Virus record (IMG/VR): IMGVR_UViG_3300024348_000138
Location: 1 to 34,731 of that record
From: a virus
Direction: 5' to 3' (one strand)
Length of the DNA: 34,731 bases
The notes under the pieces were generated by a model. It was given only the letters and a program-made list of their open reading frames with translations, ran no database searches and was not told the origin of the DNA. The translations under genes were made by a program, and so were the position numbers. Each line of letters begins with the position of its first letter. Position 1 is the stretch's first letter. Positions 1 to 34,731 of the stretch are shown here, in pieces.

Positions 1-245
1 CTTTGTTTGATTTAACCTTTGAAAGTTATTTAGACATGAGGGTAAAAATTAAAAAACCTGCAACCGATTTAGCAATGGAATTAATTAAAAAAGATTTGAA
101 TAACTTTGCACCTGGAGATGAGCCTAAACAAATTTTAATTTTAGAACAATCAATTAAAAATAATTGGGCAGGAGTATTTCAATTAAAACAAGAACAAATA
201 TTAGAACCTAAAACAAACAACCTTAAAGAATATAAACCAAGATGA
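1..245 (+). CDS. Replication initiator, 3' fragment (complete copy at 34015-34671)
   Basis: This is the C-terminal 80 or so codons of the replication-initiator/helicase-loader-like protein whose intact gene lies at 34015-34671. The reading frame is open from the first base of the window, so the absence of a start here is caused by the window edge and not by mutation. The segment is helical, with conserved aromatic and acidic residues, and by position would be the part that contacts the helicase. It ends in TGA overlapping the dnaB start as ATGA (242-245), which implies translational coupling. It differs from the intact copy by one amino acid (Pro for His). Confidence 0.85.
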   Translation, partial: LFDLTFESYLDMRVKIKKPATDLAMELIKKDLNNFAPGDEPKQILILEQSIKNNWAGVFQLKQEQILEPKTNNLKEYKPR

Positions 246-305
246 ACAACGCAATTGACATAGAACACGCAGTTATCGGAGTGCTAATGATAGATACTAC
301 TTCTT
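1..305. repeat. Left copy of the imperfect 305-bp terminal repeat
   Basis: This block matches 34427-34731 over all 305 bases with six substitutions and no gaps. The mismatches are at 124, 140, 146, 158, 173 and 179. It covers the 3' end of the replication-initiator gene and the first codons of dnaB, so the window is a circular or terminally redundant phage genome cut inside a gene. Five of the six differences are at third codon positions and silent. The sixth (124, C here, A in the right copy) changes Pro to His. That pattern suggests real sequence variants in the sampled population rather than random error. Confidence 0.95.
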
Positions 306-1480
306 TAAGTAGATGCACGGTAACACCTGAAATGATGTTTGACCAGGCTAATAAAGTTATTTTAAAAGCAATATTAGAACTTGCAGGTCAAAACAAACCT
401 ACTGACTTATTATCGGTAAACGAAAAGACTGGAGGTAAGTTACTTAATGAGTTAGTTGAAATTACTTCTAAGGTAGCATCAAAAGCAAACTTAGAATACC
501 ATTGCTCAATTTTAATTCAAAAGTACATCAGCAGAGAATTAATGATGCTTTGTCAAAGAAGTATAAGCGAGATTAACAATACCGACAACGATGTTTTTCA
601 AACGATACAAAAAATAAATTTAGAGATTGAAACTTTTAGCATTAAAAACGCAAAGGATTTTAAAGAGTTTAAAACAGTAGCTCACGAAATGATTAAAAAA
701 ATTGAAACTATGCAACTAAGTGGCAATAAGATAGTAGGATTAGACACGGGGTTTTCCAGGTTAAATGCTATTTCAAACGGTTGGCATAGTCCTGACTTGG
801 TAATTATCTCAGCAAGACCAGCGACGGGCAAGACTGCATTTGCTTTGAACTTAGCCGTTAACTTAGCAAAACAAAATATACCCGTAGCGTTCTTTAGTTT
901 AGAGATGTCGACCGAACAATTAGCCATGAGGGTAATAAGCTCAATGACGGGCATCTATTCAAACTACTTAACTAAGGCAGAAATTCATGAGGGTAATTGG
1001 AAGACTTTATTAAGTACGGATTTTAATTTACCTTTGTATGTTGACGATACTGCATCATTAAACTTATTAGACTTTAAAGAGAAAGTACGCAAGGCAAAAA
1101 AGAAATGGGGAATTAAAGCGGTGTTTGTGGACTATCTTCAGTTAATGACTGTTTACGGAAAGGGTAATCGAGAACAAGAAATAAGTACTATCTCAAGAAC
1201 TCTAAAGGCAATGGCTAAAGAGTTAGATATTCCAATAATTGCACTGGCTCAGTTAAGCAGAGATGTCGAAAAGAGAAACGGAGAGCCAAGATTAAGTGAT
1301 TTACGAGAGTCGGGAGCTATTGAGCAAGATGCTGATATAGTTATTGCATTACACAATGAAGAACCCGAAAGCGATAATCCTTTAATTAAAGTACTATATT
1401 TGAAGCATCGAAACGGAGAGGTCGGATTTATAAGACTTCAATTTGAAAAAGGCAAACAAACATTTAAAGATACATTATAA
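242..1480 (+). CDS. dnaB: Replicative DNA helicase DnaB
   Basis: A 412-residue DnaB-family hexameric helicase, the motor that unwinds DNA at the phage fork. A short N-terminal all-helical domain (about 1-130) is followed by a linker and a RecA-like ATPase domain (from about 165). The Walker A motif SARPATGKT lies near residue 192, the Walker B stretch AVFVDYLQLM near 293-302, followed by the family motif around RESGAIEQDAD. It is slightly shorter than bacterial DnaB (about 450-470 residues), mainly in the N-terminal domain, as is usual for phage versions. The start codon overlaps the stop of the upstream initiator gene (ATGA), so loader and helicase are probably made together. The start of the gene is repeated at 34668-34731. 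Confidence 0.97.
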   Translation: MNNAIDIEHAVIGVLMIDTTSLSRCTVTPEMMFDQANKVILKAILELAGQNKPTDLLSVNEKTGGKLLNELVEITSKVASKANLEYHCSILIQKYISRELMMLCQRSISEINNTDNDVFQTIQKINLEIETFSIKNAKDFKEFKTVAHEMIKKIETMQLSGNKIVGLDTGFSRLNAISNGWHSPDLVIISARPATGKTAFALNLAVNLAKQNIPVAFFSLEMSTEQLAMRVISSMTGIYSNYLTKAEIHEGNWKTLLSTDFNLPLYVDDTASLNLLDFKEKVRKAKKKWGIKAVFVDYLQLMTVYGKGNREQEISTISRTLKAMAKELDIPIIALAQLSRDVEKRNGEPRLSDLRESGAIEQDADIVIALHNEEPESDNPLIKVLYLKHRNGEVGFIRLQFEKGKQTFKDTL

Positions 1481-1498
1481 AAAAAACAACATACAAAA

Positions 1499-1978
1499 AT
1501 GACAACCGCAACCGACTCTAAACAGTACACCGAAAGCCAGTATAAAAGAATGTACAAGACTTTACTAAATGACCATCACACTTTAAGAACTAAATATGTT
1601 CAGGCATCTAACGAAAACAAACTACTTAAGGCAAAAATAGAAAGACCACTAAGACAAGATGTTGGAGCAGACATCCAAAAGGTAAAAGATGTCATCAACA
1701 ACGAATTTGGTCTTGACATAGATGTTAAGATAAGACAAAGAGATGTTATTGATGCGAGGTCAATGTACTATCGCTACTTAAGGGATAATACTTTGATGTC
1801 TTTGACAAGCATTGCAAACACTTTAGAAACTGCTCACGATCATTCTACCCTGTGCAATTCATTGAATAAACATGACGATAATATGAATTACGACAAAGTA
1901 TACAAAGCGAAGTATGAAATTATTTTAACTAAGATTGCAGAACTAAACACTCAAACTGAAACTAATGGAAACCAATAA
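1499..1978 (+). CDS. DnaA domain IV-like DNA-binding protein
   Basis: A 159-residue protein with a charged, probably coiled-coil N-terminal part (about 1-60) and a helical C-terminal part resembling the DNA-binding domain IV of DnaA. A helix carrying RSMYYRYLRDNT (about 82-93) resembles the R-x-x-x-Y-L-x-R-x-x-T pattern of DnaA, and HDHSTLCNSL (about 113-122) resembles the DnaA signature G-R-D-H-T-T-V. There is no AAA+ ATPase domain, so it could bind a DnaA-box-like site but not open DNA by itself. It sits 18 bp after dnaB and overlaps the methyltransferase gene by 14 bp. A role in origin recognition, or competition with host DnaA, is inference. The similarity to DnaA is by eye. Confidence 0.7.
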   Translation: MTTATDSKQYTESQYKRMYKTLLNDHHTLRTKYVQASNENKLLKAKIERPLRQDVGADIQKVKDVINNEFGLDIDVKIRQRDVIDARSMYYRYLRDNTLMSLTSIANTLETAHDHSTLCNSLNKHDDNMNYDKVYKAKYEIILTKIAELNTQTETNGNQ

Positions 1979-3158
1979 AATATATTGCGAGAGTAATTTA
2001 GAGACAATGGCTAAAATGCAAGATAATAGTATTGATTGCGTTATAACTTCCCCTCCATACTGGCAGTTAAGAGATTACGGGTATGATGGTCAATGGGGTT
2101 TAGAGCCTACATTTAACGAATACCTTGAAAATTTATGGAGTATGATGGATGAAATTTATAGAATATTAAAACCATCAGGAACAGTTTGGATAAATTTAGG
2201 GGATACTTATGAAAGGTCAAGCAAATGTCTTTTATTAATACCTCATAGATTTGCTATTGGTTGTATTGATAGGGGTTGGACTATGAGAAATGATATAGTT
2301 TGGGCAAAGCCTAATGGGATGCCTGAAAGTTGCAAAGATAGGTTTAATAAAAAACATGAGTATTTTTTCTTTATGGTTAAGTCAGAATCTTATTATTTTG
2401 ATTTAGATTCAATTAGAGATCCTATAAAAGAAATAAGTTTAGAAAGATACAAATATTCCTTTACAGGTCAAGAGGGAGGTAACTCAAGTAATTTTAAAGG
2501 AAATAAATCACATTTAATACCACAAAGCAAATATCAAACTATTGATATAGAAAAAGAACATAGACAAGGAATGCACCAAAATAGGGGAGAAAATGTAATT
2601 GAAAAAAGACCAAACTTACCAGAGCAAAAGGAGTTTGTAAATTTTTTAAGAGAAAGAATAAAGATGAATGTTTTAGTTGATAGCGTTAATATCCCAAAAA
2701 CTACTGTTGAGCATTGGTATAGAAATGATGTTAAAGGTTTCGCATTCCCATCAATAGAACATTGGAATACAATAAAAGATTTATTAGATAATTGGGACAG
2801 TCAATTTGAATTAATAGATTTTAAAATGACCGATGTAATATATGAAACTGATGACATCAATAAAAATAATCAAAGAGGCAAAAATCCAGGCGATGTTTCT
2901 GACTTTTGGGCGATAACTACAAAGCCATCAACAAACGAGCATTACGCTTCTTATAACGAAGAATTAATAAGGAAGCCAATACTTGCAGGATGTCCTGAGG
3001 GTGGAGTTATTTACGATCCGTTTATGGGGACTGGGAGTACGGCTGAATCATGCTTAAGGTCTAATCGACAATATATTGGTAGTGAAATGAATCCTAAATA
3101 TGTAGAGATAGCAAATAAAAGACTTGAGCCATTTATAAAACAAACTAAACTATTTTAA
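1965..3158 (+). CDS. DNA methyltransferase, beta-class (N4-cytosine or N6-adenine)
   Basis: A 397-residue AdoMet-dependent DNA methyltransferase. The catalytic motif IV TSPPYW is near residues 28-33, and the AdoMet-binding motif DPFMGTGST near 351-359 is followed by a helix with SEMNPKY. Catalytic motif first and AdoMet motif last is the beta-class order. The SPPYW form followed by a tryptophan-rich stretch is common among N4-cytosine enzymes, but an adenine target cannot be excluded. The middle (about 195-320) is a long insertion and probably holds the target-recognition region. No restriction endonuclease is adjacent, so it is probably an orphan enzyme protecting phage DNA or marking it. 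It overlaps the previous gene by 14 bp and is followed after 1 bp by the NinG-like gene. Confidence 0.93.
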   Translation: METNKIYCESNLETMAKMQDNSIDCVITSPPYWQLRDYGYDGQWGLEPTFNEYLENLWSMMDEIYRILKPSGTVWINLGDTYERSSKCLLLIPHRFAIGCIDRGWTMRNDIVWAKPNGMPESCKDRFNKKHEYFFFMVKSESYYFDLDSIRDPIKEISLERYKYSFTGQEGGNSSNFKGNKSHLIPQSKYQTIDIEKEHRQGMHQNRGENVIEKRPNLPEQKEFVNFLRERIKMNVLVDSVNIPKTTVEHWYRNDVKGFAFPSIEHWNTIKDLLDNWDSQFELIDFKMTDVIYETDDINKNNQRGKNPGDVSDFWAITTKPSTNEHYASYNEELIRKPILAGCPEGGVIYDPFMGTGSTAESCLRSNRQYIGSEMNPKYVEIANKRLEPFIKQTKLF

Positions 3159-3159
3159 A

Positions 3160-3681
3160 ATGAAGACCTGCAAAATATGTCTGAATCAATTTGAGCCTGT
3201 TAGAGCTTTAATGGTTACCTGCTCATATTCCTGCGCTTTGGCGTACAGTAGAGGCAAGATTGCAAAGGTTGTCAAGGCTGAGAACAAAGTTAAAAAAGAA
3301 AAAATGAAGACCAAAAGCCAACACCTCAAGGAGCTTCAAACTATTTTTAACAAGTATATTAGGACAAGGGATTTTCAAGAACCTTGCATCAGTTGTCGGA
3401 CTATTTCAAATGTTAAATATGATGCTGGGCATTATATCGCAGTCAGCGAAAGTCCTGCACTTCGATTCAATGAAGATAATTGTCATAAACAATGTAGTAA
3501 TTATTGCAATGTAAACAAGTCAGGCAATTACCACGCTTACCGATTCCACTTAATTGACAAGATAGGAGTTGAAAGAGTTGAGGCTTTAGAATCTTCAAGA
3601 CATATTCCAATACATTTAAGCATACCCGAAATAGACGAGCTAAAAACAGTTTATAAACAAAAGATAAAAGACCTCCTTTAA
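3160..3681 (+). CDS. ninG: NinG/Rap-like recombination protein
   Basis: A 173-residue protein matching the phage NinG (Rap) family, which in lambda stimulates recombination and acts on branched DNA. An N-terminal four-cysteine zinc-finger-like module (C4, C7, C21, C25) precedes a lysine-rich helix. A second metal-binding-like region contains C76, C79, H91, C108, C112 and C116, with the typical YDAGHYIAV stretch. The length is close to lambda NinG (about 200 residues). It follows the methyltransferase by one base and ends the replication block. With the Rad52-like protein, exonuclease and SSB-like protein at 31.8-33.4 kb it would complete a phage recombination system. The family call is confident; the exact activity is inferred from the family. 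Confidence 0.87.
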   Translation: MKTCKICLNQFEPVRALMVTCSYSCALAYSRGKIAKVVKAENKVKKEKMKTKSQHLKELQTIFNKYIRTRDFQEPCISCRTISNVKYDAGHYIAVSESPALRFNEDNCHKQCSNYCNVNKSGNYHAYRFHLIDKIGVERVEALESSRHIPIHLSIPEIDELKTVYKQKIKDLL

Positions 3682-3688
3682 AAAATAA

Positions 3689-3720
3689 TTAGGTTTATTC
3701 AAATTTAAAATTTAATATTG
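3689..3720 (+). promoter_or_regulatory. Candidate Bacteroidota-type promoter for the 3728 gene block
   Basis: TAATATTG (3713-3720) fits the -7 consensus TAnnTTTG with one mismatch. Counting back 19 bases leads to TTAGG (3689-3693), a weak match to the -33 TTTG box. It lies in a 46-bp gap between the NinG-like gene and a new run of overlapping genes. The predicted start of transcription would be very close to the ATG at 3728. The same -7 sequence is used by the better promoter at 28178-28208. Confidence 0.4.
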
Positions 3721-3727
3721 TAAAATA

Positions 3728-3940
3728 ATGTCAGAGTTAATTAACAACTATATCGACAACTTAGTCTTTAAGATAGCCGCTAAGGAGGGGGGATGTTCTC
3801 GCAATCGTAAACCTGAAAAGGTAGAGTTTTGGATATATCGACCTAACTACACAACGGTTGTAACTGTGACCTATGTAGAGCTTGAACGGTGTATGATGTT
3901 AGCGACATATCCTGAACACTTAAGAAAATATATTGAGTGA
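3728..3940 (+). CDS. Hypothetical 70-residue protein
   Basis: A small soluble protein with no recognised family. An acidic/amphipathic start is followed by a basic stretch with two cysteines (around residues 23-30) and a likely beta-strand pair (FWIYRPNYTTVVTVTYVEL). The ATG is preceded by A/T-rich DNA carrying a promoter-like -7 box. The 3' end overlaps the next gene by 8 bp, which supports both genes being real. It heads the block that includes the HTH regulator and glycosyltransferase genes. Function unknown. Confidence 0.7.
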   Translation: MSELINNYIDNLVFKIAAKEGGCSRNRKPEKVEFWIYRPNYTTVVTVTYVELERCMMLATYPEHLRKYIE

Positions 3941-4529
3941 CAAGTTTAACATACTGCTTGTTGAGTTTAATGACTCTAAAATCTTCAACGATTATTGCAA
4001 GAAGTACGGACATAATAACCACCAAGAATTAAAGTCAGAGGTCTTGTCAATACTTTTAGAACTGCCCGACCATAAGAAAGACACTATTGCAGAGAATAAT
4101 TATCTAACCCCTTACGCTTTGCAGATTCTTAAGTTTCAAGTATCACATTGCAACTGGACTGCATTTAGAAAGAAGTTTGGTAATAGGGAGAATTTAGTTT
4201 TAGTGGAGAATTTTGACGATGACAAAGGGAAAATCTACATAGAAAATCATTATCAAAATAAACAATCAACGCCTGTATATGACATTAAGGATTACGATGC
4301 CCACGATATAGACGAAGAGTTTATTGATACGGAAAAGGTGGTTAAGAAAATCGAGCAGGATATGTTAGACCAAAACAATAAATACTTTTATCACTCAAGA
4401 CTACTAAACGAGCTTATTATAACTGGAGTTAACACAAAACAATTAAGCCGAGATATCGGAATACCTTACACATCAGTAAGACACGCTATAAAAGAATATA
4501 GACAACACCTTAAAGAATGGTTAAAATAA
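3933..4529 (+). CDS. HTH protein, candidate transcription regulator or sigma-like factor
   Basis: A 198-residue protein starting at TTG: no in-frame ATG occurs before about residue 140, and the TTG start overlaps the preceding stop by 8 bp. The N-terminal half is helical and charged. The middle (about 95-130) is very acidic with aspartate/histidine-rich spacing, suggesting a flexible linker. The C-terminus (about 150-198) is a helix-turn-helix: ITGVNTKQLSRDIGIPYTS is a classic HTH pattern, followed by a basic helix. This two-part architecture would suit a sigma-like or promoter-specific activator, and it is the best candidate here for recognising the unusual late promoters at 13424, 19486 and 22216. 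That link is inference. It overlaps the next gene by 13 bp. Confidence 0.75.
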   Translation: MSDKFNILLVEFNDSKIFNDYCKKYGHNNHQELKSEVLSILLELPDHKKDTIAENNYLTPYALQILKFQVSHCNWTAFRKKFGNRENLVLVENFDDDKGKIYIENHYQNKQSTPVYDIKDYDAHDIDEEFIDTEKVVKKIEQDMLDQNNKYFYHSRLLNELIITGVNTKQLSRDIGIPYTSVRHAIKEYRQHLKEWLK

Positions 4530-5536
4530 TATACATTAACGAGAAGGATTCAGGCGTAGGCTATCATAGATTGCAAATACCTTTTGCAAACTTAGACGAA
4601 GATTATAAGGATTTGGACATTAAGGGAACTAATGGGTTTACTTTAGACTTTCATCCTCGCCAATTTGATATCGTAGTTTTGAACAGAATGTATAAGCATG
4701 ACGAAGACTATTTGTTAAAGGCTAAGAATAGCGGTTGCAAGATTATCCTGGATATAGACGATTGGATTAAGCTTCCTGGATACCATTATAAAGACGGAGT
4801 TAAAGATTTAATCTTAGAGCAAAGAATATTAGATGCTATTGGATACGCAGATGTTATATGGACTGCATCGGAATTTTTAAAGGAATGTTTAAAGGACTAT
4901 CATTCTAACATTGTTTATATTCCTAACGGAATAGACTTCACACAACCGCAGTTTATACCTAATAAAAAACCACAAGACAAATATACTATTGGTTGGATAG
5001 GAGCAAACAACCACCATTTAGATTTAAAGAAGTTAGCAGAACCGTTTACCAAGCTTTTAAAGAATAAGAATCATTCTCTATTGTTAGGTGGATACAATGA
5101 CAGTTCAAACGAATACTATCAACTAATTGAAAAAATATTTACATCTAACTTTCAGCGACCTCCTAACCAATACACAAGAGTTGAGTGGATGGATGTCATG
5201 AATTATGCACTAATGTATAATTTAATGGACTGCGCTTTAGCTCCTTTGGGTAGTGACAAGTTTAGCCAGTGCAAATCAAACCTTAAGGTCTTGGAAGCAG
5301 GAGCGTTTAGTTTACCTATTATATGCAGTAATGTCGCTCCCTATTCTGAGTTTATAGAAAAAGGCTTAGTGCTTACACCTAAGGGCGATTGGGACGGAGT
5401 AATGAAAGGATTAATTAGTAACCCAAAGAAAGGAATTGAACTTGGGGCAAGGTTGCACAATTATGTAAAAGAAAATTACAACATTAAAACAATTAATATA
5501 AAACGATATGACAGTATTATCAGCACTTTGGATTAG
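4517..5536 (+). CDS. GT-B glycosyltransferase, GT4-like
   Basis: A 339-residue cytoplasmic glycosyltransferase. The first half resembles the acceptor-binding Rossmann domain of GT-B enzymes (start DSGVGYHRLQIP, then KIILDIDDW near 75-83). The second half has the donor-binding hallmarks: IPNGIDF near 136-142, IGWIGANNHH near 160-169, and a C-terminal SNLKVLEAGAFSLPIICS segment that corresponds to the E-x7-E sugar-nucleotide region of GT4 enzymes. The acceptor cannot be read from sequence: modified phage DNA, virion protein and host glycan are all possible. It overlaps both neighbours, and a second glycosyltransferase and two methyltransferases follow. Confidence 0.88.
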   Translation: MVKIIYINEKDSGVGYHRLQIPFANLDEDYKDLDIKGTNGFTLDFHPRQFDIVVLNRMYKHDEDYLLKAKNSGCKIILDIDDWIKLPGYHYKDGVKDLILEQRILDAIGYADVIWTASEFLKECLKDYHSNIVYIPNGIDFTQPQFIPNKKPQDKYTIGWIGANNHHLDLKKLAEPFTKLLKNKNHSLLLGGYNDSSNEYYQLIEKIFTSNFQRPPNQYTRVEWMDVMNYALMYNLMDCALAPLGSDKFSQCKSNLKVLEAGAFSLPIICSNVAPYSEFIEKGLVLTPKGDWDGVMKGLISNPKKGIELGARLHNYVKENYNIKTINIKRYDSIISTLD

Positions 5537-5738
5537 CGGATGCGCCTTAGGATTGCATGAATTTTTCCAATTTTTAATTAGTAAGTTTCCCAATAGGAAA
5601 CTAAAGAAACCATTTTCTTGTCCAACTTGTTTATCCTTTTGGATTGGGTTATTGGGTTCGGTTATTCTTTTCGATCCCTTGTTAATCTTCTTACCTTTTG
5701 TGTTTACAAAAGTAATTAATAGGTATCTATGGAGTTAA
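5508..5738 (+). CDS. Small membrane protein with CPTC motif (DUF1360-like)
   Basis: A 76-residue hydrophobic protein with an N-terminal membrane helix (about 3-25), a short basic loop, the motif SCPTCLSFWIG (about 39-49), then a second hydrophobic segment to near the C-terminus. A Cys-x-x-Cys followed by Ser-Phe-Trp is characteristic of small phage/bacterial membrane proteins of the DUF1360 kind, whose function is unknown. It overlaps the glycosyltransferase by 29 bp and the next gene by 10 bp, so it belongs to the same transcript. It might anchor the sugar-modifying enzymes to the inner membrane; nothing in the sequence proves this. Confidence 0.7.
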   Translation: MTVLSALWISGCALGLHEFFQFLISKFPNRKLKKPFSCPTCLSFWIGLLGSVILFDPLLIFLPFVFTKVINRYLWS

Positions 5739-5977
5739 CTCACACGCAATACGAGTTAATAGTAGACTCAATAGGTCGCTATCGTTTAACAATGACCCAT
5801 CGTTTCATGGTTTACAATGATGAGGACATACACAAAGCAAATGTATTGAGAAAAGACTTAGGAATAACCGAGCCATTGCCTAAGTGTAGTTCATGCGACG
5901 GGTTGGCATACTCAGAGGCTTTATTTGGAGAATTAAATAAATTAGTAATAGAATATGAAAAATTATATAAAAGTTAA
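5729..5977 (+). CDS. Hypothetical 82-residue protein
   Basis: A small soluble, mostly helical protein with no recognised family. It carries one CSSC pair (about residues 53-56), which might bind metal or form a disulfide. It overlaps the membrane protein upstream by 10 bp and the glycosyltransferase-like gene downstream by 23 bp, so it is embedded in the glycosylation/methylation cassette. Function unknown. Confidence 0.65.
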   Translation: MELTHTQYELIVDSIGRYRLTMTHRFMVYNDEDIHKANVLRKDLGITEPLPKCSSCDGLAYSEALFGELNKLVIEYEKLYKS

Positions 5978-6728
5978 GCACTCAGGAAACGCAGGAGACC
6001 TTATCTATTCATTGAGTAGCCTTTACCAATATTGCGAAGATAATAAGTGCAAGGTAGTCTACTATATTAAAATAGGTGTGCCAAGTGGATTTACGGACGA
6101 AACGCATCCAACGGGTGCAGTTATGATGAATGACTTTATGTTTGATTTTCTAGCTCCTTTATTAAAGGCTCAACCTTATATCCATGAGGTTATCAAAGTC
6201 GGCAAGGATGAAAATGTTTTAGTCGATTATGACTTAGACTTGTTTAGAAAAGAATACAAGAACTTGTCAGCCGGTAACATTCAGAACTGGATAGCAAACG
6301 CTTACCATGAATTTAGACCGAACCTATCAAAGCAATGTGTTTTCTTACCTGAGAACATCGGCAACAATTACATAATCGTAAACAGGACTACAAGATACAA
6401 TAACTTCTTTATTGATTACACTCTCTTGGAGCAATACGATAATGTTTACTTTGTAGGGACTGAGAAAGAGTTTAAAAGACTTTCTATTCACAACGATAAG
6501 ATAACTCATTTAAAAGTTAATAACGCCTTAGAATTAGCGATAGCGATTAATGGTTGCAAGTTATTTATAGGCGGTCAGAGTTTAGCATTCTCAATCGCAG
6601 AACAACTAAAAGTAAAAAGAATATTGGAGCAGTACTTGTATGCACCAAATGTAATTCCACAAGGTGGCGAGTGGTTTACTTTTCACACCAACGAACAATT
6701 TAAAAACATTTTAGATAAAACATTATGA
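5955..6728 (+). CDS. Glycosyltransferase family 9-like (heptosyltransferase-like) protein
   Basis: A 257-residue protein with features of the GT9/heptosyltransferase fold. It opens with HSGNAGDLIYSLSSL, the glycine-rich first strand-loop-helix in which GT9 enzymes read G-x-G-D; a central NYIIVNRTTRYNN strand follows. The C-terminal IGGQSLAFSIAEQLKVKR segment is the equivalent of the donor-binding loop and helix (G-x-D-S-G-x-x-H-x-A in bacterial enzymes, here without the His). It is shorter than bacterial heptosyltransferases (about 320-350 residues). It is flanked by overlaps of 23 bp and 4 bp (ATGA at 6725). The substrate is unknown; the neighbours suggest serial decoration of one acceptor with sugar and methyl groups. 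Confidence 0.72.
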   Translation: MKNYIKVKHSGNAGDLIYSLSSLYQYCEDNKCKVVYYIKIGVPSGFTDETHPTGAVMMNDFMFDFLAPLLKAQPYIHEVIKVGKDENVLVDYDLDLFRKEYKNLSAGNIQNWIANAYHEFRPNLSKQCVFLPENIGNNYIIVNRTTRYNNFFIDYTLLEQYDNVYFVGTEKEFKRLSIHNDKITHLKVNNALELAIAINGCKLFIGGQSLAFSIAEQLKVKRILEQYLYAPNVIPQGGEWFTFHTNEQFKNILDKTL

Positions 6729-7375
6729 TTGACGAATACGAAAAAATAGGCAACAGTTACAAGAGCAAAGTGTTCGGTAACCCTCAAGAGATTTACACTG
6801 ACAACTACTGGAGTACACCGATAAGGTCATCCATTGACGAACAAGTTTCTAATGTAGTAGACAAGAATAGACTTGTCATTGAAAACTTAACCCACATTGA
6901 ACCAAAGATGAGTTTAGAGATTGCGTGTTCGCCAGGCATATTGCTTGGCGAAATGGCTAACCTTAATTTTAAATGTACTGGTATTGAAGTAGATGCAAAG
7001 TATAAACACCAAATACAAAAGTATAGTAATGGGGCAGAACTGCATTTTGGATTTTTCCCAGATGTAACCAAACATTGGGATGCACAAACATTTACAAATA
7101 TAATAGGTTTAGATGTTTTTGAGCACATAGAGGATAGTAATGCCTTTTTAGAAGAATGTAATAGACTCATGGTACAAGGTGGCCACTTAATAATACAAAG
7201 TCCTATAATCTTAGAAGATGGTCAAATGGATGATAAGATGTTTAATGCACACGAACACATATGGATTTATGGCATTGAGGATTTAAAACAATTACTTAAC
7301 GGACATGGCTTTGAAGTTTTAAAAGTAGATAGGCATAAAGTCGGACACGAACAAATAACCGCTAAAAAAATATAA
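6725..7375 (+). CDS. Class I SAM-dependent methyltransferase
   Basis: A 216-residue class I methyltransferase. Motif I is SLEIACSPGILLGEMA (about 60-75), where the usual G-x-G-x-G appears as CSPG. GIEVD (about 83-87) is the acidic end of strand 2, and IIGLDVFEHIED (about 120-131) is the motif IV/post-I region with the DVFEH signature of small-molecule and sugar O-methyltransferases. It starts with an ATGA overlap on the glycosyltransferase and is followed 2 bp later by a second methyltransferase. The lack of a DPPY-type motif argues against DNA base methylation. Methylation of a sugar added by the adjacent glycosyltransferases is a reasonable inference. Confidence 0.87.
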   Translation: MIDEYEKIGNSYKSKVFGNPQEIYTDNYWSTPIRSSIDEQVSNVVDKNRLVIENLTHIEPKMSLEIACSPGILLGEMANLNFKCTGIEVDAKYKHQIQKYSNGAELHFGFFPDVTKHWDAQTFTNIIGLDVFEHIEDSNAFLEECNRLMVQGGHLIIQSPIILEDGQMDDKMFNAHEHIWIYGIEDLKQLLNGHGFEVLKVDRHKVGHEQITAKKI

Positions 7376-7377
7376 TT

Positions 7378-7941
7378 ATGGCAGAAACAAGCAAATCAAG
7401 ACCAAGAAGAGAAGCAAACGGATTCTTTGACAAGTATGTCAAGGGACAAGTGATTGACATTGGAGTAGGTAGAATTGACACTCACGACGGAGCTGATGCC
7501 TTAACTGATTGGTGCGACACTTGGGATAAGGATAACGGCAACGCAGAACTTATGGAGTCAGTCGAGGACAATACCTATGACCTTGTATACAATTCTCATT
7601 TACTTGAACACTTAGACCGCCCTGAGTTAGCAATAATGAATTGGATGCGAATCACTAAGCCAGGAGGATATTTAATTATGGCAGTTCCACACCGAGATTT
7701 GTATGAGAGAAAAACTAAGATGCCGAGCAAATGGAATCTTGACCATAAATTCTTTTTAATGCCTGACGAAGAAACCTTGCCCGACACCCGAAGTCTTAAA
7801 CACCTTATTGAAGTAGGGTGCAGGAATTTTAACTATAAAATAATCAGCATTGAAACTAATGACACCTCAAGCAATAAGCATTTACCCGAAGAGCATGGAA
7901 ACGGAGAGTATCAGATTGAGGCAATCATTCAGAAATTATAA
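7378..7941 (+). CDS. Class I SAM-dependent methyltransferase, short form
   Basis: A 187-residue methyltransferase-fold protein. GQVIDIGVGRID (about 22-33) is motif I, and YDLVYNSHLLEHLDRPELAI (about 63-82) is the classical motif IV-to-helix region with HLLEHL. It then has WMRITKPGGYLIMAVPHRD, matching the GG-YLI strand 5 of the family. It lies 2 bp after a different class I methyltransferase, and the two are too unlike to be a simple recent duplication. Probable acceptors are sugars or a small molecule; no DNA-methyltransferase motif is present. The next gene follows after 24 bp, so the cassette may end here. Confidence 0.85.
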   Translation: MAETSKSRPRREANGFFDKYVKGQVIDIGVGRIDTHDGADALTDWCDTWDKDNGNAELMESVEDNTYDLVYNSHLLEHLDRPELAIMNWMRITKPGGYLIMAVPHRDLYERKTKMPSKWNLDHKFFLMPDEETLPDTRSLKHLIEVGCRNFNYKIISIETNDTSSNKHLPEEHGNGEYQIEAIIQKL

Positions 7942-7965
7942 ACAAAAAACAATATATTATAAATA

Positions 7966-8970
7966 ATGGGAGTACCTAAAACGCAAACGAACAAATTGAC
8001 TGAGGATGCAATAAACAAGTTTCCTGAGATGAGCAAGTCGGCAATAGCGAGATACTTACACGCTACCTACCCAACACACTTTAATAACATTGAGAATGCC
8101 AGGTCAATGATTAGGAAGTTAACAGGTGCGCAAGGGGATGGAAGGAGAAAATACAAACAGTTAGACCACACCCCTGCAATAGAAACCCAATTTAACTTAC
8201 CAAAGTCAGAGGGCAAGTCAAGAGAGTTCTACCATTTAGACAAGTCAATTAAAAACGCTTTAATCCTTTCAGACATTCACTTTCCTAATCATGATGCCGA
8301 AGCTTTAAGGAATGCTTTAATATACGGAAAAGAGAATAACATTGATTGTATTATATTAAACGGGGATATATTAGACAACGAACCATTTACAAACCACGAT
8401 GCACCACCTCAAAAGTTGACCGCAGTTGCTGATTGGTTTCAAATGGCAGAAGACTTCTTAGATATGTTGATTAAAGAGTTCAATGTACCGATACATTGGA
8501 CTGAGGGGAATCACGATAATTGGTATAAGAGATGGTTAATGAAGAAAGCCCCTATCTTATTCAATGATGCTTACTATACAATGTCATCAAGACTTAAGCT
8601 AAGAGAGAAAGGAATTAAATTCCATGACCAAGATGTCATCTTTATGGCAGGTAAACTTCCAATCACTCATGGTCATTTATTAGTAAGGGGCGCATTCTCA
8701 CCAGTGAATCCATCAAAGGGAATTTTCAACAAACTTAAAGGCTCAATGCTTATAGGACATTGCCACCAAACCTCTGAACACTCTGAGAGCTTACTTGACG
8801 GAACATTGATAACAACATACTCAACAGGATGTCTATGTACTTTGACACCTTCCTACGATCCTGTAAACCTTCGTCATAATCTTGGTTTTGCTCGTGTAGA
8901 AATAAAAGAAGGAGGCAATTATAAAGTTCATAATATTAGGATTGATTACTTTACTAAAAATGTTTATTAA
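7966..8970 (+). CDS. Calcineurin-like metallophosphoesterase with N-terminal HTH-like region
   Basis: A 334-residue protein. The first 60-70 residues are basic and helical and look like a DNA-binding or HTH-like module. From about 95 follows a calcineurin-like metallophosphoesterase domain with all metal-binding motifs: SDIHFP (about 102-107), NGDILD (about 132-137), EGNHDNW (about 180-186), THGHLL (about 227-232) and GHCHQ (about 265-269). Such enzymes cleave phosphomonoesters or phosphodiesters, including nucleic acid ends (Mre11/SbcD-like). The substrate here is unknown. The upstream DNA reads TATTATAAATAATG, a loose relative of the late-promoter element but without its upstream GTA box. 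Confidence 0.9.
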   Translation: MGVPKTQTNKLTEDAINKFPEMSKSAIARYLHATYPTHFNNIENARSMIRKLTGAQGDGRRKYKQLDHTPAIETQFNLPKSEGKSREFYHLDKSIKNALILSDIHFPNHDAEALRNALIYGKENNIDCIILNGDILDNEPFTNHDAPPQKLTAVADWFQMAEDFLDMLIKEFNVPIHWTEGNHDNWYKRWLMKKAPILFNDAYYTMSSRLKLREKGIKFHDQDVIFMAGKLPITHGHLLVRGAFSPVNPSKGIFNKLKGSMLIGHCHQTSEHSESLLDGTLITTYSTGCLCTLTPSYDPVNLRHNLGFARVEIKEGGNYKVHNIRIDYFTKNVY

Positions 8971-9199
8971 TATGTGGATTGAAATATTTGAACTAACGGC
9001 AGAACAAGAAGACCAGGACTGGTATGATTTAGCTGAATGCAACATTGTGTCAAGATTCTTCTTAACGATGGATTCATTTTCAAAGTACACCGATGTGAAC
9101 GGTTATGAATATGTATCGTTTTACTCAGGGGGGTGTGAATGGATTAGCATTTTAAAATTGGACGAGTTTTTGGAGCTTTACATAAATAAAACACCATGA
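8960..9199 (+). CDS. Hypothetical 79-residue acidic protein
   Basis: A small acidic protein of no recognised family, rich in Asp, Glu, Tyr and Trp, with the pattern DWYDLAECNI near its N-terminus and YEYVSFYSGGCEW in the middle. Two ATG starts are possible: 8960 (used here, overlapping the phosphoesterase by 11 bp) and 8972 (1 bp after its stop). A TTG further upstream is less likely. It ends in ATGA shared with the next small gene, so it is part of a tightly coupled operon leading to the terminase genes. Function unknown. Confidence 0.6.
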   Translation: MFINMWIEIFELTAEQEDQDWYDLAECNIVSRFFLTMDSFSKYTDVNGYEYVSFYSGGCEWISILKLDEFLELYINKTP

Positions 9200-9342
9200 A
9201 GCCAAGACAAAGAACAGACCACGATTTATTGAGTAGACAACAAGAGGCGAAAGTAATTATAAAACGCCCTCAGTTTACTTCAAACTTTACCGCAGACAAC
9301 AAACTATTTCACCTTTACTTAGACATAATCAAACAAAAATGA
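9196..9342 (+). CDS. Hypothetical 48-residue basic protein
   Basis: A short ORF joined to both neighbours by ATGA overlaps (9196-9199 upstream, 9339-9342 downstream), which is the main support for its being a gene. The product is basic and hydrophilic at the N-terminus (MKPRQRTDHDLLSR) and ends in a mixed helix. No family recognised. It lies between an acidic small protein and the ParB-methyltransferase gene. Confidence 0.65.
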   Translation: MKPRQRTDHDLLSRQQEAKVIIKRPQFTSNFTADNKLFHLYLDIIKQK

Positions 9343-10532
9343 AATCAGAAAAAATAAGCATAAACAAACTTATTCCAAATCCTAACAATCCAAGATTAAT
9401 AAAGGATGACAAGTTTAAAAAGTTAGTTCAATCGATAAAGGACTTTCCTGAAATGTTAGACATAAGACCTATTGTAGTGAATAAAGACATGGTAATCTTA
9501 GGCGGGAATATGAGATACAAGGCGTGTAAGGAAGCAGGAGTAAAAGAAATACCTGTTATTATAACCGACCTATCAGAAGAAAAACAAAAGGAGTTCTTAA
9601 TTAAAGACAACACCGCAGGAGGCGAATGGGACTGGGATATTATAGCAAACGAATGGGATATTGAGCAATTAACTGATTGGGGATTAGATGTGCCTATTAA
9701 TTTAGAAACTGAACTTGAAGCAGTTGAAGATAATTACGAGCAACCCGATACAATTGAAACGGATATTGTGTTGGGTGATTTGTTTGAAATTGGGGAGCAT
9801 AGGTTATTATGTGGAGATTCAACTGATAGCGATGCAGTAGCAAAGTTAATGGATGGGCAAAAGGCTGATATGGTCTTTACAGACCCTCCTTACTTAATGG
9901 ATTTTGATGGTGGGATGACAACAAATAAAGAAGGTAATTGGACAAAGTCTTTTAACGCTACTCACGGAGGTATTAAAAACGATAAAATGGACAAGTCTAA
10001 AGAAGCAGATTTTTTAGATGGTATTAATACTAATATTCAATTATTTACTAAAGGTGCTTTTTATATTTGCTTTTATAGGTTAAAACTTGGTGATTATTTT
10101 GCATCAATGGATAGGACTGGTTTAAAAACAAGAACTTTAATTACTTGGAATAAAGGCAACCATACAATGAGTAATTCGGATTATTGGAGTAAGTGTGAAC
10201 ATATATTTTATGGTTGGATTGAAGAACATAATTGGTATGGTGGTAATGATTACGATATTTGGGATATTTCAAGAACTAAAAAAAATGATTTACATCCAAC
10301 AATGAAGCCTATTCCTTTATGTGAAAAAGCAATTACAAATTCAAGTAAAGAAAATAATATAGTTTTAGATGTATTTTTAGGTTCAGGTTCAACTATGGTA
10401 GCAGCACACCAATTAAATCGTAAATGCTACGGTATGGAATTAGACCCAAAGTATTGCCAAGTGATTGTGGACCGAATGAAAAAATTAGATAGTACATTAA
10501 TAATTAAAAAGAATGGCATACGACAAGATTAA
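9339..10532 (+). CDS. ParB-like domain fused to DNA adenine/cytosine methyltransferase
   Basis: A 397-residue two-domain protein. Residues 1 to about 105 form a ParB/Srx-like domain: ISINKLIPNPNNPR at the start, then VILGGNMRYKACKEAGVKEI, the G-x-x-R-x-x-A box of that fold. The rest is a beta-class DNA methyltransferase with catalytic TDPPYLMDF near 180-188 and the AdoMet motif VFLGSGSTMVAAHQL near 345-359. DPPY is typical of N6-adenine enzymes, though N4-cytosine remains possible. Such fusions are common in prophages and phages near the terminase. The catalytic part (about 9880-10450) is visibly richer in A/T-ending codons than the ParB part, hinting at a separate origin. It overlaps terminase small subunit by 20 bp. 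Confidence 0.92.
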   Translation: MKSEKISINKLIPNPNNPRLIKDDKFKKLVQSIKDFPEMLDIRPIVVNKDMVILGGNMRYKACKEAGVKEIPVIITDLSEEKQKEFLIKDNTAGGEWDWDIIANEWDIEQLTDWGLDVPINLETELEAVEDNYEQPDTIETDIVLGDLFEIGEHRLLCGDSTDSDAVAKLMDGQKADMVFTDPPYLMDFDGGMTTNKEGNWTKSFNATHGGIKNDKMDKSKEADFLDGINTNIQLFTKGAFYICFYRLKLGDYFASMDRTGLKTRTLITWNKGNHTMSNSDYWSKCEHIFYGWIEEHNWYGGNDYDIWDISRTKKNDLHPTMKPIPLCEKAITNSSKENNIVLDVFLGSGSTMVAAHQLNRKCYGMELDPKYCQVIVDRMKKLDSTLIIKKNGIRQD

Positions 10533-10905
10533 AATATATCAACAAGCAAAGGACTTAATAGAAATTAAGAAACTTTTTTTTATTGAAGACGTAGTAACTT
10601 TATTGCCTTGCAGTCGTTCAACATTTTGGGGATACTTTCCTGATAAGTCGGATGAATTGGACACTATAAAAGAGCTACTTGACAAAAACAAGATTGAAGT
10701 TAAGAACGGGCTAAGAAATAAATGGTATAACGGAAGCAATCCTCTGACTCAAATGGCACTTTATAAGTTGATAGGAACTGAAGAGGAATATCATAGAATT
10801 GCCAGTACTAAAACTGAGAATAAAAATATATCAGTTGAGCAACCTATATTCAAAGAGATAGACTTGAATGTTTCAAAAGACAACGGCTCAGACCAAAATA
10901 TCTAA
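10513..10905 (+). CDS. Terminase small subunit (probable)
   Basis: A 130-residue protein directly upstream of and overlapping the large terminase gene by 38 bp. It has an N-terminal helix and a putative HTH (LIEIKKLFFIEDVVTLLPCSRSTFWGYF, split here by two helices), a middle helical region and a disordered polar C-terminus. Position, size and a DNA-binding N-terminus are those of terminase small subunits, which recognise the packaging start site and load the large subunit. A T8 run at 10574-10581 encodes LFF in frame and causes no frameshift. Assignment depends mostly on context. Confidence 0.75.
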   Translation: MAYDKIKIYQQAKDLIEIKKLFFIEDVVTLLPCSRSTFWGYFPDKSDELDTIKELLDKNKIEVKNGLRNKWYNGSNPLTQMALYKLIGTEEEYHRIASTKTENKNISVEQPIFKEIDLNVSKDNGSDQNI

Positions 10906-12028
10906 ACTAACAAAAAGGGTTAGAGTGGTTAGAGGTGGCACATCAGCTTCTAAGACATTCAGCGTATTGCCTTTTTTAATTGACTATGCGGTTAAAAACC
11001 CAAAGCAAGAGATTAGTATTGTAGCTGAGACCATACCCCATTTAAGAAGAGGAGCTATGCGTGACTTCTTAAAGATAATGGATTTAATTGGGATGTATAG
11101 GGATGAGCAATTTAATAAGTCGAGTTTAACATATTACTTTCAGAATGGTAGTTTTATTGAGTTTTTTAGTGCCGACAATTCAAGTAAGCTCAGAGGAGCC
11201 AGAAGGGATATCTTATTTGTTAATGAGTGCAATAATATAGATTGGGAGTCTTATTATCAATTAGCGATAAGGACACGAAAGTTTATTTATTTAGATTACA
11301 ACCCAGTTAGTGAGTTTTGGGTAGATACGGAATTGCTTGGAGATAGCGATACCGACTTTGTGGTATTAACTTATAAAGATAATGAAGCCTTAGACAAATC
11401 AATAGTAAAGGAAATAGAAAAGGCAAAGGAGAAAGCCAAGACATCAGCATATTGGGAGAACTGGTGGCGTGTATATGGACTCGGAGAGGTCGGCTCAGTG
11501 CAAGGTACTATCTTTGCTAATTGGCAACAAATAGACACTATCCCGAATGATGCCAGGTTGTTAGGCATAGGATTAGACTTTGGTTATTCAGTAGACCCGA
11601 CTGCTTGTATTGGGATTTACAAATATAATGATTCGTTTATACTTCATGAGTTAATATATCAAAAGGAGTTAAGTAATAAAAACATTTTCGATCTAATTAA
11701 GTCAGAGCCGACAATGGTTATTTGCGATAGTGCAGAACCCAAGTCAATAGCAGAACTACAAAGCTACGGTCTTAAGTGTATGGGTGCATTAAAAGGCAAG
11801 GATTCAATCTTACACGGCATACAATTGATACAACAACAAAAACTTTTAGTAACTAAACACTCAACAAACCTTATCAAAGAACTAAGAAGTTATGTTTGGG
11901 CAACCGACCGAGACAACAAACCAACTGGCAACCCCATTGAAATAAACAACCACTTAATGGATGCAATGCGATACGGCTTTACTCACATAATACAACAACC
12001 AGGCTTAGGAACATATAGAATACGATGA
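10868..12028 (+). CDS. terL: Terminase large subunit (packaging ATPase/nuclease)
   Basis: A 386-residue packaging motor protein. The ATPase domain has Walker A RGGTSASKTFS near 22-32, a Walker B-like strand DILFVNECNN near 113-122 and the coupling region after it. The C-terminal RNase H-like nuclease begins at GIGLDFGYSVDP (about 231-242), whose first Asp is the metal ligand. A second Asp is in VICDSAEP (about 281) and a third near LMDAMRYG (about 363-370). It is slightly shorter than most large terminases (about 420-550). Closest in style to the PBSX/Terminase_3 group. It overlaps the small subunit by 38 bp and the next gene by ATGA. The packaging strategy cannot be decided from sequence alone. 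Confidence 0.95.
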   Translation: MFQKTTAQTKISKLTKRVRVVRGGTSASKTFSVLPFLIDYAVKNPKQEISIVAETIPHLRRGAMRDFLKIMDLIGMYRDEQFNKSSLTYYFQNGSFIEFFSADNSSKLRGARRDILFVNECNNIDWESYYQLAIRTRKFIYLDYNPVSEFWVDTELLGDSDTDFVVLTYKDNEALDKSIVKEIEKAKEKAKTSAYWENWWRVYGLGEVGSVQGTIFANWQQIDTIPNDARLLGIGLDFGYSVDPTACIGIYKYNDSFILHELIYQKELSNKNIFDLIKSEPTMVICDSAEPKSIAELQSYGLKCMGALKGKDSILHGIQLIQQQKLLVTKHSTNLIKELRSYVWATDRDNKPTGNPIEINNHLMDAMRYGFTHIIQQPGLGTYRIR

Positions 12029-12725
12029 ACATAAAACAATATCAAGGACTCTACAACGCCATTAAGTTAGGCGACAACAACGAGATAAGAACGGCATACA
12101 ATGTTATGTCCGTCTTAACGGGTAAACCTATTTCAGAATATAGACAAATGAAATGGGTAGACTTTCTTAAAGAGCAAGAGGGTATAACCATTCCCGACAT
12201 CAGTTCATTCCCTGACAAGTGGGTTACTGAGTTTATGGTGCAAGGCGAAAAGTACTTTGTCAATCAGTATATAACCGATTGGAACACTGAACAGTTTATA
12301 TCCATGTCATCATTGACCAAAGAGAAAGAGGCTATCGTAGACAACCTGCATTTAATTTTAGCTACGATGTGCTACAAGGAGAAAGACGAAGATGTGCAAA
12401 TGGCTGAGTTCAATCGGAGAGCTGAGTTATTCAGAGAGAACTTAGATGTGGATGTCGCTTATCCGATAGGGTTTTTTTTTGCACTTCTTTTAGTGAAATT
12501 GTCGCAGGATACCCCGTCTTATTCAACAAAGAAAAGGAAACCGAAGAAGAAGAACAAGAAGCTGATTGGTTCTCTGCTAAGTGGTCTTGGTATTCCACGA
12601 TTGATAAGCTATTTGCAAAAGAAGATAGGAGCAAGTTTCCGTTCTATTTTAAAATGAACGCTTACGACTTCTTGAACCATTTATGTTACCTGAAAGACAA
12701 AGCCGATAACACACCAAAGAAATGA
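12025..12725 (+). CDS. Probable tail assembly chaperone made by -1 frameshift (gpG/gpGT-like)
   Basis: Frame 0 runs 12025-12657 (210 residues), but after T9 at 12472-12480 the convincing protein sequence is in the -1 frame. Slipping back one base gives 152 + 81 = 233 residues, ending in TGA at 12723-12725, which overlaps the next start as ATGA. The -1 segment is acidic then aromatic (ADWFSAKWSWYSTIDKLFA, later DFLNHLCYLKDKA) and protein-like. The frame-0 tail after T9 is an odd lysine-rich stretch. This matches tail assembly chaperones of siphophages, where a minor -1 product carries an extra C-terminal domain that binds tape measure protein. A missing T in the assembly (true T10) would give the same protein without recoding. 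Family assignment is by context and recoding pattern. Confidence 0.7.
12469..12480 (+). promoter_or_regulatory. Slippery sequence GGG-T9 for -1 frameshifting
   Basis: In frame 0 the codons are GGG TTT TTT TTT GCA. T-TTT-TTT is a permissive -1 slippery heptamer because tRNA-Phe can re-pair fully after moving back one base. After the slip the reading continues TGC ACT TCT and stays open for 81 codons to the ATGA overlap at 12722. Only a weak stem (CACT/AGTG) follows closely. Transcriptional slippage on T9 would give a similar outcome, as would one base dropped from a T10 run in the assembly. Confidence 0.6.
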
Positions 12726-13318
12726 AATTAAGCGACGAAATATTAGACAAGTGCGCAAGTGCCTTAAAGTTATGGGGCAACGCTAACGCTGAGCAGATGC
12801 GACAACTGTTAAGGCAGAGACTTAAGCATAAGAACACCGAGAGTAATTTGGCTCAAAGTATAGTTTTAAAGAATCCAACTGTCAAAGGGACTGTGGTCAA
12901 TATGGCTATTGAGTTAAACGATTACTGGATGTTTATAGATTTAGGAGTAAAGGGTTTAAAGAATCAATCAGCTTCAGGCGTTCCAACTAAGACATACACA
13001 AACAAAGACTTCCCTCAAGGGTTTGCATTTAAAAATATGGCAACCCCACCTCAAATGATTAGTAGCTTACAGGACTTTATAGCAAGGAAAGGAATACCCG
13101 TAAGGACAAGCAAGAATCAAAGTGGAGCTGAGGTAATACAAAACTCATTTACAATGGCTCAGGCGATGGCGGATGCAATTAAAAAGAAAGGTATTGACGG
13201 TACTAAATTCTACACGGACACATTTAACCAAGAGTCATACAACGAGCTTACAACTATGCTGAGTGATATTATCGGCAAAGAAGTTGAGTTTAAATTAATA
13301 ACCGAGTTTAAGAAGTAG
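12722..13318 (+). CDS. HK97 gp10-like head-tail/tail completion protein
   Basis: A 198-residue protein with the shape of HK97 gp10/tail-completion proteins. An N-terminal helix with many Gln/Arg (about 20-40) is followed by a beta-rich centre with DYWMFIDLGVKG (about 67-78), the usual aromatic-plus-Gly motif of this family. A C-terminal domain begins near FTMAQAMADAIKKKGIDG (about 143-160), another recurrent family feature. It starts at the ATGA created by the frameshifted upstream product, which supports that product. It would sit at the head-tail joint or help close the tail. A 138-bp non-coding gap with a promoter-like element follows, so it ends the terminase block. Confidence 0.65.
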   Translation: MKLSDEILDKCASALKLWGNANAEQMRQLLRQRLKHKNTESNLAQSIVLKNPTVKGTVVNMAIELNDYWMFIDLGVKGLKNQSASGVPTKTYTNKDFPQGFAFKNMATPPQMISSLQDFIARKGIPVRTSKNQSGAEVIQNSFTMAQAMADAIKKKGIDGTKFYTDTFNQESYNELTTMLSDIIGKEVEFKLITEFKK

Positions 13319-13405
13319 CAGAACATAGAGCAACCTAACAACAAAAGAACAACATCTTAAACAATGTATCTAATAAAGGTATTTAATAAAGATATCTAAA
13401 GATAG

Positions 13406-13422
13406 TACATATTTGCTATGTA
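13406..13422. promoter_or_regulatory. 17-bp perfect dyad, candidate operator
   Basis: TACATA-TTTGC-TATGTA is a perfect 6-bp inverted repeat with a 5-base centre. It ends two bases before the GTA box of the late promoter-like element at 13424. Its left half with the centre (CATATTTG, 13408-13415) is also a 7/8 match to the host-type -7 box TAnnTTTG, though without a good -33 box. A protein binding here could act on either promoter. No second identical copy was found elsewhere in the window by eye. Confidence 0.45.
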
Positions 13423-13423
13423 G

Positions 13424-13452
13424 GTATTTTTAACCTTAATTAATATTATATA
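13424..13452 (+). promoter_or_regulatory. Late promoter-like element 1 (tail block)
   Basis: GTA at 13424-13426, a 17-base spacer, TATTATATA at 13444-13452, then four bases to the ATG at 13457. The same arrangement with identical spacing stands before 19519 and 22249. It lies in a 138-bp non-coding gap and does not match the host-type TAnnTTTG box. A start site about seven bases past the AT box would fall on the start codon, implying a leaderless mRNA. Confidence 0.6.
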
Positions 13453-13456
13453 GATA

Positions 13457-14686
13457 ATGGCAGTTACATTTATTCAACAACCTGACTTATTCGTTAGCGG
13501 TTTTGACCCAATAATTTATTTGGCGAGTTCTAACCAAACCACCCAAACCAACTTCAGGTATCGCATTCAAGTCTTAGATGCTTCGGCAAATGTAATCACT
13601 GAGTTAAGAAAACCTGCTTACTACGCTGACGGGACTGTGGACTTAGATGCTCATAGAATTATTGAGAACTATTTGTCTTATGACATGACTAACTTAATCG
13701 CAGGTTCGGTTGGTTTCAAAACGGGAGTTAATGTGTTTAAGAAGTTTAAAGTAAACATAAGAGAGGAATACGGAGCAGTCATTAGCGGTTATGCCAGTGC
13801 CGAGAGTACTTACATTTATGCTATCAATTCAGCGCAGACCTATTTAAAACAAATTAACAATCCTATTGATGACTTGGTTTATAAAGGCATCCCGACAACC
13901 TCAGGTACATTCTTGACTAACCAACCAAGTACGATAGACATAAGAGTTGGGGATTCTTACGAGCTTGGATTCTTGAACTATGCGACAAACGGCACAAACC
14001 AAATGAGAGTTAAGACTTATGATTTGTCAGGAACGCTACTTAAGAATAGTACATTTACAAATACTTGGGTTGCTGACACAACGGACAAGGAACACTTCTT
14101 ATCGGTCTTAGTTGGTGCAGGTAATCTTAACTCTTGGACAGTGGCGACGGGTTCGGCTCAACCTATGATTGCGGATAACGTGGCGAAGTATGAGATTACT
14201 TTTGAGAACAGTTCAAATACAAGCGTATCAAATACCTTGACTTTTAAAATTGATCGTGAGTGTACTCGTGACGGAAACTACAATAGATTGTTTTGGCTTA
14301 ATTCTTTAGGCAGAATGGATGCGTTTAATTTCACTCAAATTGCTGACGACAATATAACCGTAGAAAGTAGTAATTATAATCGACTACAAGGGACAAGAAC
14401 AAGCGCAGGGATAACATTCAATACTTACTCACACGAACGAAGTAACTTCTTTAACTCGAGCAAACAAAGATATACCCTTAACTCAGGTTATGTAAACTCT
14501 GAAACAAGTCTTTGGCTTAAAGAGTTAGTTCAAAGTCCTTTGATTTATATGATTATAGACGGTCAGTTTGTGGCGGTCAACATCTTGACTACGGAATACC
14601 AGGCGAAGTCAACTATCAAAGACAAGTTAATTAACGTGACTATGGAAGTGGAATTGAGTGCTGACACTAAAAGACAAAGATTGTAA
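13457..14686 (+). CDS. Tail structural protein (probable)
   Basis: A 409-residue protein predicted to be mostly beta-strand, with an N-terminal domain that opens FIQQPDLFVSGFDPIIYLAS and repeating Ser/Thr/Asn-rich strands through the middle. A C-terminal region (about 310-409) resembles a second beta domain. No enzymatic motif is visible. It is preceded by the late promoter-like element and joined to the 970-residue tail tip gene by a TAATG overlap. Location between the tail completion gene and tape measure suggests a distal tail or tail-tip component. Family not recognised beyond common occurrence in phages of Bacteroidota. Confidence 0.7.
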   Translation: MAVTFIQQPDLFVSGFDPIIYLASSNQTTQTNFRYRIQVLDASANVITELRKPAYYADGTVDLDAHRIIENYLSYDMTNLIAGSVGFKTGVNVFKKFKVNIREEYGAVISGYASAESTYIYAINSAQTYLKQINNPIDDLVYKGIPTTSGTFLTNQPSTIDIRVGDSYELGFLNYATNGTNQMRVKTYDLSGTLLKNSTFTNTWVADTTDKEHFLSVLVGAGNLNSWTVATGSAQPMIADNVAKYEITFENSSNTSVSNTLTFKIDRECTRDGNYNRLFWLNSLGRMDAFNFTQIADDNITVESSNYNRLQGTRTSAGITFNTYSHERSNFFNSSKQRYTLNSGYVNSETSLWLKELVQSPLIYMIIDGQFVAVNILTTEYQAKSTIKDKLINVTMEVELSADTKRQRL

Positions 14687-17598
14687 TGCGTAATGAACTT
14701 GTAATAGGAGGATACTCCATAGATACCATTGAAGACTTAGACATCAACATCACTAAGGAAGTCTACAACATAGATGACCCGTCTAAAAGACAATCGGACT
14801 TTAGCAAGTCGGTCGATATACCAGGCAGTAAGTTAAACGATTTTGTATTTAAGTCTTTGTTTGATGTATCGTTCTCAATCAGAAACTCAGACCAACTCAA
14901 TCCCGACTTTAACCCAAGCAAGAAGGCATCTTGTATTTACTACCAAGATACACTCCAACAAATAAGCGGTTACTGTCAGCTCAACGAAATTAAAGTCTTA
15001 AACAATGACCAGGTAACTTACTCAATAACTATCTACGGAAAGAACATAGACATTTTTAGTAAGCTAACCGACAAGACTCTTAATGACCTGACTACATTAG
15101 GGACTGCGACTTGGAATGACACTGAGATAGTAAATAGTTGGACTGCAACTTTTAACCCTACAATTAAACTTACTTATCCTATGTTAGATAGGGGAGTCAG
15201 TAAGTATGGAAGAAACACTGACGCAAGTTCAAATCTAAGTTATAACTATAACGCCTTTAAACCTTTTATTTATGTTAAGCATTTAGTTGATGCAATCTTC
15301 AATGAGGCAAAAGTGCCGTTAGAGGTTGCAACTTTTTTTAATACAACACAATTCCAAAAGATAATTCTTGAGTGTGATGTCGCTAAGTTTCAAATGAATC
15401 AAGGCGAAAAGGATGCAAGTATAGTAACTGCAACAAGGTCAACAAATCAAACAATAGGCATAGTGTCAACTGCAAATGCAGGAAACCTAAGTTTAGTTTA
15501 TGCAAATGCGTTTCAATATAACATAACGGGGTTAGACCCTTTAAGCCAGTACAACGCAACAACGGGAACATTTACAAAACTTGTAAACGGTTATACAAAT
15601 TTTGAAGTAGAGGCATTTATAAATGTAGTAAATACTACTGGTCCATTAGGTAGATTATACATTTACGCTATCCGTAAACGAGGAACTGATTATAGAGTAA
15701 TAGGTAATGCATATTTAAAGATACTTGCAGGTTCAAGTACAACACAAAATTTTAGAATAACGGTTGACTCAGAAGAACTATTGGCAGGGGATGAGGTTAG
15801 GTTTTGCATAGGTAATTTTTATTTAGGTTTAACAGGAGGCACAATAGACAATAGTACAATTACTGGGATTACATTTATTAGTACATCCGCAAATAGCTAC
15901 ACTCAATATGTTGATGGGCAAATAGAATACAATCAAACATTTTATATTGCGGATATACTCCCTAAACTAAAACAAACAGACTTTCTAATGGCAATCATAA
16001 AGATGTTTAATTTGTACATGAGTCCTATTTATGAGAATGGAGTTGTGATAGAGCCGAGAGATACTTACTACACTTCGGATATAGTTGATTGGACGGAGTT
16101 ATTAGATACTTCCAAAGACTTTACAATTAAGCCTCAGGGACTATTAGAGAATAAAGAATTAGTGTTTACTTATGCGGACAATGGCGATGACTTAAATAAG
16201 GATTTTAAACAAGCGACTTCATTTAACTACGGATATAGAGACTTAATATTTGATAACGAGTTTGTAAAAGAGACTAAGAAAGTAGAGATACCTTTTTGTT
16301 TAATACCACTCGAGGCAGACGATGACAAAAACATAATGATGCGAACCATCTTTGATGCAATGTCTCAGGAGAAAAGTCCTAAGCCTATTATTGCTTACTT
16401 TGGGGGCATGAAGTCAGGGAGATTAAGGTATTGGAATTACAACAACACAACTGCAACCGATTATACAACTTATCCTTTTGCTGGACACATCGATGACTTA
16501 ACCGCTCCAAACTATGACCTTGCGTTTGATGTTCAAGATTTTTATTATTATCTAACTCCTAATTCAAATGGCGTTACCACAACGGATAACAACCTATACA
16601 ACCAATTCCACAAATCACAATGGGAGCAAATCGGTAATAAGGATTCTAAGTTGATTGAAGCTTACTTTAATTTAAGACCAAATGATATTGCAAACTTAGA
16701 CTTCCGTAAGACTTATTGGATAAAAGATAATGCTTATCGATTATTGAGTGTTCAGGACTATGACCCCAACGGTGCATCTACAACTCTATGCAAGTTATTA
16801 AAGTTTGCTTACCAAGATGCTTTCGTTCCTACTATCCTGCAAACTAATGGAGGAAATGGACAAGGCGAGAAAGACGGTGGTTATAACACAACAAGTGGAG
16901 TAATTAAGAAAGGCATCCTTGCAACGGGTGGCAATGTCATAAACGATAACACTGTCGGCATAGTTGTAACGGGTAAAGGCAATAACTTAGGTGGCGACAA
17001 CTCAAATGTAATGATTGCAGGGGATAACAACATTATCTTACCAGGCATTACGGATGTAATGTTAATCAATACAAGCAATTTAACAATCGCAGAGAGTCAC
17101 GTTACCTACATTGACGGCATTCAATATACTGCTACTAAGAAGTACGGAGCGTTTCACGATTCAAGTATTCAACCTGCAATAGTAGCTAACACAAATTATG
17201 CAATTACATTTACTGACACTGATTTAAGCAACGGAATAACAATAGGTTCTCCAAGCTCACGAATCGTATTTGCTAACTCAGGAGTCTACAATATTACTTT
17301 TAGTGTTCAATTCGTTAATCAATCAGTTCAAATTCAAGATGCAAATATATTTTTAAAATTAAATGGCACAAATATCCCGAGTTCAAACAGTCATGTATCA
17401 ATACATGGCACACATGGAGGTGTGCATGGTCATGTTATTGCAACGGTTAATTTCATGATGCAAGTAAACGCTAATGACTATATTGAATTAGTCTTCAACG
17501 CAACGGCAACGGATGTCTCAATCGAGACTATTCCTTTAATCGTAACTCCAAGTACACCTGCATCCCCATCCGTTATCCTAACTTTACAACAAATTTAA
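14686..17598 (+). CDS. Large tail tip/baseplate protein with C1q-like C-terminal domain
   Basis: A 970-residue protein, the largest here. The N-terminus (about 1-130) has the pattern of a baseplate hub domain: YNIDDPSKRQSDFSKSVDIP and GYCQLNEIKVLNNDQ. A beta-sandwich-like insertion lies about 240-420. The central part is mixed alpha/beta. From about 735 a glycine/asparagine-rich run (GILATGGNVINDNTVGIVVT and similar) looks like a short beta-helix. The last 140 residues (from about 825) form a C1q/TNF-like jelly roll, with aromatic, alternating hydrophobic strands such as FANSGVYNITFSVQF. Such terminal domains bind host surface structures, so this is a receptor-binding candidate. It lies between a beta-rich tail gene and the tape measure gene. 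Confidence 0.78.
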   Translation: MRNELVIGGYSIDTIEDLDINITKEVYNIDDPSKRQSDFSKSVDIPGSKLNDFVFKSLFDVSFSIRNSDQLNPDFNPSKKASCIYYQDTLQQISGYCQLNEIKVLNNDQVTYSITIYGKNIDIFSKLTDKTLNDLTTLGTATWNDTEIVNSWTATFNPTIKLTYPMLDRGVSKYGRNTDASSNLSYNYNAFKPFIYVKHLVDAIFNEAKVPLEVATFFNTTQFQKIILECDVAKFQMNQGEKDASIVTATRSTNQTIGIVSTANAGNLSLVYANAFQYNITGLDPLSQYNATTGTFTKLVNGYTNFEVEAFINVVNTTGPLGRLYIYAIRKRGTDYRVIGNAYLKILAGSSTTQNFRITVDSEELLAGDEVRFCIGNFYLGLTGGTIDNSTITGITFISTSANSYTQYVDGQIEYNQTFYIADILPKLKQTDFLMAIIKMFNLYMSPIYENGVVIEPRDTYYTSDIVDWTELLDTSKDFTIKPQGLLENKELVFTYADNGDDLNKDFKQATSFNYGYRDLIFDNEFVKETKKVEIPFCLIPLEADDDKNIMMRTIFDAMSQEKSPKPIIAYFGGMKSGRLRYWNYNNTTATDYTTYPFAGHIDDLTAPNYDLAFDVQDFYYYLTPNSNGVTTTDNNLYNQFHKSQWEQIGNKDSKLIEAYFNLRPNDIANLDFRKTYWIKDNAYRLLSVQDYDPNGASTTLCKLLKFAYQDAFVPTILQTNGGNGQGEKDGGYNTTSGVIKKGILATGGNVINDNTVGIVVTGKGNNLGGDNSNVMIAGDNNIILPGITDVMLINTSNLTIAESHVTYIDGIQYTATKKYGAFHDSSIQPAIVANTNYAITFTDTDLSNGITIGSPSSRIVFANSGVYNITFSVQFVNQSVQIQDANIFLKLNGTNIPSSNSHVSIHGTHGGVHGHVIATVNFMMQVNANDYIELVFNATATDVSIETIPLIVTPSTPASPSVILTLQQI

Positions 17599-17601
17599 AC
17601 A

Positions 17602-19476
17602 ATGGCAAAAACTAAAATAGAAGTCGACCTCGTCATCAAAGGTGGCGAGTCAGTAGAAAAAGTCGAACAAAAGACCAAGAGTCTTAAAGCGCAGTTAAAA
17701 GAGATGAAAGCCTTATTGGCTTCGGGAACTTTAGACAATGAAGCGTTTAATAAGTTATCATTTGAGGCTGGACAATTACAAGATAAGATTGCCGATGTAA
17801 GTTTAAAAGTAAACAACCTTGCTTCGGATAGTAGAAAACTTGACGGGTTTATTGGAATCACGCAAGGCATTGTCGGTGGGTTCTCAGCAGTTCAAGGAAT
17901 TACGGCTTTAGTTGGTGATGAAAGCGAAGACCTGCAAAAGACAATGATTAAGTTGCAAAGTGCGACTGCAATCTTGTCAGGATTACAAACTATTCAAAAC
18001 TCTTTACAAGAGGAAAGTACTTTCATGATGGGTATTGCTGACCTTAAAACAAAGGCATTAGCAATATCAACTAAATTGTATTCATTTGCAACCTCAAGCG
18101 CAAGTCAAGCCACAAATGCTTTTCGTGTAGCAATGATAGGGCTATCAACTGCAGGTATAGGAATAGCTTTGGTTTTTATAGGAAAGTACATTGAACAATT
18201 AAACCGTCAGAAAGAAGCAGACAAAGAAAGATTAAAATCATTGAATGAGTACAATGATGAACTAACGCAAAATACTGCTCAGTCAAAAGTACAAATTACC
18301 GCAGTCAAGCAATTAGAAACTATCTTAAACGATAGCAATAAAACATTAGAACAAAAGAAAACTGTCTATAAAGAATTACAAACTTTAATACCTGCTTTAT
18401 CCGATTACACCTATGAACAAGCAAAGGCTGAAGGTGTATTGAATAATGCAATTACAAATGAGATAGCTTTAATTGGTTTGAGAGCTAAGGCAACCGCCCT
18501 TGAAAATTATGTTGTTAAGGAAGAAGAAAAGAAACTTGCACAACAACAATTGTTAAATGCAGTTAAGCAAGTAAATGATTTAGCAAAAATAAATAAACTA
18601 AAGGCAGACGGAAACCTTGTAACTGAAATAAGCACTAAAACTGTTGTCAAGGCTTTAACACCATTGGAGCAACTTGCAAAGGTCAACGAAGATATCTTAG
18701 ACTTACAAACAAAACAAAATATCATTGCAGAGAAAGGCACTAAAATAAATGTTGATACAGTTAAAAGTCCAAAAGAAACTCAAGCAGAAATTAACGCAAG
18801 AGTCGCTAAATCAATTTTAGAACAAGAGAAAAGAGATGCTGAACAATTAATAGAATTAGAAGAAGAGAAAGTCGATAGGTTTGCAAAGGTCAGAGCAGTT
18901 GATACGGAGAATATTGTTAAAGATTCTCAAAGTAGATTATTTACTTTAGGAGAATATAATAGAGCGGTTATAAGTGCAGAACAAGATTTATCCGATGCAA
19001 AAAGAAACGCATTAGAAACAGGGTTCAATATTGCTAATCAATTCACTGGCAAGAACAAAGCTTTAGCAGATACATTGTTTGCAATTCAAAAGGGAGTTGC
19101 CATTGCACAAATTGTAATTGATACACAAAAGGAAATTGCAGGATACTATTCTAATCCTACATGGAAGCTATTGCCTGACGGTGGTTTGTCTTTAGCATCA
19201 GCCGCAAGTGCAGGGGCAAAGATTAGAGCGGCTACAAGTATAGCTTCTATTGGTGCAACAACTATCGGAAAGTTTATGAACGGTGGCAGTGCTTCAAGCG
19301 GTGGAACTTCAGGCGGTGGAATTGGCAATGTGTCAAGTCAACCTCCGAGAATGGATAAGTTTGAAAGCAACCGACCTGCGATGAATCCTAATCAAAGAGT
19401 CTATGTTTTAGAAAAAGACATAACCGATTCTCAAGGTAGAGTTGCCAGGATAAGACACAATGCAACTTTGATTTAA
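17602..19476 (+). CDS. Tape measure protein
   Basis: A 624-residue protein dominated by heptad-rich helices with long Glu/Lys/Gln coiled coils (about 1-80 and 205-460). A hydrophobic patch of one or two membrane-spanning-like helices (AMIGLSTAGIGIALVFIG, about 176-193) sits inside them. The C-terminus has small-residue helices, a Gly/Ser-rich stretch and a short globular tail. This is the standard tape measure design. At about 0.15 nm per residue it would measure a tail of roughly 90 nm, which indicates a siphovirus. It lies 3 bp after the tail tip gene and ends at the second late promoter-like element. Confidence 0.9.
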   Translation: MAKTKIEVDLVIKGGESVEKVEQKTKSLKAQLKEMKALLASGTLDNEAFNKLSFEAGQLQDKIADVSLKVNNLASDSRKLDGFIGITQGIVGGFSAVQGITALVGDESEDLQKTMIKLQSATAILSGLQTIQNSLQEESTFMMGIADLKTKALAISTKLYSFATSSASQATNAFRVAMIGLSTAGIGIALVFIGKYIEQLNRQKEADKERLKSLNEYNDELTQNTAQSKVQITAVKQLETILNDSNKTLEQKKTVYKELQTLIPALSDYTYEQAKAEGVLNNAITNEIALIGLRAKATALENYVVKEEEKKLAQQQLLNAVKQVNDLAKINKLKADGNLVTEISTKTVVKALTPLEQLAKVNEDILDLQTKQNIIAEKGTKINVDTVKSPKETQAEINARVAKSILEQEKRDAEQLIELEEEKVDRFAKVRAVDTENIVKDSQSRLFTLGEYNRAVISAEQDLSDAKRNALETGFNIANQFTGKNKALADTLFAIQKGVAIAQIVIDTQKEIAGYYSNPTWKLLPDGGLSLASAASAGAKIRAATSIASIGATTIGKFMNGGSASSGGTSGGGIGNVSSQPPRMDKFESNRPAMNPNQRVYVLEKDITDSQGRVARIRHNATLI

Positions 19477-19485
19477 CTCTATATT

Positions 19486-19514
19486 GTATCTTACTATTAA
19501 ATAAATATTATATA
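19486..19514 (+). promoter_or_regulatory. Late promoter-like element 2 (capsid block)
   Basis: GTA at 19486-19488, 17 bases, TATTATATA at 19506-19514, four bases, then the ATG at 19519. It occupies almost all of the 42-bp gap after the tape measure gene. Spacing is identical to elements 1 and 3. This is the start of the protease-capsid-tube gene set, which ends at the terminator at 22184-22215. Confidence 0.6.
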
Positions 19515-19518
19515 ATCA

Positions 19519-20676
19519 ATGAAGCTACCTTTATATGTTTTGGACATTGACGAGAACTTGGAGGATGAAACCTCAGTATTCGCAGTTGGCTTAGTTTTGC
19601 AACCTGCCATTGAGCGTAACTGGCACACTTTTTCTGCTGAAGAACCTGCAATAGAACACAAATTTACTGTAGTAGATGAGGAAAAGAAGATATTAGGTGG
19701 CTTCTTAATGATTGCAGAACAACCAATTTACCGCAAAGATGAAGACGGGACTGAGTATTATGTCAAATTTACCTCAGAAAGCATTGCAAGAATAGTTAAT
19801 AAACTTGCAAAGAGTGGCAAACCGCTAAGTTTCAACCTTAATCATGATGATAACAAACCCGTTAAAGGGGCTTATTTACTAAGTCACTTCATTATTGATA
19901 GCAAATTAGGGATGAAAACCCCTGAGAATTTTACTCCTGCGCCTGACGGCTCATGGTTTGGATACGTTAAAATAGAAGACGATGCGGTTTGGGACATGGC
20001 AAAGACTGGAGAAATAAGAGGATTCTCGGTAGAGGGTTACTTCAACGATAAAAAGGTAGATGAAGCCGATCAAAAAGAATACGAAGACATCAAAAATAAA
20101 ATCATCAATAATATGGAATTTAATAAATTAAAAAAGGTCTTGGGCGAAGACCTAACTAATCAACTTAAAAAAGTTTTTAGTGAAGAAACCCCTGCTCCTG
20201 CGATTGAGTTCGTAGAGACAAGCTTATTAGACGGAAGTGCAATCGTTAAAGGTACTATCGCAGTAGGCGAAACAGTTACTTTGGTAATGCCTGACGGTAG
20301 CGAAGTTCCTGCTCCCGATGGAGAACACACTTTAGAAGGTAATGTAGTTATAACTGTATTGGATGGAGTTATTGCAGAAGTAGCAACTGCTGAAGAAGAA
20401 AGCCCATTGAATGACGAAGCATTAATGAGTAAAGTAAACGAAGCATTGGAAGCTCAGGCAAATGACTTTAACAATCAAATCGCTGACATCCACTCTAAGT
20501 ACGCTCAAGAAATTGAAGCACTAAACGCAAAGACAACCGCTTTATTTAGCGCAGTTGGAATCTTAGCAAAGACCGAAGAAGTTGAAGTAGTAAGCAATGA
20601 TGCAAAAAGAAAAAGTGCATCAGTAAGCGCAACTCAATTTAGTAGATTAACTGAAATATTAAACAAAATAAAATAA
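19519..20676 (+). CDS. Prohead protease (XkdF-like) fused to scaffold
   Basis: A 385-residue fusion. The N-terminal domain (about 1-180) resembles the XkdF-type phage serine protease: FTSESIARIVNKLAK, then SFNLNHDD near 107-114 (probable catalytic His), and TGEIRGFSVEGYF near 163-175 (probable catalytic Ser in the GFSVEG strand). The remainder is acidic and helical with a coiled coil (about 300-350), fitting an internal scaffold removed during head maturation; a small beta-like insertion lies about 230-295. It is directly upstream of the major capsid gene. An ATG inside the gene (20113) preceded by A/T-rich sequence may yield a separate scaffold. Confidence 0.82.
   Translation: MKLPLYVLDIDENLEDETSVFAVGLVLQPAIERNWHTFSAEEPAIEHKFTVVDEEKKILGGFLMIAEQPIYRKDEDGTEYYVKFTSESIARIVNKLAKSGKPLSFNLNHDDNKPVKGAYLLSHFIIDSKLGMKTPENFTPAPDGSWFGYVKIEDDAVWDMAKTGEIRGFSVEGYFNDKKVDEADQKEYEDIKNKIINNMEFNKLKKVLGEDLTNQLKKVFSEETPAPAIEFVETSLLDGSAIVKGTIAVGETVTLVMPDGSEVPAPDGEHTLEGNVVITVLDGVIAEVATAEEESPLNDEALMSKVNEALEAQANDFNNQIADIHSKYAQEIEALNAKTTALFSAVGILAKTEEVEVVSNDAKRKSASVSATQFSRLTEILNKIK
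20113..20676 (+). CDS. Possible internally initiated scaffold protein
   Basis: An in-frame ATG at 20113 lies exactly where the protease domain ends and the acidic scaffold region begins. The preceding bases (AAATCATCAATAAT) are A/T-rich like those before other starts in this genome. Translation from here would give about 187 residues starting MEFNKLKKVLGEDLTNQL. Lambda (C and Nu3) and other phages make their scaffold from such a nested start. This is a proposal from sequence position only; no experiment supports it. Confidence 0.35.
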   Translation: MEFNKLKKVLGEDLTNQLKKVFSEETPAPAIEFVETSLLDGSAIVKGTIAVGETVTLVMPDGSEVPAPDGEHTLEGNVVITVLDGVIAEVATAEEESPLNDEALMSKVNEALEAQANDFNNQIADIHSKYAQEIEALNAKTTALFSAVGILAKTEEVEVVSNDAKRKSASVSATQFSRLTEILNKIK

Positions 20677-20686
20677 ATAAAATAAG

Positions 20687-21649
20687 ATGAAACTTAAAAA
20701 ATTTGCATACGACACCACTGGTCTTCCAGCAGTCGTTAACGACCAATCATTAGAATTGCTTATCCGTTCTTTCTACGAAGGAAAGACAGGAGCTACATTC
20801 GCTAAACAAACAGGTATCAAGAGTACTGCTGATTTGCATTACATCACTACTGAATTGTTCTACCAAGCTGATACTGCTTGTGCGTTTAACGCATCAGGTA
20901 AGACTGGTTTCTCAAAGAGAACTATCACTGTAGGTAAAATCAAAGTTCAGCAAGAATTTTGCGCTAAAGAACTTGAAGGTTTTTGGACTGAGAGAGCATT
21001 GCGTCCAGGCACCATGTATGACTACATTGCATTCGAAGCTGACTTCACTAACTTCCTTGTAGGTTTGTTGACTGAAGCTAAAGAAACTGCTCTTTGGCAG
21101 TCTGCAATCGGTGGTTCAGGTGGTTCTAACTTAACTCAATTTGATGGTTTCAACAAAATCATTTTAGATGCAAGTGCAACTACAATCAACGGTAACCCTA
21201 CAGGTATCACTACAGGAACAGGCATCACATCTGCTAACGTAATAGGTATATTCGATGGTATGTGGGCAGTTCTTCCAGCAAAGTTGAAAGGCAAAGCAGA
21301 CTTACAGTTTTATGTAGGTGGCGACACTTTTGACAAATTGATCCTTGCTTTGAAATCTGCAAACTTATTCTACTACGATGGTGTAAACGGAAGTGCTTAC
21401 CAATCTCAAGAATTAATCTTGCCAGGAACTGGAATCAAGGTTGTAGCTTACTATGGATTAGACGGTACTAACAGAATCCACTTAGGTAGAACTTCTAACT
21501 TTGTAATCGGAACTGACTTAGAGTCTGACGAAGATATGTTCAACATCCGTGAGAATCCAATCTCTTTGACTATGATGTTAGACATCCACTTCAAACTTGG
21601 AACTCAAGTGAAATTCCCGAATGAAATCGTAACATTTAAATTAGTATAA
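20687..21649 (+). CDS. Major capsid protein
   Basis: A 320-residue protein, right after the protease/scaffold gene, of the size expected for an HK97-fold major capsid protein without a long propeptide. The N-terminal arm is short, then a helix with LLIRSFYEGKTG, a central glycine-rich region (about 145-180, GGSGGSNLTQF) like the flexible loop, and a C-terminal domain ending in ENPISLTMMLDIHFKLGTQV, a strand usual at the end of such proteins. The gene has a markedly different codon look from its neighbours, with many C- or T-ending codons such as GGT, AAC and ATC, as expected of the most highly expressed gene. The gap to the next gene is 2 bp. Confidence 0.85.
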   Translation: MKLKKFAYDTTGLPAVVNDQSLELLIRSFYEGKTGATFAKQTGIKSTADLHYITTELFYQADTACAFNASGKTGFSKRTITVGKIKVQQEFCAKELEGFWTERALRPGTMYDYIAFEADFTNFLVGLLTEAKETALWQSAIGGSGGSNLTQFDGFNKIILDASATTINGNPTGITTGTGITSANVIGIFDGMWAVLPAKLKGKADLQFYVGGDTFDKLILALKSANLFYYDGVNGSAYQSQELILPGTGIKVVAYYGLDGTNRIHLGRTSNFVIGTDLESDEDMFNIRENPISLTMMLDIHFKLGTQVKFPNEIVTFKLV

Positions 21650-21651
21650 TC

Positions 21652-22167
21652 ATGGCTTGTTTACTATCAACTGGATTCACATTGGACTGCCGAGATAGTA
21701 TTGGCGGAGTCGATGAAGTTTACATAGGCGAGTTAGAGTATTTGAACACTGCTACTTTTGCAAGTTCAGCGGGTGCGGTAACTGTAATGGCAATGACGGG
21801 TGGCAAAAAGTTCTATAAGTATGAACTTAGAAGAAACACGGCAGAAGCTAAAGCGGACAACGCAGGTGAGGTTACAAGCGGAAGCGGTTACATCATGCAA
21901 AGTGTTGAATTTTCTTTAGATAAGTTCGATGTTGCTAAACGTAACGAAATTAGAGTACTTGCGCAAAAACCTTTGATGTTTATCGTTAAAGACAAGAACG
22001 GTTTGTTTAGTTTGTATGGTTCTGAGAATGGTTTAGACCTTTCTACAGGAACGGCAGGAACTGGAAAAGCGGCAAGTGACCTTAATGGTTTCGTTCTAAC
22101 ATTTACAGGCGAAGAAAAGACTTATCCTTTGGGAGTTTCTCAAGCGATTGTCACTTCTTTGATTTAA
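21652..22167 (+). CDS. Probable major tail (tube) protein
   Basis: A 171-residue, beta-rich protein beginning LLSTGFTLDCRDSIGGVDEV. The middle has alternating hydrophobic strands and a strand-loop (RNTAEAKADNAGEVTSGS) resembling the loop of tail tube proteins of the gpV/major tail protein fold. It is placed 2 bp after the capsid gene and ends just before a strong terminator, so it is co-expressed at a high level. Tube identity is inferred from fold pattern, size and co-transcription with the capsid gene; a head decoration or other minor head protein is the main alternative. Confidence 0.6.
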   Translation: MACLLSTGFTLDCRDSIGGVDEVYIGELEYLNTATFASSAGAVTVMAMTGGKKFYKYELRRNTAEAKADNAGEVTSGSGYIMQSVEFSLDKFDVAKRNEIRVLAQKPLMFIVKDKNGLFSLYGSENGLDLSTGTAGTGKAASDLNGFVLTFTGEEKTYPLGVSQAIVTSLI

Positions 22168-22183
22168 TCAATTATAAATAATT

Positions 22184-22215
22184 AAAGGGAGGCTTTAGGG
22201 CTTCCCTTTTTTTTT
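22184..22215 (+). terminator. Strong rho-independent terminator after capsid/tube genes
   Basis: A ten-pair stem (AAAGGGAGGC with GCTTCCCTTT, one G-U pair) closes a 6-base loop TTTAGG. The stem is followed by a run of nine T (22207-22215). It follows the tail tube gene by 16 bp and should end the 19519-22167 transcript. Genes downstream therefore need their own promoter, and the only candidate is the element directly adjoining the T run. Confidence 0.9.
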
Positions 22216-22244
22216 GTACTTATTTAAGTTTTAAATATTATATA
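22216..22244 (+). promoter_or_regulatory. Late promoter-like element 3 (portal block)
   Basis: GTA at 22216-22218 begins immediately after the terminator T run; 17 bases later TATTATATA occupies 22236-22244, then four bases to the ATG at 22249. As this is the only DNA between a strong terminator and the portal operon, a promoter is expected here, which makes this copy the best evidence for the element's role. Confidence 0.68.
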
Positions 22245-22248
22245 AGTA

Positions 22249-22641
22249 ATGATAAGACTTAATTTAGGAAGTAATGTGGTTGTATTGACTTTATCCGAAA
22301 AGGTAACCATTGCAACGCCTAAGTTTCTTTTTGAGTTTATTAACAATCAGACTCAACAAAAGTACTATTGCATTGCAAGTGATACGAGCCTCTACACGGA
22401 TAGATATAATAAGTTTAACATTATAGTTAAGACAACCACTCCGAGTCCTTTAATTGGCGAAATACAAATACCTTTAGGGGATGAGTACACTTACAATGTA
22501 TACGAGCAGGTAAGTTCAACTAATTTAGTGCCTACTGGTTTGACTGTAGTTGAAAACGGACTGATGACTTATGATAAGACGATGACTTCACGGATTCAAA
22601 ACGAATCAACCTTAACACGCATAGCCTATGAGCCAAACTAA
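22249..22641 (+). CDS. Hypothetical structural protein (portal-adjacent)
   Basis: A 130-residue beta-rich protein with no recognised enzymatic motif. Two strand-rich halves are visible: the N-terminal part with VVVLTLSEKVTI and the C-terminal part with GDEYTYNVYEQVSS. It starts 4 bases after the late promoter-like element and overlaps the portal gene by 14 bp. Its expression with portal and connector genes suggests a minor virion component or assembly factor. Proteins of this size and composition recur in phages of Bacteroidota, where they are mostly listed as hypothetical. Confidence 0.6.
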   Translation: MIRLNLGSNVVVLTLSEKVTIATPKFLFEFINNQTQQKYYCIASDTSLYTDRYNKFNIIVKTTTPSPLIGEIQIPLGDEYTYNVYEQVSSTNLVPTGLTVVENGLMTYDKTMTSRIQNESTLTRIAYEPN

Positions 22642-24604
22642 TAACTATTCATTCTCTAAGTTTCCACTTTATGCGAATGAAACGCCCATTTTTCGCAAAC
22701 AACCTAATATGGTTTATGTGCCTTATGGTAAGAACAATGATTATTCAGATTATCTTTCGTATCTATATAATAACTCAGGAATACACGGAGCGATTATAAA
22801 AGGTAAGGCAACTTATATTTTTGGCAAAGGTTTTAAAATTAAAGCCGATTGGAATGGAGACAAGATAGGTTTACAAAGAACTTTAAACTCAATTAATAAT
22901 AGTCAGACGGCTGATGAATTAGCAAGAAAGAAAATCTTTGAAAGAACTCTTTATGGTGGTTGTGCATACTTAATTGAATGGGATGTTTTTGGTAACATGA
23001 AAAGTGTCAAGCTTCAACCATTTAACACAATTAGAACTTGCGTAGATAAGTCAGAGTTTTACATCTCTAAGGAATGGACAAGAGAACAAAGCACTAATTC
23101 TAAATGGAAAAAGTCAAACGGTCGCTTACCTGAAGACACGGTTACATTACCAGCGTTTAACCCACTTAAAAGAGAGGGCAAACAAATCCTTTATTTAATA
23201 GACGATAATCCTGCGAGTGATATATACCCATTACCCGAATACAATAGCGGTGCTACACCGATTGAAACGGACATTGAGTGCAACTTCTTTCAGTTAAACA
23301 ATGTTAAAACGGGCTTCTCAGCAGGAACAATGGTTACTTTCTTTAATGGAACGGCTATAAATGACGAAGAGCAAATTGAAATTGAACACGCTTTTAAAAG
23401 TAAAGCTTCAGGCACGGACAACGCAGGAGAAATACTTTTAAACTTTCAGAATCCAAACACAACCGCTCCGACAATTAGTCCTTTGCGTTCTAATGACTTG
23501 GATAAACAATATGAGCAATTAAGCAAGGACACGATAAATAAGATTCTTTATTCTCATAGAGTTTCTAACGGTTTACTTTTTGGAATTAAGACTCCAGGCG
23601 AATTGGGTGGAGGTAGGTCAGAGTTTGATTTGTCTTGGGAACATTTTTCCAATACCTATGTAAAGCCTAAACAACAAGAGGAAGAAGAGGACATGAACTA
23701 TATTCTTTCTTTGTACGGATTCATAGGTAACCCGGTAGAGTTGACTACACTCGATCCAATTGGAATTGAGTTGACAAGTGAAGTAATTAGCAGAACGATT
23801 GATGCCGATTCATTTGCTGATATGGTTTATATGCGTTTAGGAATTGAAAAGCCTAACCTTGTTAAGAAGGATGACATCTTAACTACAATTAATAGTGCAA
23901 GTCCTTTGGTTGCTAACAAGATTTTGGATAGTTTAACCACTAACGAAATAAGGAGCATTATTAATCTTCCTGCAATAATTGGGGGCGATACAACAAAAAC
24001 GAGCGCATTCAGTCAAGAAGAAGATTTTATCCTTGCAAAGTTTTTAGAGATTGGCGAACCTGCCGAGAATTACACGATAGTAAAATCTTGTTTTGTTTAC
24101 TCTGATTCTGAGAATTTCGCAAAAGAAGATGACGATAAATTAATCGAGGCGATAAAGAAAAACAAGAAGATTAAAATCTCTGACTTGGCTAAGAAATTAG
24201 GACTAAGCGAGAGTGAAATTTACAAATCTTTAGAACGATTAAATAAAAGTAATACTTTACTTGTTGACTACACCGAAACCAACGGAGAGATAAGCATAAC
24301 TCCTAAAGAGATTCAAGAGCCACCGACTCAAGAAGTAGGCTTGGAAACTAAATGGAGATATACAACAAATTTAAGCCCTGAACTTTTAGAGACAAGTAGA
24401 AAGTTTTGTGTTGATTTGATAACTGCAAAACAATTATATTCACGAGCGCAAATAGATGCAATGCAAAATGAAGCAAGTACAAGAGGTTATAATGATGATG
24501 TATTTAAGTATAAAGGCGGTTGGCAAACTATCAAAGGGACAGTCACTCATATTCCATCATGCAGACATTTTTGGGAATCGGTCTTAGTAAAAAAGAATAA
24601 ATAG
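22628..24604 (+). CDS. Portal protein with extended C-terminus containing a winged-helix
   Basis: A 658-residue protein. The first 480 residues fit a siphophage portal, the ring through which DNA enters the head: an N-terminal arm; NSGIHGAIIKGKATYIFGKGF (about 40-60, written in pieces here) that begins the clip/wing fold; a long central acidic helix region (QQEEEEDMNYIL, about 348-359); and the stem/wing helices around 380-440. After that comes an unusual extension: a winged-helix-like segment IKISDLAKKLGLSESEIYKS (about 517-536), then a terminal domain with PSCRHFWESVLV (about 641-652), whose Cys/His may bind metal. Portals usually end near 450-500 residues. It overlaps the upstream gene by 14 bp. 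Confidence 0.85.
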   Translation: MSQTNNYSFSKFPLYANETPIFRKQPNMVYVPYGKNNDYSDYLSYLYNNSGIHGAIIKGKATYIFGKGFKIKADWNGDKIGLQRTLNSINNSQTADELARKKIFERTLYGGCAYLIEWDVFGNMKSVKLQPFNTIRTCVDKSEFYISKEWTREQSTNSKWKKSNGRLPEDTVTLPAFNPLKREGKQILYLIDDNPASDIYPLPEYNSGATPIETDIECNFFQLNNVKTGFSAGTMVTFFNGTAINDEEQIEIEHAFKSKASGTDNAGEILLNFQNPNTTAPTISPLRSNDLDKQYEQLSKDTINKILYSHRVSNGLLFGIKTPGELGGGRSEFDLSWEHFSNTYVKPKQQEEEEDMNYILSLYGFIGNPVELTTLDPIGIELTSEVISRTIDADSFADMVYMRLGIEKPNLVKKDDILTTINSASPLVANKILDSLTTNEIRSIINLPAIIGGDTTKTSAFSQEEDFILAKFLEIGEPAENYTIVKSCFVYSDSENFAKEDDDKLIEAIKKNKKIKISDLAKKLGLSESEIYKSLERLNKSNTLLVDYTETNGEISITPKEIQEPPTQEVGLETKWRYTTNLSPELLETSRKFCVDLITAKQLYSRAQIDAMQNEASTRGYNDDVFKYKGGWQTIKGTVTHIPSCRHFWESVLVKKNK

Positions 24605-24606
24605 AA

Positions 24607-25179
24607 ATGAGTTTAAAACCACTTTTCGTATCAACCGCAACCATTAAAAAATATGGTGTAATAGAGAACAATGTCGATGACAAGTTGATTGCTCAGACTA
24701 TTATAATGGTGCAAGATTTACAACTTCAACAAATATTAGGAAGTGACCTTTATAATGAAATTGCAAACCAAATAAACGCATCTACTCTAACGGGGTTAAA
24801 TCAAACTTTGTTAGATGAGTATATTCGTGACTTTATTATCAATGCAACCATTGCTGATGGGGCGATAATATTTAACTATCGTTTTTCTAATAAGGGCGTA
24901 GTAACTCAAAATAGCGACAACCAACAACCAGTATCTCAAAGAGAGCTTGAATTGATTGAGCAAAAATGGGGGCGTATGGCTGAGTTTTACGGTAAAAGAC
25001 TAAGCGGTTATTTAGCTGAGAACTCTAATATTTACCCTTTGTGGATGTCAGGCAATAATAAACTACAAGACATTCAATCAAGAGAATTAGGATATAGCAC
25101 AGGTTTCTTTTTAGGCAGGTCAAGACGAACAACAACAAACAATGAGCGAAAATACTACCCCTACTGCAAAGACTGCTAA
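24607..25179 (+). CDS. Head-tail connector-like protein (DUF6712-like)
   Basis: A 190-residue helical protein directly after the portal. The N-terminal helices with LIAQTIIMVQDLQLQQILG and LYNEIANQI fit the four-helix design of gp6/gp15-like adaptors that dock under the portal. The central insert is polar and the C-terminus is basic and disordered. Position after portal, small size and all-helical form point to an adaptor of the connector complex. The 3' end overlaps a 32-residue ORF by 38 bp. Family name is an estimate by resemblance. Confidence 0.62.
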   Translation: MSLKPLFVSTATIKKYGVIENNVDDKLIAQTIIMVQDLQLQQILGSDLYNEIANQINASTLTGLNQTLLDEYIRDFIINATIADGAIIFNYRFSNKGVVTQNSDNQQPVSQRELELIEQKWGRMAEFYGKRLSGYLAENSNIYPLWMSGNNKLQDIQSRELGYSTGFFLGRSRRTTTNNERKYYPYCKDC

Positions 25180-25240
25180 TAAAAAAATCACTAAGAAGAA
25201 TCTTCAGAAGTTAATGATTTACATTGAAAAGAAAAAATGA
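25142..25240 (+). CDS. Hypothetical 32-residue lysine-rich peptide
   Basis: A very short ORF inside and beyond the end of the connector gene in another frame. It is joined to the next gene by ATGA (25237-25240), the main evidence that it is translated. The product is Thr/Lys-rich (MSENTTPTAKTANKKITKK at its start) and probably disordered with one terminal helix. It may serve chiefly to couple translation across the junction. Confidence 0.5.
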   Translation: MSENTTPTAKTANKKITKKNLQKLMIYIEKKK

Positions 25241-25665
25241 TAACTAAGAACACCTTATATCAATACTTCAAGGACTTTGCAGACAACCATTTGCAAATTA
25301 AAGACTATGGTTATGGCGACCTTTGGGAAATTAGTGCGTCTCAAGCTACGCAATACCCTTTATTTTGGGTAAGTCCGCAACCGAGTAACATCTCAGGTAA
25401 CGATATAATATATAACTTCAGTATTTTAATAGGCGATAGGGTTGAAGACGGCGAAGGTAATAAAGTAGAAATTGAATCGGATACTTTTCAAATTGGTTTA
25501 GACTTATTTGCAACTCTTAATCTTCACACTGAATTAGACCTGGATAAGACATCAACATTTACCCCATTTGTACACGATTTCAAAGACAAAATTGCAGGAC
25601 ATTTAATTACCTTAAGCGTATCAGCTCCTTTTAATTATGACGAATGTGCAATACCACAACTATAA
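25237..25665 (+). CDS. Tail terminator/tail completion-like protein
   Basis: A 142-residue protein with an N-terminal helix (LYQYFKDFADNHLQIKDYG), a beta-sheet centre (PLFWVSPQPSNISG and following strands) and an acidic region (GDRVEDGEGNKVEIESD). This alpha/beta form, with an FSILIGDR strand and conserved aromatic positions, is typical of tail terminator proteins that cap the tail tube at the head end. Order portal-connector-terminator supports the call. No closer family recognised. Confidence 0.58.
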   Translation: MITKNTLYQYFKDFADNHLQIKDYGYGDLWEISASQATQYPLFWVSPQPSNISGNDIIYNFSILIGDRVEDGEGNKVEIESDTFQIGLDLFATLNLHTELDLDKTSTFTPFVHDFKDKIAGHLITLSVSAPFNYDECAIPQL

Positions 25666-25683
25666 AAAAAATAAAAAAATAAT

Positions 25684-25950
25684 ATGACAAGTTTAGAAAG
25701 AATTTCAGGAGCAGTCGGCAGTCAATTAGTAACTGGCACTTCCACAGTAACAAGAGTATTCAGCGCTTTAAGCATCAACGCTGATGCGGTAATAGCCGAG
25801 ATTTACTATGACAACGATTTAGTTACAAACCAAGTAACGGCATTGGGAATTAATGCCCAAACATTGACTGCAGGATCGATTATGTTTTGCAAAAACGATG
25901 TGCAATTTGGCAAAATTAAATTAACTTCAGGCTCGGTTTTTATACACTAA
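25684..25950 (+). CDS. Hypothetical 88-residue virion-associated protein
   Basis: A small beta-rich protein with alternating Ala/Thr/Ser strands and no charged enzymatic motif (for example VTRVFSALSINADAVIAEIY). It follows the tail terminator by 18 bp and precedes the lectin-like tail protein by 2 bp. Small beta-rich proteins in this place of related phages are often tail or head-decoration components. Function not established from sequence. Confidence 0.58.
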   Translation: MTSLERISGAVGSQLVTGTSTVTRVFSALSINADAVIAEIYYDNDLVTNQVTALGINAQTLTAGSIMFCKNDVQFGKIKLTSGSVFIH

Positions 25951-25952
25951 TT

Positions 25953-26765
25953 ATGTTAACTGTTGGACTAAATTTAAAGCCAAGAGTTAAGAAAGGTTTT
26001 GACTCTGATGCACAGGCATTCTTTACACGGGTAACGGTTGCAGGTGGAACACTTTCCGCAACGGAAAAACTTGCGACTAATCAACTTGTACTTGATTTAA
26101 AGAGTGCAGGGATATGGACATCAATGAAGGCTATCTACCCAATGGTTGGTGCAAGTGCAGCAGCTTGTGCACAAAATCTTGTGAGTTCAAGTTTTACGGG
26201 TAGTTTTACTTCAGGATGGACATTTGCAAGTACTGGTGTAACGCCCAATGGAACTAGCGCGTTTATGAATACTACATTAAATGGGACACAATTAAATGTA
26301 AATAGTCAAAGTTTATCTTACTATTCAAGAACTAATAATCAAGGGTTAATAGATATAGGAATACAAATATCAGCACAAAGAAATTCATTATCATTGCTTA
26401 GAACATATGGAGGTATTCCAAATAGTTCTGTTAGTGATTTACAAAATGCTGGTATAGGTGAAGCTACAACAAATGCCATTAATAATTCAACTGGTTTATA
26501 TACTGGAAGTAGGACAAGTGCAACAAGCAACAAATTATATAGAACTGGTTCTGTTATTGCCACAAATACGGCTAATTGGCTAGCGGTGTCTTCTCTCAAT
26601 TTAAATTTCTATATAGGTGGAAATAATAATAATGGAAGTGCAACTGCATTTTCTAGCCATGAATGCGGCTTAGCTAGCATTGGAGATGGTTTAAACGATA
26701 CACAAGCCACAAACCTTTACACAGCAGTACAAACATTTCAAACAACATTATCAAGACAAGTTTAA
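25953..26765 (+). CDS. Tail protein with lectin-like domain, receptor-binding candidate
   Basis: A 270-residue protein. A helical N-terminus (FDSDAQAFFTRVTVAGG) contains the pattern DAQAFFTRV followed by a short helix and IWTSMKAIYPMVGASAA. The rest is a beta-sandwich rich in Asn, Ser, Thr and Gly (for example TPNGTSAFMNTTLNGT and LNFYIGGNNNNG), like concanavalin-type lectin/glucanase folds. Proteins with this opening recur near the tail genes of phages of Bacteroidota. A role in binding a surface glycan is plausible. The second half (about 26290-26680) has more T-ending and A-ending codons than the first, consistent with a variable, exchanged tip region. Confidence 0.65.
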   Translation: MLTVGLNLKPRVKKGFDSDAQAFFTRVTVAGGTLSATEKLATNQLVLDLKSAGIWTSMKAIYPMVGASAAACAQNLVSSSFTGSFTSGWTFASTGVTPNGTSAFMNTTLNGTQLNVNSQSLSYYSRTNNQGLIDIGIQISAQRNSLSLLRTYGGIPNSSVSDLQNAGIGEATTNAINNSTGLYTGSRTSATSNKLYRTGSVIATNTANWLAVSSLNLNFYIGGNNNNGSATAFSSHECGLASIGDGLNDTQATNLYTAVQTFQTTLSRQV

Positions 26766-26776
26766 AATAAAATAAT

Positions 26777-27001
26777 ATGAAAGGTTATCAATTAACAATA
26801 GAACAAAAAGAATCAATTCAAGGAGTGGAATATACTCCTTATCAATTTTTCAACTGTGTTCAAGACATCAACAATGTATGGTTTACTTTTTTGTCAGAAT
26901 CTGACATAGTAGCAATTACCGACTCTGAATGGTCTTGGATATTAGATTGTCCATTAGTAGAGTATGTTCCACCAACGCCACCGCCATTCCCTAACGAATA
27001 A
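26777..27001 (+). CDS. Hypothetical 74-residue protein
   Basis: A small acidic protein with several Trp and Tyr residues (NNVWFTFLSESDIV, EWSWILD) and a proline-rich C-terminus (VPPTPPPFP). No family recognised. It follows the lectin-like gene by 11 bp and precedes the lysis block by 14 bp. It could be a tail fibre assembly helper, as small proteins just downstream of tail tip genes sometimes are; the sequence itself does not show this. Confidence 0.5.
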   Translation: MKGYQLTIEQKESIQGVEYTPYQFFNCVQDINNVWFTFLSESDIVAITDSEWSWILDCPLVEYVPPTPPPFPNE

Positions 27002-27015
27002 TTCTCTGATACCAT

Positions 27016-27192
27016 ATGAAACACATGAACGATAACATAGCTGACCTACTACTTACAACAAGTTTTCTCGGCACGATTGCCCATTACTCTTCACTTATGC
27101 AACCTATCGTGAGTTTACTTGCTGGACTAATTGCAATTGTATCAGGTGTCTTTGCAATAAGATACTATTATTTAAAATCAAAAAATGGCTAA
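27016..27192 (+). CDS. Small membrane protein, holin candidate
   Basis: A 58-residue protein with one or two hydrophobic segments: a weak one near DLLLTTSFLGTIAHY (about 10-24) and a strong one at about 31-52 (VSLLAGLIAIVSGVFAI). It ends with a Lys/Ser-rich tail. Small size, polar tail and placement shortly before the endolysin suit a holin or holin partner. An alternative ATG lies three codons later. It overlaps the next gene by 8 bp. Confidence 0.58.
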   Translation: MKHMNDNIADLLLTTSFLGTIAHYSSLMQPIVSLLAGLIAIVSGVFAIRYYYLKSKNG

Positions 27193-27307
27193 AGCAAAAG
27201 TAGAACTTAAGTCTTTCAGAAAGAAAGCAAAAAAGAACGGAAAAGGAATCCATTCAAAAAACAATAAACCATTAAAGAAATATAGGGGGCAAGGCAAATG
27301 TCGATGA
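27185..27307 (+). CDS. Hypothetical 40-residue, highly basic protein
   Basis: A 40-residue protein of which roughly 40% is Lys or Arg (VELKSFRKKAKKNGKGIHSK and following). It overlaps the holin candidate by 8 bp and the next membrane gene by ATGA. Similar very short basic proteins are common in this genome area of phages from Bacteroidota. Nucleic-acid or membrane-surface binding is possible on charge alone; function unknown. Confidence 0.58.
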   Translation: MAKAKVELKSFRKKAKKNGKGIHSKNNKPLKKYRGQGKCR

Positions 27308-27513
27308 GAAAAACAAATACACCAAAATGGCTAAGTGTAACCAGGAAGATAATGATTTACATAGGAGGGGCAACTTTCCTGCCAATGCTATTTGGTAAAA
27401 TAGGAATTAAAGATGTTGAGTTTGCTTTACAATGTTGGCTTGGAGCTTTAGGATTGTTGCAACTTTACATCGATAGTAAGTACAAAAAAGAGCAAGACAT
27501 TTATAAAGCATGA
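27304..27513 (+). CDS. Membrane protein, holin candidate
   Basis: A 69-residue protein (71 from the alternative ATG at 27298) with two hydrophobic segments: about 15-30 (IMIYIGGATFLPMLFG) and about 40-55 (ALQCWLGALGLLQLYI). Both termini are charged. Two-helix proteins directly upstream of an endolysin are typical class II holins, which form the membrane lesion timing lysis. The 27304 start gives an ATGA overlap with the preceding basic peptide gene, the pattern usual in this genome. The stop overlaps the endolysin start by ATGA. Confidence 0.7.
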   Translation: MRKTNTPKWLSVTRKIMIYIGGATFLPMLFGKIGIKDVEFALQCWLGALGLLQLYIDSKYKKEQDIYKA

Positions 27514-27983
27514 TTGACCAAATAACTTTAGACCGAATAGAACTTCTACATCCAAAGATAAAAGAAGAGGCTAAGGCTTTATACTCCGAGATATGTCAAA
27601 CGCTCTCTAATGGAGTTATATGCCGTTTCTCGCACACATTAAGAACAATTGAAGAGCAGAACGCTTTATATTCTAAAGGGCGTTCAATTAAAGGGCAGGT
27701 TGTAACTAACGCAAAAGGCGGACAATCGTTCCACAATTTTGGTTTAGCAATAGATATAGTTTTAATCGTGGATGGTAAGGCAAGTTGGGAGCGTGGCAAA
27801 GACTTTGACAAAGACGGTCAGGCAGATTGGATGGAAGTTGTAAAGATATTTAAAAAGTACGGATGGTTTTGGGGTGGCGAATTTAGAACCTTTAAAGATT
27901 ATCCGCATTTTGAAAAGACATTTGGGTTGACAACTAAACAATTAAATAACAAAGAAAAAATAGGTAACTATCCAAAATTATAG
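27510..27983 (+). CDS. Endolysin, M15 family peptidase (VanY-like)
   Basis: A 157-residue peptidoglycan peptidase. The zinc site of M15 peptidases is complete: H75 and D82 in SFHNFGLAID (S-x-H-x-x-G-x-A-x-D) and the third ligand H133 in YPHFE. RFSHTLRTIEEQNALYSKG (about 39-57) is the usual preceding segment of phage L-alanyl-D-glutamate peptidases of this group. No signal peptide or extra binding domain is present, so export through a holin lesion is expected. It follows the holin candidate by ATGA and is itself followed by a terminator 46 bp downstream. Confidence 0.93.
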   Translation: MIDQITLDRIELLHPKIKEEAKALYSEICQTLSNGVICRFSHTLRTIEEQNALYSKGRSIKGQVVTNAKGGQSFHNFGLAIDIVLIVDGKASWERGKDFDKDGQADWMEVVKIFKKYGWFWGGEFRTFKDYPHFEKTFGLTTKQLNNKEKIGNYPKL

Positions 27984-28029
27984 TTATCTTTGAAGTGTAA
28001 ATAGTTGTTGTTTTTTCATAAGTAAGAAG

Positions 28030-28055
28030 ACCTCTCAGGAATGGGGGGTTTTTTT
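28030..28055 (+). terminator. Rho-independent terminator after the lysis genes
   Basis: ACCTCTC (28030-28036) pairs with GGGGGGT (28043-28049) through a 6-base loop AGGAAT, using two G-U pairs. Seven T follow (28049-28055). It lies 46 bp after the endolysin stop and marks the end of the right-hand structural/lysis transcript. The sequence between 27984 and 28029 has a -7-like TATCTTTG at 27985 but no good -33 box, so an independent short transcript is only a weak possibility. Confidence 0.8.
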
Positions 28056-28088
28056 ATGTCACAATATTTTGCAGAATTGTGAGATGCA

Positions 28089-28148
28089 AATGCGTATAAT
28101 ATCATACATTAAGTCTATTTTATATGTTAATGCGTACTTTATCATACA
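28089..28148. repeat. Pair of 20-bp direct repeats, candidate operators
   Basis: AATGCGTA-TAAT-ATCATACA (28089-28108) and AATGCGTA-CTTT-ATCATACA (28129-28148) share 17 of 20 positions (differences confined to the middle) and start exactly 40 bp apart. Each half-site pair GTA...TAC has weak dyad character. They lie 30-90 bp upstream of the promoter at 28178. The core AATGCGTA recurs at 28596 and, as AATGTGTA, at 29407. A regulator binding site is likelier than an iteron origin, but neither is proven. The rest of the 157-bp stretch from 28056 to 28212 is AT-rich and holds no ORF. Confidence 0.55.
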
Positions 28149-28177
28149 AATATTGTGTATCGCAATTTAAAATATAT

Positions 28178-28208
28178 TTTGTTTTGTAAGTTTTAAATTG
28201 TAATATTG
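28178..28208 (+). promoter_or_regulatory. Bacteroidota-type promoter for the 28213 operon
   Basis: TTTG at 28178-28181, then exactly 19 bases, then TAATATTG at 28201-28208. This matches the consensus TTTG-N19-TAnnTTTG with one mismatch in the -7 box. Transcription would start within a few bases of the ATG at 28213. Two operator-like direct repeats lie just upstream. Confidence 0.65.
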
Positions 28209-28212
28209 CAAA

Positions 28213-28347
28213 ATGATTAAGAACTTAATAACAGTTAGAAACTTCGCCCTCCTAAACGGGAAGACTACACAATGGGCATATGACCAAGTCAAAAAAAAGG
28301 CGGTCAAATCTTTGGAAATTGATGGAGTTAAATTTATTGTAAGATGA
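28213..28347 (+). CDS. Small excisionase/MerR-like winged-helix protein
   Basis: A 44-residue protein opening MIKNLITVRNFALLNGKT, with the order helix-turn-helix then a two-strand wing (KSLEIDGVKFIV) that characterises Xis/MerR-like small DNA-binding proteins (the HTH_17 type). It lies directly after a good promoter and two operator-like repeats, so self-regulation is possible. No integrase is visible in the window, so an excision role is unlikely; early regulation is the better guess. It overlaps the next gene by ATGA (28344-28347). Confidence 0.68.
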   Translation: MIKNLITVRNFALLNGKTTQWAYDQVKKKAVKSLEIDGVKFIVR

Positions 28348-28550
28348 CCGAGCAAGATTACATCAGTCTAATTGAAACCGAACTTAAGAAAAAATACTCA
28401 ATGGTCAAAACGGTTGAATACCAGTGGCGTTATACAGTACACTTTGGACAAACTGATTTTGTATCCTTTGCCAATCTTCAAAAGTCAACAATCAAACCTT
28501 TAATCTCTGAAGGCGTAATACCTTTGACAATTAGAAACCTTTTAAAGTGA
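28344..28550 (+). CDS. Hypothetical 68-residue protein
   Basis: A small protein with an N-terminal helix (DYISLIETELKKKYSM), a beta segment (VEYQWRYTVHF) and a short C-terminal helix. No family recognised. It is coupled by ATGA to the small HTH gene upstream, so the two proteins may work together in early control. A 145-bp non-coding stretch with operator-like dyads follows. Confidence 0.6.
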   Translation: MTEQDYISLIETELKKKYSMVKTVEYQWRYTVHFGQTDFVSFANLQKSTIKPLISEGVIPLTIRNLLK

Positions 28551-28568
28551 TTAGTAAAAACATTACAA

Positions 28569-28648
28569 AGTGCAATAAGTAGCACAAAATAATATAATGC
28601 GTAGTAAAAGATATAAAAACGTACAAAATTGTGCAATATATAACACAA
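28569..28648. promoter_or_regulatory. Paired dyad operators, unit A
   Basis: Two dyads, GTGC-AATAAGTA-GCAC at 28570-28585 and GTGC-AATATATAA-CAC at 28631-28646, start 61 bp apart. Between them is TATAATGCGTAGTAAAAG. The same block, with two matching dyads also 61 bp apart, occurs at 29380-29459. After the second dyad comes CAAACCAATAA (28652-28662), repeated in variants further on. The block lies before the first of three paralogous genes and is likely its control region. Confidence 0.6.
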
Positions 28649-28695
28649 ATACAAACCAATAAGTTGGCAATATTTACAAAAAACAAAACCAATAA

Positions 28696-29001
28696 ATGAG
28701 CAATAAAAACATGACGGCAGTCGAATGGTTGGTGGAACAATTTGAAAAATATTATGTCTTTAGAGATTTAAAAAATACTATTGTTTACCAACAAGCCAAA
28801 GAAATGGAGAAGGAGCAAATGATAGATGCGATAAATAATGTTAGTAAAAATAATGTTAAATATGCAAATATGATTGTTTCATCTTGGTCGCAAATAGAAG
28901 GAGAATTATTTATGCATAACACAAAATTAGCAGAAACTTATTACAACGAAACATTTGGGGAGGGTAGGTGGTCAGTCGGAAATTCCGAACAACCACTTTA
29001 A
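28696..29001 (+). CDS. Paralogue 1 of a tandem family (TAVEWL...QAKxMEKEQ)
   Basis: A 101-residue protein and the longest of three tandem relatives (28696, 29086, 29569). All share an N-terminal MTAVEWLVEQFEK-like helix and a second helix QAKEMEKEQMIDAI. This copy adds a C-terminal part ending in YYNETFGEGRWS, which is also seen, shortened, in paralogue 3. No catalytic motif is visible. The family is widespread in phages of Bacteroidota without known function. The upstream DNA carries the operator pair of unit A. An acidic, helical, possibly inhibitor-like protein is compatible with the sequence but unproven. Confidence 0.72.
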   Translation: MSNKNMTAVEWLVEQFEKYYVFRDLKNTIVYQQAKEMEKEQMIDAINNVSKNNVKYANMIVSSWSQIEGELFMHNTKLAETYYNETFGEGRWSVGNSEQPL

Positions 29002-29085
29002 TAATGGAAAATAATATCTAATTTTAGCCTTATGGTGGAAAAAACAACTAAAAACAATTAACAAAACCTTTAAACAACAAACAAA

Positions 29086-29280
29086 ATGGAAAAACAAACG
29101 GCAGTAGAATGGTTGTATAAAAACTTAAAATCACATTTTGAACATGATGGTGATTTACTTGAAGCTGTTCAAATGAGCTACGAACAAGCCAAAGCAATGG
29201 AGAAAGAAGAAATGAAAGAAATGTACTTAAAAGGAATTGAAAACTACGACCCAACATTTAAAAGAAAATATGAGCTATAA
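29086..29280 (+). CDS. Paralogue 2 of the tandem family
   Basis: A 64-residue copy with KQTAVEWLYKNLKSHFE followed by YEQAKAMEKEEMKEMYLKG. The C-terminal WTxxQAEQYYNE-like part of its relatives is missing, so it is a short form. The 84 bp before it hold no copy of the dyad operators, so it may be read from the paralogue 1 transcript. It overlaps a 33-residue ORF by 11 bp. Function unknown. Confidence 0.68.
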   Translation: MEKQTAVEWLYKNLKSHFEHDGDLLEAVQMSYEQAKAMEKEEMKEMYLKGIENYDPTFKRKYEL

Positions 29281-29371
29281 AAACAAAGGCGATTTTATCA
29301 AATGGATGGCAAGGCAAGATAAGTTTGCATTAATAAGAACATCAAGAAATTATCAAAGGAAATACATATGA
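29270..29371 (+). CDS. Hypothetical 33-residue basic peptide
   Basis: A short ORF starting in the end of paralogue 2 (11-bp overlap). Its product, beginning MSYKNKGDFIKWMARQ, is basic with several aromatic residues. It ends just before the second operator block. Support is limited to the overlap and absence of another gene in this place. Confidence 0.35.
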   Translation: MSYKNKGDFIKWMARQDKFALIRTSRNYQRKYI

Positions 29372-29379
29372 CACCAATA

Positions 29380-29459
29380 AGTGCGACATATAGCACAAAA
29401 GAATATAATGTGTAGTAAAAGAGATAAAAAGGTAAGCAATAGTGCAATATATAACACAA
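29380..29459. promoter_or_regulatory. Paired dyad operators, unit B
   Basis: GTGC-GACATATA-GCAC at 29381-29396 and GTGC-AATATATAA-CAC at 29442-29457, again exactly 61 bp apart as in unit A. The linking DNA (TATAATGTGTAGTAAAAG) is nearly the same. Unit B then has an extra 18 bases including the near-palindrome TCGGTAATTATCCGA before CAAACCAATAACTT, which lines up with unit A. This is a duplicated control region in front of paralogue 3. Confidence 0.6.
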
Positions 29460-29526
29460 TAACTCGGTAATTATCCGAATACAAACCAATAACTTCACAA
29501 TATTTACAAAAAACCAAACCAATGAC

Positions 29527-29542
29527 TTCGTATATTTGCGAA
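29527..29542 (+). promoter_or_regulatory. -7 promoter box inside a dyad, before paralogue 3
   Basis: TATATTTG (29531-29538) matches the host-type -7 box TAnnTTTG exactly. It is flanked by TTCG and CGAA, so the whole 16 bases form an inverted repeat around the box. No clear TTTG lies 19 bases upstream; a TTTA occurs about 24 upstream. A repressor bound here would block the promoter. The gene at 29569 starts 31 bases downstream of the box. Confidence 0.5.
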
Positions 29543-29568
29543 TCATAGCGTATCTAAAAACAAATAAA

Positions 29569-29808
29569 ATGAACAATAAAAAACAAACGGCAGTCGAATA
29601 TTTATATGAAAAAATGTTTATCCATAAAGGTAATATAACTATTGAAGAATATGAACAAGCCAAAGAAATGGAGAAAGAGCAGATAATCGATGCGCATATA
29701 GAAGGTCAAAGAGTGTTTGACAATTATCAACACACTCAATGGACAACTGACCAAGCCGAACAATATTACAACGAAATTTATACTGTGAGTATAAATACAG
29801 TCAAATAA
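29569..29808 (+). CDS. Paralogue 3 of the tandem family
   Basis: A 79-residue protein starting MNNKKQTAVEYLYEKMFIHK, with YEQAKEMEKEQIIDAHIEG and a C-terminal WTTDQAEQYYNEIY that aligns with the end of paralogue 1. The ATG is chosen over an upstream TTG (29536) because homology to the other two copies begins here and because a -7 box overlaps the longer version. It is preceded by the duplicated operator block and a promoter box of its own. It is followed 8 bp later by a small HTH gene. Confidence 0.72.
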   Translation: MNNKKQTAVEYLYEKMFIHKGNITIEEYEQAKEMEKEQIIDAHIEGQRVFDNYQHTQWTTDQAEQYYNEIYTVSINTVK

Positions 29809-29816
29809 ATAAACAG

Positions 29817-30005
29817 ATGAATCAAAAAAGAATATTTCGAGTAATTAAATTAATTGATTTTTTAAAGGTAAAAGCAAGACCAGTTAATTCAATGGCAAGA
29901 TATTTAGAAATAAGTGAACGAAGTGTCTACCGATACTTAAAATTGTTTCAAGAATTAGGGTATAAATTAAATAAAGACACAAATAACAAATATAAATTAA
30001 TATGA
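29817..30005 (+). CDS. Small winged-helix regulator (HTH_11/DeoR-like)
   Basis: A 62-residue protein with RIFRVIKLIDFLKVKARPV as first helix, MARYLEISERSVYRYLKLF as helix-turn-helix and YKLNKDTNNKYKLI as a wing. This is the DNA-binding half of the DeoR/WYL-regulator type without any ligand domain. Its location near three regulatory blocks with dyad sites makes it a candidate for the protein binding them. It overlaps the lipoprotein gene by ATGA (30002-30005). Confidence 0.72.
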   Translation: MNQKRIFRVIKLIDFLKVKARPVNSMARYLEISERSVYRYLKLFQELGYKLNKDTNNKYKLI

Positions 30006-30430
30006 CATCAAAAAAAAATCTATGGATTACCGGGTTAATTTGCTTACTGGCATCGTGCCAAAGTTACCGGGCAGAAAGAAAAATAAACAAGCTCAAGTCT
30101 TGGGGTTACCTATCCGACAGTACAATAACTCGTTATGACACGATTAGAGGTTGGTCAAGGGACACGATAATTCAGTTTGATACTCTATCATTGATTGATA
30201 CTTTAATAACCATAGAGAATGGAATTAAAGTAAGTACTATAATTAAATGGCGAGAACGCCAGGTAAGACAAATAGTAAGTCAAAAGGATACTATCTTTGA
30301 ACATAAGTTTACAACCAAAGTTTTAAAGCAACCTGTTAAGTGGTGGAATCGATTTAAAGTCGGTTTAATCTTTGGAATCCTTTTGACAATTGCGATGTTT
30401 TATTGTGCCTATAAATTCAACAAAGTATGA
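30002..30430 (+). CDS. Lipoprotein with C-terminal membrane helix, u-spanin candidate
   Basis: A 142-residue protein. The N-terminus has a lipoprotein signal peptide: basic start, hydrophobic stretch and lipobox LASC with Cys19. The middle (about 20-115) is polar and extended with many Thr/Asp/Ile. The C-terminus has one transmembrane helix (about 120-138, VGLIFGILLTIAMFYCAY) and a short positive tail. An outer-membrane lipid anchor at one end and an inner-membrane helix at the other is the design of unimolecular spanins (phage T1 gp11, about 130 residues), which fuse the two membranes at the end of lysis. The endolysin lies 2 kb away in another transcript. ATGA overlaps on both sides. Confidence 0.65.
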   Translation: MTSKKNLWITGLICLLASCQSYRAERKINKLKSWGYLSDSTITRYDTIRGWSRDTIIQFDTLSLIDTLITIENGIKVSTIIKWRERQVRQIVSQKDTIFEHKFTTKVLKQPVKWWNRFKVGLIFGILLTIAMFYCAYKFNKV

Positions 30431-30816
30431 CACTTAAAGAACAACAACAACATTTTAAGGAGTTGACCAAACTAATGGAGCATACCTTATTTAGTAAAGG
30501 CGATGACTACGCAAATGCTGACCGGTTAAGCAACTTTAAACTAAGCGGAGCTATCTCAGGGACTAACGCCCGACAAATTGCCTTAGACTTAATTGCAGTT
30601 AAGGTTTCCAGATTAGGAAACTTATTCCATTCAGAGAAAGTAAACAACGAAAGTATATCGGATAGCATTTTGGATCTTGCGAACTATTCAATCTTACTTC
30701 ACATGATAGTAAATGAGGGGACTTATAAGCAAATAGATAAACACACTTGCTTCGAAGCTTCACATTTTGAATGCAGATGCCAGGATAAGTGCGAACGCAA
30801 CCCCTCATACCTATGA
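30427..30816 (+). CDS. DUF1599/NMAD1-like protein
   Basis: A 129-residue helical protein. FSKGDDYANADRLSNFKLSG (about 19-38) and RQIALDLIAVKVSRLGNLF (about 48-66), followed by SDSILDLANYSILL (about 82-95), resemble the DUF1599 or nucleotide-modification-associated domain 1 family, related in form to MazG-like pyrophosphohydrolases. Acidic residues in the second and third helices may bind metal. A role in nucleotide pools or base modification is possible given the DNA methyltransferases elsewhere. A Cys-rich tail (CFEASHFECRCQDKCE) is unusual. It is linked by ATGA to the lipoprotein gene and to the next tiny ORF. Confidence 0.68.
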   Translation: MTLKEQQQHFKELTKLMEHTLFSKGDDYANADRLSNFKLSGAISGTNARQIALDLIAVKVSRLGNLFHSEKVNNESISDSILDLANYSILLHMIVNEGTYKQIDKHTCFEASHFECRCQDKCERNPSYL

Positions 30817-30887
30817 TTTATTTATCTTTATACCTACTTGGCGCAGTTCTTTGTGTGGGTTTCATCGCTCAAGATGATTCAATATAA
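30813..30887 (+). CDS. Possible 24-residue hydrophobic peptide
   Basis: A tiny ORF starting on an ATGA overlap with the previous gene. It encodes MIYLSLYLLGAVLCVGFIAQ plus four polar residues, that is, a single membrane-spanning segment. Only the overlap and the hydrophobic pattern support it. If translated, it would be a membrane peptide of unknown role. Confidence 0.4.
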   Translation: MIYLSLYLLGAVLCVGFIAQDDSI

Positions 30888-30947
30888 AAAATAATTGTTT
30901 GATTTACACATAGTTAGACTTAATTACTAAAAATAATTACTTTATAG

Positions 30948-30978
30948 TTTTAAATTGTCAAATATCGTTATATCTTTG
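30948..30978 (+). promoter_or_regulatory. Candidate promoter for the 30984 operon
   Basis: TATCTTTG (30971-30978) is an exact match to the -7 box TAnnTTTG. The -33 position, 19 bases upstream, has TTTT rather than TTTG. GTTTTAAATTGT (30947-30958) is shared with the promoter region at 28190-28201. The 96-bp gap (30888-30983) is otherwise AT-rich and empty. The downstream ATG is only five bases past the box, so the mRNA would be nearly leaderless. Confidence 0.5.
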
Positions 30979-30983
30979 CTCCC

Positions 30984-31118
30984 ATGAAAGACAATCTAAT
31001 TTTACAAATCAAAAATGACATAGCAATTTTAGACATTGCTTTAAAGTCTAAAAACATTAGTGTAAATGATTACTGCACTACTTACAATCAGTTGGCTAAA
31101 AAACTTAAATCTTTATAA
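30984..31118 (+). CDS. Hypothetical 44-residue protein
   Basis: A short helical protein (opening MKDNLILQIKNDIAILDIAL) with a Lys-rich end. It is the first gene after a promoter-like box. It is followed 2 bp later by a 30-residue membrane peptide. No family recognised. Confidence 0.5.
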   Translation: MKDNLILQIKNDIAILDIALKSKNISVNDYCTTYNQLAKKLKSL

Positions 31119-31120
31119 TC

Positions 31121-31213
31121 ATGAAAGACAAATTACAAACCATCGCACTCGGTATCTTTACCATTGGACTACTTTTCGTTTATGTTTTTAACCTTTTAAT
31201 TCGCATCGTATGA
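31121..31213 (+). CDS. Possible 30-residue single-span membrane peptide
   Basis: A 30-residue ORF made of a short charged start (MKDKLQ) and one hydrophobic helix (GIFTIGLLFVYVFNLLI). It begins 2 bp after the previous ORF and ends with an ATGA overlap at 31210, which supports translation. Role unknown. Confidence 0.48.
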   Translation: MKDKLQTIALGIFTIGLLFVYVFNLLIRIV

Positions 31214-31539
31214 CATACACACCTAAAAACAATTGGCACTTTAACAATGTAGTTAATACTTGTTTTACTGAGGAACAATTCAAAGAACTTGAGGAAGAAT
31301 ACGAGTTCTCAAACGAAAACATCTTTATTAATTATCTATACTGTAACGCATTTGGACACTTTAATTATGACTTTGAATTTAAAGGAGTTAAATTCTCAGG
31401 CGTTAGAAAGTTACATAAAGAAGACCAAGCCGTTTGGTCTGACGAAAATAGAGAATGGATTGAGTTTCAGATGTGTTTAGAGTTACTTTCCTGCGATTTA
31501 ATGAACGAACTATTTGAAAACCACGAACAATACAAATGA
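31210..31539 (+). CDS. Hypothetical 109-residue acidic protein
   Basis: An acidic protein rich in Glu, Asn and aromatic residues (for example FTEEQFKELEEEYEF and NAFGHFNYDFEF). No known motif. It is tied to its neighbours by ATGA overlaps (31210, 31536). It lies at the head of the recombination block. A small acidic protein in this place could be an inhibitor of a host enzyme, but the sequence gives no proof. Confidence 0.6.
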   Translation: MTYTPKNNWHFNNVVNTCFTEEQFKELEEEYEFSNENIFINYLYCNAFGHFNYDFEFKGVKFSGVRKLHKEDQAVWSDENREWIEFQMCLELLSCDLMNELFENHEQYK

Positions 31540-31784
31540 AAATAACAATCAACAAAACAATCGAAACGGAAATTGAAGTCCCTCAGTACTGGACTTGTCA
31601 CAATGGTTATTCAGTATTTAAACTTCTTGACAACGAAAAATGCTATCAAGTTTTAGCCTATCCTAAATGGCCAATGATAGCTATATCAAGTGTAAAGACT
31701 AATTTTGAGTTGTCATCAACTGCAATAACTGAGGAGGAATTTAACTTAAGACTTAACGAAGCTAAACAATTTTTAAACCTTTAA
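31536..31784 (+). CDS. Hypothetical 82-residue protein
   Basis: A small alpha/beta protein with a beta start (KITINKTIETEIEVP), aromatic centre (QYWTCHNGYSVF) and a C-terminal helix (TEEEFNLRLNEAKQFL). No family recognised. It starts by ATGA overlap and precedes the Rad52-like gene by 3 bp. It might assist recombination or be an accessory gene of unrelated role. Confidence 0.58.
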   Translation: MKITINKTIETEIEVPQYWTCHNGYSVFKLLDNEKCYQVLAYPKWPMIAISSVKTNFELSSTAITEEEFNLRLNEAKQFLNL

Positions 31785-31787
31785 GTT

Positions 31788-32432
31788 ATGAGTAACCTAC
31801 CTACAATACAAGAATTGCACGAAGAGAATGCACTTGTCAGCTACAAGAATGACCAACTAAACCTACTCCTTAATCAAGAACCTAAAAAGGAGTGGGTTAA
31901 GGAGCATCCATTTGTTAAAGGTCATAAGTACATCCCAATCGATAAGGTGGAGTTTATGCTCCGCAAGATATTCAAAAAGTATTCAATTGAGATTACTAAC
32001 CAGGGGACTTCTTTCAACGGAGTTTGGGTAACTGTCAGAGTGCATTACTTTCATCCAACGGAAGCTACTATGATGTATCACGATGGCATCGGTGCGGTTC
32101 AATTACAAACTGCAAAAGGGACTTCTCCTGCTGACTTAGCAAATATAAACAACGGTGCTTTGTCAATGGCTTATCCGATTGCTAAAACTTTGGCTATTAA
32201 GGATGCGTGTGACCACTTTGGAAAGTTATTTGGGTGTGACCTTAACCGCAAAGATACAATGGCGTTTAAAATCGATGTAACGCCTGAAGACTTAAAAGAA
32301 CAGTTAATACAATTGTTTGAAATCAAAAAAGAAAGTTTATCTTTGAATGAGCAAGAGCATTTTGATCGTATCATAAAAGGAAGTGAAAAGAAGTCTTATC
32401 AAAAATCAGTCGACTATTTAAAGAACTTATGA
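31788..32432 (+). CDS. Rad52-like single-strand annealing protein
   Basis: A 214-residue annealing protein of the Rad52/Sak superfamily. VKGHKYIPIDKVEFMLRKIF (about 44-63) begins the core; DGIGAVQLQTAKGTSPADLA (about 100-119) is the conserved G-x-x-x-Q-x-x-x-G segment. AYPIAKTLAIKDACDHFGKL (about 127-146), followed by FGCDLNR, is the helix with A-x-K-D-A-x-x-x-F-G-x-x-x-G typical of Rad52-type proteins. It forms rings that anneal complementary strands. The next gene, overlapping by ATGA, is a YqaJ exonuclease: exonuclease plus annealing protein is the standard phage recombination pair. Confidence 0.85.
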   Translation: MSNLPTIQELHEENALVSYKNDQLNLLLNQEPKKEWVKEHPFVKGHKYIPIDKVEFMLRKIFKKYSIEITNQGTSFNGVWVTVRVHYFHPTEATMMYHDGIGAVQLQTAKGTSPADLANINNGALSMAYPIAKTLAIKDACDHFGKLFGCDLNRKDTMAFKIDVTPEDLKEQLIQLFEIKKESLSLNEQEHFDRIIKGSEKKSYQKSVDYLKNL

Positions 32433-33103
32433 GCATACAACTAAATAAAAACCGAATCGGCAACATATCATCTTCAAACATCCATAAATTAATGGGTGCT
32501 AAGAAGCCAAGAGAAACCTATCTGACCGAGTTATCCTATGAGAGAAGATTAGGCAGAAGCTTGAGCAACGAGACAACATCCAAGCCGACATCTTGGGGGC
32601 ATCTACTTGAGGGTATTGTATTCAATCAGTTAGGGTTTGAATATTCCCTTGTATCTGACGAAACGATTAAACATCCGCAATTTGACTATTGGTGTGGAAG
32701 CCCTGACGGTTACACGATTGACTCAGTTATTGACATAAAGTGTCCGTTTACCTTAAAATCGTTTGTAGAGTTAGTCGACATTAAAGATATAGAAACTTTA
32801 AAATATGAGCGACCTGAGTATTACTGGCAATTAGTTTCTAATAGTATCCTTTTAGGGAAACAATTTGCCGAGCTTATTGTGTACTGTCCTTATGAGGATG
32901 ACTTGGGAATAATCAAACACCACGCTCAGAACGTAGATGCTCAAGACCTGTATAAATACTATTGGTTAGGCTCAGCGACAAACGAAGAGATACCCTACAT
33001 ACTACCAGGCGAAGAGTTTATCGATTTGAATATCTTTAAATTTGAAGTACCCCAAGAAGACAAAGAATTATTAACCGAAACAATTAAATCAATTAAATTA
33101 TAA
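32429..33103 (+). CDS. YqaJ-like/lambda exonuclease family recombinase
   Basis: A 224-residue nuclease of the YqaJ (PD-(D/E)xK) family. RIGNISSSNIHKLMG (about 8-22) is the opening helix, GHLLEGIVFNQL (about 58-69) supplies the catalytic Glu. YWCGSPDGYT (about 88-97) carries a metal-binding Asp and IDIKCPF (about 103-109) is the D-x-K motif. EYYWQLVSNSILL (about 131-143) is the usual Gln/Tyr helix. It would resect dsDNA ends 5' to 3', giving the single strand used by the Rad52-like partner, to which it is joined by an ATGA overlap. Confidence 0.9.
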   Translation: MSIQLNKNRIGNISSSNIHKLMGAKKPRETYLTELSYERRLGRSLSNETTSKPTSWGHLLEGIVFNQLGFEYSLVSDETIKHPQFDYWCGSPDGYTIDSVIDIKCPFTLKSFVELVDIKDIETLKYERPEYYWQLVSNSILLGKQFAELIVYCPYEDDLGIIKHHAQNVDAQDLYKYYWLGSATNEEIPYILPGEEFIDLNIFKFEVPQEDKELLTETIKSIKL

Positions 33104-33106
33104 ATC

Positions 33107-33403
33107 ATGGCAGAAATCCTAAGCGGTTCAATCAACTTGAACCTAATCAAAAAAGAAAACATCAAAGAAGTTACTTTGAAAGACGGCTCAACGGCAAAGT
33201 TTTTAAACATCAACATTTCAATCAACAACGAAGTAGACCAGTACGGCAATGTCGCAGGACTTACAATCTCTCAGACTCAAGAGGAAAGACAAGCCAAGAC
33301 TAAAAAAGTTTATTTAGGTAACCTTAAACGAGTTTGGAGCGACACGCCTCCTGCATTGGAAGTGACAATTAAAGACGAGGATATTTTAGATTTACCATTT
33401 TAA
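33107..33403 (+). CDS. Single-stranded DNA-binding protein-like
   Basis: A 98-residue beta-rich protein compatible with one OB fold (strands ILSGSINLNLIKKENI, TAKFLNINISINNEV, GLTISQTQEE, TKKVYLGNLKRVW). It ends in an acidic tail with terminal DILDLPF, very like the D-D-x-I-P-F tail by which SSB proteins bind partners. The position after an exonuclease and an annealing protein supports an SSB role in recombination and replication. Shorter than bacterial SSB (about 150-180 residues), mainly by a reduced linker. Confidence 0.7.
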   Translation: MAEILSGSINLNLIKKENIKEVTLKDGSTAKFLNINISINNEVDQYGNVAGLTISQTQEERQAKTKKVYLGNLKRVWSDTPPALEVTIKDEDILDLPF

Positions 33404-33412
33404 TCTAATCTT

Positions 33413-33592
33413 ATGAACTTACAACTACTATCTAACCCAAACAAACTATCCTCAGGCGTAATGCTTGAGGGTGTTTGTCTTGAACACTTAAACAACATCA
33501 GAGCTGAGATTCTTACATCCAAGAGCTTTGCCAAATGGAGACAAACGATCAAAAAAGAACTTAAAAAAATTCAAAATGCACATAACAGTTAA
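33413..33592 (+). CDS. Hypothetical 59-residue protein
   Basis: A small helical protein with a Leu-rich start (MNLQLLSNPNKLSSG) and a Lys-rich end (KWRQTIKKELKKIQ). It begins 9 bp after the SSB-like gene and overlaps the next gene by 17 bp. No family recognised. DNA or protein binding is possible from its charge. Confidence 0.58.
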   Translation: MNLQLLSNPNKLSSGVMLEGVCLEHLNNIRAEILTSKSFAKWRQTIKKELKKIQNAHNS

Positions 33593-33884
33593 AAAAATCG
33601 GTATGTTCTTTAACACCATTAAGGAAAAAGGACAAGACCTGGCTACTTCAAAAGAAAAAACATTAAAGCAAGACCAAATCATTCTAAACGCTTTTAAGCC
33701 TAACGGAATGAATAGTGCTTGGCTAATGTATAACGCCAACGTATTGCCTCACGGAACGCCCATAACCTCTTATCGCAGAAGTTTTAACACTCTACATGAG
33801 CAAGGTAAGATTGAAAGAGTAGGCGCAAGAATTGGCAACCTGGACAAAAAAGAATTTACTTATAAATTAAATTTGGAAATTTAA
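33576..33884 (+). CDS. Winged-helix-like DNA-binding protein
   Basis: A 102-residue protein starting at ATG 33576; a longer version from a TTG (33528) would reach deep into the previous gene and is not preferred. It has an HTH/winged form: NTIKEKGQDLATSKEKTLK as early helices, SYRRSFNTLHEQGKIERV as recognition helix plus strand, and EFTYKLNLEI as wing. It is the last gene before the promoter and structured leader at 33872-34001, so it might regulate the replication operon. No closer family recognised. Confidence 0.6.
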   Translation: MHITVKKIGMFFNTIKEKGQDLATSKEKTLKQDQIILNAFKPNGMNSAWLMYNANVLPHGTPITSYRRSFNTLHEQGKIERVGARIGNLDKKEFTYKLNLEI

Positions 33885-33902
33885 ATATAAATAGTATATT
33901 CG
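33872..33902 (+). promoter_or_regulatory. Bacteroidota-type promoter of the replication operon
   Basis: TTTG at 33872-33875, exactly 19 bases, then TATATTCG at 33895-33902. This matches TTTG-N19-TAnnTTTG with one mismatch. The predicted start is at about 33908, right before the first hairpin of the leader RNA. It would drive the replication initiator and dnaB genes across the window junction. Confidence 0.7.
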
Positions 33903-33910
33903 CACCGTTA

Positions 33911-34001
33911 TGATGGGGTGAAGACCATCAATTAAATAACAAAGATATTAGTCACACCAGTAGAGATTGCTTCACCAACTCTACGGGTTGTGGCTTTTTT
34001 T
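33911..34001 (+). ncRNA. Structured leader RNA with kissing-loop potential and terminator
   Basis: Two hairpins lie between the promoter and the initiator gene. Hairpin 1 (33911-33930): TGATGG pairs with CCATCA around the loop GGTGAAGA. Hairpin 2 (33951-33994): GTCACA-CC pairs with GG-T-TGTGGC, then after an A-G mismatch GTAGAG pairs with CTCTAC, leaving the 13-base loop ATTGCTTCACCAA. Seven T follow (33995-34001), so hairpin 2 is a rho-independent terminator. Loop 1 GGTGAAG (33917-33923) is fully complementary to CTTCACC (33970-33976) in loop 2. It may be a transcription attenuator for the replication operon or a stand-alone RNA of about 95 bases. No known riboswitch class was recognised. 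Confidence 0.65.
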
Positions 34002-34014
34002 ATTAAACAAAAAC

Positions 34015-34671
34015 ATGGCAAAACGATTAACTGATACCGAGAAATGGAAGAAACCCTTTGTAAGGGGTTTAGATGCACCTTATAAGCTCCTTTGGTTTTA
34101 TATTTTAGATGACTGCGACCATGCTGGAGTATGGCAAGTTGATGAAGATGTCGCTAAAATTAGAGTAGATAAAACTATAGATTTTAAAATCGCTAAAGAA
34201 CTTTTTAAAGAACAAATACAAGTAATTGACAACGGCAATAAGTGGTTTATTTTTGATTTTGTAGAGTTTCAATATGGACAATTAAATCCTGATAATAGAG
34301 TTCATAAATCAGTTTTAGACATATTAAATAAATATAAAATTAAGCCCCTTAGAAGCCCCTTAAAAGGTGCTATGGATAAAGATAAAGATAAAGACAAGGA
34401 TAAGGACAAAGAAAAAGAGCCAAAAACTTTGTTTGATTTAACCTTTGAAAGTTATTTAGACATGAGGGTAAAAATTAAAAAACCTGCAACCGATTTAGCA
34501 ATGGAATTAATTAAAAAAGATTTGAATAACTTTGCACCTGGAGATGAGCATAAACAAATTTTAATCTTAGAGCAATCAATTAAGAATAATTGGGCAGGTG
34601 TATTCCAATTAAAACAAGAACAAATATTAGAACCTAAAACAAACAACCTTAAAGAATATAAACCAAGATGA
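34015..34671 (+). CDS. Replication initiator / helicase loader-like protein
   Basis: A 218-residue protein upstream of dnaB. Residues 1-110 are a probable winged-helix DNA-binding domain (opening LTDTEKWKKPFVRGLDAPYK, with LLWFYILDDCDHAGVWQVDE). Then comes a basic stretch, an alternating Asp-Lys linker (about 121-134) and a C-terminal helical domain (about 136-218). Replisome organisers of many phages have this form: N-terminal origin binding, linker, C-terminal helicase loading. The ATG at 34015 follows the terminator-bearing leader by 13 bp; an upstream TTG at 33967 would lie inside the terminator hairpin. The stop overlaps dnaB as ATGA. The 3' end is duplicated at 1-245. Confidence 0.78.
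   Translation: MAKRLTDTEKWKKPFVRGLDAPYKLLWFYILDDCDHAGVWQVDEDVAKIRVDKTIDFKIAKELFKEQIQVIDNGNKWFIFDFVEFQYGQLNPDNRVHKSVLDILNKYKIKPLRSPLKGAMDKDKDKDKDKDKEKEPKTLFDLTFESYLDMRVKIKKPATDLAMELIKKDLNNFAPGDEHKQILILEQSIKNNWAGVFQLKQEQILEPKTNNLKEYKPR
34342..34416. other. Candidate replication origin inside the initiator gene
   Basis: AAGCCCCTTA occurs twice in tandem with an 11-bp period (34342-34351 and 34353-34362), followed by AAAAGG that makes CCTT-AA-AAGG a dyad. Directly after this lie seven GAYAAR/GAAAAA hexamers (34375-34416), purine-rich on this strand. C-runs are rare elsewhere in this AT-rich genome. Iteron-like repeats next to a repetitive AT-rich region inside the linker of an initiator gene is how lambda (within O) and other phages place their origin. 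This is a prediction. Confidence 0.4.
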
Positions 34672-34731
34672 ACAACGCAATTGACATAGAACACGCAGTT
34701 ATCGGAGTGCTAATGATAGATACTACTTCTT
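34427..34731. repeat. Right copy of the imperfect 305-bp terminal repeat
   Basis: The same 305-base block as 1-305, with six substitutions at 34550, 34566, 34572, 34584, 34599 and 34605. All lie within 56 bases. It joins the window ends into a circle or shows terminal redundancy of the assembly. Confidence 0.95.
34668..34731 (+). CDS. dnaB: DnaB helicase, 5' fragment (complete copy at 242-1480)
   Basis: The first 21 codons of dnaB, identical to 242-305, cut by the window end. The ATG overlaps the initiator stop (ATGA). It is a duplicate created by the terminal repeat, not a second gene. Confidence 0.9.
   Translation, partial: MNNAIDIEHAVIGVLMIDTTS

Follow-up and report, generated by a model that had tools for sequence, protein, structure and literature searches.

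Putative late promoters with a rigid two-box spacing, and a candidate sigma factor to read them, in a small Bacteroidetes phage

What sequence switches on the structural genes of a small phage of Bacteroidetes bacteria, and what reads it? We took up this question in IMG/VR record IMGVR_UViG_3300024348_000138, whose entire 34,731 nucleotides we call the window. The first 305 nt of the window (1-305) are repeated at its end (34427-34731) with 6 mismatches, which makes it probable that the genome is circularly complete, with a length of ~34.4 kb; IMG/VR classes the record as linear. All genes lie in one orientation, and the structural genes form three plus-strand blocks. The tail block (13457-19476) is opened by gene 13457 and comprises a 409-aa gene, a 970-aa gene and a tape-measure-like gene. 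The capsid block (19519-22167) holds the head-maturation-protease-like gene 19519 and two head genes, and the portal block (22249-27983) consists of a small 130-aa gene (22249) just 5' of the portal gene, the portal gene itself, further genes and a VanY-type endolysin gene.

Two-box elements at the structural gene blocks

The preliminary description had reported that GTA-N17-TATTATATA-N4-ATG occurs before 13457, 19519 and 22249 only, and that these are the first genes of the tail, capsid and portal blocks. An exact search of the window returned just these three matches (13424-13459, 19486-19521 and 22216-22251), and the gene map bears out their placement; the same search found no copy on the opposite strand and no match to a reversed control pattern. 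All three elements are on the plus strand. Element A, before the tail block, has its -35-like GTA at 13424-13426 (invariant in 13/13 distinct relatives) and its -10-like TATTATATA box at 13444-13452, with the ATG at 13457. For element B, before the head protease/capsid block, the triplet is at 19486-19488 (context ATTGTA), the box at 19506-19514 and the ATG at 19519; for element C, before the portal block, the corresponding positions are 22216-22218 (context TTTGTA), 22236-22244 and 22249. Other gene starts in the window lack the element. At 7953-7968, TATATTATA-N4-ATG precedes a metallophosphatase-like gene and resembles the late box; we rejected it as a fourth copy (at 7966), since it has no GTA and its box decays in relatives.

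Element C is further delimited by an intrinsic terminator (22184-22209, plus strand) that closes the capsid block directly upstream of it. The terminator described earlier is real, although its stem has 11 pairs followed by a T-run and not the ten pairs first counted. The accompanying claim that a promoter here must fit into about 33 nt also holds, with 33-40 nt left for it past the terminator. A second, terminator-like hairpin (28031-28048, plus strand) lies past the last late gene, at the end of the portal block. Scans of the window gave no Rfam match and no tRNA, and sigma-70 consensus sites occur at the expected number (51 versus 51.7).

Taken alone, the box is common: the window contains 33 sites with at most one mismatch to TATTATATA, about the chance expectation, and the portal gene contains a fourth exact copy, at 22764 on the minus strand. 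Because all leaders are A/T-rich, the similarity of the three leaders is only moderately unusual within the window alone, with 17 of 33 positions identical against a mean of 13.6-14.7 and a maximum of 17 in shuffles. The significance of the element thus lies in the spacing of its two boxes, its fixed place before the ATG and its conservation; on comparative evidence, the triple can be considered certain.

Conservation and concerted change among relatives

We collected 45 relatives through the portal protein and more through alignments. A motif search in these genomes shows that the -35/-10 pair, and not A/T-richness alone, is kept before orthologous genes: GTA-N17-TAT(W)ATATA precedes them in dozens of relatives. 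The three GTA columns are conserved in 46/46, 45/46 and 46/46 sequences and the TAT/T positions of the box in 45-46 of 46, while the spacer columns vary. Among distinct sequences carrying GTA or GCA, all 47 (47/47) have a spacer of 17, whereas the distance from box to ATG varies: it is mostly 4, but 5 in several sequences and 3 in some. Since box spacing is fixed and ATG distance is not, the element follows the rule of a promoter and not that of a translation signal. A pattern scan of IMG/VR with spacer 17 agrees: among the matches listed, 38 of 114 loci code for relatives of the late genes, and at least 11 contigs carry two sites. At spacer 18, the matches listed include 3 such loci of 120 and no contig with two sites.

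In phages at 53-58% portal identity, both boxes have changed, and they have changed alike at both loci. TTGCA-N17-CATATACC is found before genes B and C in relatives L083, L084 and L086 and before C in L081 and L085; in clade II contigs, 8/8 CATATACC sites precede these late genes. TTAAC-N17-TATATTAA precedes B and C in L046, with a similar element at C in L082, and in L128 a near-identical 30-nt stretch stands before a tail gene and gene C. The spacer stays at 17 nt in the changed clades, except for one of 16 in the Nonlabens phage P12024L and one of 15 in L128, and in every clade the first base of the box lies 11-14 nt 5' of the start codon.

Across 14 genomes in which genes B and C were picked by homology only, the B and C leaders of one genome match at 17.5 of 34 positions, against 14.35 in shuffled pairings (p = 2e-5). 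This analysis is a rerun of an earlier test that gave 0/20000 but included elements picked by eye. The signal stems from six nearer lineages; the far lineages mostly lack an element before B, and several very distant relatives (portal identity <32%) have no matching element there. Clade-specific boxes before the same structural genes are the behavior of promoters served by a dedicated factor and not of translation signals.

A candidate phage sigma factor

The preliminary description had proposed that a phage-encoded or modified polymerase reads the elements, and a phage factor for this role probably exists: modeling, structure searches and profile links point to a cryptic sigma factor of 198 aa with a TTG start, encoded at 3933-4529 on the plus strand. 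Its layout is a region-2-like N domain, a hypervariable linker and a region-4-like helix-turn-helix (HTH). The protein has no significant Pfam or PHROGs match and no direct Pfam sigma-70 domain. AlphaFold2 predicts two helical domains joined by a disordered linker of variable length (low-confidence residues 73-130), and models of the family are of moderate confidence (pLDDT 63-73). Foldseek against the PDB returned almost only sigma factors, ECF types first, along the full length; against viral models, the top matches were unnamed phage proteins and phage RpoE/ECF sigma factors, with probabilities of 0.85-1.0 and modest, individually weak E-values (best 0.0015 viral, 0.024 PDB).

Profile comparisons point the same way. 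The family profile matches an ORF in the contig of L091 (E 1.7e-6) that also exceeds the Pfam Sigma70_r2 cut-off, and in hhalign the family aligns with L158 over both domains (E 2.7e-7) and with region 4 of L159 (E 2e-5). A direct Pfam sigma-70 match is confined to the distant homologue L159 and gp35 of P12024L and does not extend to the window protein; direct hhalign of the window protein against gp35 is not significant, and the two are linked via intermediates only. A PDB sequence search with A1 found nothing relevant, and tblastn of P0003 in named phages found no match. Another window protein, P0001 (1499-1978), has the same length as gp35 but resembles DnaA-C, and was rejected as the sigma factor. 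Overall, the structure search and profile links show, at the level of models and profiles, that the 3933-4529 product is a two-domain, ECF-like sigma factor.

Every near-complete genome that we examined from the window's clade has a sigma-like gene, as does P12024L. Directly behind this gene, the window carries a glycosyltransferase gene and several methyltransferase genes (4517-8970), and the order sigma gene, glycosyltransferase is kept in L107, L112, L157 and L158. In L045, which has GTA-N17 promoters, 22 of 28 HTH residues are kept in a protein that is just 54% alike as a whole; in L157, from a metagenome-assembled genome (MAG) with different promoters, 12 of 27 are kept. This contrast is suggestive of a pairing between sigma factor and promoter. 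The phage-like contig of that lineage (L154/L157; CALMKH010000179.1, an uncultured Bacteroidetes bin) has CATATA-N5-ATG before two late genes, and another contig of the bin carries a diverged copy of the sigma gene. Sigma factor and promoter have both changed in this lineage, which is one case; clades II and III are represented by short contigs without the sigma gene.

The sigma gene itself appears to be under host-type control. A host-like -7 element, TAATATTG (3713-3720, plus strand), kept in all relatives examined, lies before the short gene 3728, which precedes and overlaps the sigma gene. Its nearness to the host consensus TAHHTTTG fits a cascade from host sigma to phage sigma, in which the phage factor would be made early or in mid-infection. 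Host-like -7 elements (TAATATTG, TATCTTTG) also occur at ~28150-28210 and ~31000-31030, 4-6 nt before an ATG, and the early transcripts, too, may include near-leaderless ones.

Leaderless messages, alternative readings and known systems

Where would transcription from the late elements begin? With the first base of the window's TATTATATA box 13 nt from the start codon, the late mRNAs are predicted to have no leader or almost none. The -7 element of F. johnsoniae has its first base at -12, with transcription beginning 4-5 nt past the element (PMC6847099); this geometry would put the start on the ATG or one base before it. In phages 7-11 and phiEco32, transcription starts 6-9 nt past the box (PMC8948821), which would place it inside the start codon, so the exact point could shift by a few bases. 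The conserved N-termini speak for use of the annotated start codons. From this geometry we consider it fairly likely that the late mRNAs are leaderless or start within 2 nt of the ATG. The GTG start codon at both genes of L046 calls for caution with the leaderless reading, as GTG is unfavorable for leaderless initiation in E. coli. Late messages without a leader would be out of the ordinary, as only ~4-6% of messages in flavobacteria and Bacteroides lack a leader or have a very short one: leaderless mRNAs make up 5.5% in a related host (PMC9723704), leaders under 10 nt 3.7% of messages (PMC7366714), and host leaders in Bacteroidetes are mostly >10 nt (PMC6847099).

That the three elements are late promoters of the window phage is highly likely from the comparisons above, and their phage specificity, proposed at the outset, is strongly supported by conservation, invariant spacing and the joint change of both boxes in relatives. 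A role as operators or as other protein-binding sites, for a repressor, packaging or replication, is open to any repeated short site, and here would have to accommodate elements that are non-palindromic, strand-oriented, at a constant distance before first genes and absent elsewhere; we regard it as highly improbable. We give equally little credence to a translation-initiation signal with no promoter, an A/T-rich, Kozak-like leader suited to Bacteroidetes, which lack Shine-Dalgarno sequences. The conserved stretch does abut the start codon, and Flavobacterium translation favors A at -3 and -6 (PMC6847099), but such a signal should not be limited to the first genes of blocks, its most invariant part would hardly be a GTA 30-33 nt upstream that keeps its distance to the box and not to the ATG, and the terminator leaves no other room for promoter C.

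A more serious alternative, though still an unlikely one, accepts the elements as late promoters but assigns their reading to a host sigma factor (the primary sigma-ABfr or a host ECF factor), or to host polymerase that a phage protein other than 3933-4529 modifies or activates. Bacteroidetes primary-sigma promoters carry TTTG and TAHHTTTG (PMC6847099); the TTGTA context of the -35 triplet is akin to the host -33 TTTG and comparably placed, a -33-like TTG being present in two of the three window copies, and flavobacteria have several ECF sigma factors (PMC9723704). The link between 3933-4529 and the promoters is, moreover, our inference. Against a host reader, the late box departs from TAHHTTTG at 3 of 6 fixed positions, in line with the preliminary claim that it does not fit the host consensus, while the sigma operon keeps the near-host TAATATTG. 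The rapid joint change of both boxes among close phages is hard to reconcile with a shared host factor, and the sigma-like gene is as consistently present as described above.

We consider it probable that the candidate sigma factor reads the late elements, and likely that the reading as a whole is right: late promoters, one per structural block, read by the 3933-4529 factor and giving leaderless or near-leaderless messages. In the proposed mechanism, GTA would serve as the -35 element and TATWATATA as the -10 element, held apart by a rigid 17-nt spacer, and each promoter would drive one structural block. The reader would most probably be host RNA polymerase core with the ECF-like phage sigma, which we infer to bind the late elements, and transcription would begin at the ATG or within about two bases of it.

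This would give a concrete late-gene switch, comprising a sigma factor that sequence searches leave unlabeled and its probable promoters, to a phage group of little-known regulation, whose structural genes need very strong expression in hosts whose translation does without Shine-Dalgarno signals. The changed boxes across clades form a natural experiment on how a sigma factor changes specificity together with every one of its promoters. We lean slightly toward the broader view that a family of Bacteroidetes phages makes leaderless late messages by way of a phage sigma factor that is cryptic and evolves fast, and that each lineage's promoter consensus has switched with the factor, several times in all. 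If true, the family would offer a natural series in which each sigma factor is paired with its matching promoters, at genome positions that stay fixed.

We found no paper on the late promoters of flavobacterial phages. The parallel with T4 drawn in the preliminary description is weak. T4 late promoters have a TATAAATA box and no -35 element, and are read by the sigma factor gp55 with the required co-activator gp33 and sliding clamp gp45. What is shared is an A/T-rich, -10-like late box, read in T4 with a phage sigma; here GTA at -35 is the most invariant part, and no gp33- or gp45-like genes were found among the proteins scanned.

The Nonlabens phages P12024L and P12024S (Inhavirus, NC_018272) are homologous in their late genes (28-33%) and have the sigma-like gp35, a Sigma70_r2 protein. 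P12024L (L049) differs in having its own consensus: six AAC-N16/17-CGTTAATATA-N2-ATG elements, with one or two bases varying, at 179, 3031, 5412, 24771, 26011 and 27612, before gp01, gp05, gp08, gp42, gp45 and gp46. The NC_018272 record does not annotate these elements and calls gp35 hypothetical, adding no more than a domain note. They resemble classical ECF sigma promoters, whose signature is AAC-N16/17-CGT (in part from PMC9723704).

The closest working model, by analogy and with no membership of the same sigma family implied, is that of phages 7-11 and phiEco32. In phage 7-11, the sigma factor SaPh711_gp47 works with host core RNA polymerase at bipartite late promoters (GTAAtg-16-aCTA) before structural genes; phiEco32 has another consensus, tAATGTAtA, at similar genome positions, and its sigma factor is 15% identical to that of 7-11 (PMC8948821). 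As both consensus and sigma differ between these two phages, factor and promoters have diverged together. The window elements are likewise bipartite, with a fixed spacer, and confined to late genes. The 7-11 system differs in that its host is an enterobacterium and in that its description makes no mention of leaderless messages (PMC8948821), and what sets the phages studied here apart from both is that several consensus switches have occurred within one phage family.

Follow-up and report, generated by a model that had tools for sequence, protein, structure and literature searches.

A leader RNA with covarying kissing loops and a terminator hairpin ahead of phage replication initiator genes

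A two-hairpin leader precedes the replication initiator

The window, a viral contig of 34,731 nucleotides from IMG/VR (IMGVR_UViG_3300024348_000138), carries a replication initiator gene whose leader contains a promoter, two hairpins and a run of seven T, as read directly from the sequence (Table 1). The encoded protein matches PHROG 678 ("replication initiation O-like") with an E value of 1.3e-8, and its ATG follows the T7 run after 13 nt. This order, a TTTG-N19-TATATTCG promoter sequence, then the hairpins and the T7 run ahead of the initiator, had been described in the initial annotation and is present at the positions given there. The second hairpin had been drawn with 14 pairs and a 13-base loop; the hairpin itself stands, and its dimensions are revised, since folding gives 18 pairs and a smaller apical loop. 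In this fold, a bulged A is followed by a UUG/CAA closing helix, and the apical loop reads CUUCAC(C). Both hairpins are predicted by folding (-29.1 kcal/mol, z = -3.5 against dinucleotide shuffles). The scan for terminator-like structures matched the window only as an alternative short stem (33976-33990) with the same T tail. On the minus strand, one sigma-70-like match was found at 33922-33893, by consensus only. The two hairpin loops share an exact seven-base complementarity; by our own arithmetic, the chance that loops of 8 nt and 13 nt share a 7-nt match is about 14 x 4^-7 = 0.0009.

Table 1. Features of the leader region in the window
Feature	Positions	Strand	Basis
Upstream small-protein gene, ending at the promoter	33576..33884	+	phrog_9069
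Bacteroidota-type promoter, TTTG-N19-TATATTCG (TTTG, 33872-33875; TATATTCG, 33895-33902)	33872..33902	+	Sequence
5' hairpin 1, 6 bp, TGATGG/CCATCA (33911-33916 / 33925-33930)	33911..33930	+	Folding
Loop of hairpin 1, GGTGAAGA	33917-33924	+	Read directly
Kissing strand 1, GGTGAAG	33917..33923	+	Perfect 7-nt complement of 33970-33976
A/U-rich linker, 19 nt, unpaired	33931..33949	+	Folding
Hairpin 2, intrinsic terminator stem, 18 bp	33950..33995	+	Folding, terminator-like scan match
Kissing strand 2, CTTCACC, in the apical loop of hairpin 2	33970..33976	+	Complement of GGTGAAG
T7 run of the terminator	33995..34001	+	Read directly
Replication initiation protein, O-like, 218 aa, ATG at 34015	34015..34671	+	PHROG 678

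The layout recurs in viral contigs

Replication operons of well over a hundred viral contigs start with this leader layout, and at least 17 different loop pairs occur among them. A scan with the initiator protein returned 80 loci, with upstream regions of the same layout carrying other loop pairs, and further leaders were collected with a 15-base pattern of the main subfamily and with two more initiator searches. The count stands at 76 distinct leader RNAs with 17 different 7-mers in 177 locus hits (some contigs being counted twice). Two more loop versions (L033 and L057) lie outside this count, and a test sequence with one base removed (L062x) was left out of models and counts. Some relatives of the initiator (e.g., L013-L018, L026 and L061) have no kissing leader directly upstream.

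The window has the complete family layout, i.e., promoter box, 5' hairpin, A/U linker, 7-bp loop match, terminator and start of the initiator operon. At one related locus (L004), where the initiator is 97% identical to that of the window, the loops read GTAGAAG/CTTCTAC instead of GGTGAAG/CTTCACC, so two loop pairs are compensated and all seven are kept. There, stem 1 is rebuilt to TGAAG/CTTCA, and hairpin 2 has the bulge and the closing helix of the window around a loop of exactly 7 nt. The linker of the main subfamily is 13-15 nt long and contains a conserved AACUUAUU. A model of this subfamily (R2) finds L032, L039, L043, L286 and L290 (E values from 1e-6 to 3e-4), of which L032 and L043 were part of its alignment; the window leader and L004 were not found with it. 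Thus, it is by architecture, context and its own covariation with L004, and not by model score, that the window subtype is assigned as a putative member of the kissing-leader family, and common descent with the main subfamily is likely. One 7-mer pair occurs in both orders, GTCGCAT/ATGCGAC in L044 and ATGCGAC/GTCGCAT in L043, with loops 1 and 2 exchanged between subfamilies.

All copies found lie in viral contigs or in one phage genome. The searches for host or prophage copies were run with no positive control. A protein scan of genome contigs gave none. Of 296 Bacteroidota genomes scanned with the R1 model (see below), one matched, as a false positive, and none of 395 Bacteroidota genomes matched R2 under strict filters. 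Five DNA-pattern matches, four of them in Bacteroidales/Bacteroidota MAGs, were rejected, as they are without such hairpins and look like coding sequence. The promoter type and gene content point to Bacteroidota as the probable host phylum. At one locus, in a phage assigned to a cyanobacterium (Pseudanabaena phage Pan5, ON968456.1, 35854-36210), the N-terminus of the initiator is 56% identical to that of the window and the gene stands behind an HNH gene; either the gene has been transferred widely or the host assignment is in doubt.

Of the cultivated phages, Tenacibaculum phage JQ carries a leader that ends in a terminator and in which a 15-nt and a 10-nt loop share a complement of 8-9 nt (GCATCCTAC/GTAGGATGC), ~35 nt upstream of a small gene preceding the initiator. 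Since the same scan on shuffled genomes gives about one 7-nt match each, the JQ case rests on position and on the longer match, and this leader is likely a relative of the family. BLAST of the leader against cultivated phages gave no leader-like match. In Polaribacter phage P12002S, Nonlabens phage P12024S, Flavobacterium phages 11b and 6H and Croceibacter phage P2559S, nothing exceeded the shuffle level with a scanner that also misses the window leader.

The loop-loop helix covaries

Given that the 76-leader counts demanded a perfect 7-mer, they are unfit to prove complementarity. The following three analyses are free of this bias: the choice of loops from stems alone, a wider candidate scan, and covariation in an alignment (A6) of the matches to a model (R1) made from seven leaders, in which only the two hairpins, and no loop-loop helix, were specified. 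In A6, all 217 of 217 cells of the kissing columns, which are unpaired in the model, are Watson-Crick with zero G-U, and changes on both sides occur at six of the seven positions. The kissing covariation score is 0.395 versus 0.085 when shuffled, and 0/500 shuffles scored as high, although kinship among the leaders raises counts of this kind. When the partner was shifted by 1-3 columns, pairing fell to 17-43%. The stems change in the same way: in the main subfamily all four pairs of stem 1 covary and are 100% paired, and the hairpin 2 stems of relatives covary as well. With loops picked from the stems alone, 33 of 34 distinct members were Watson-Crick at 7/7, and the 34th is a wrong loop choice. 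In the wider scan, 43 candidates reached 7/7, a single one 6/7 and none 5/7, over a background of at most 4/7, part of which consists of true leaders with the wrong first hairpin picked. In addition, the kissing helix is found with other letters outside A6, in L004, L030 (six pairs), L033, L057, L255, L258 (this and the preceding one being less certain), L286 and L290. The initial annotation had proposed that the two loops pair and had named loop covariation beforehand as the test on which the idea depended; the complementarity is exact in the window, and in relatives it is both conserved and covarying.

The loop letters themselves are free to vary. Across 19 tabulated loop versions, the 7-mers differ at all seven positions, with three or four pair types each at positions 3, 4, 5 and 7, and position 2 is biased to U and position 6 to A. 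Loop 1 tends to N-U-N-N-N-A-N (14 of 19 versions), and loop 2 likewise by complementarity. As free duplexes, the 7-bp helices range from -6.4 to -9.6 kcal/mol (sd of 0.95, versus 2.54 for random 7-mers), a narrow band that is mostly explained by base composition. Diversifying selection on the loops is not supported, given that in near leader pairs their divergence is average (0.10, with stem 1 at 0.23 and the rest at 0.13); this speaks against a part in an arms race or in immunity. Finally, hairpin 2 contains G-U pairs on the sense strand, which the other strand would read as A-C mismatches; thus, the sense strand is the structured one.

The leader keeps its place while downstream genes change

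Of the 76 distinct leaders, 74 have a TAnnTT(T/C)G box ahead of hairpin 1, 56 of them within 3 nt of the same spot. The distance from the end of the T-run to the next ATG is 3-8 nt in 66/76, whatever gene follows, which bears out the attenuator-like position in front of the replication initiator that had been suggested for the window. The genes that follow encode O-like, HTH_36/DnaD-like, Lin1244_N, DUF1376-like and replisome-organizer initiators. The same 7-mer can precede different initiators, and different 7-mers can precede one initiator; GTCGGAT, for instance, is common to ~40 locus hits with many different initiators. Since one leader serves several initiator types, initiators have been swapped behind a constant leader, a putative RNA switch.

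Genes for HNH, GIY-YIG-like, methyltransferase and deaminase proteins are found inserted between leader and initiator, with the leader keeping the head of the operon. In the group of the window (L003, L005, L006, L010 and L012), the leader is thus found ~2-2.5 kb further up, before the inserted genes, of which the methyltransferase and deaminase genes were named by eye from sequence. The slot behind the leader is an insertion hotspot, as observed in these five loci and in L032, L039, L045 and L066, and its contents are methyltransferase-like genes, a deaminase with other nucleotide genes, and HNH and GIY-YIG-like genes. Members of the main subfamily have, ahead of the leader, a gene that ends at its promoter and codes for a 64-aa winged-helix protein (HTH_39, E value of 5.9e-15; e.g., L062:2703-2894), a candidate regulator of the promoter or of the RNA. 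The initiators have a low-complexity linker of DK/MV repeats between two conserved parts, variable in length and composition (DKDKDKDKD in the window, 34363-34418; MVMDKVMDKV in others).

A probable cis-acting attenuator and its alternatives

The reading of these sequences that we favor as probable is that the leader attenuates transcription, in cis, of the phage replication operon that it heads. By this reading it would be an RNA switch for viral DNA replication of a kind not described before. The leader stays while the gene behind it is exchanged, and there is no room for a promoter after it, which is most simply understood if it regulates readthrough in cis. RNA polymerase would start ~5 nt after TATATTCG, and hairpin 1 would be made at once, its 7-nt loop awaiting a partner. 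The complementary loop, which caps the terminator hairpin, would follow after another ~50 nt. Between the two loops a 7-bp kissing helix could then form, whose energy, if calculated for a free duplex, is about -6 to -10 kcal/mol. As the U-run ends few bases before the start codon and leaves no room for a promoter, every initiator mRNA would have to read through the terminator, and whether the kissing fold is formed or not may set or tune the readthrough frequency and hence the amount of initiator. The direction that we prefer is taken by analogy from the guanidine-IV riboswitch: co-transcriptional kissing would hinder timely closure of the terminator and transcription would continue, and competition or delay would lead to termination and a stable RNA of ~90 nt. 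Transcription, attenuation and the direction of the effect are all inferred. By our rough estimate, with a linker of 13-20 nt against a rod of 24-30 bp, kissing and terminator closure need not exclude one another. The anatomy is thus no proof of a switch, and kissing may either promote or prevent termination.

Points against the attenuator are the lack of conserved loop bases able to bind a ligand and the initiator relatives that have no kissing leader directly upstream. In the main subfamily, hairpin 2 has two 3x3 internal loops. The inner one (GAA opposite GGA or GAA; e.g., L036:1251-1297) hardly varies and may offer a protein or ligand a tandem G-A site. A riboswitch pocket in these internal loops, possible in that subfamily, was discarded as the common function, as they are absent from the window subtype.

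The same architecture can be read in other ways. The leader could be a free small RNA of ~90 nt acting in trans, for which kissing is an internal fold and the site before the initiator merely a safe home. Such an RNA would be well served by a promoter of its own at the 5' edge, a terminator of its own and a compact two-hairpin fold in nearly all members. However, it has no need for the 3-8 nt gap between U-run and ATG kept in 66/76 leaders, and no conserved single-stranded stretch for target pairing exists outside the linker. The fixed spacing to any next gene favors action in cis, and we regard the trans-acting RNA as rather unlikely. Homotypic pairing, in which dimers or oligomers arise because loop 1 kisses the loop 2 of a second molecule, would leave the same covariation within one RNA as pairing in cis, and there are phage RNAs whose kissing loops covary and pair between molecules (PMC12286853). 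It is nevertheless quite improbable, considering that a linker apparently long enough for intramolecular pairing (by our own estimate) is nearly always present and that a structural role for a replication-gene leader is not evident. The 7-mers are also inverted repeats beside replication genes, in the main subfamily just downstream of a winged-helix gene, as would suit a DNA element, either inverted half-sites for a protein or a single-strand origin or priming site beside the initiator. Yet each 7-mer falls exactly within a hairpin loop, the stems of the two loops covary separately, and the sense-strand G-U pairs, together with a promoter and U-run in register, are needless for half-sites, so this reading is highly improbable.

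A self-regulating, ligand-free copy control from the same strand would have terminated leaders build up with genome copies, pair with new leaders and alter their termination, the 7-mer being an interchangeable code, including one for specificity or immunity between phages. If true, it would match replication-initiator output to phage genome number. At least 17 matched 7-mers with strict Watson-Crick pairing are in line with this, and plasmid copy control is the classic setting of kissing loops. Against it stand the average loop divergence in near pairs, the sharing of GTCGGAT among loci with many initiators, and an intramolecular partner that should outcompete one in trans; we consider such control, with or without the code, unlikely.

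Most known kissing loops belong to a small number of conserved ligand-binding pockets or to antisense pairs. The leaders described here offer at least 17 natural, fully matched 7-bp kissing pairs, with which the effect of a loop-loop contact on an intrinsic terminator becomes directly testable.

Comparison with known systems

At gathering level, Rfam gave no match in the window or in 16 relatives, and permissive e-value scans of three leaders returned unrelated families only, far below threshold, in agreement with the statement in the initial annotation that no named RNA family fits. With this leader, the control of DNA replication in a large group of phages, most of them uncultured, would gain an RNA element that Rfam 15 does not contain. 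No description of such an element was found in full-text literature searches (subscription journals, preprint servers and supplementary tables being outside their scope), nor was it found in two catalogues of candidate bacterial RNAs (PMC2864571, PMC8040213).

The likeness to plasmid copy-control RNAs, drawn at the outset, holds for the kissing loops and not for the details, since both loops lie here on one strand. In ColE1 RNA I/RNA II and other copy-control RNAs, 7-nt loops form full kissing helices and control replication. There, the partners come from opposite strands and complementarity is automatic, whereas in the leader both belong to one RNA and selection has to keep them matched. Replication initiator genes with a terminator in their leader are also known from pT181 and pIP501, where, however, control is exerted by an opposite-strand antisense RNA and an anti-terminator helix. 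Short of a systematic search, neither an antisense promoter nor an alternative helix was noted in the present case. Complementary loops within one sequence that pair between molecules occur in the phi29 pRNA. The same is described for the phage RNAs GOLLD and ROOL (PMC12286853). All three are far larger or differently built intermolecular assemblies, and not terminator leaders before replication genes.

The closest mechanistic analogue is the guanidine-IV riboswitch (GGAM-1 or mepA motif), a gene leader in which the loops of two hairpins, the second being an intrinsic terminator, have been proposed to kiss and thereby block completion of the terminator stem (PMC7736828, PMC11611296). Two hairpins, loop-loop pairing and a terminator as second hairpin are common to both, in our case by folding and covariation. 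The downstream genes are different, and the leader does not match the Rfam models. Moreover, the loop bases of guanidine-IV are highly conserved and needed for guanidine binding, whereas those of the phage leaders vary and still match. Since the topology is thus alike without conserved loop bases, the loop-loop contact itself, and not a ligand pocket, is, as judged from the aligned sequences, the conserved feature of this family.
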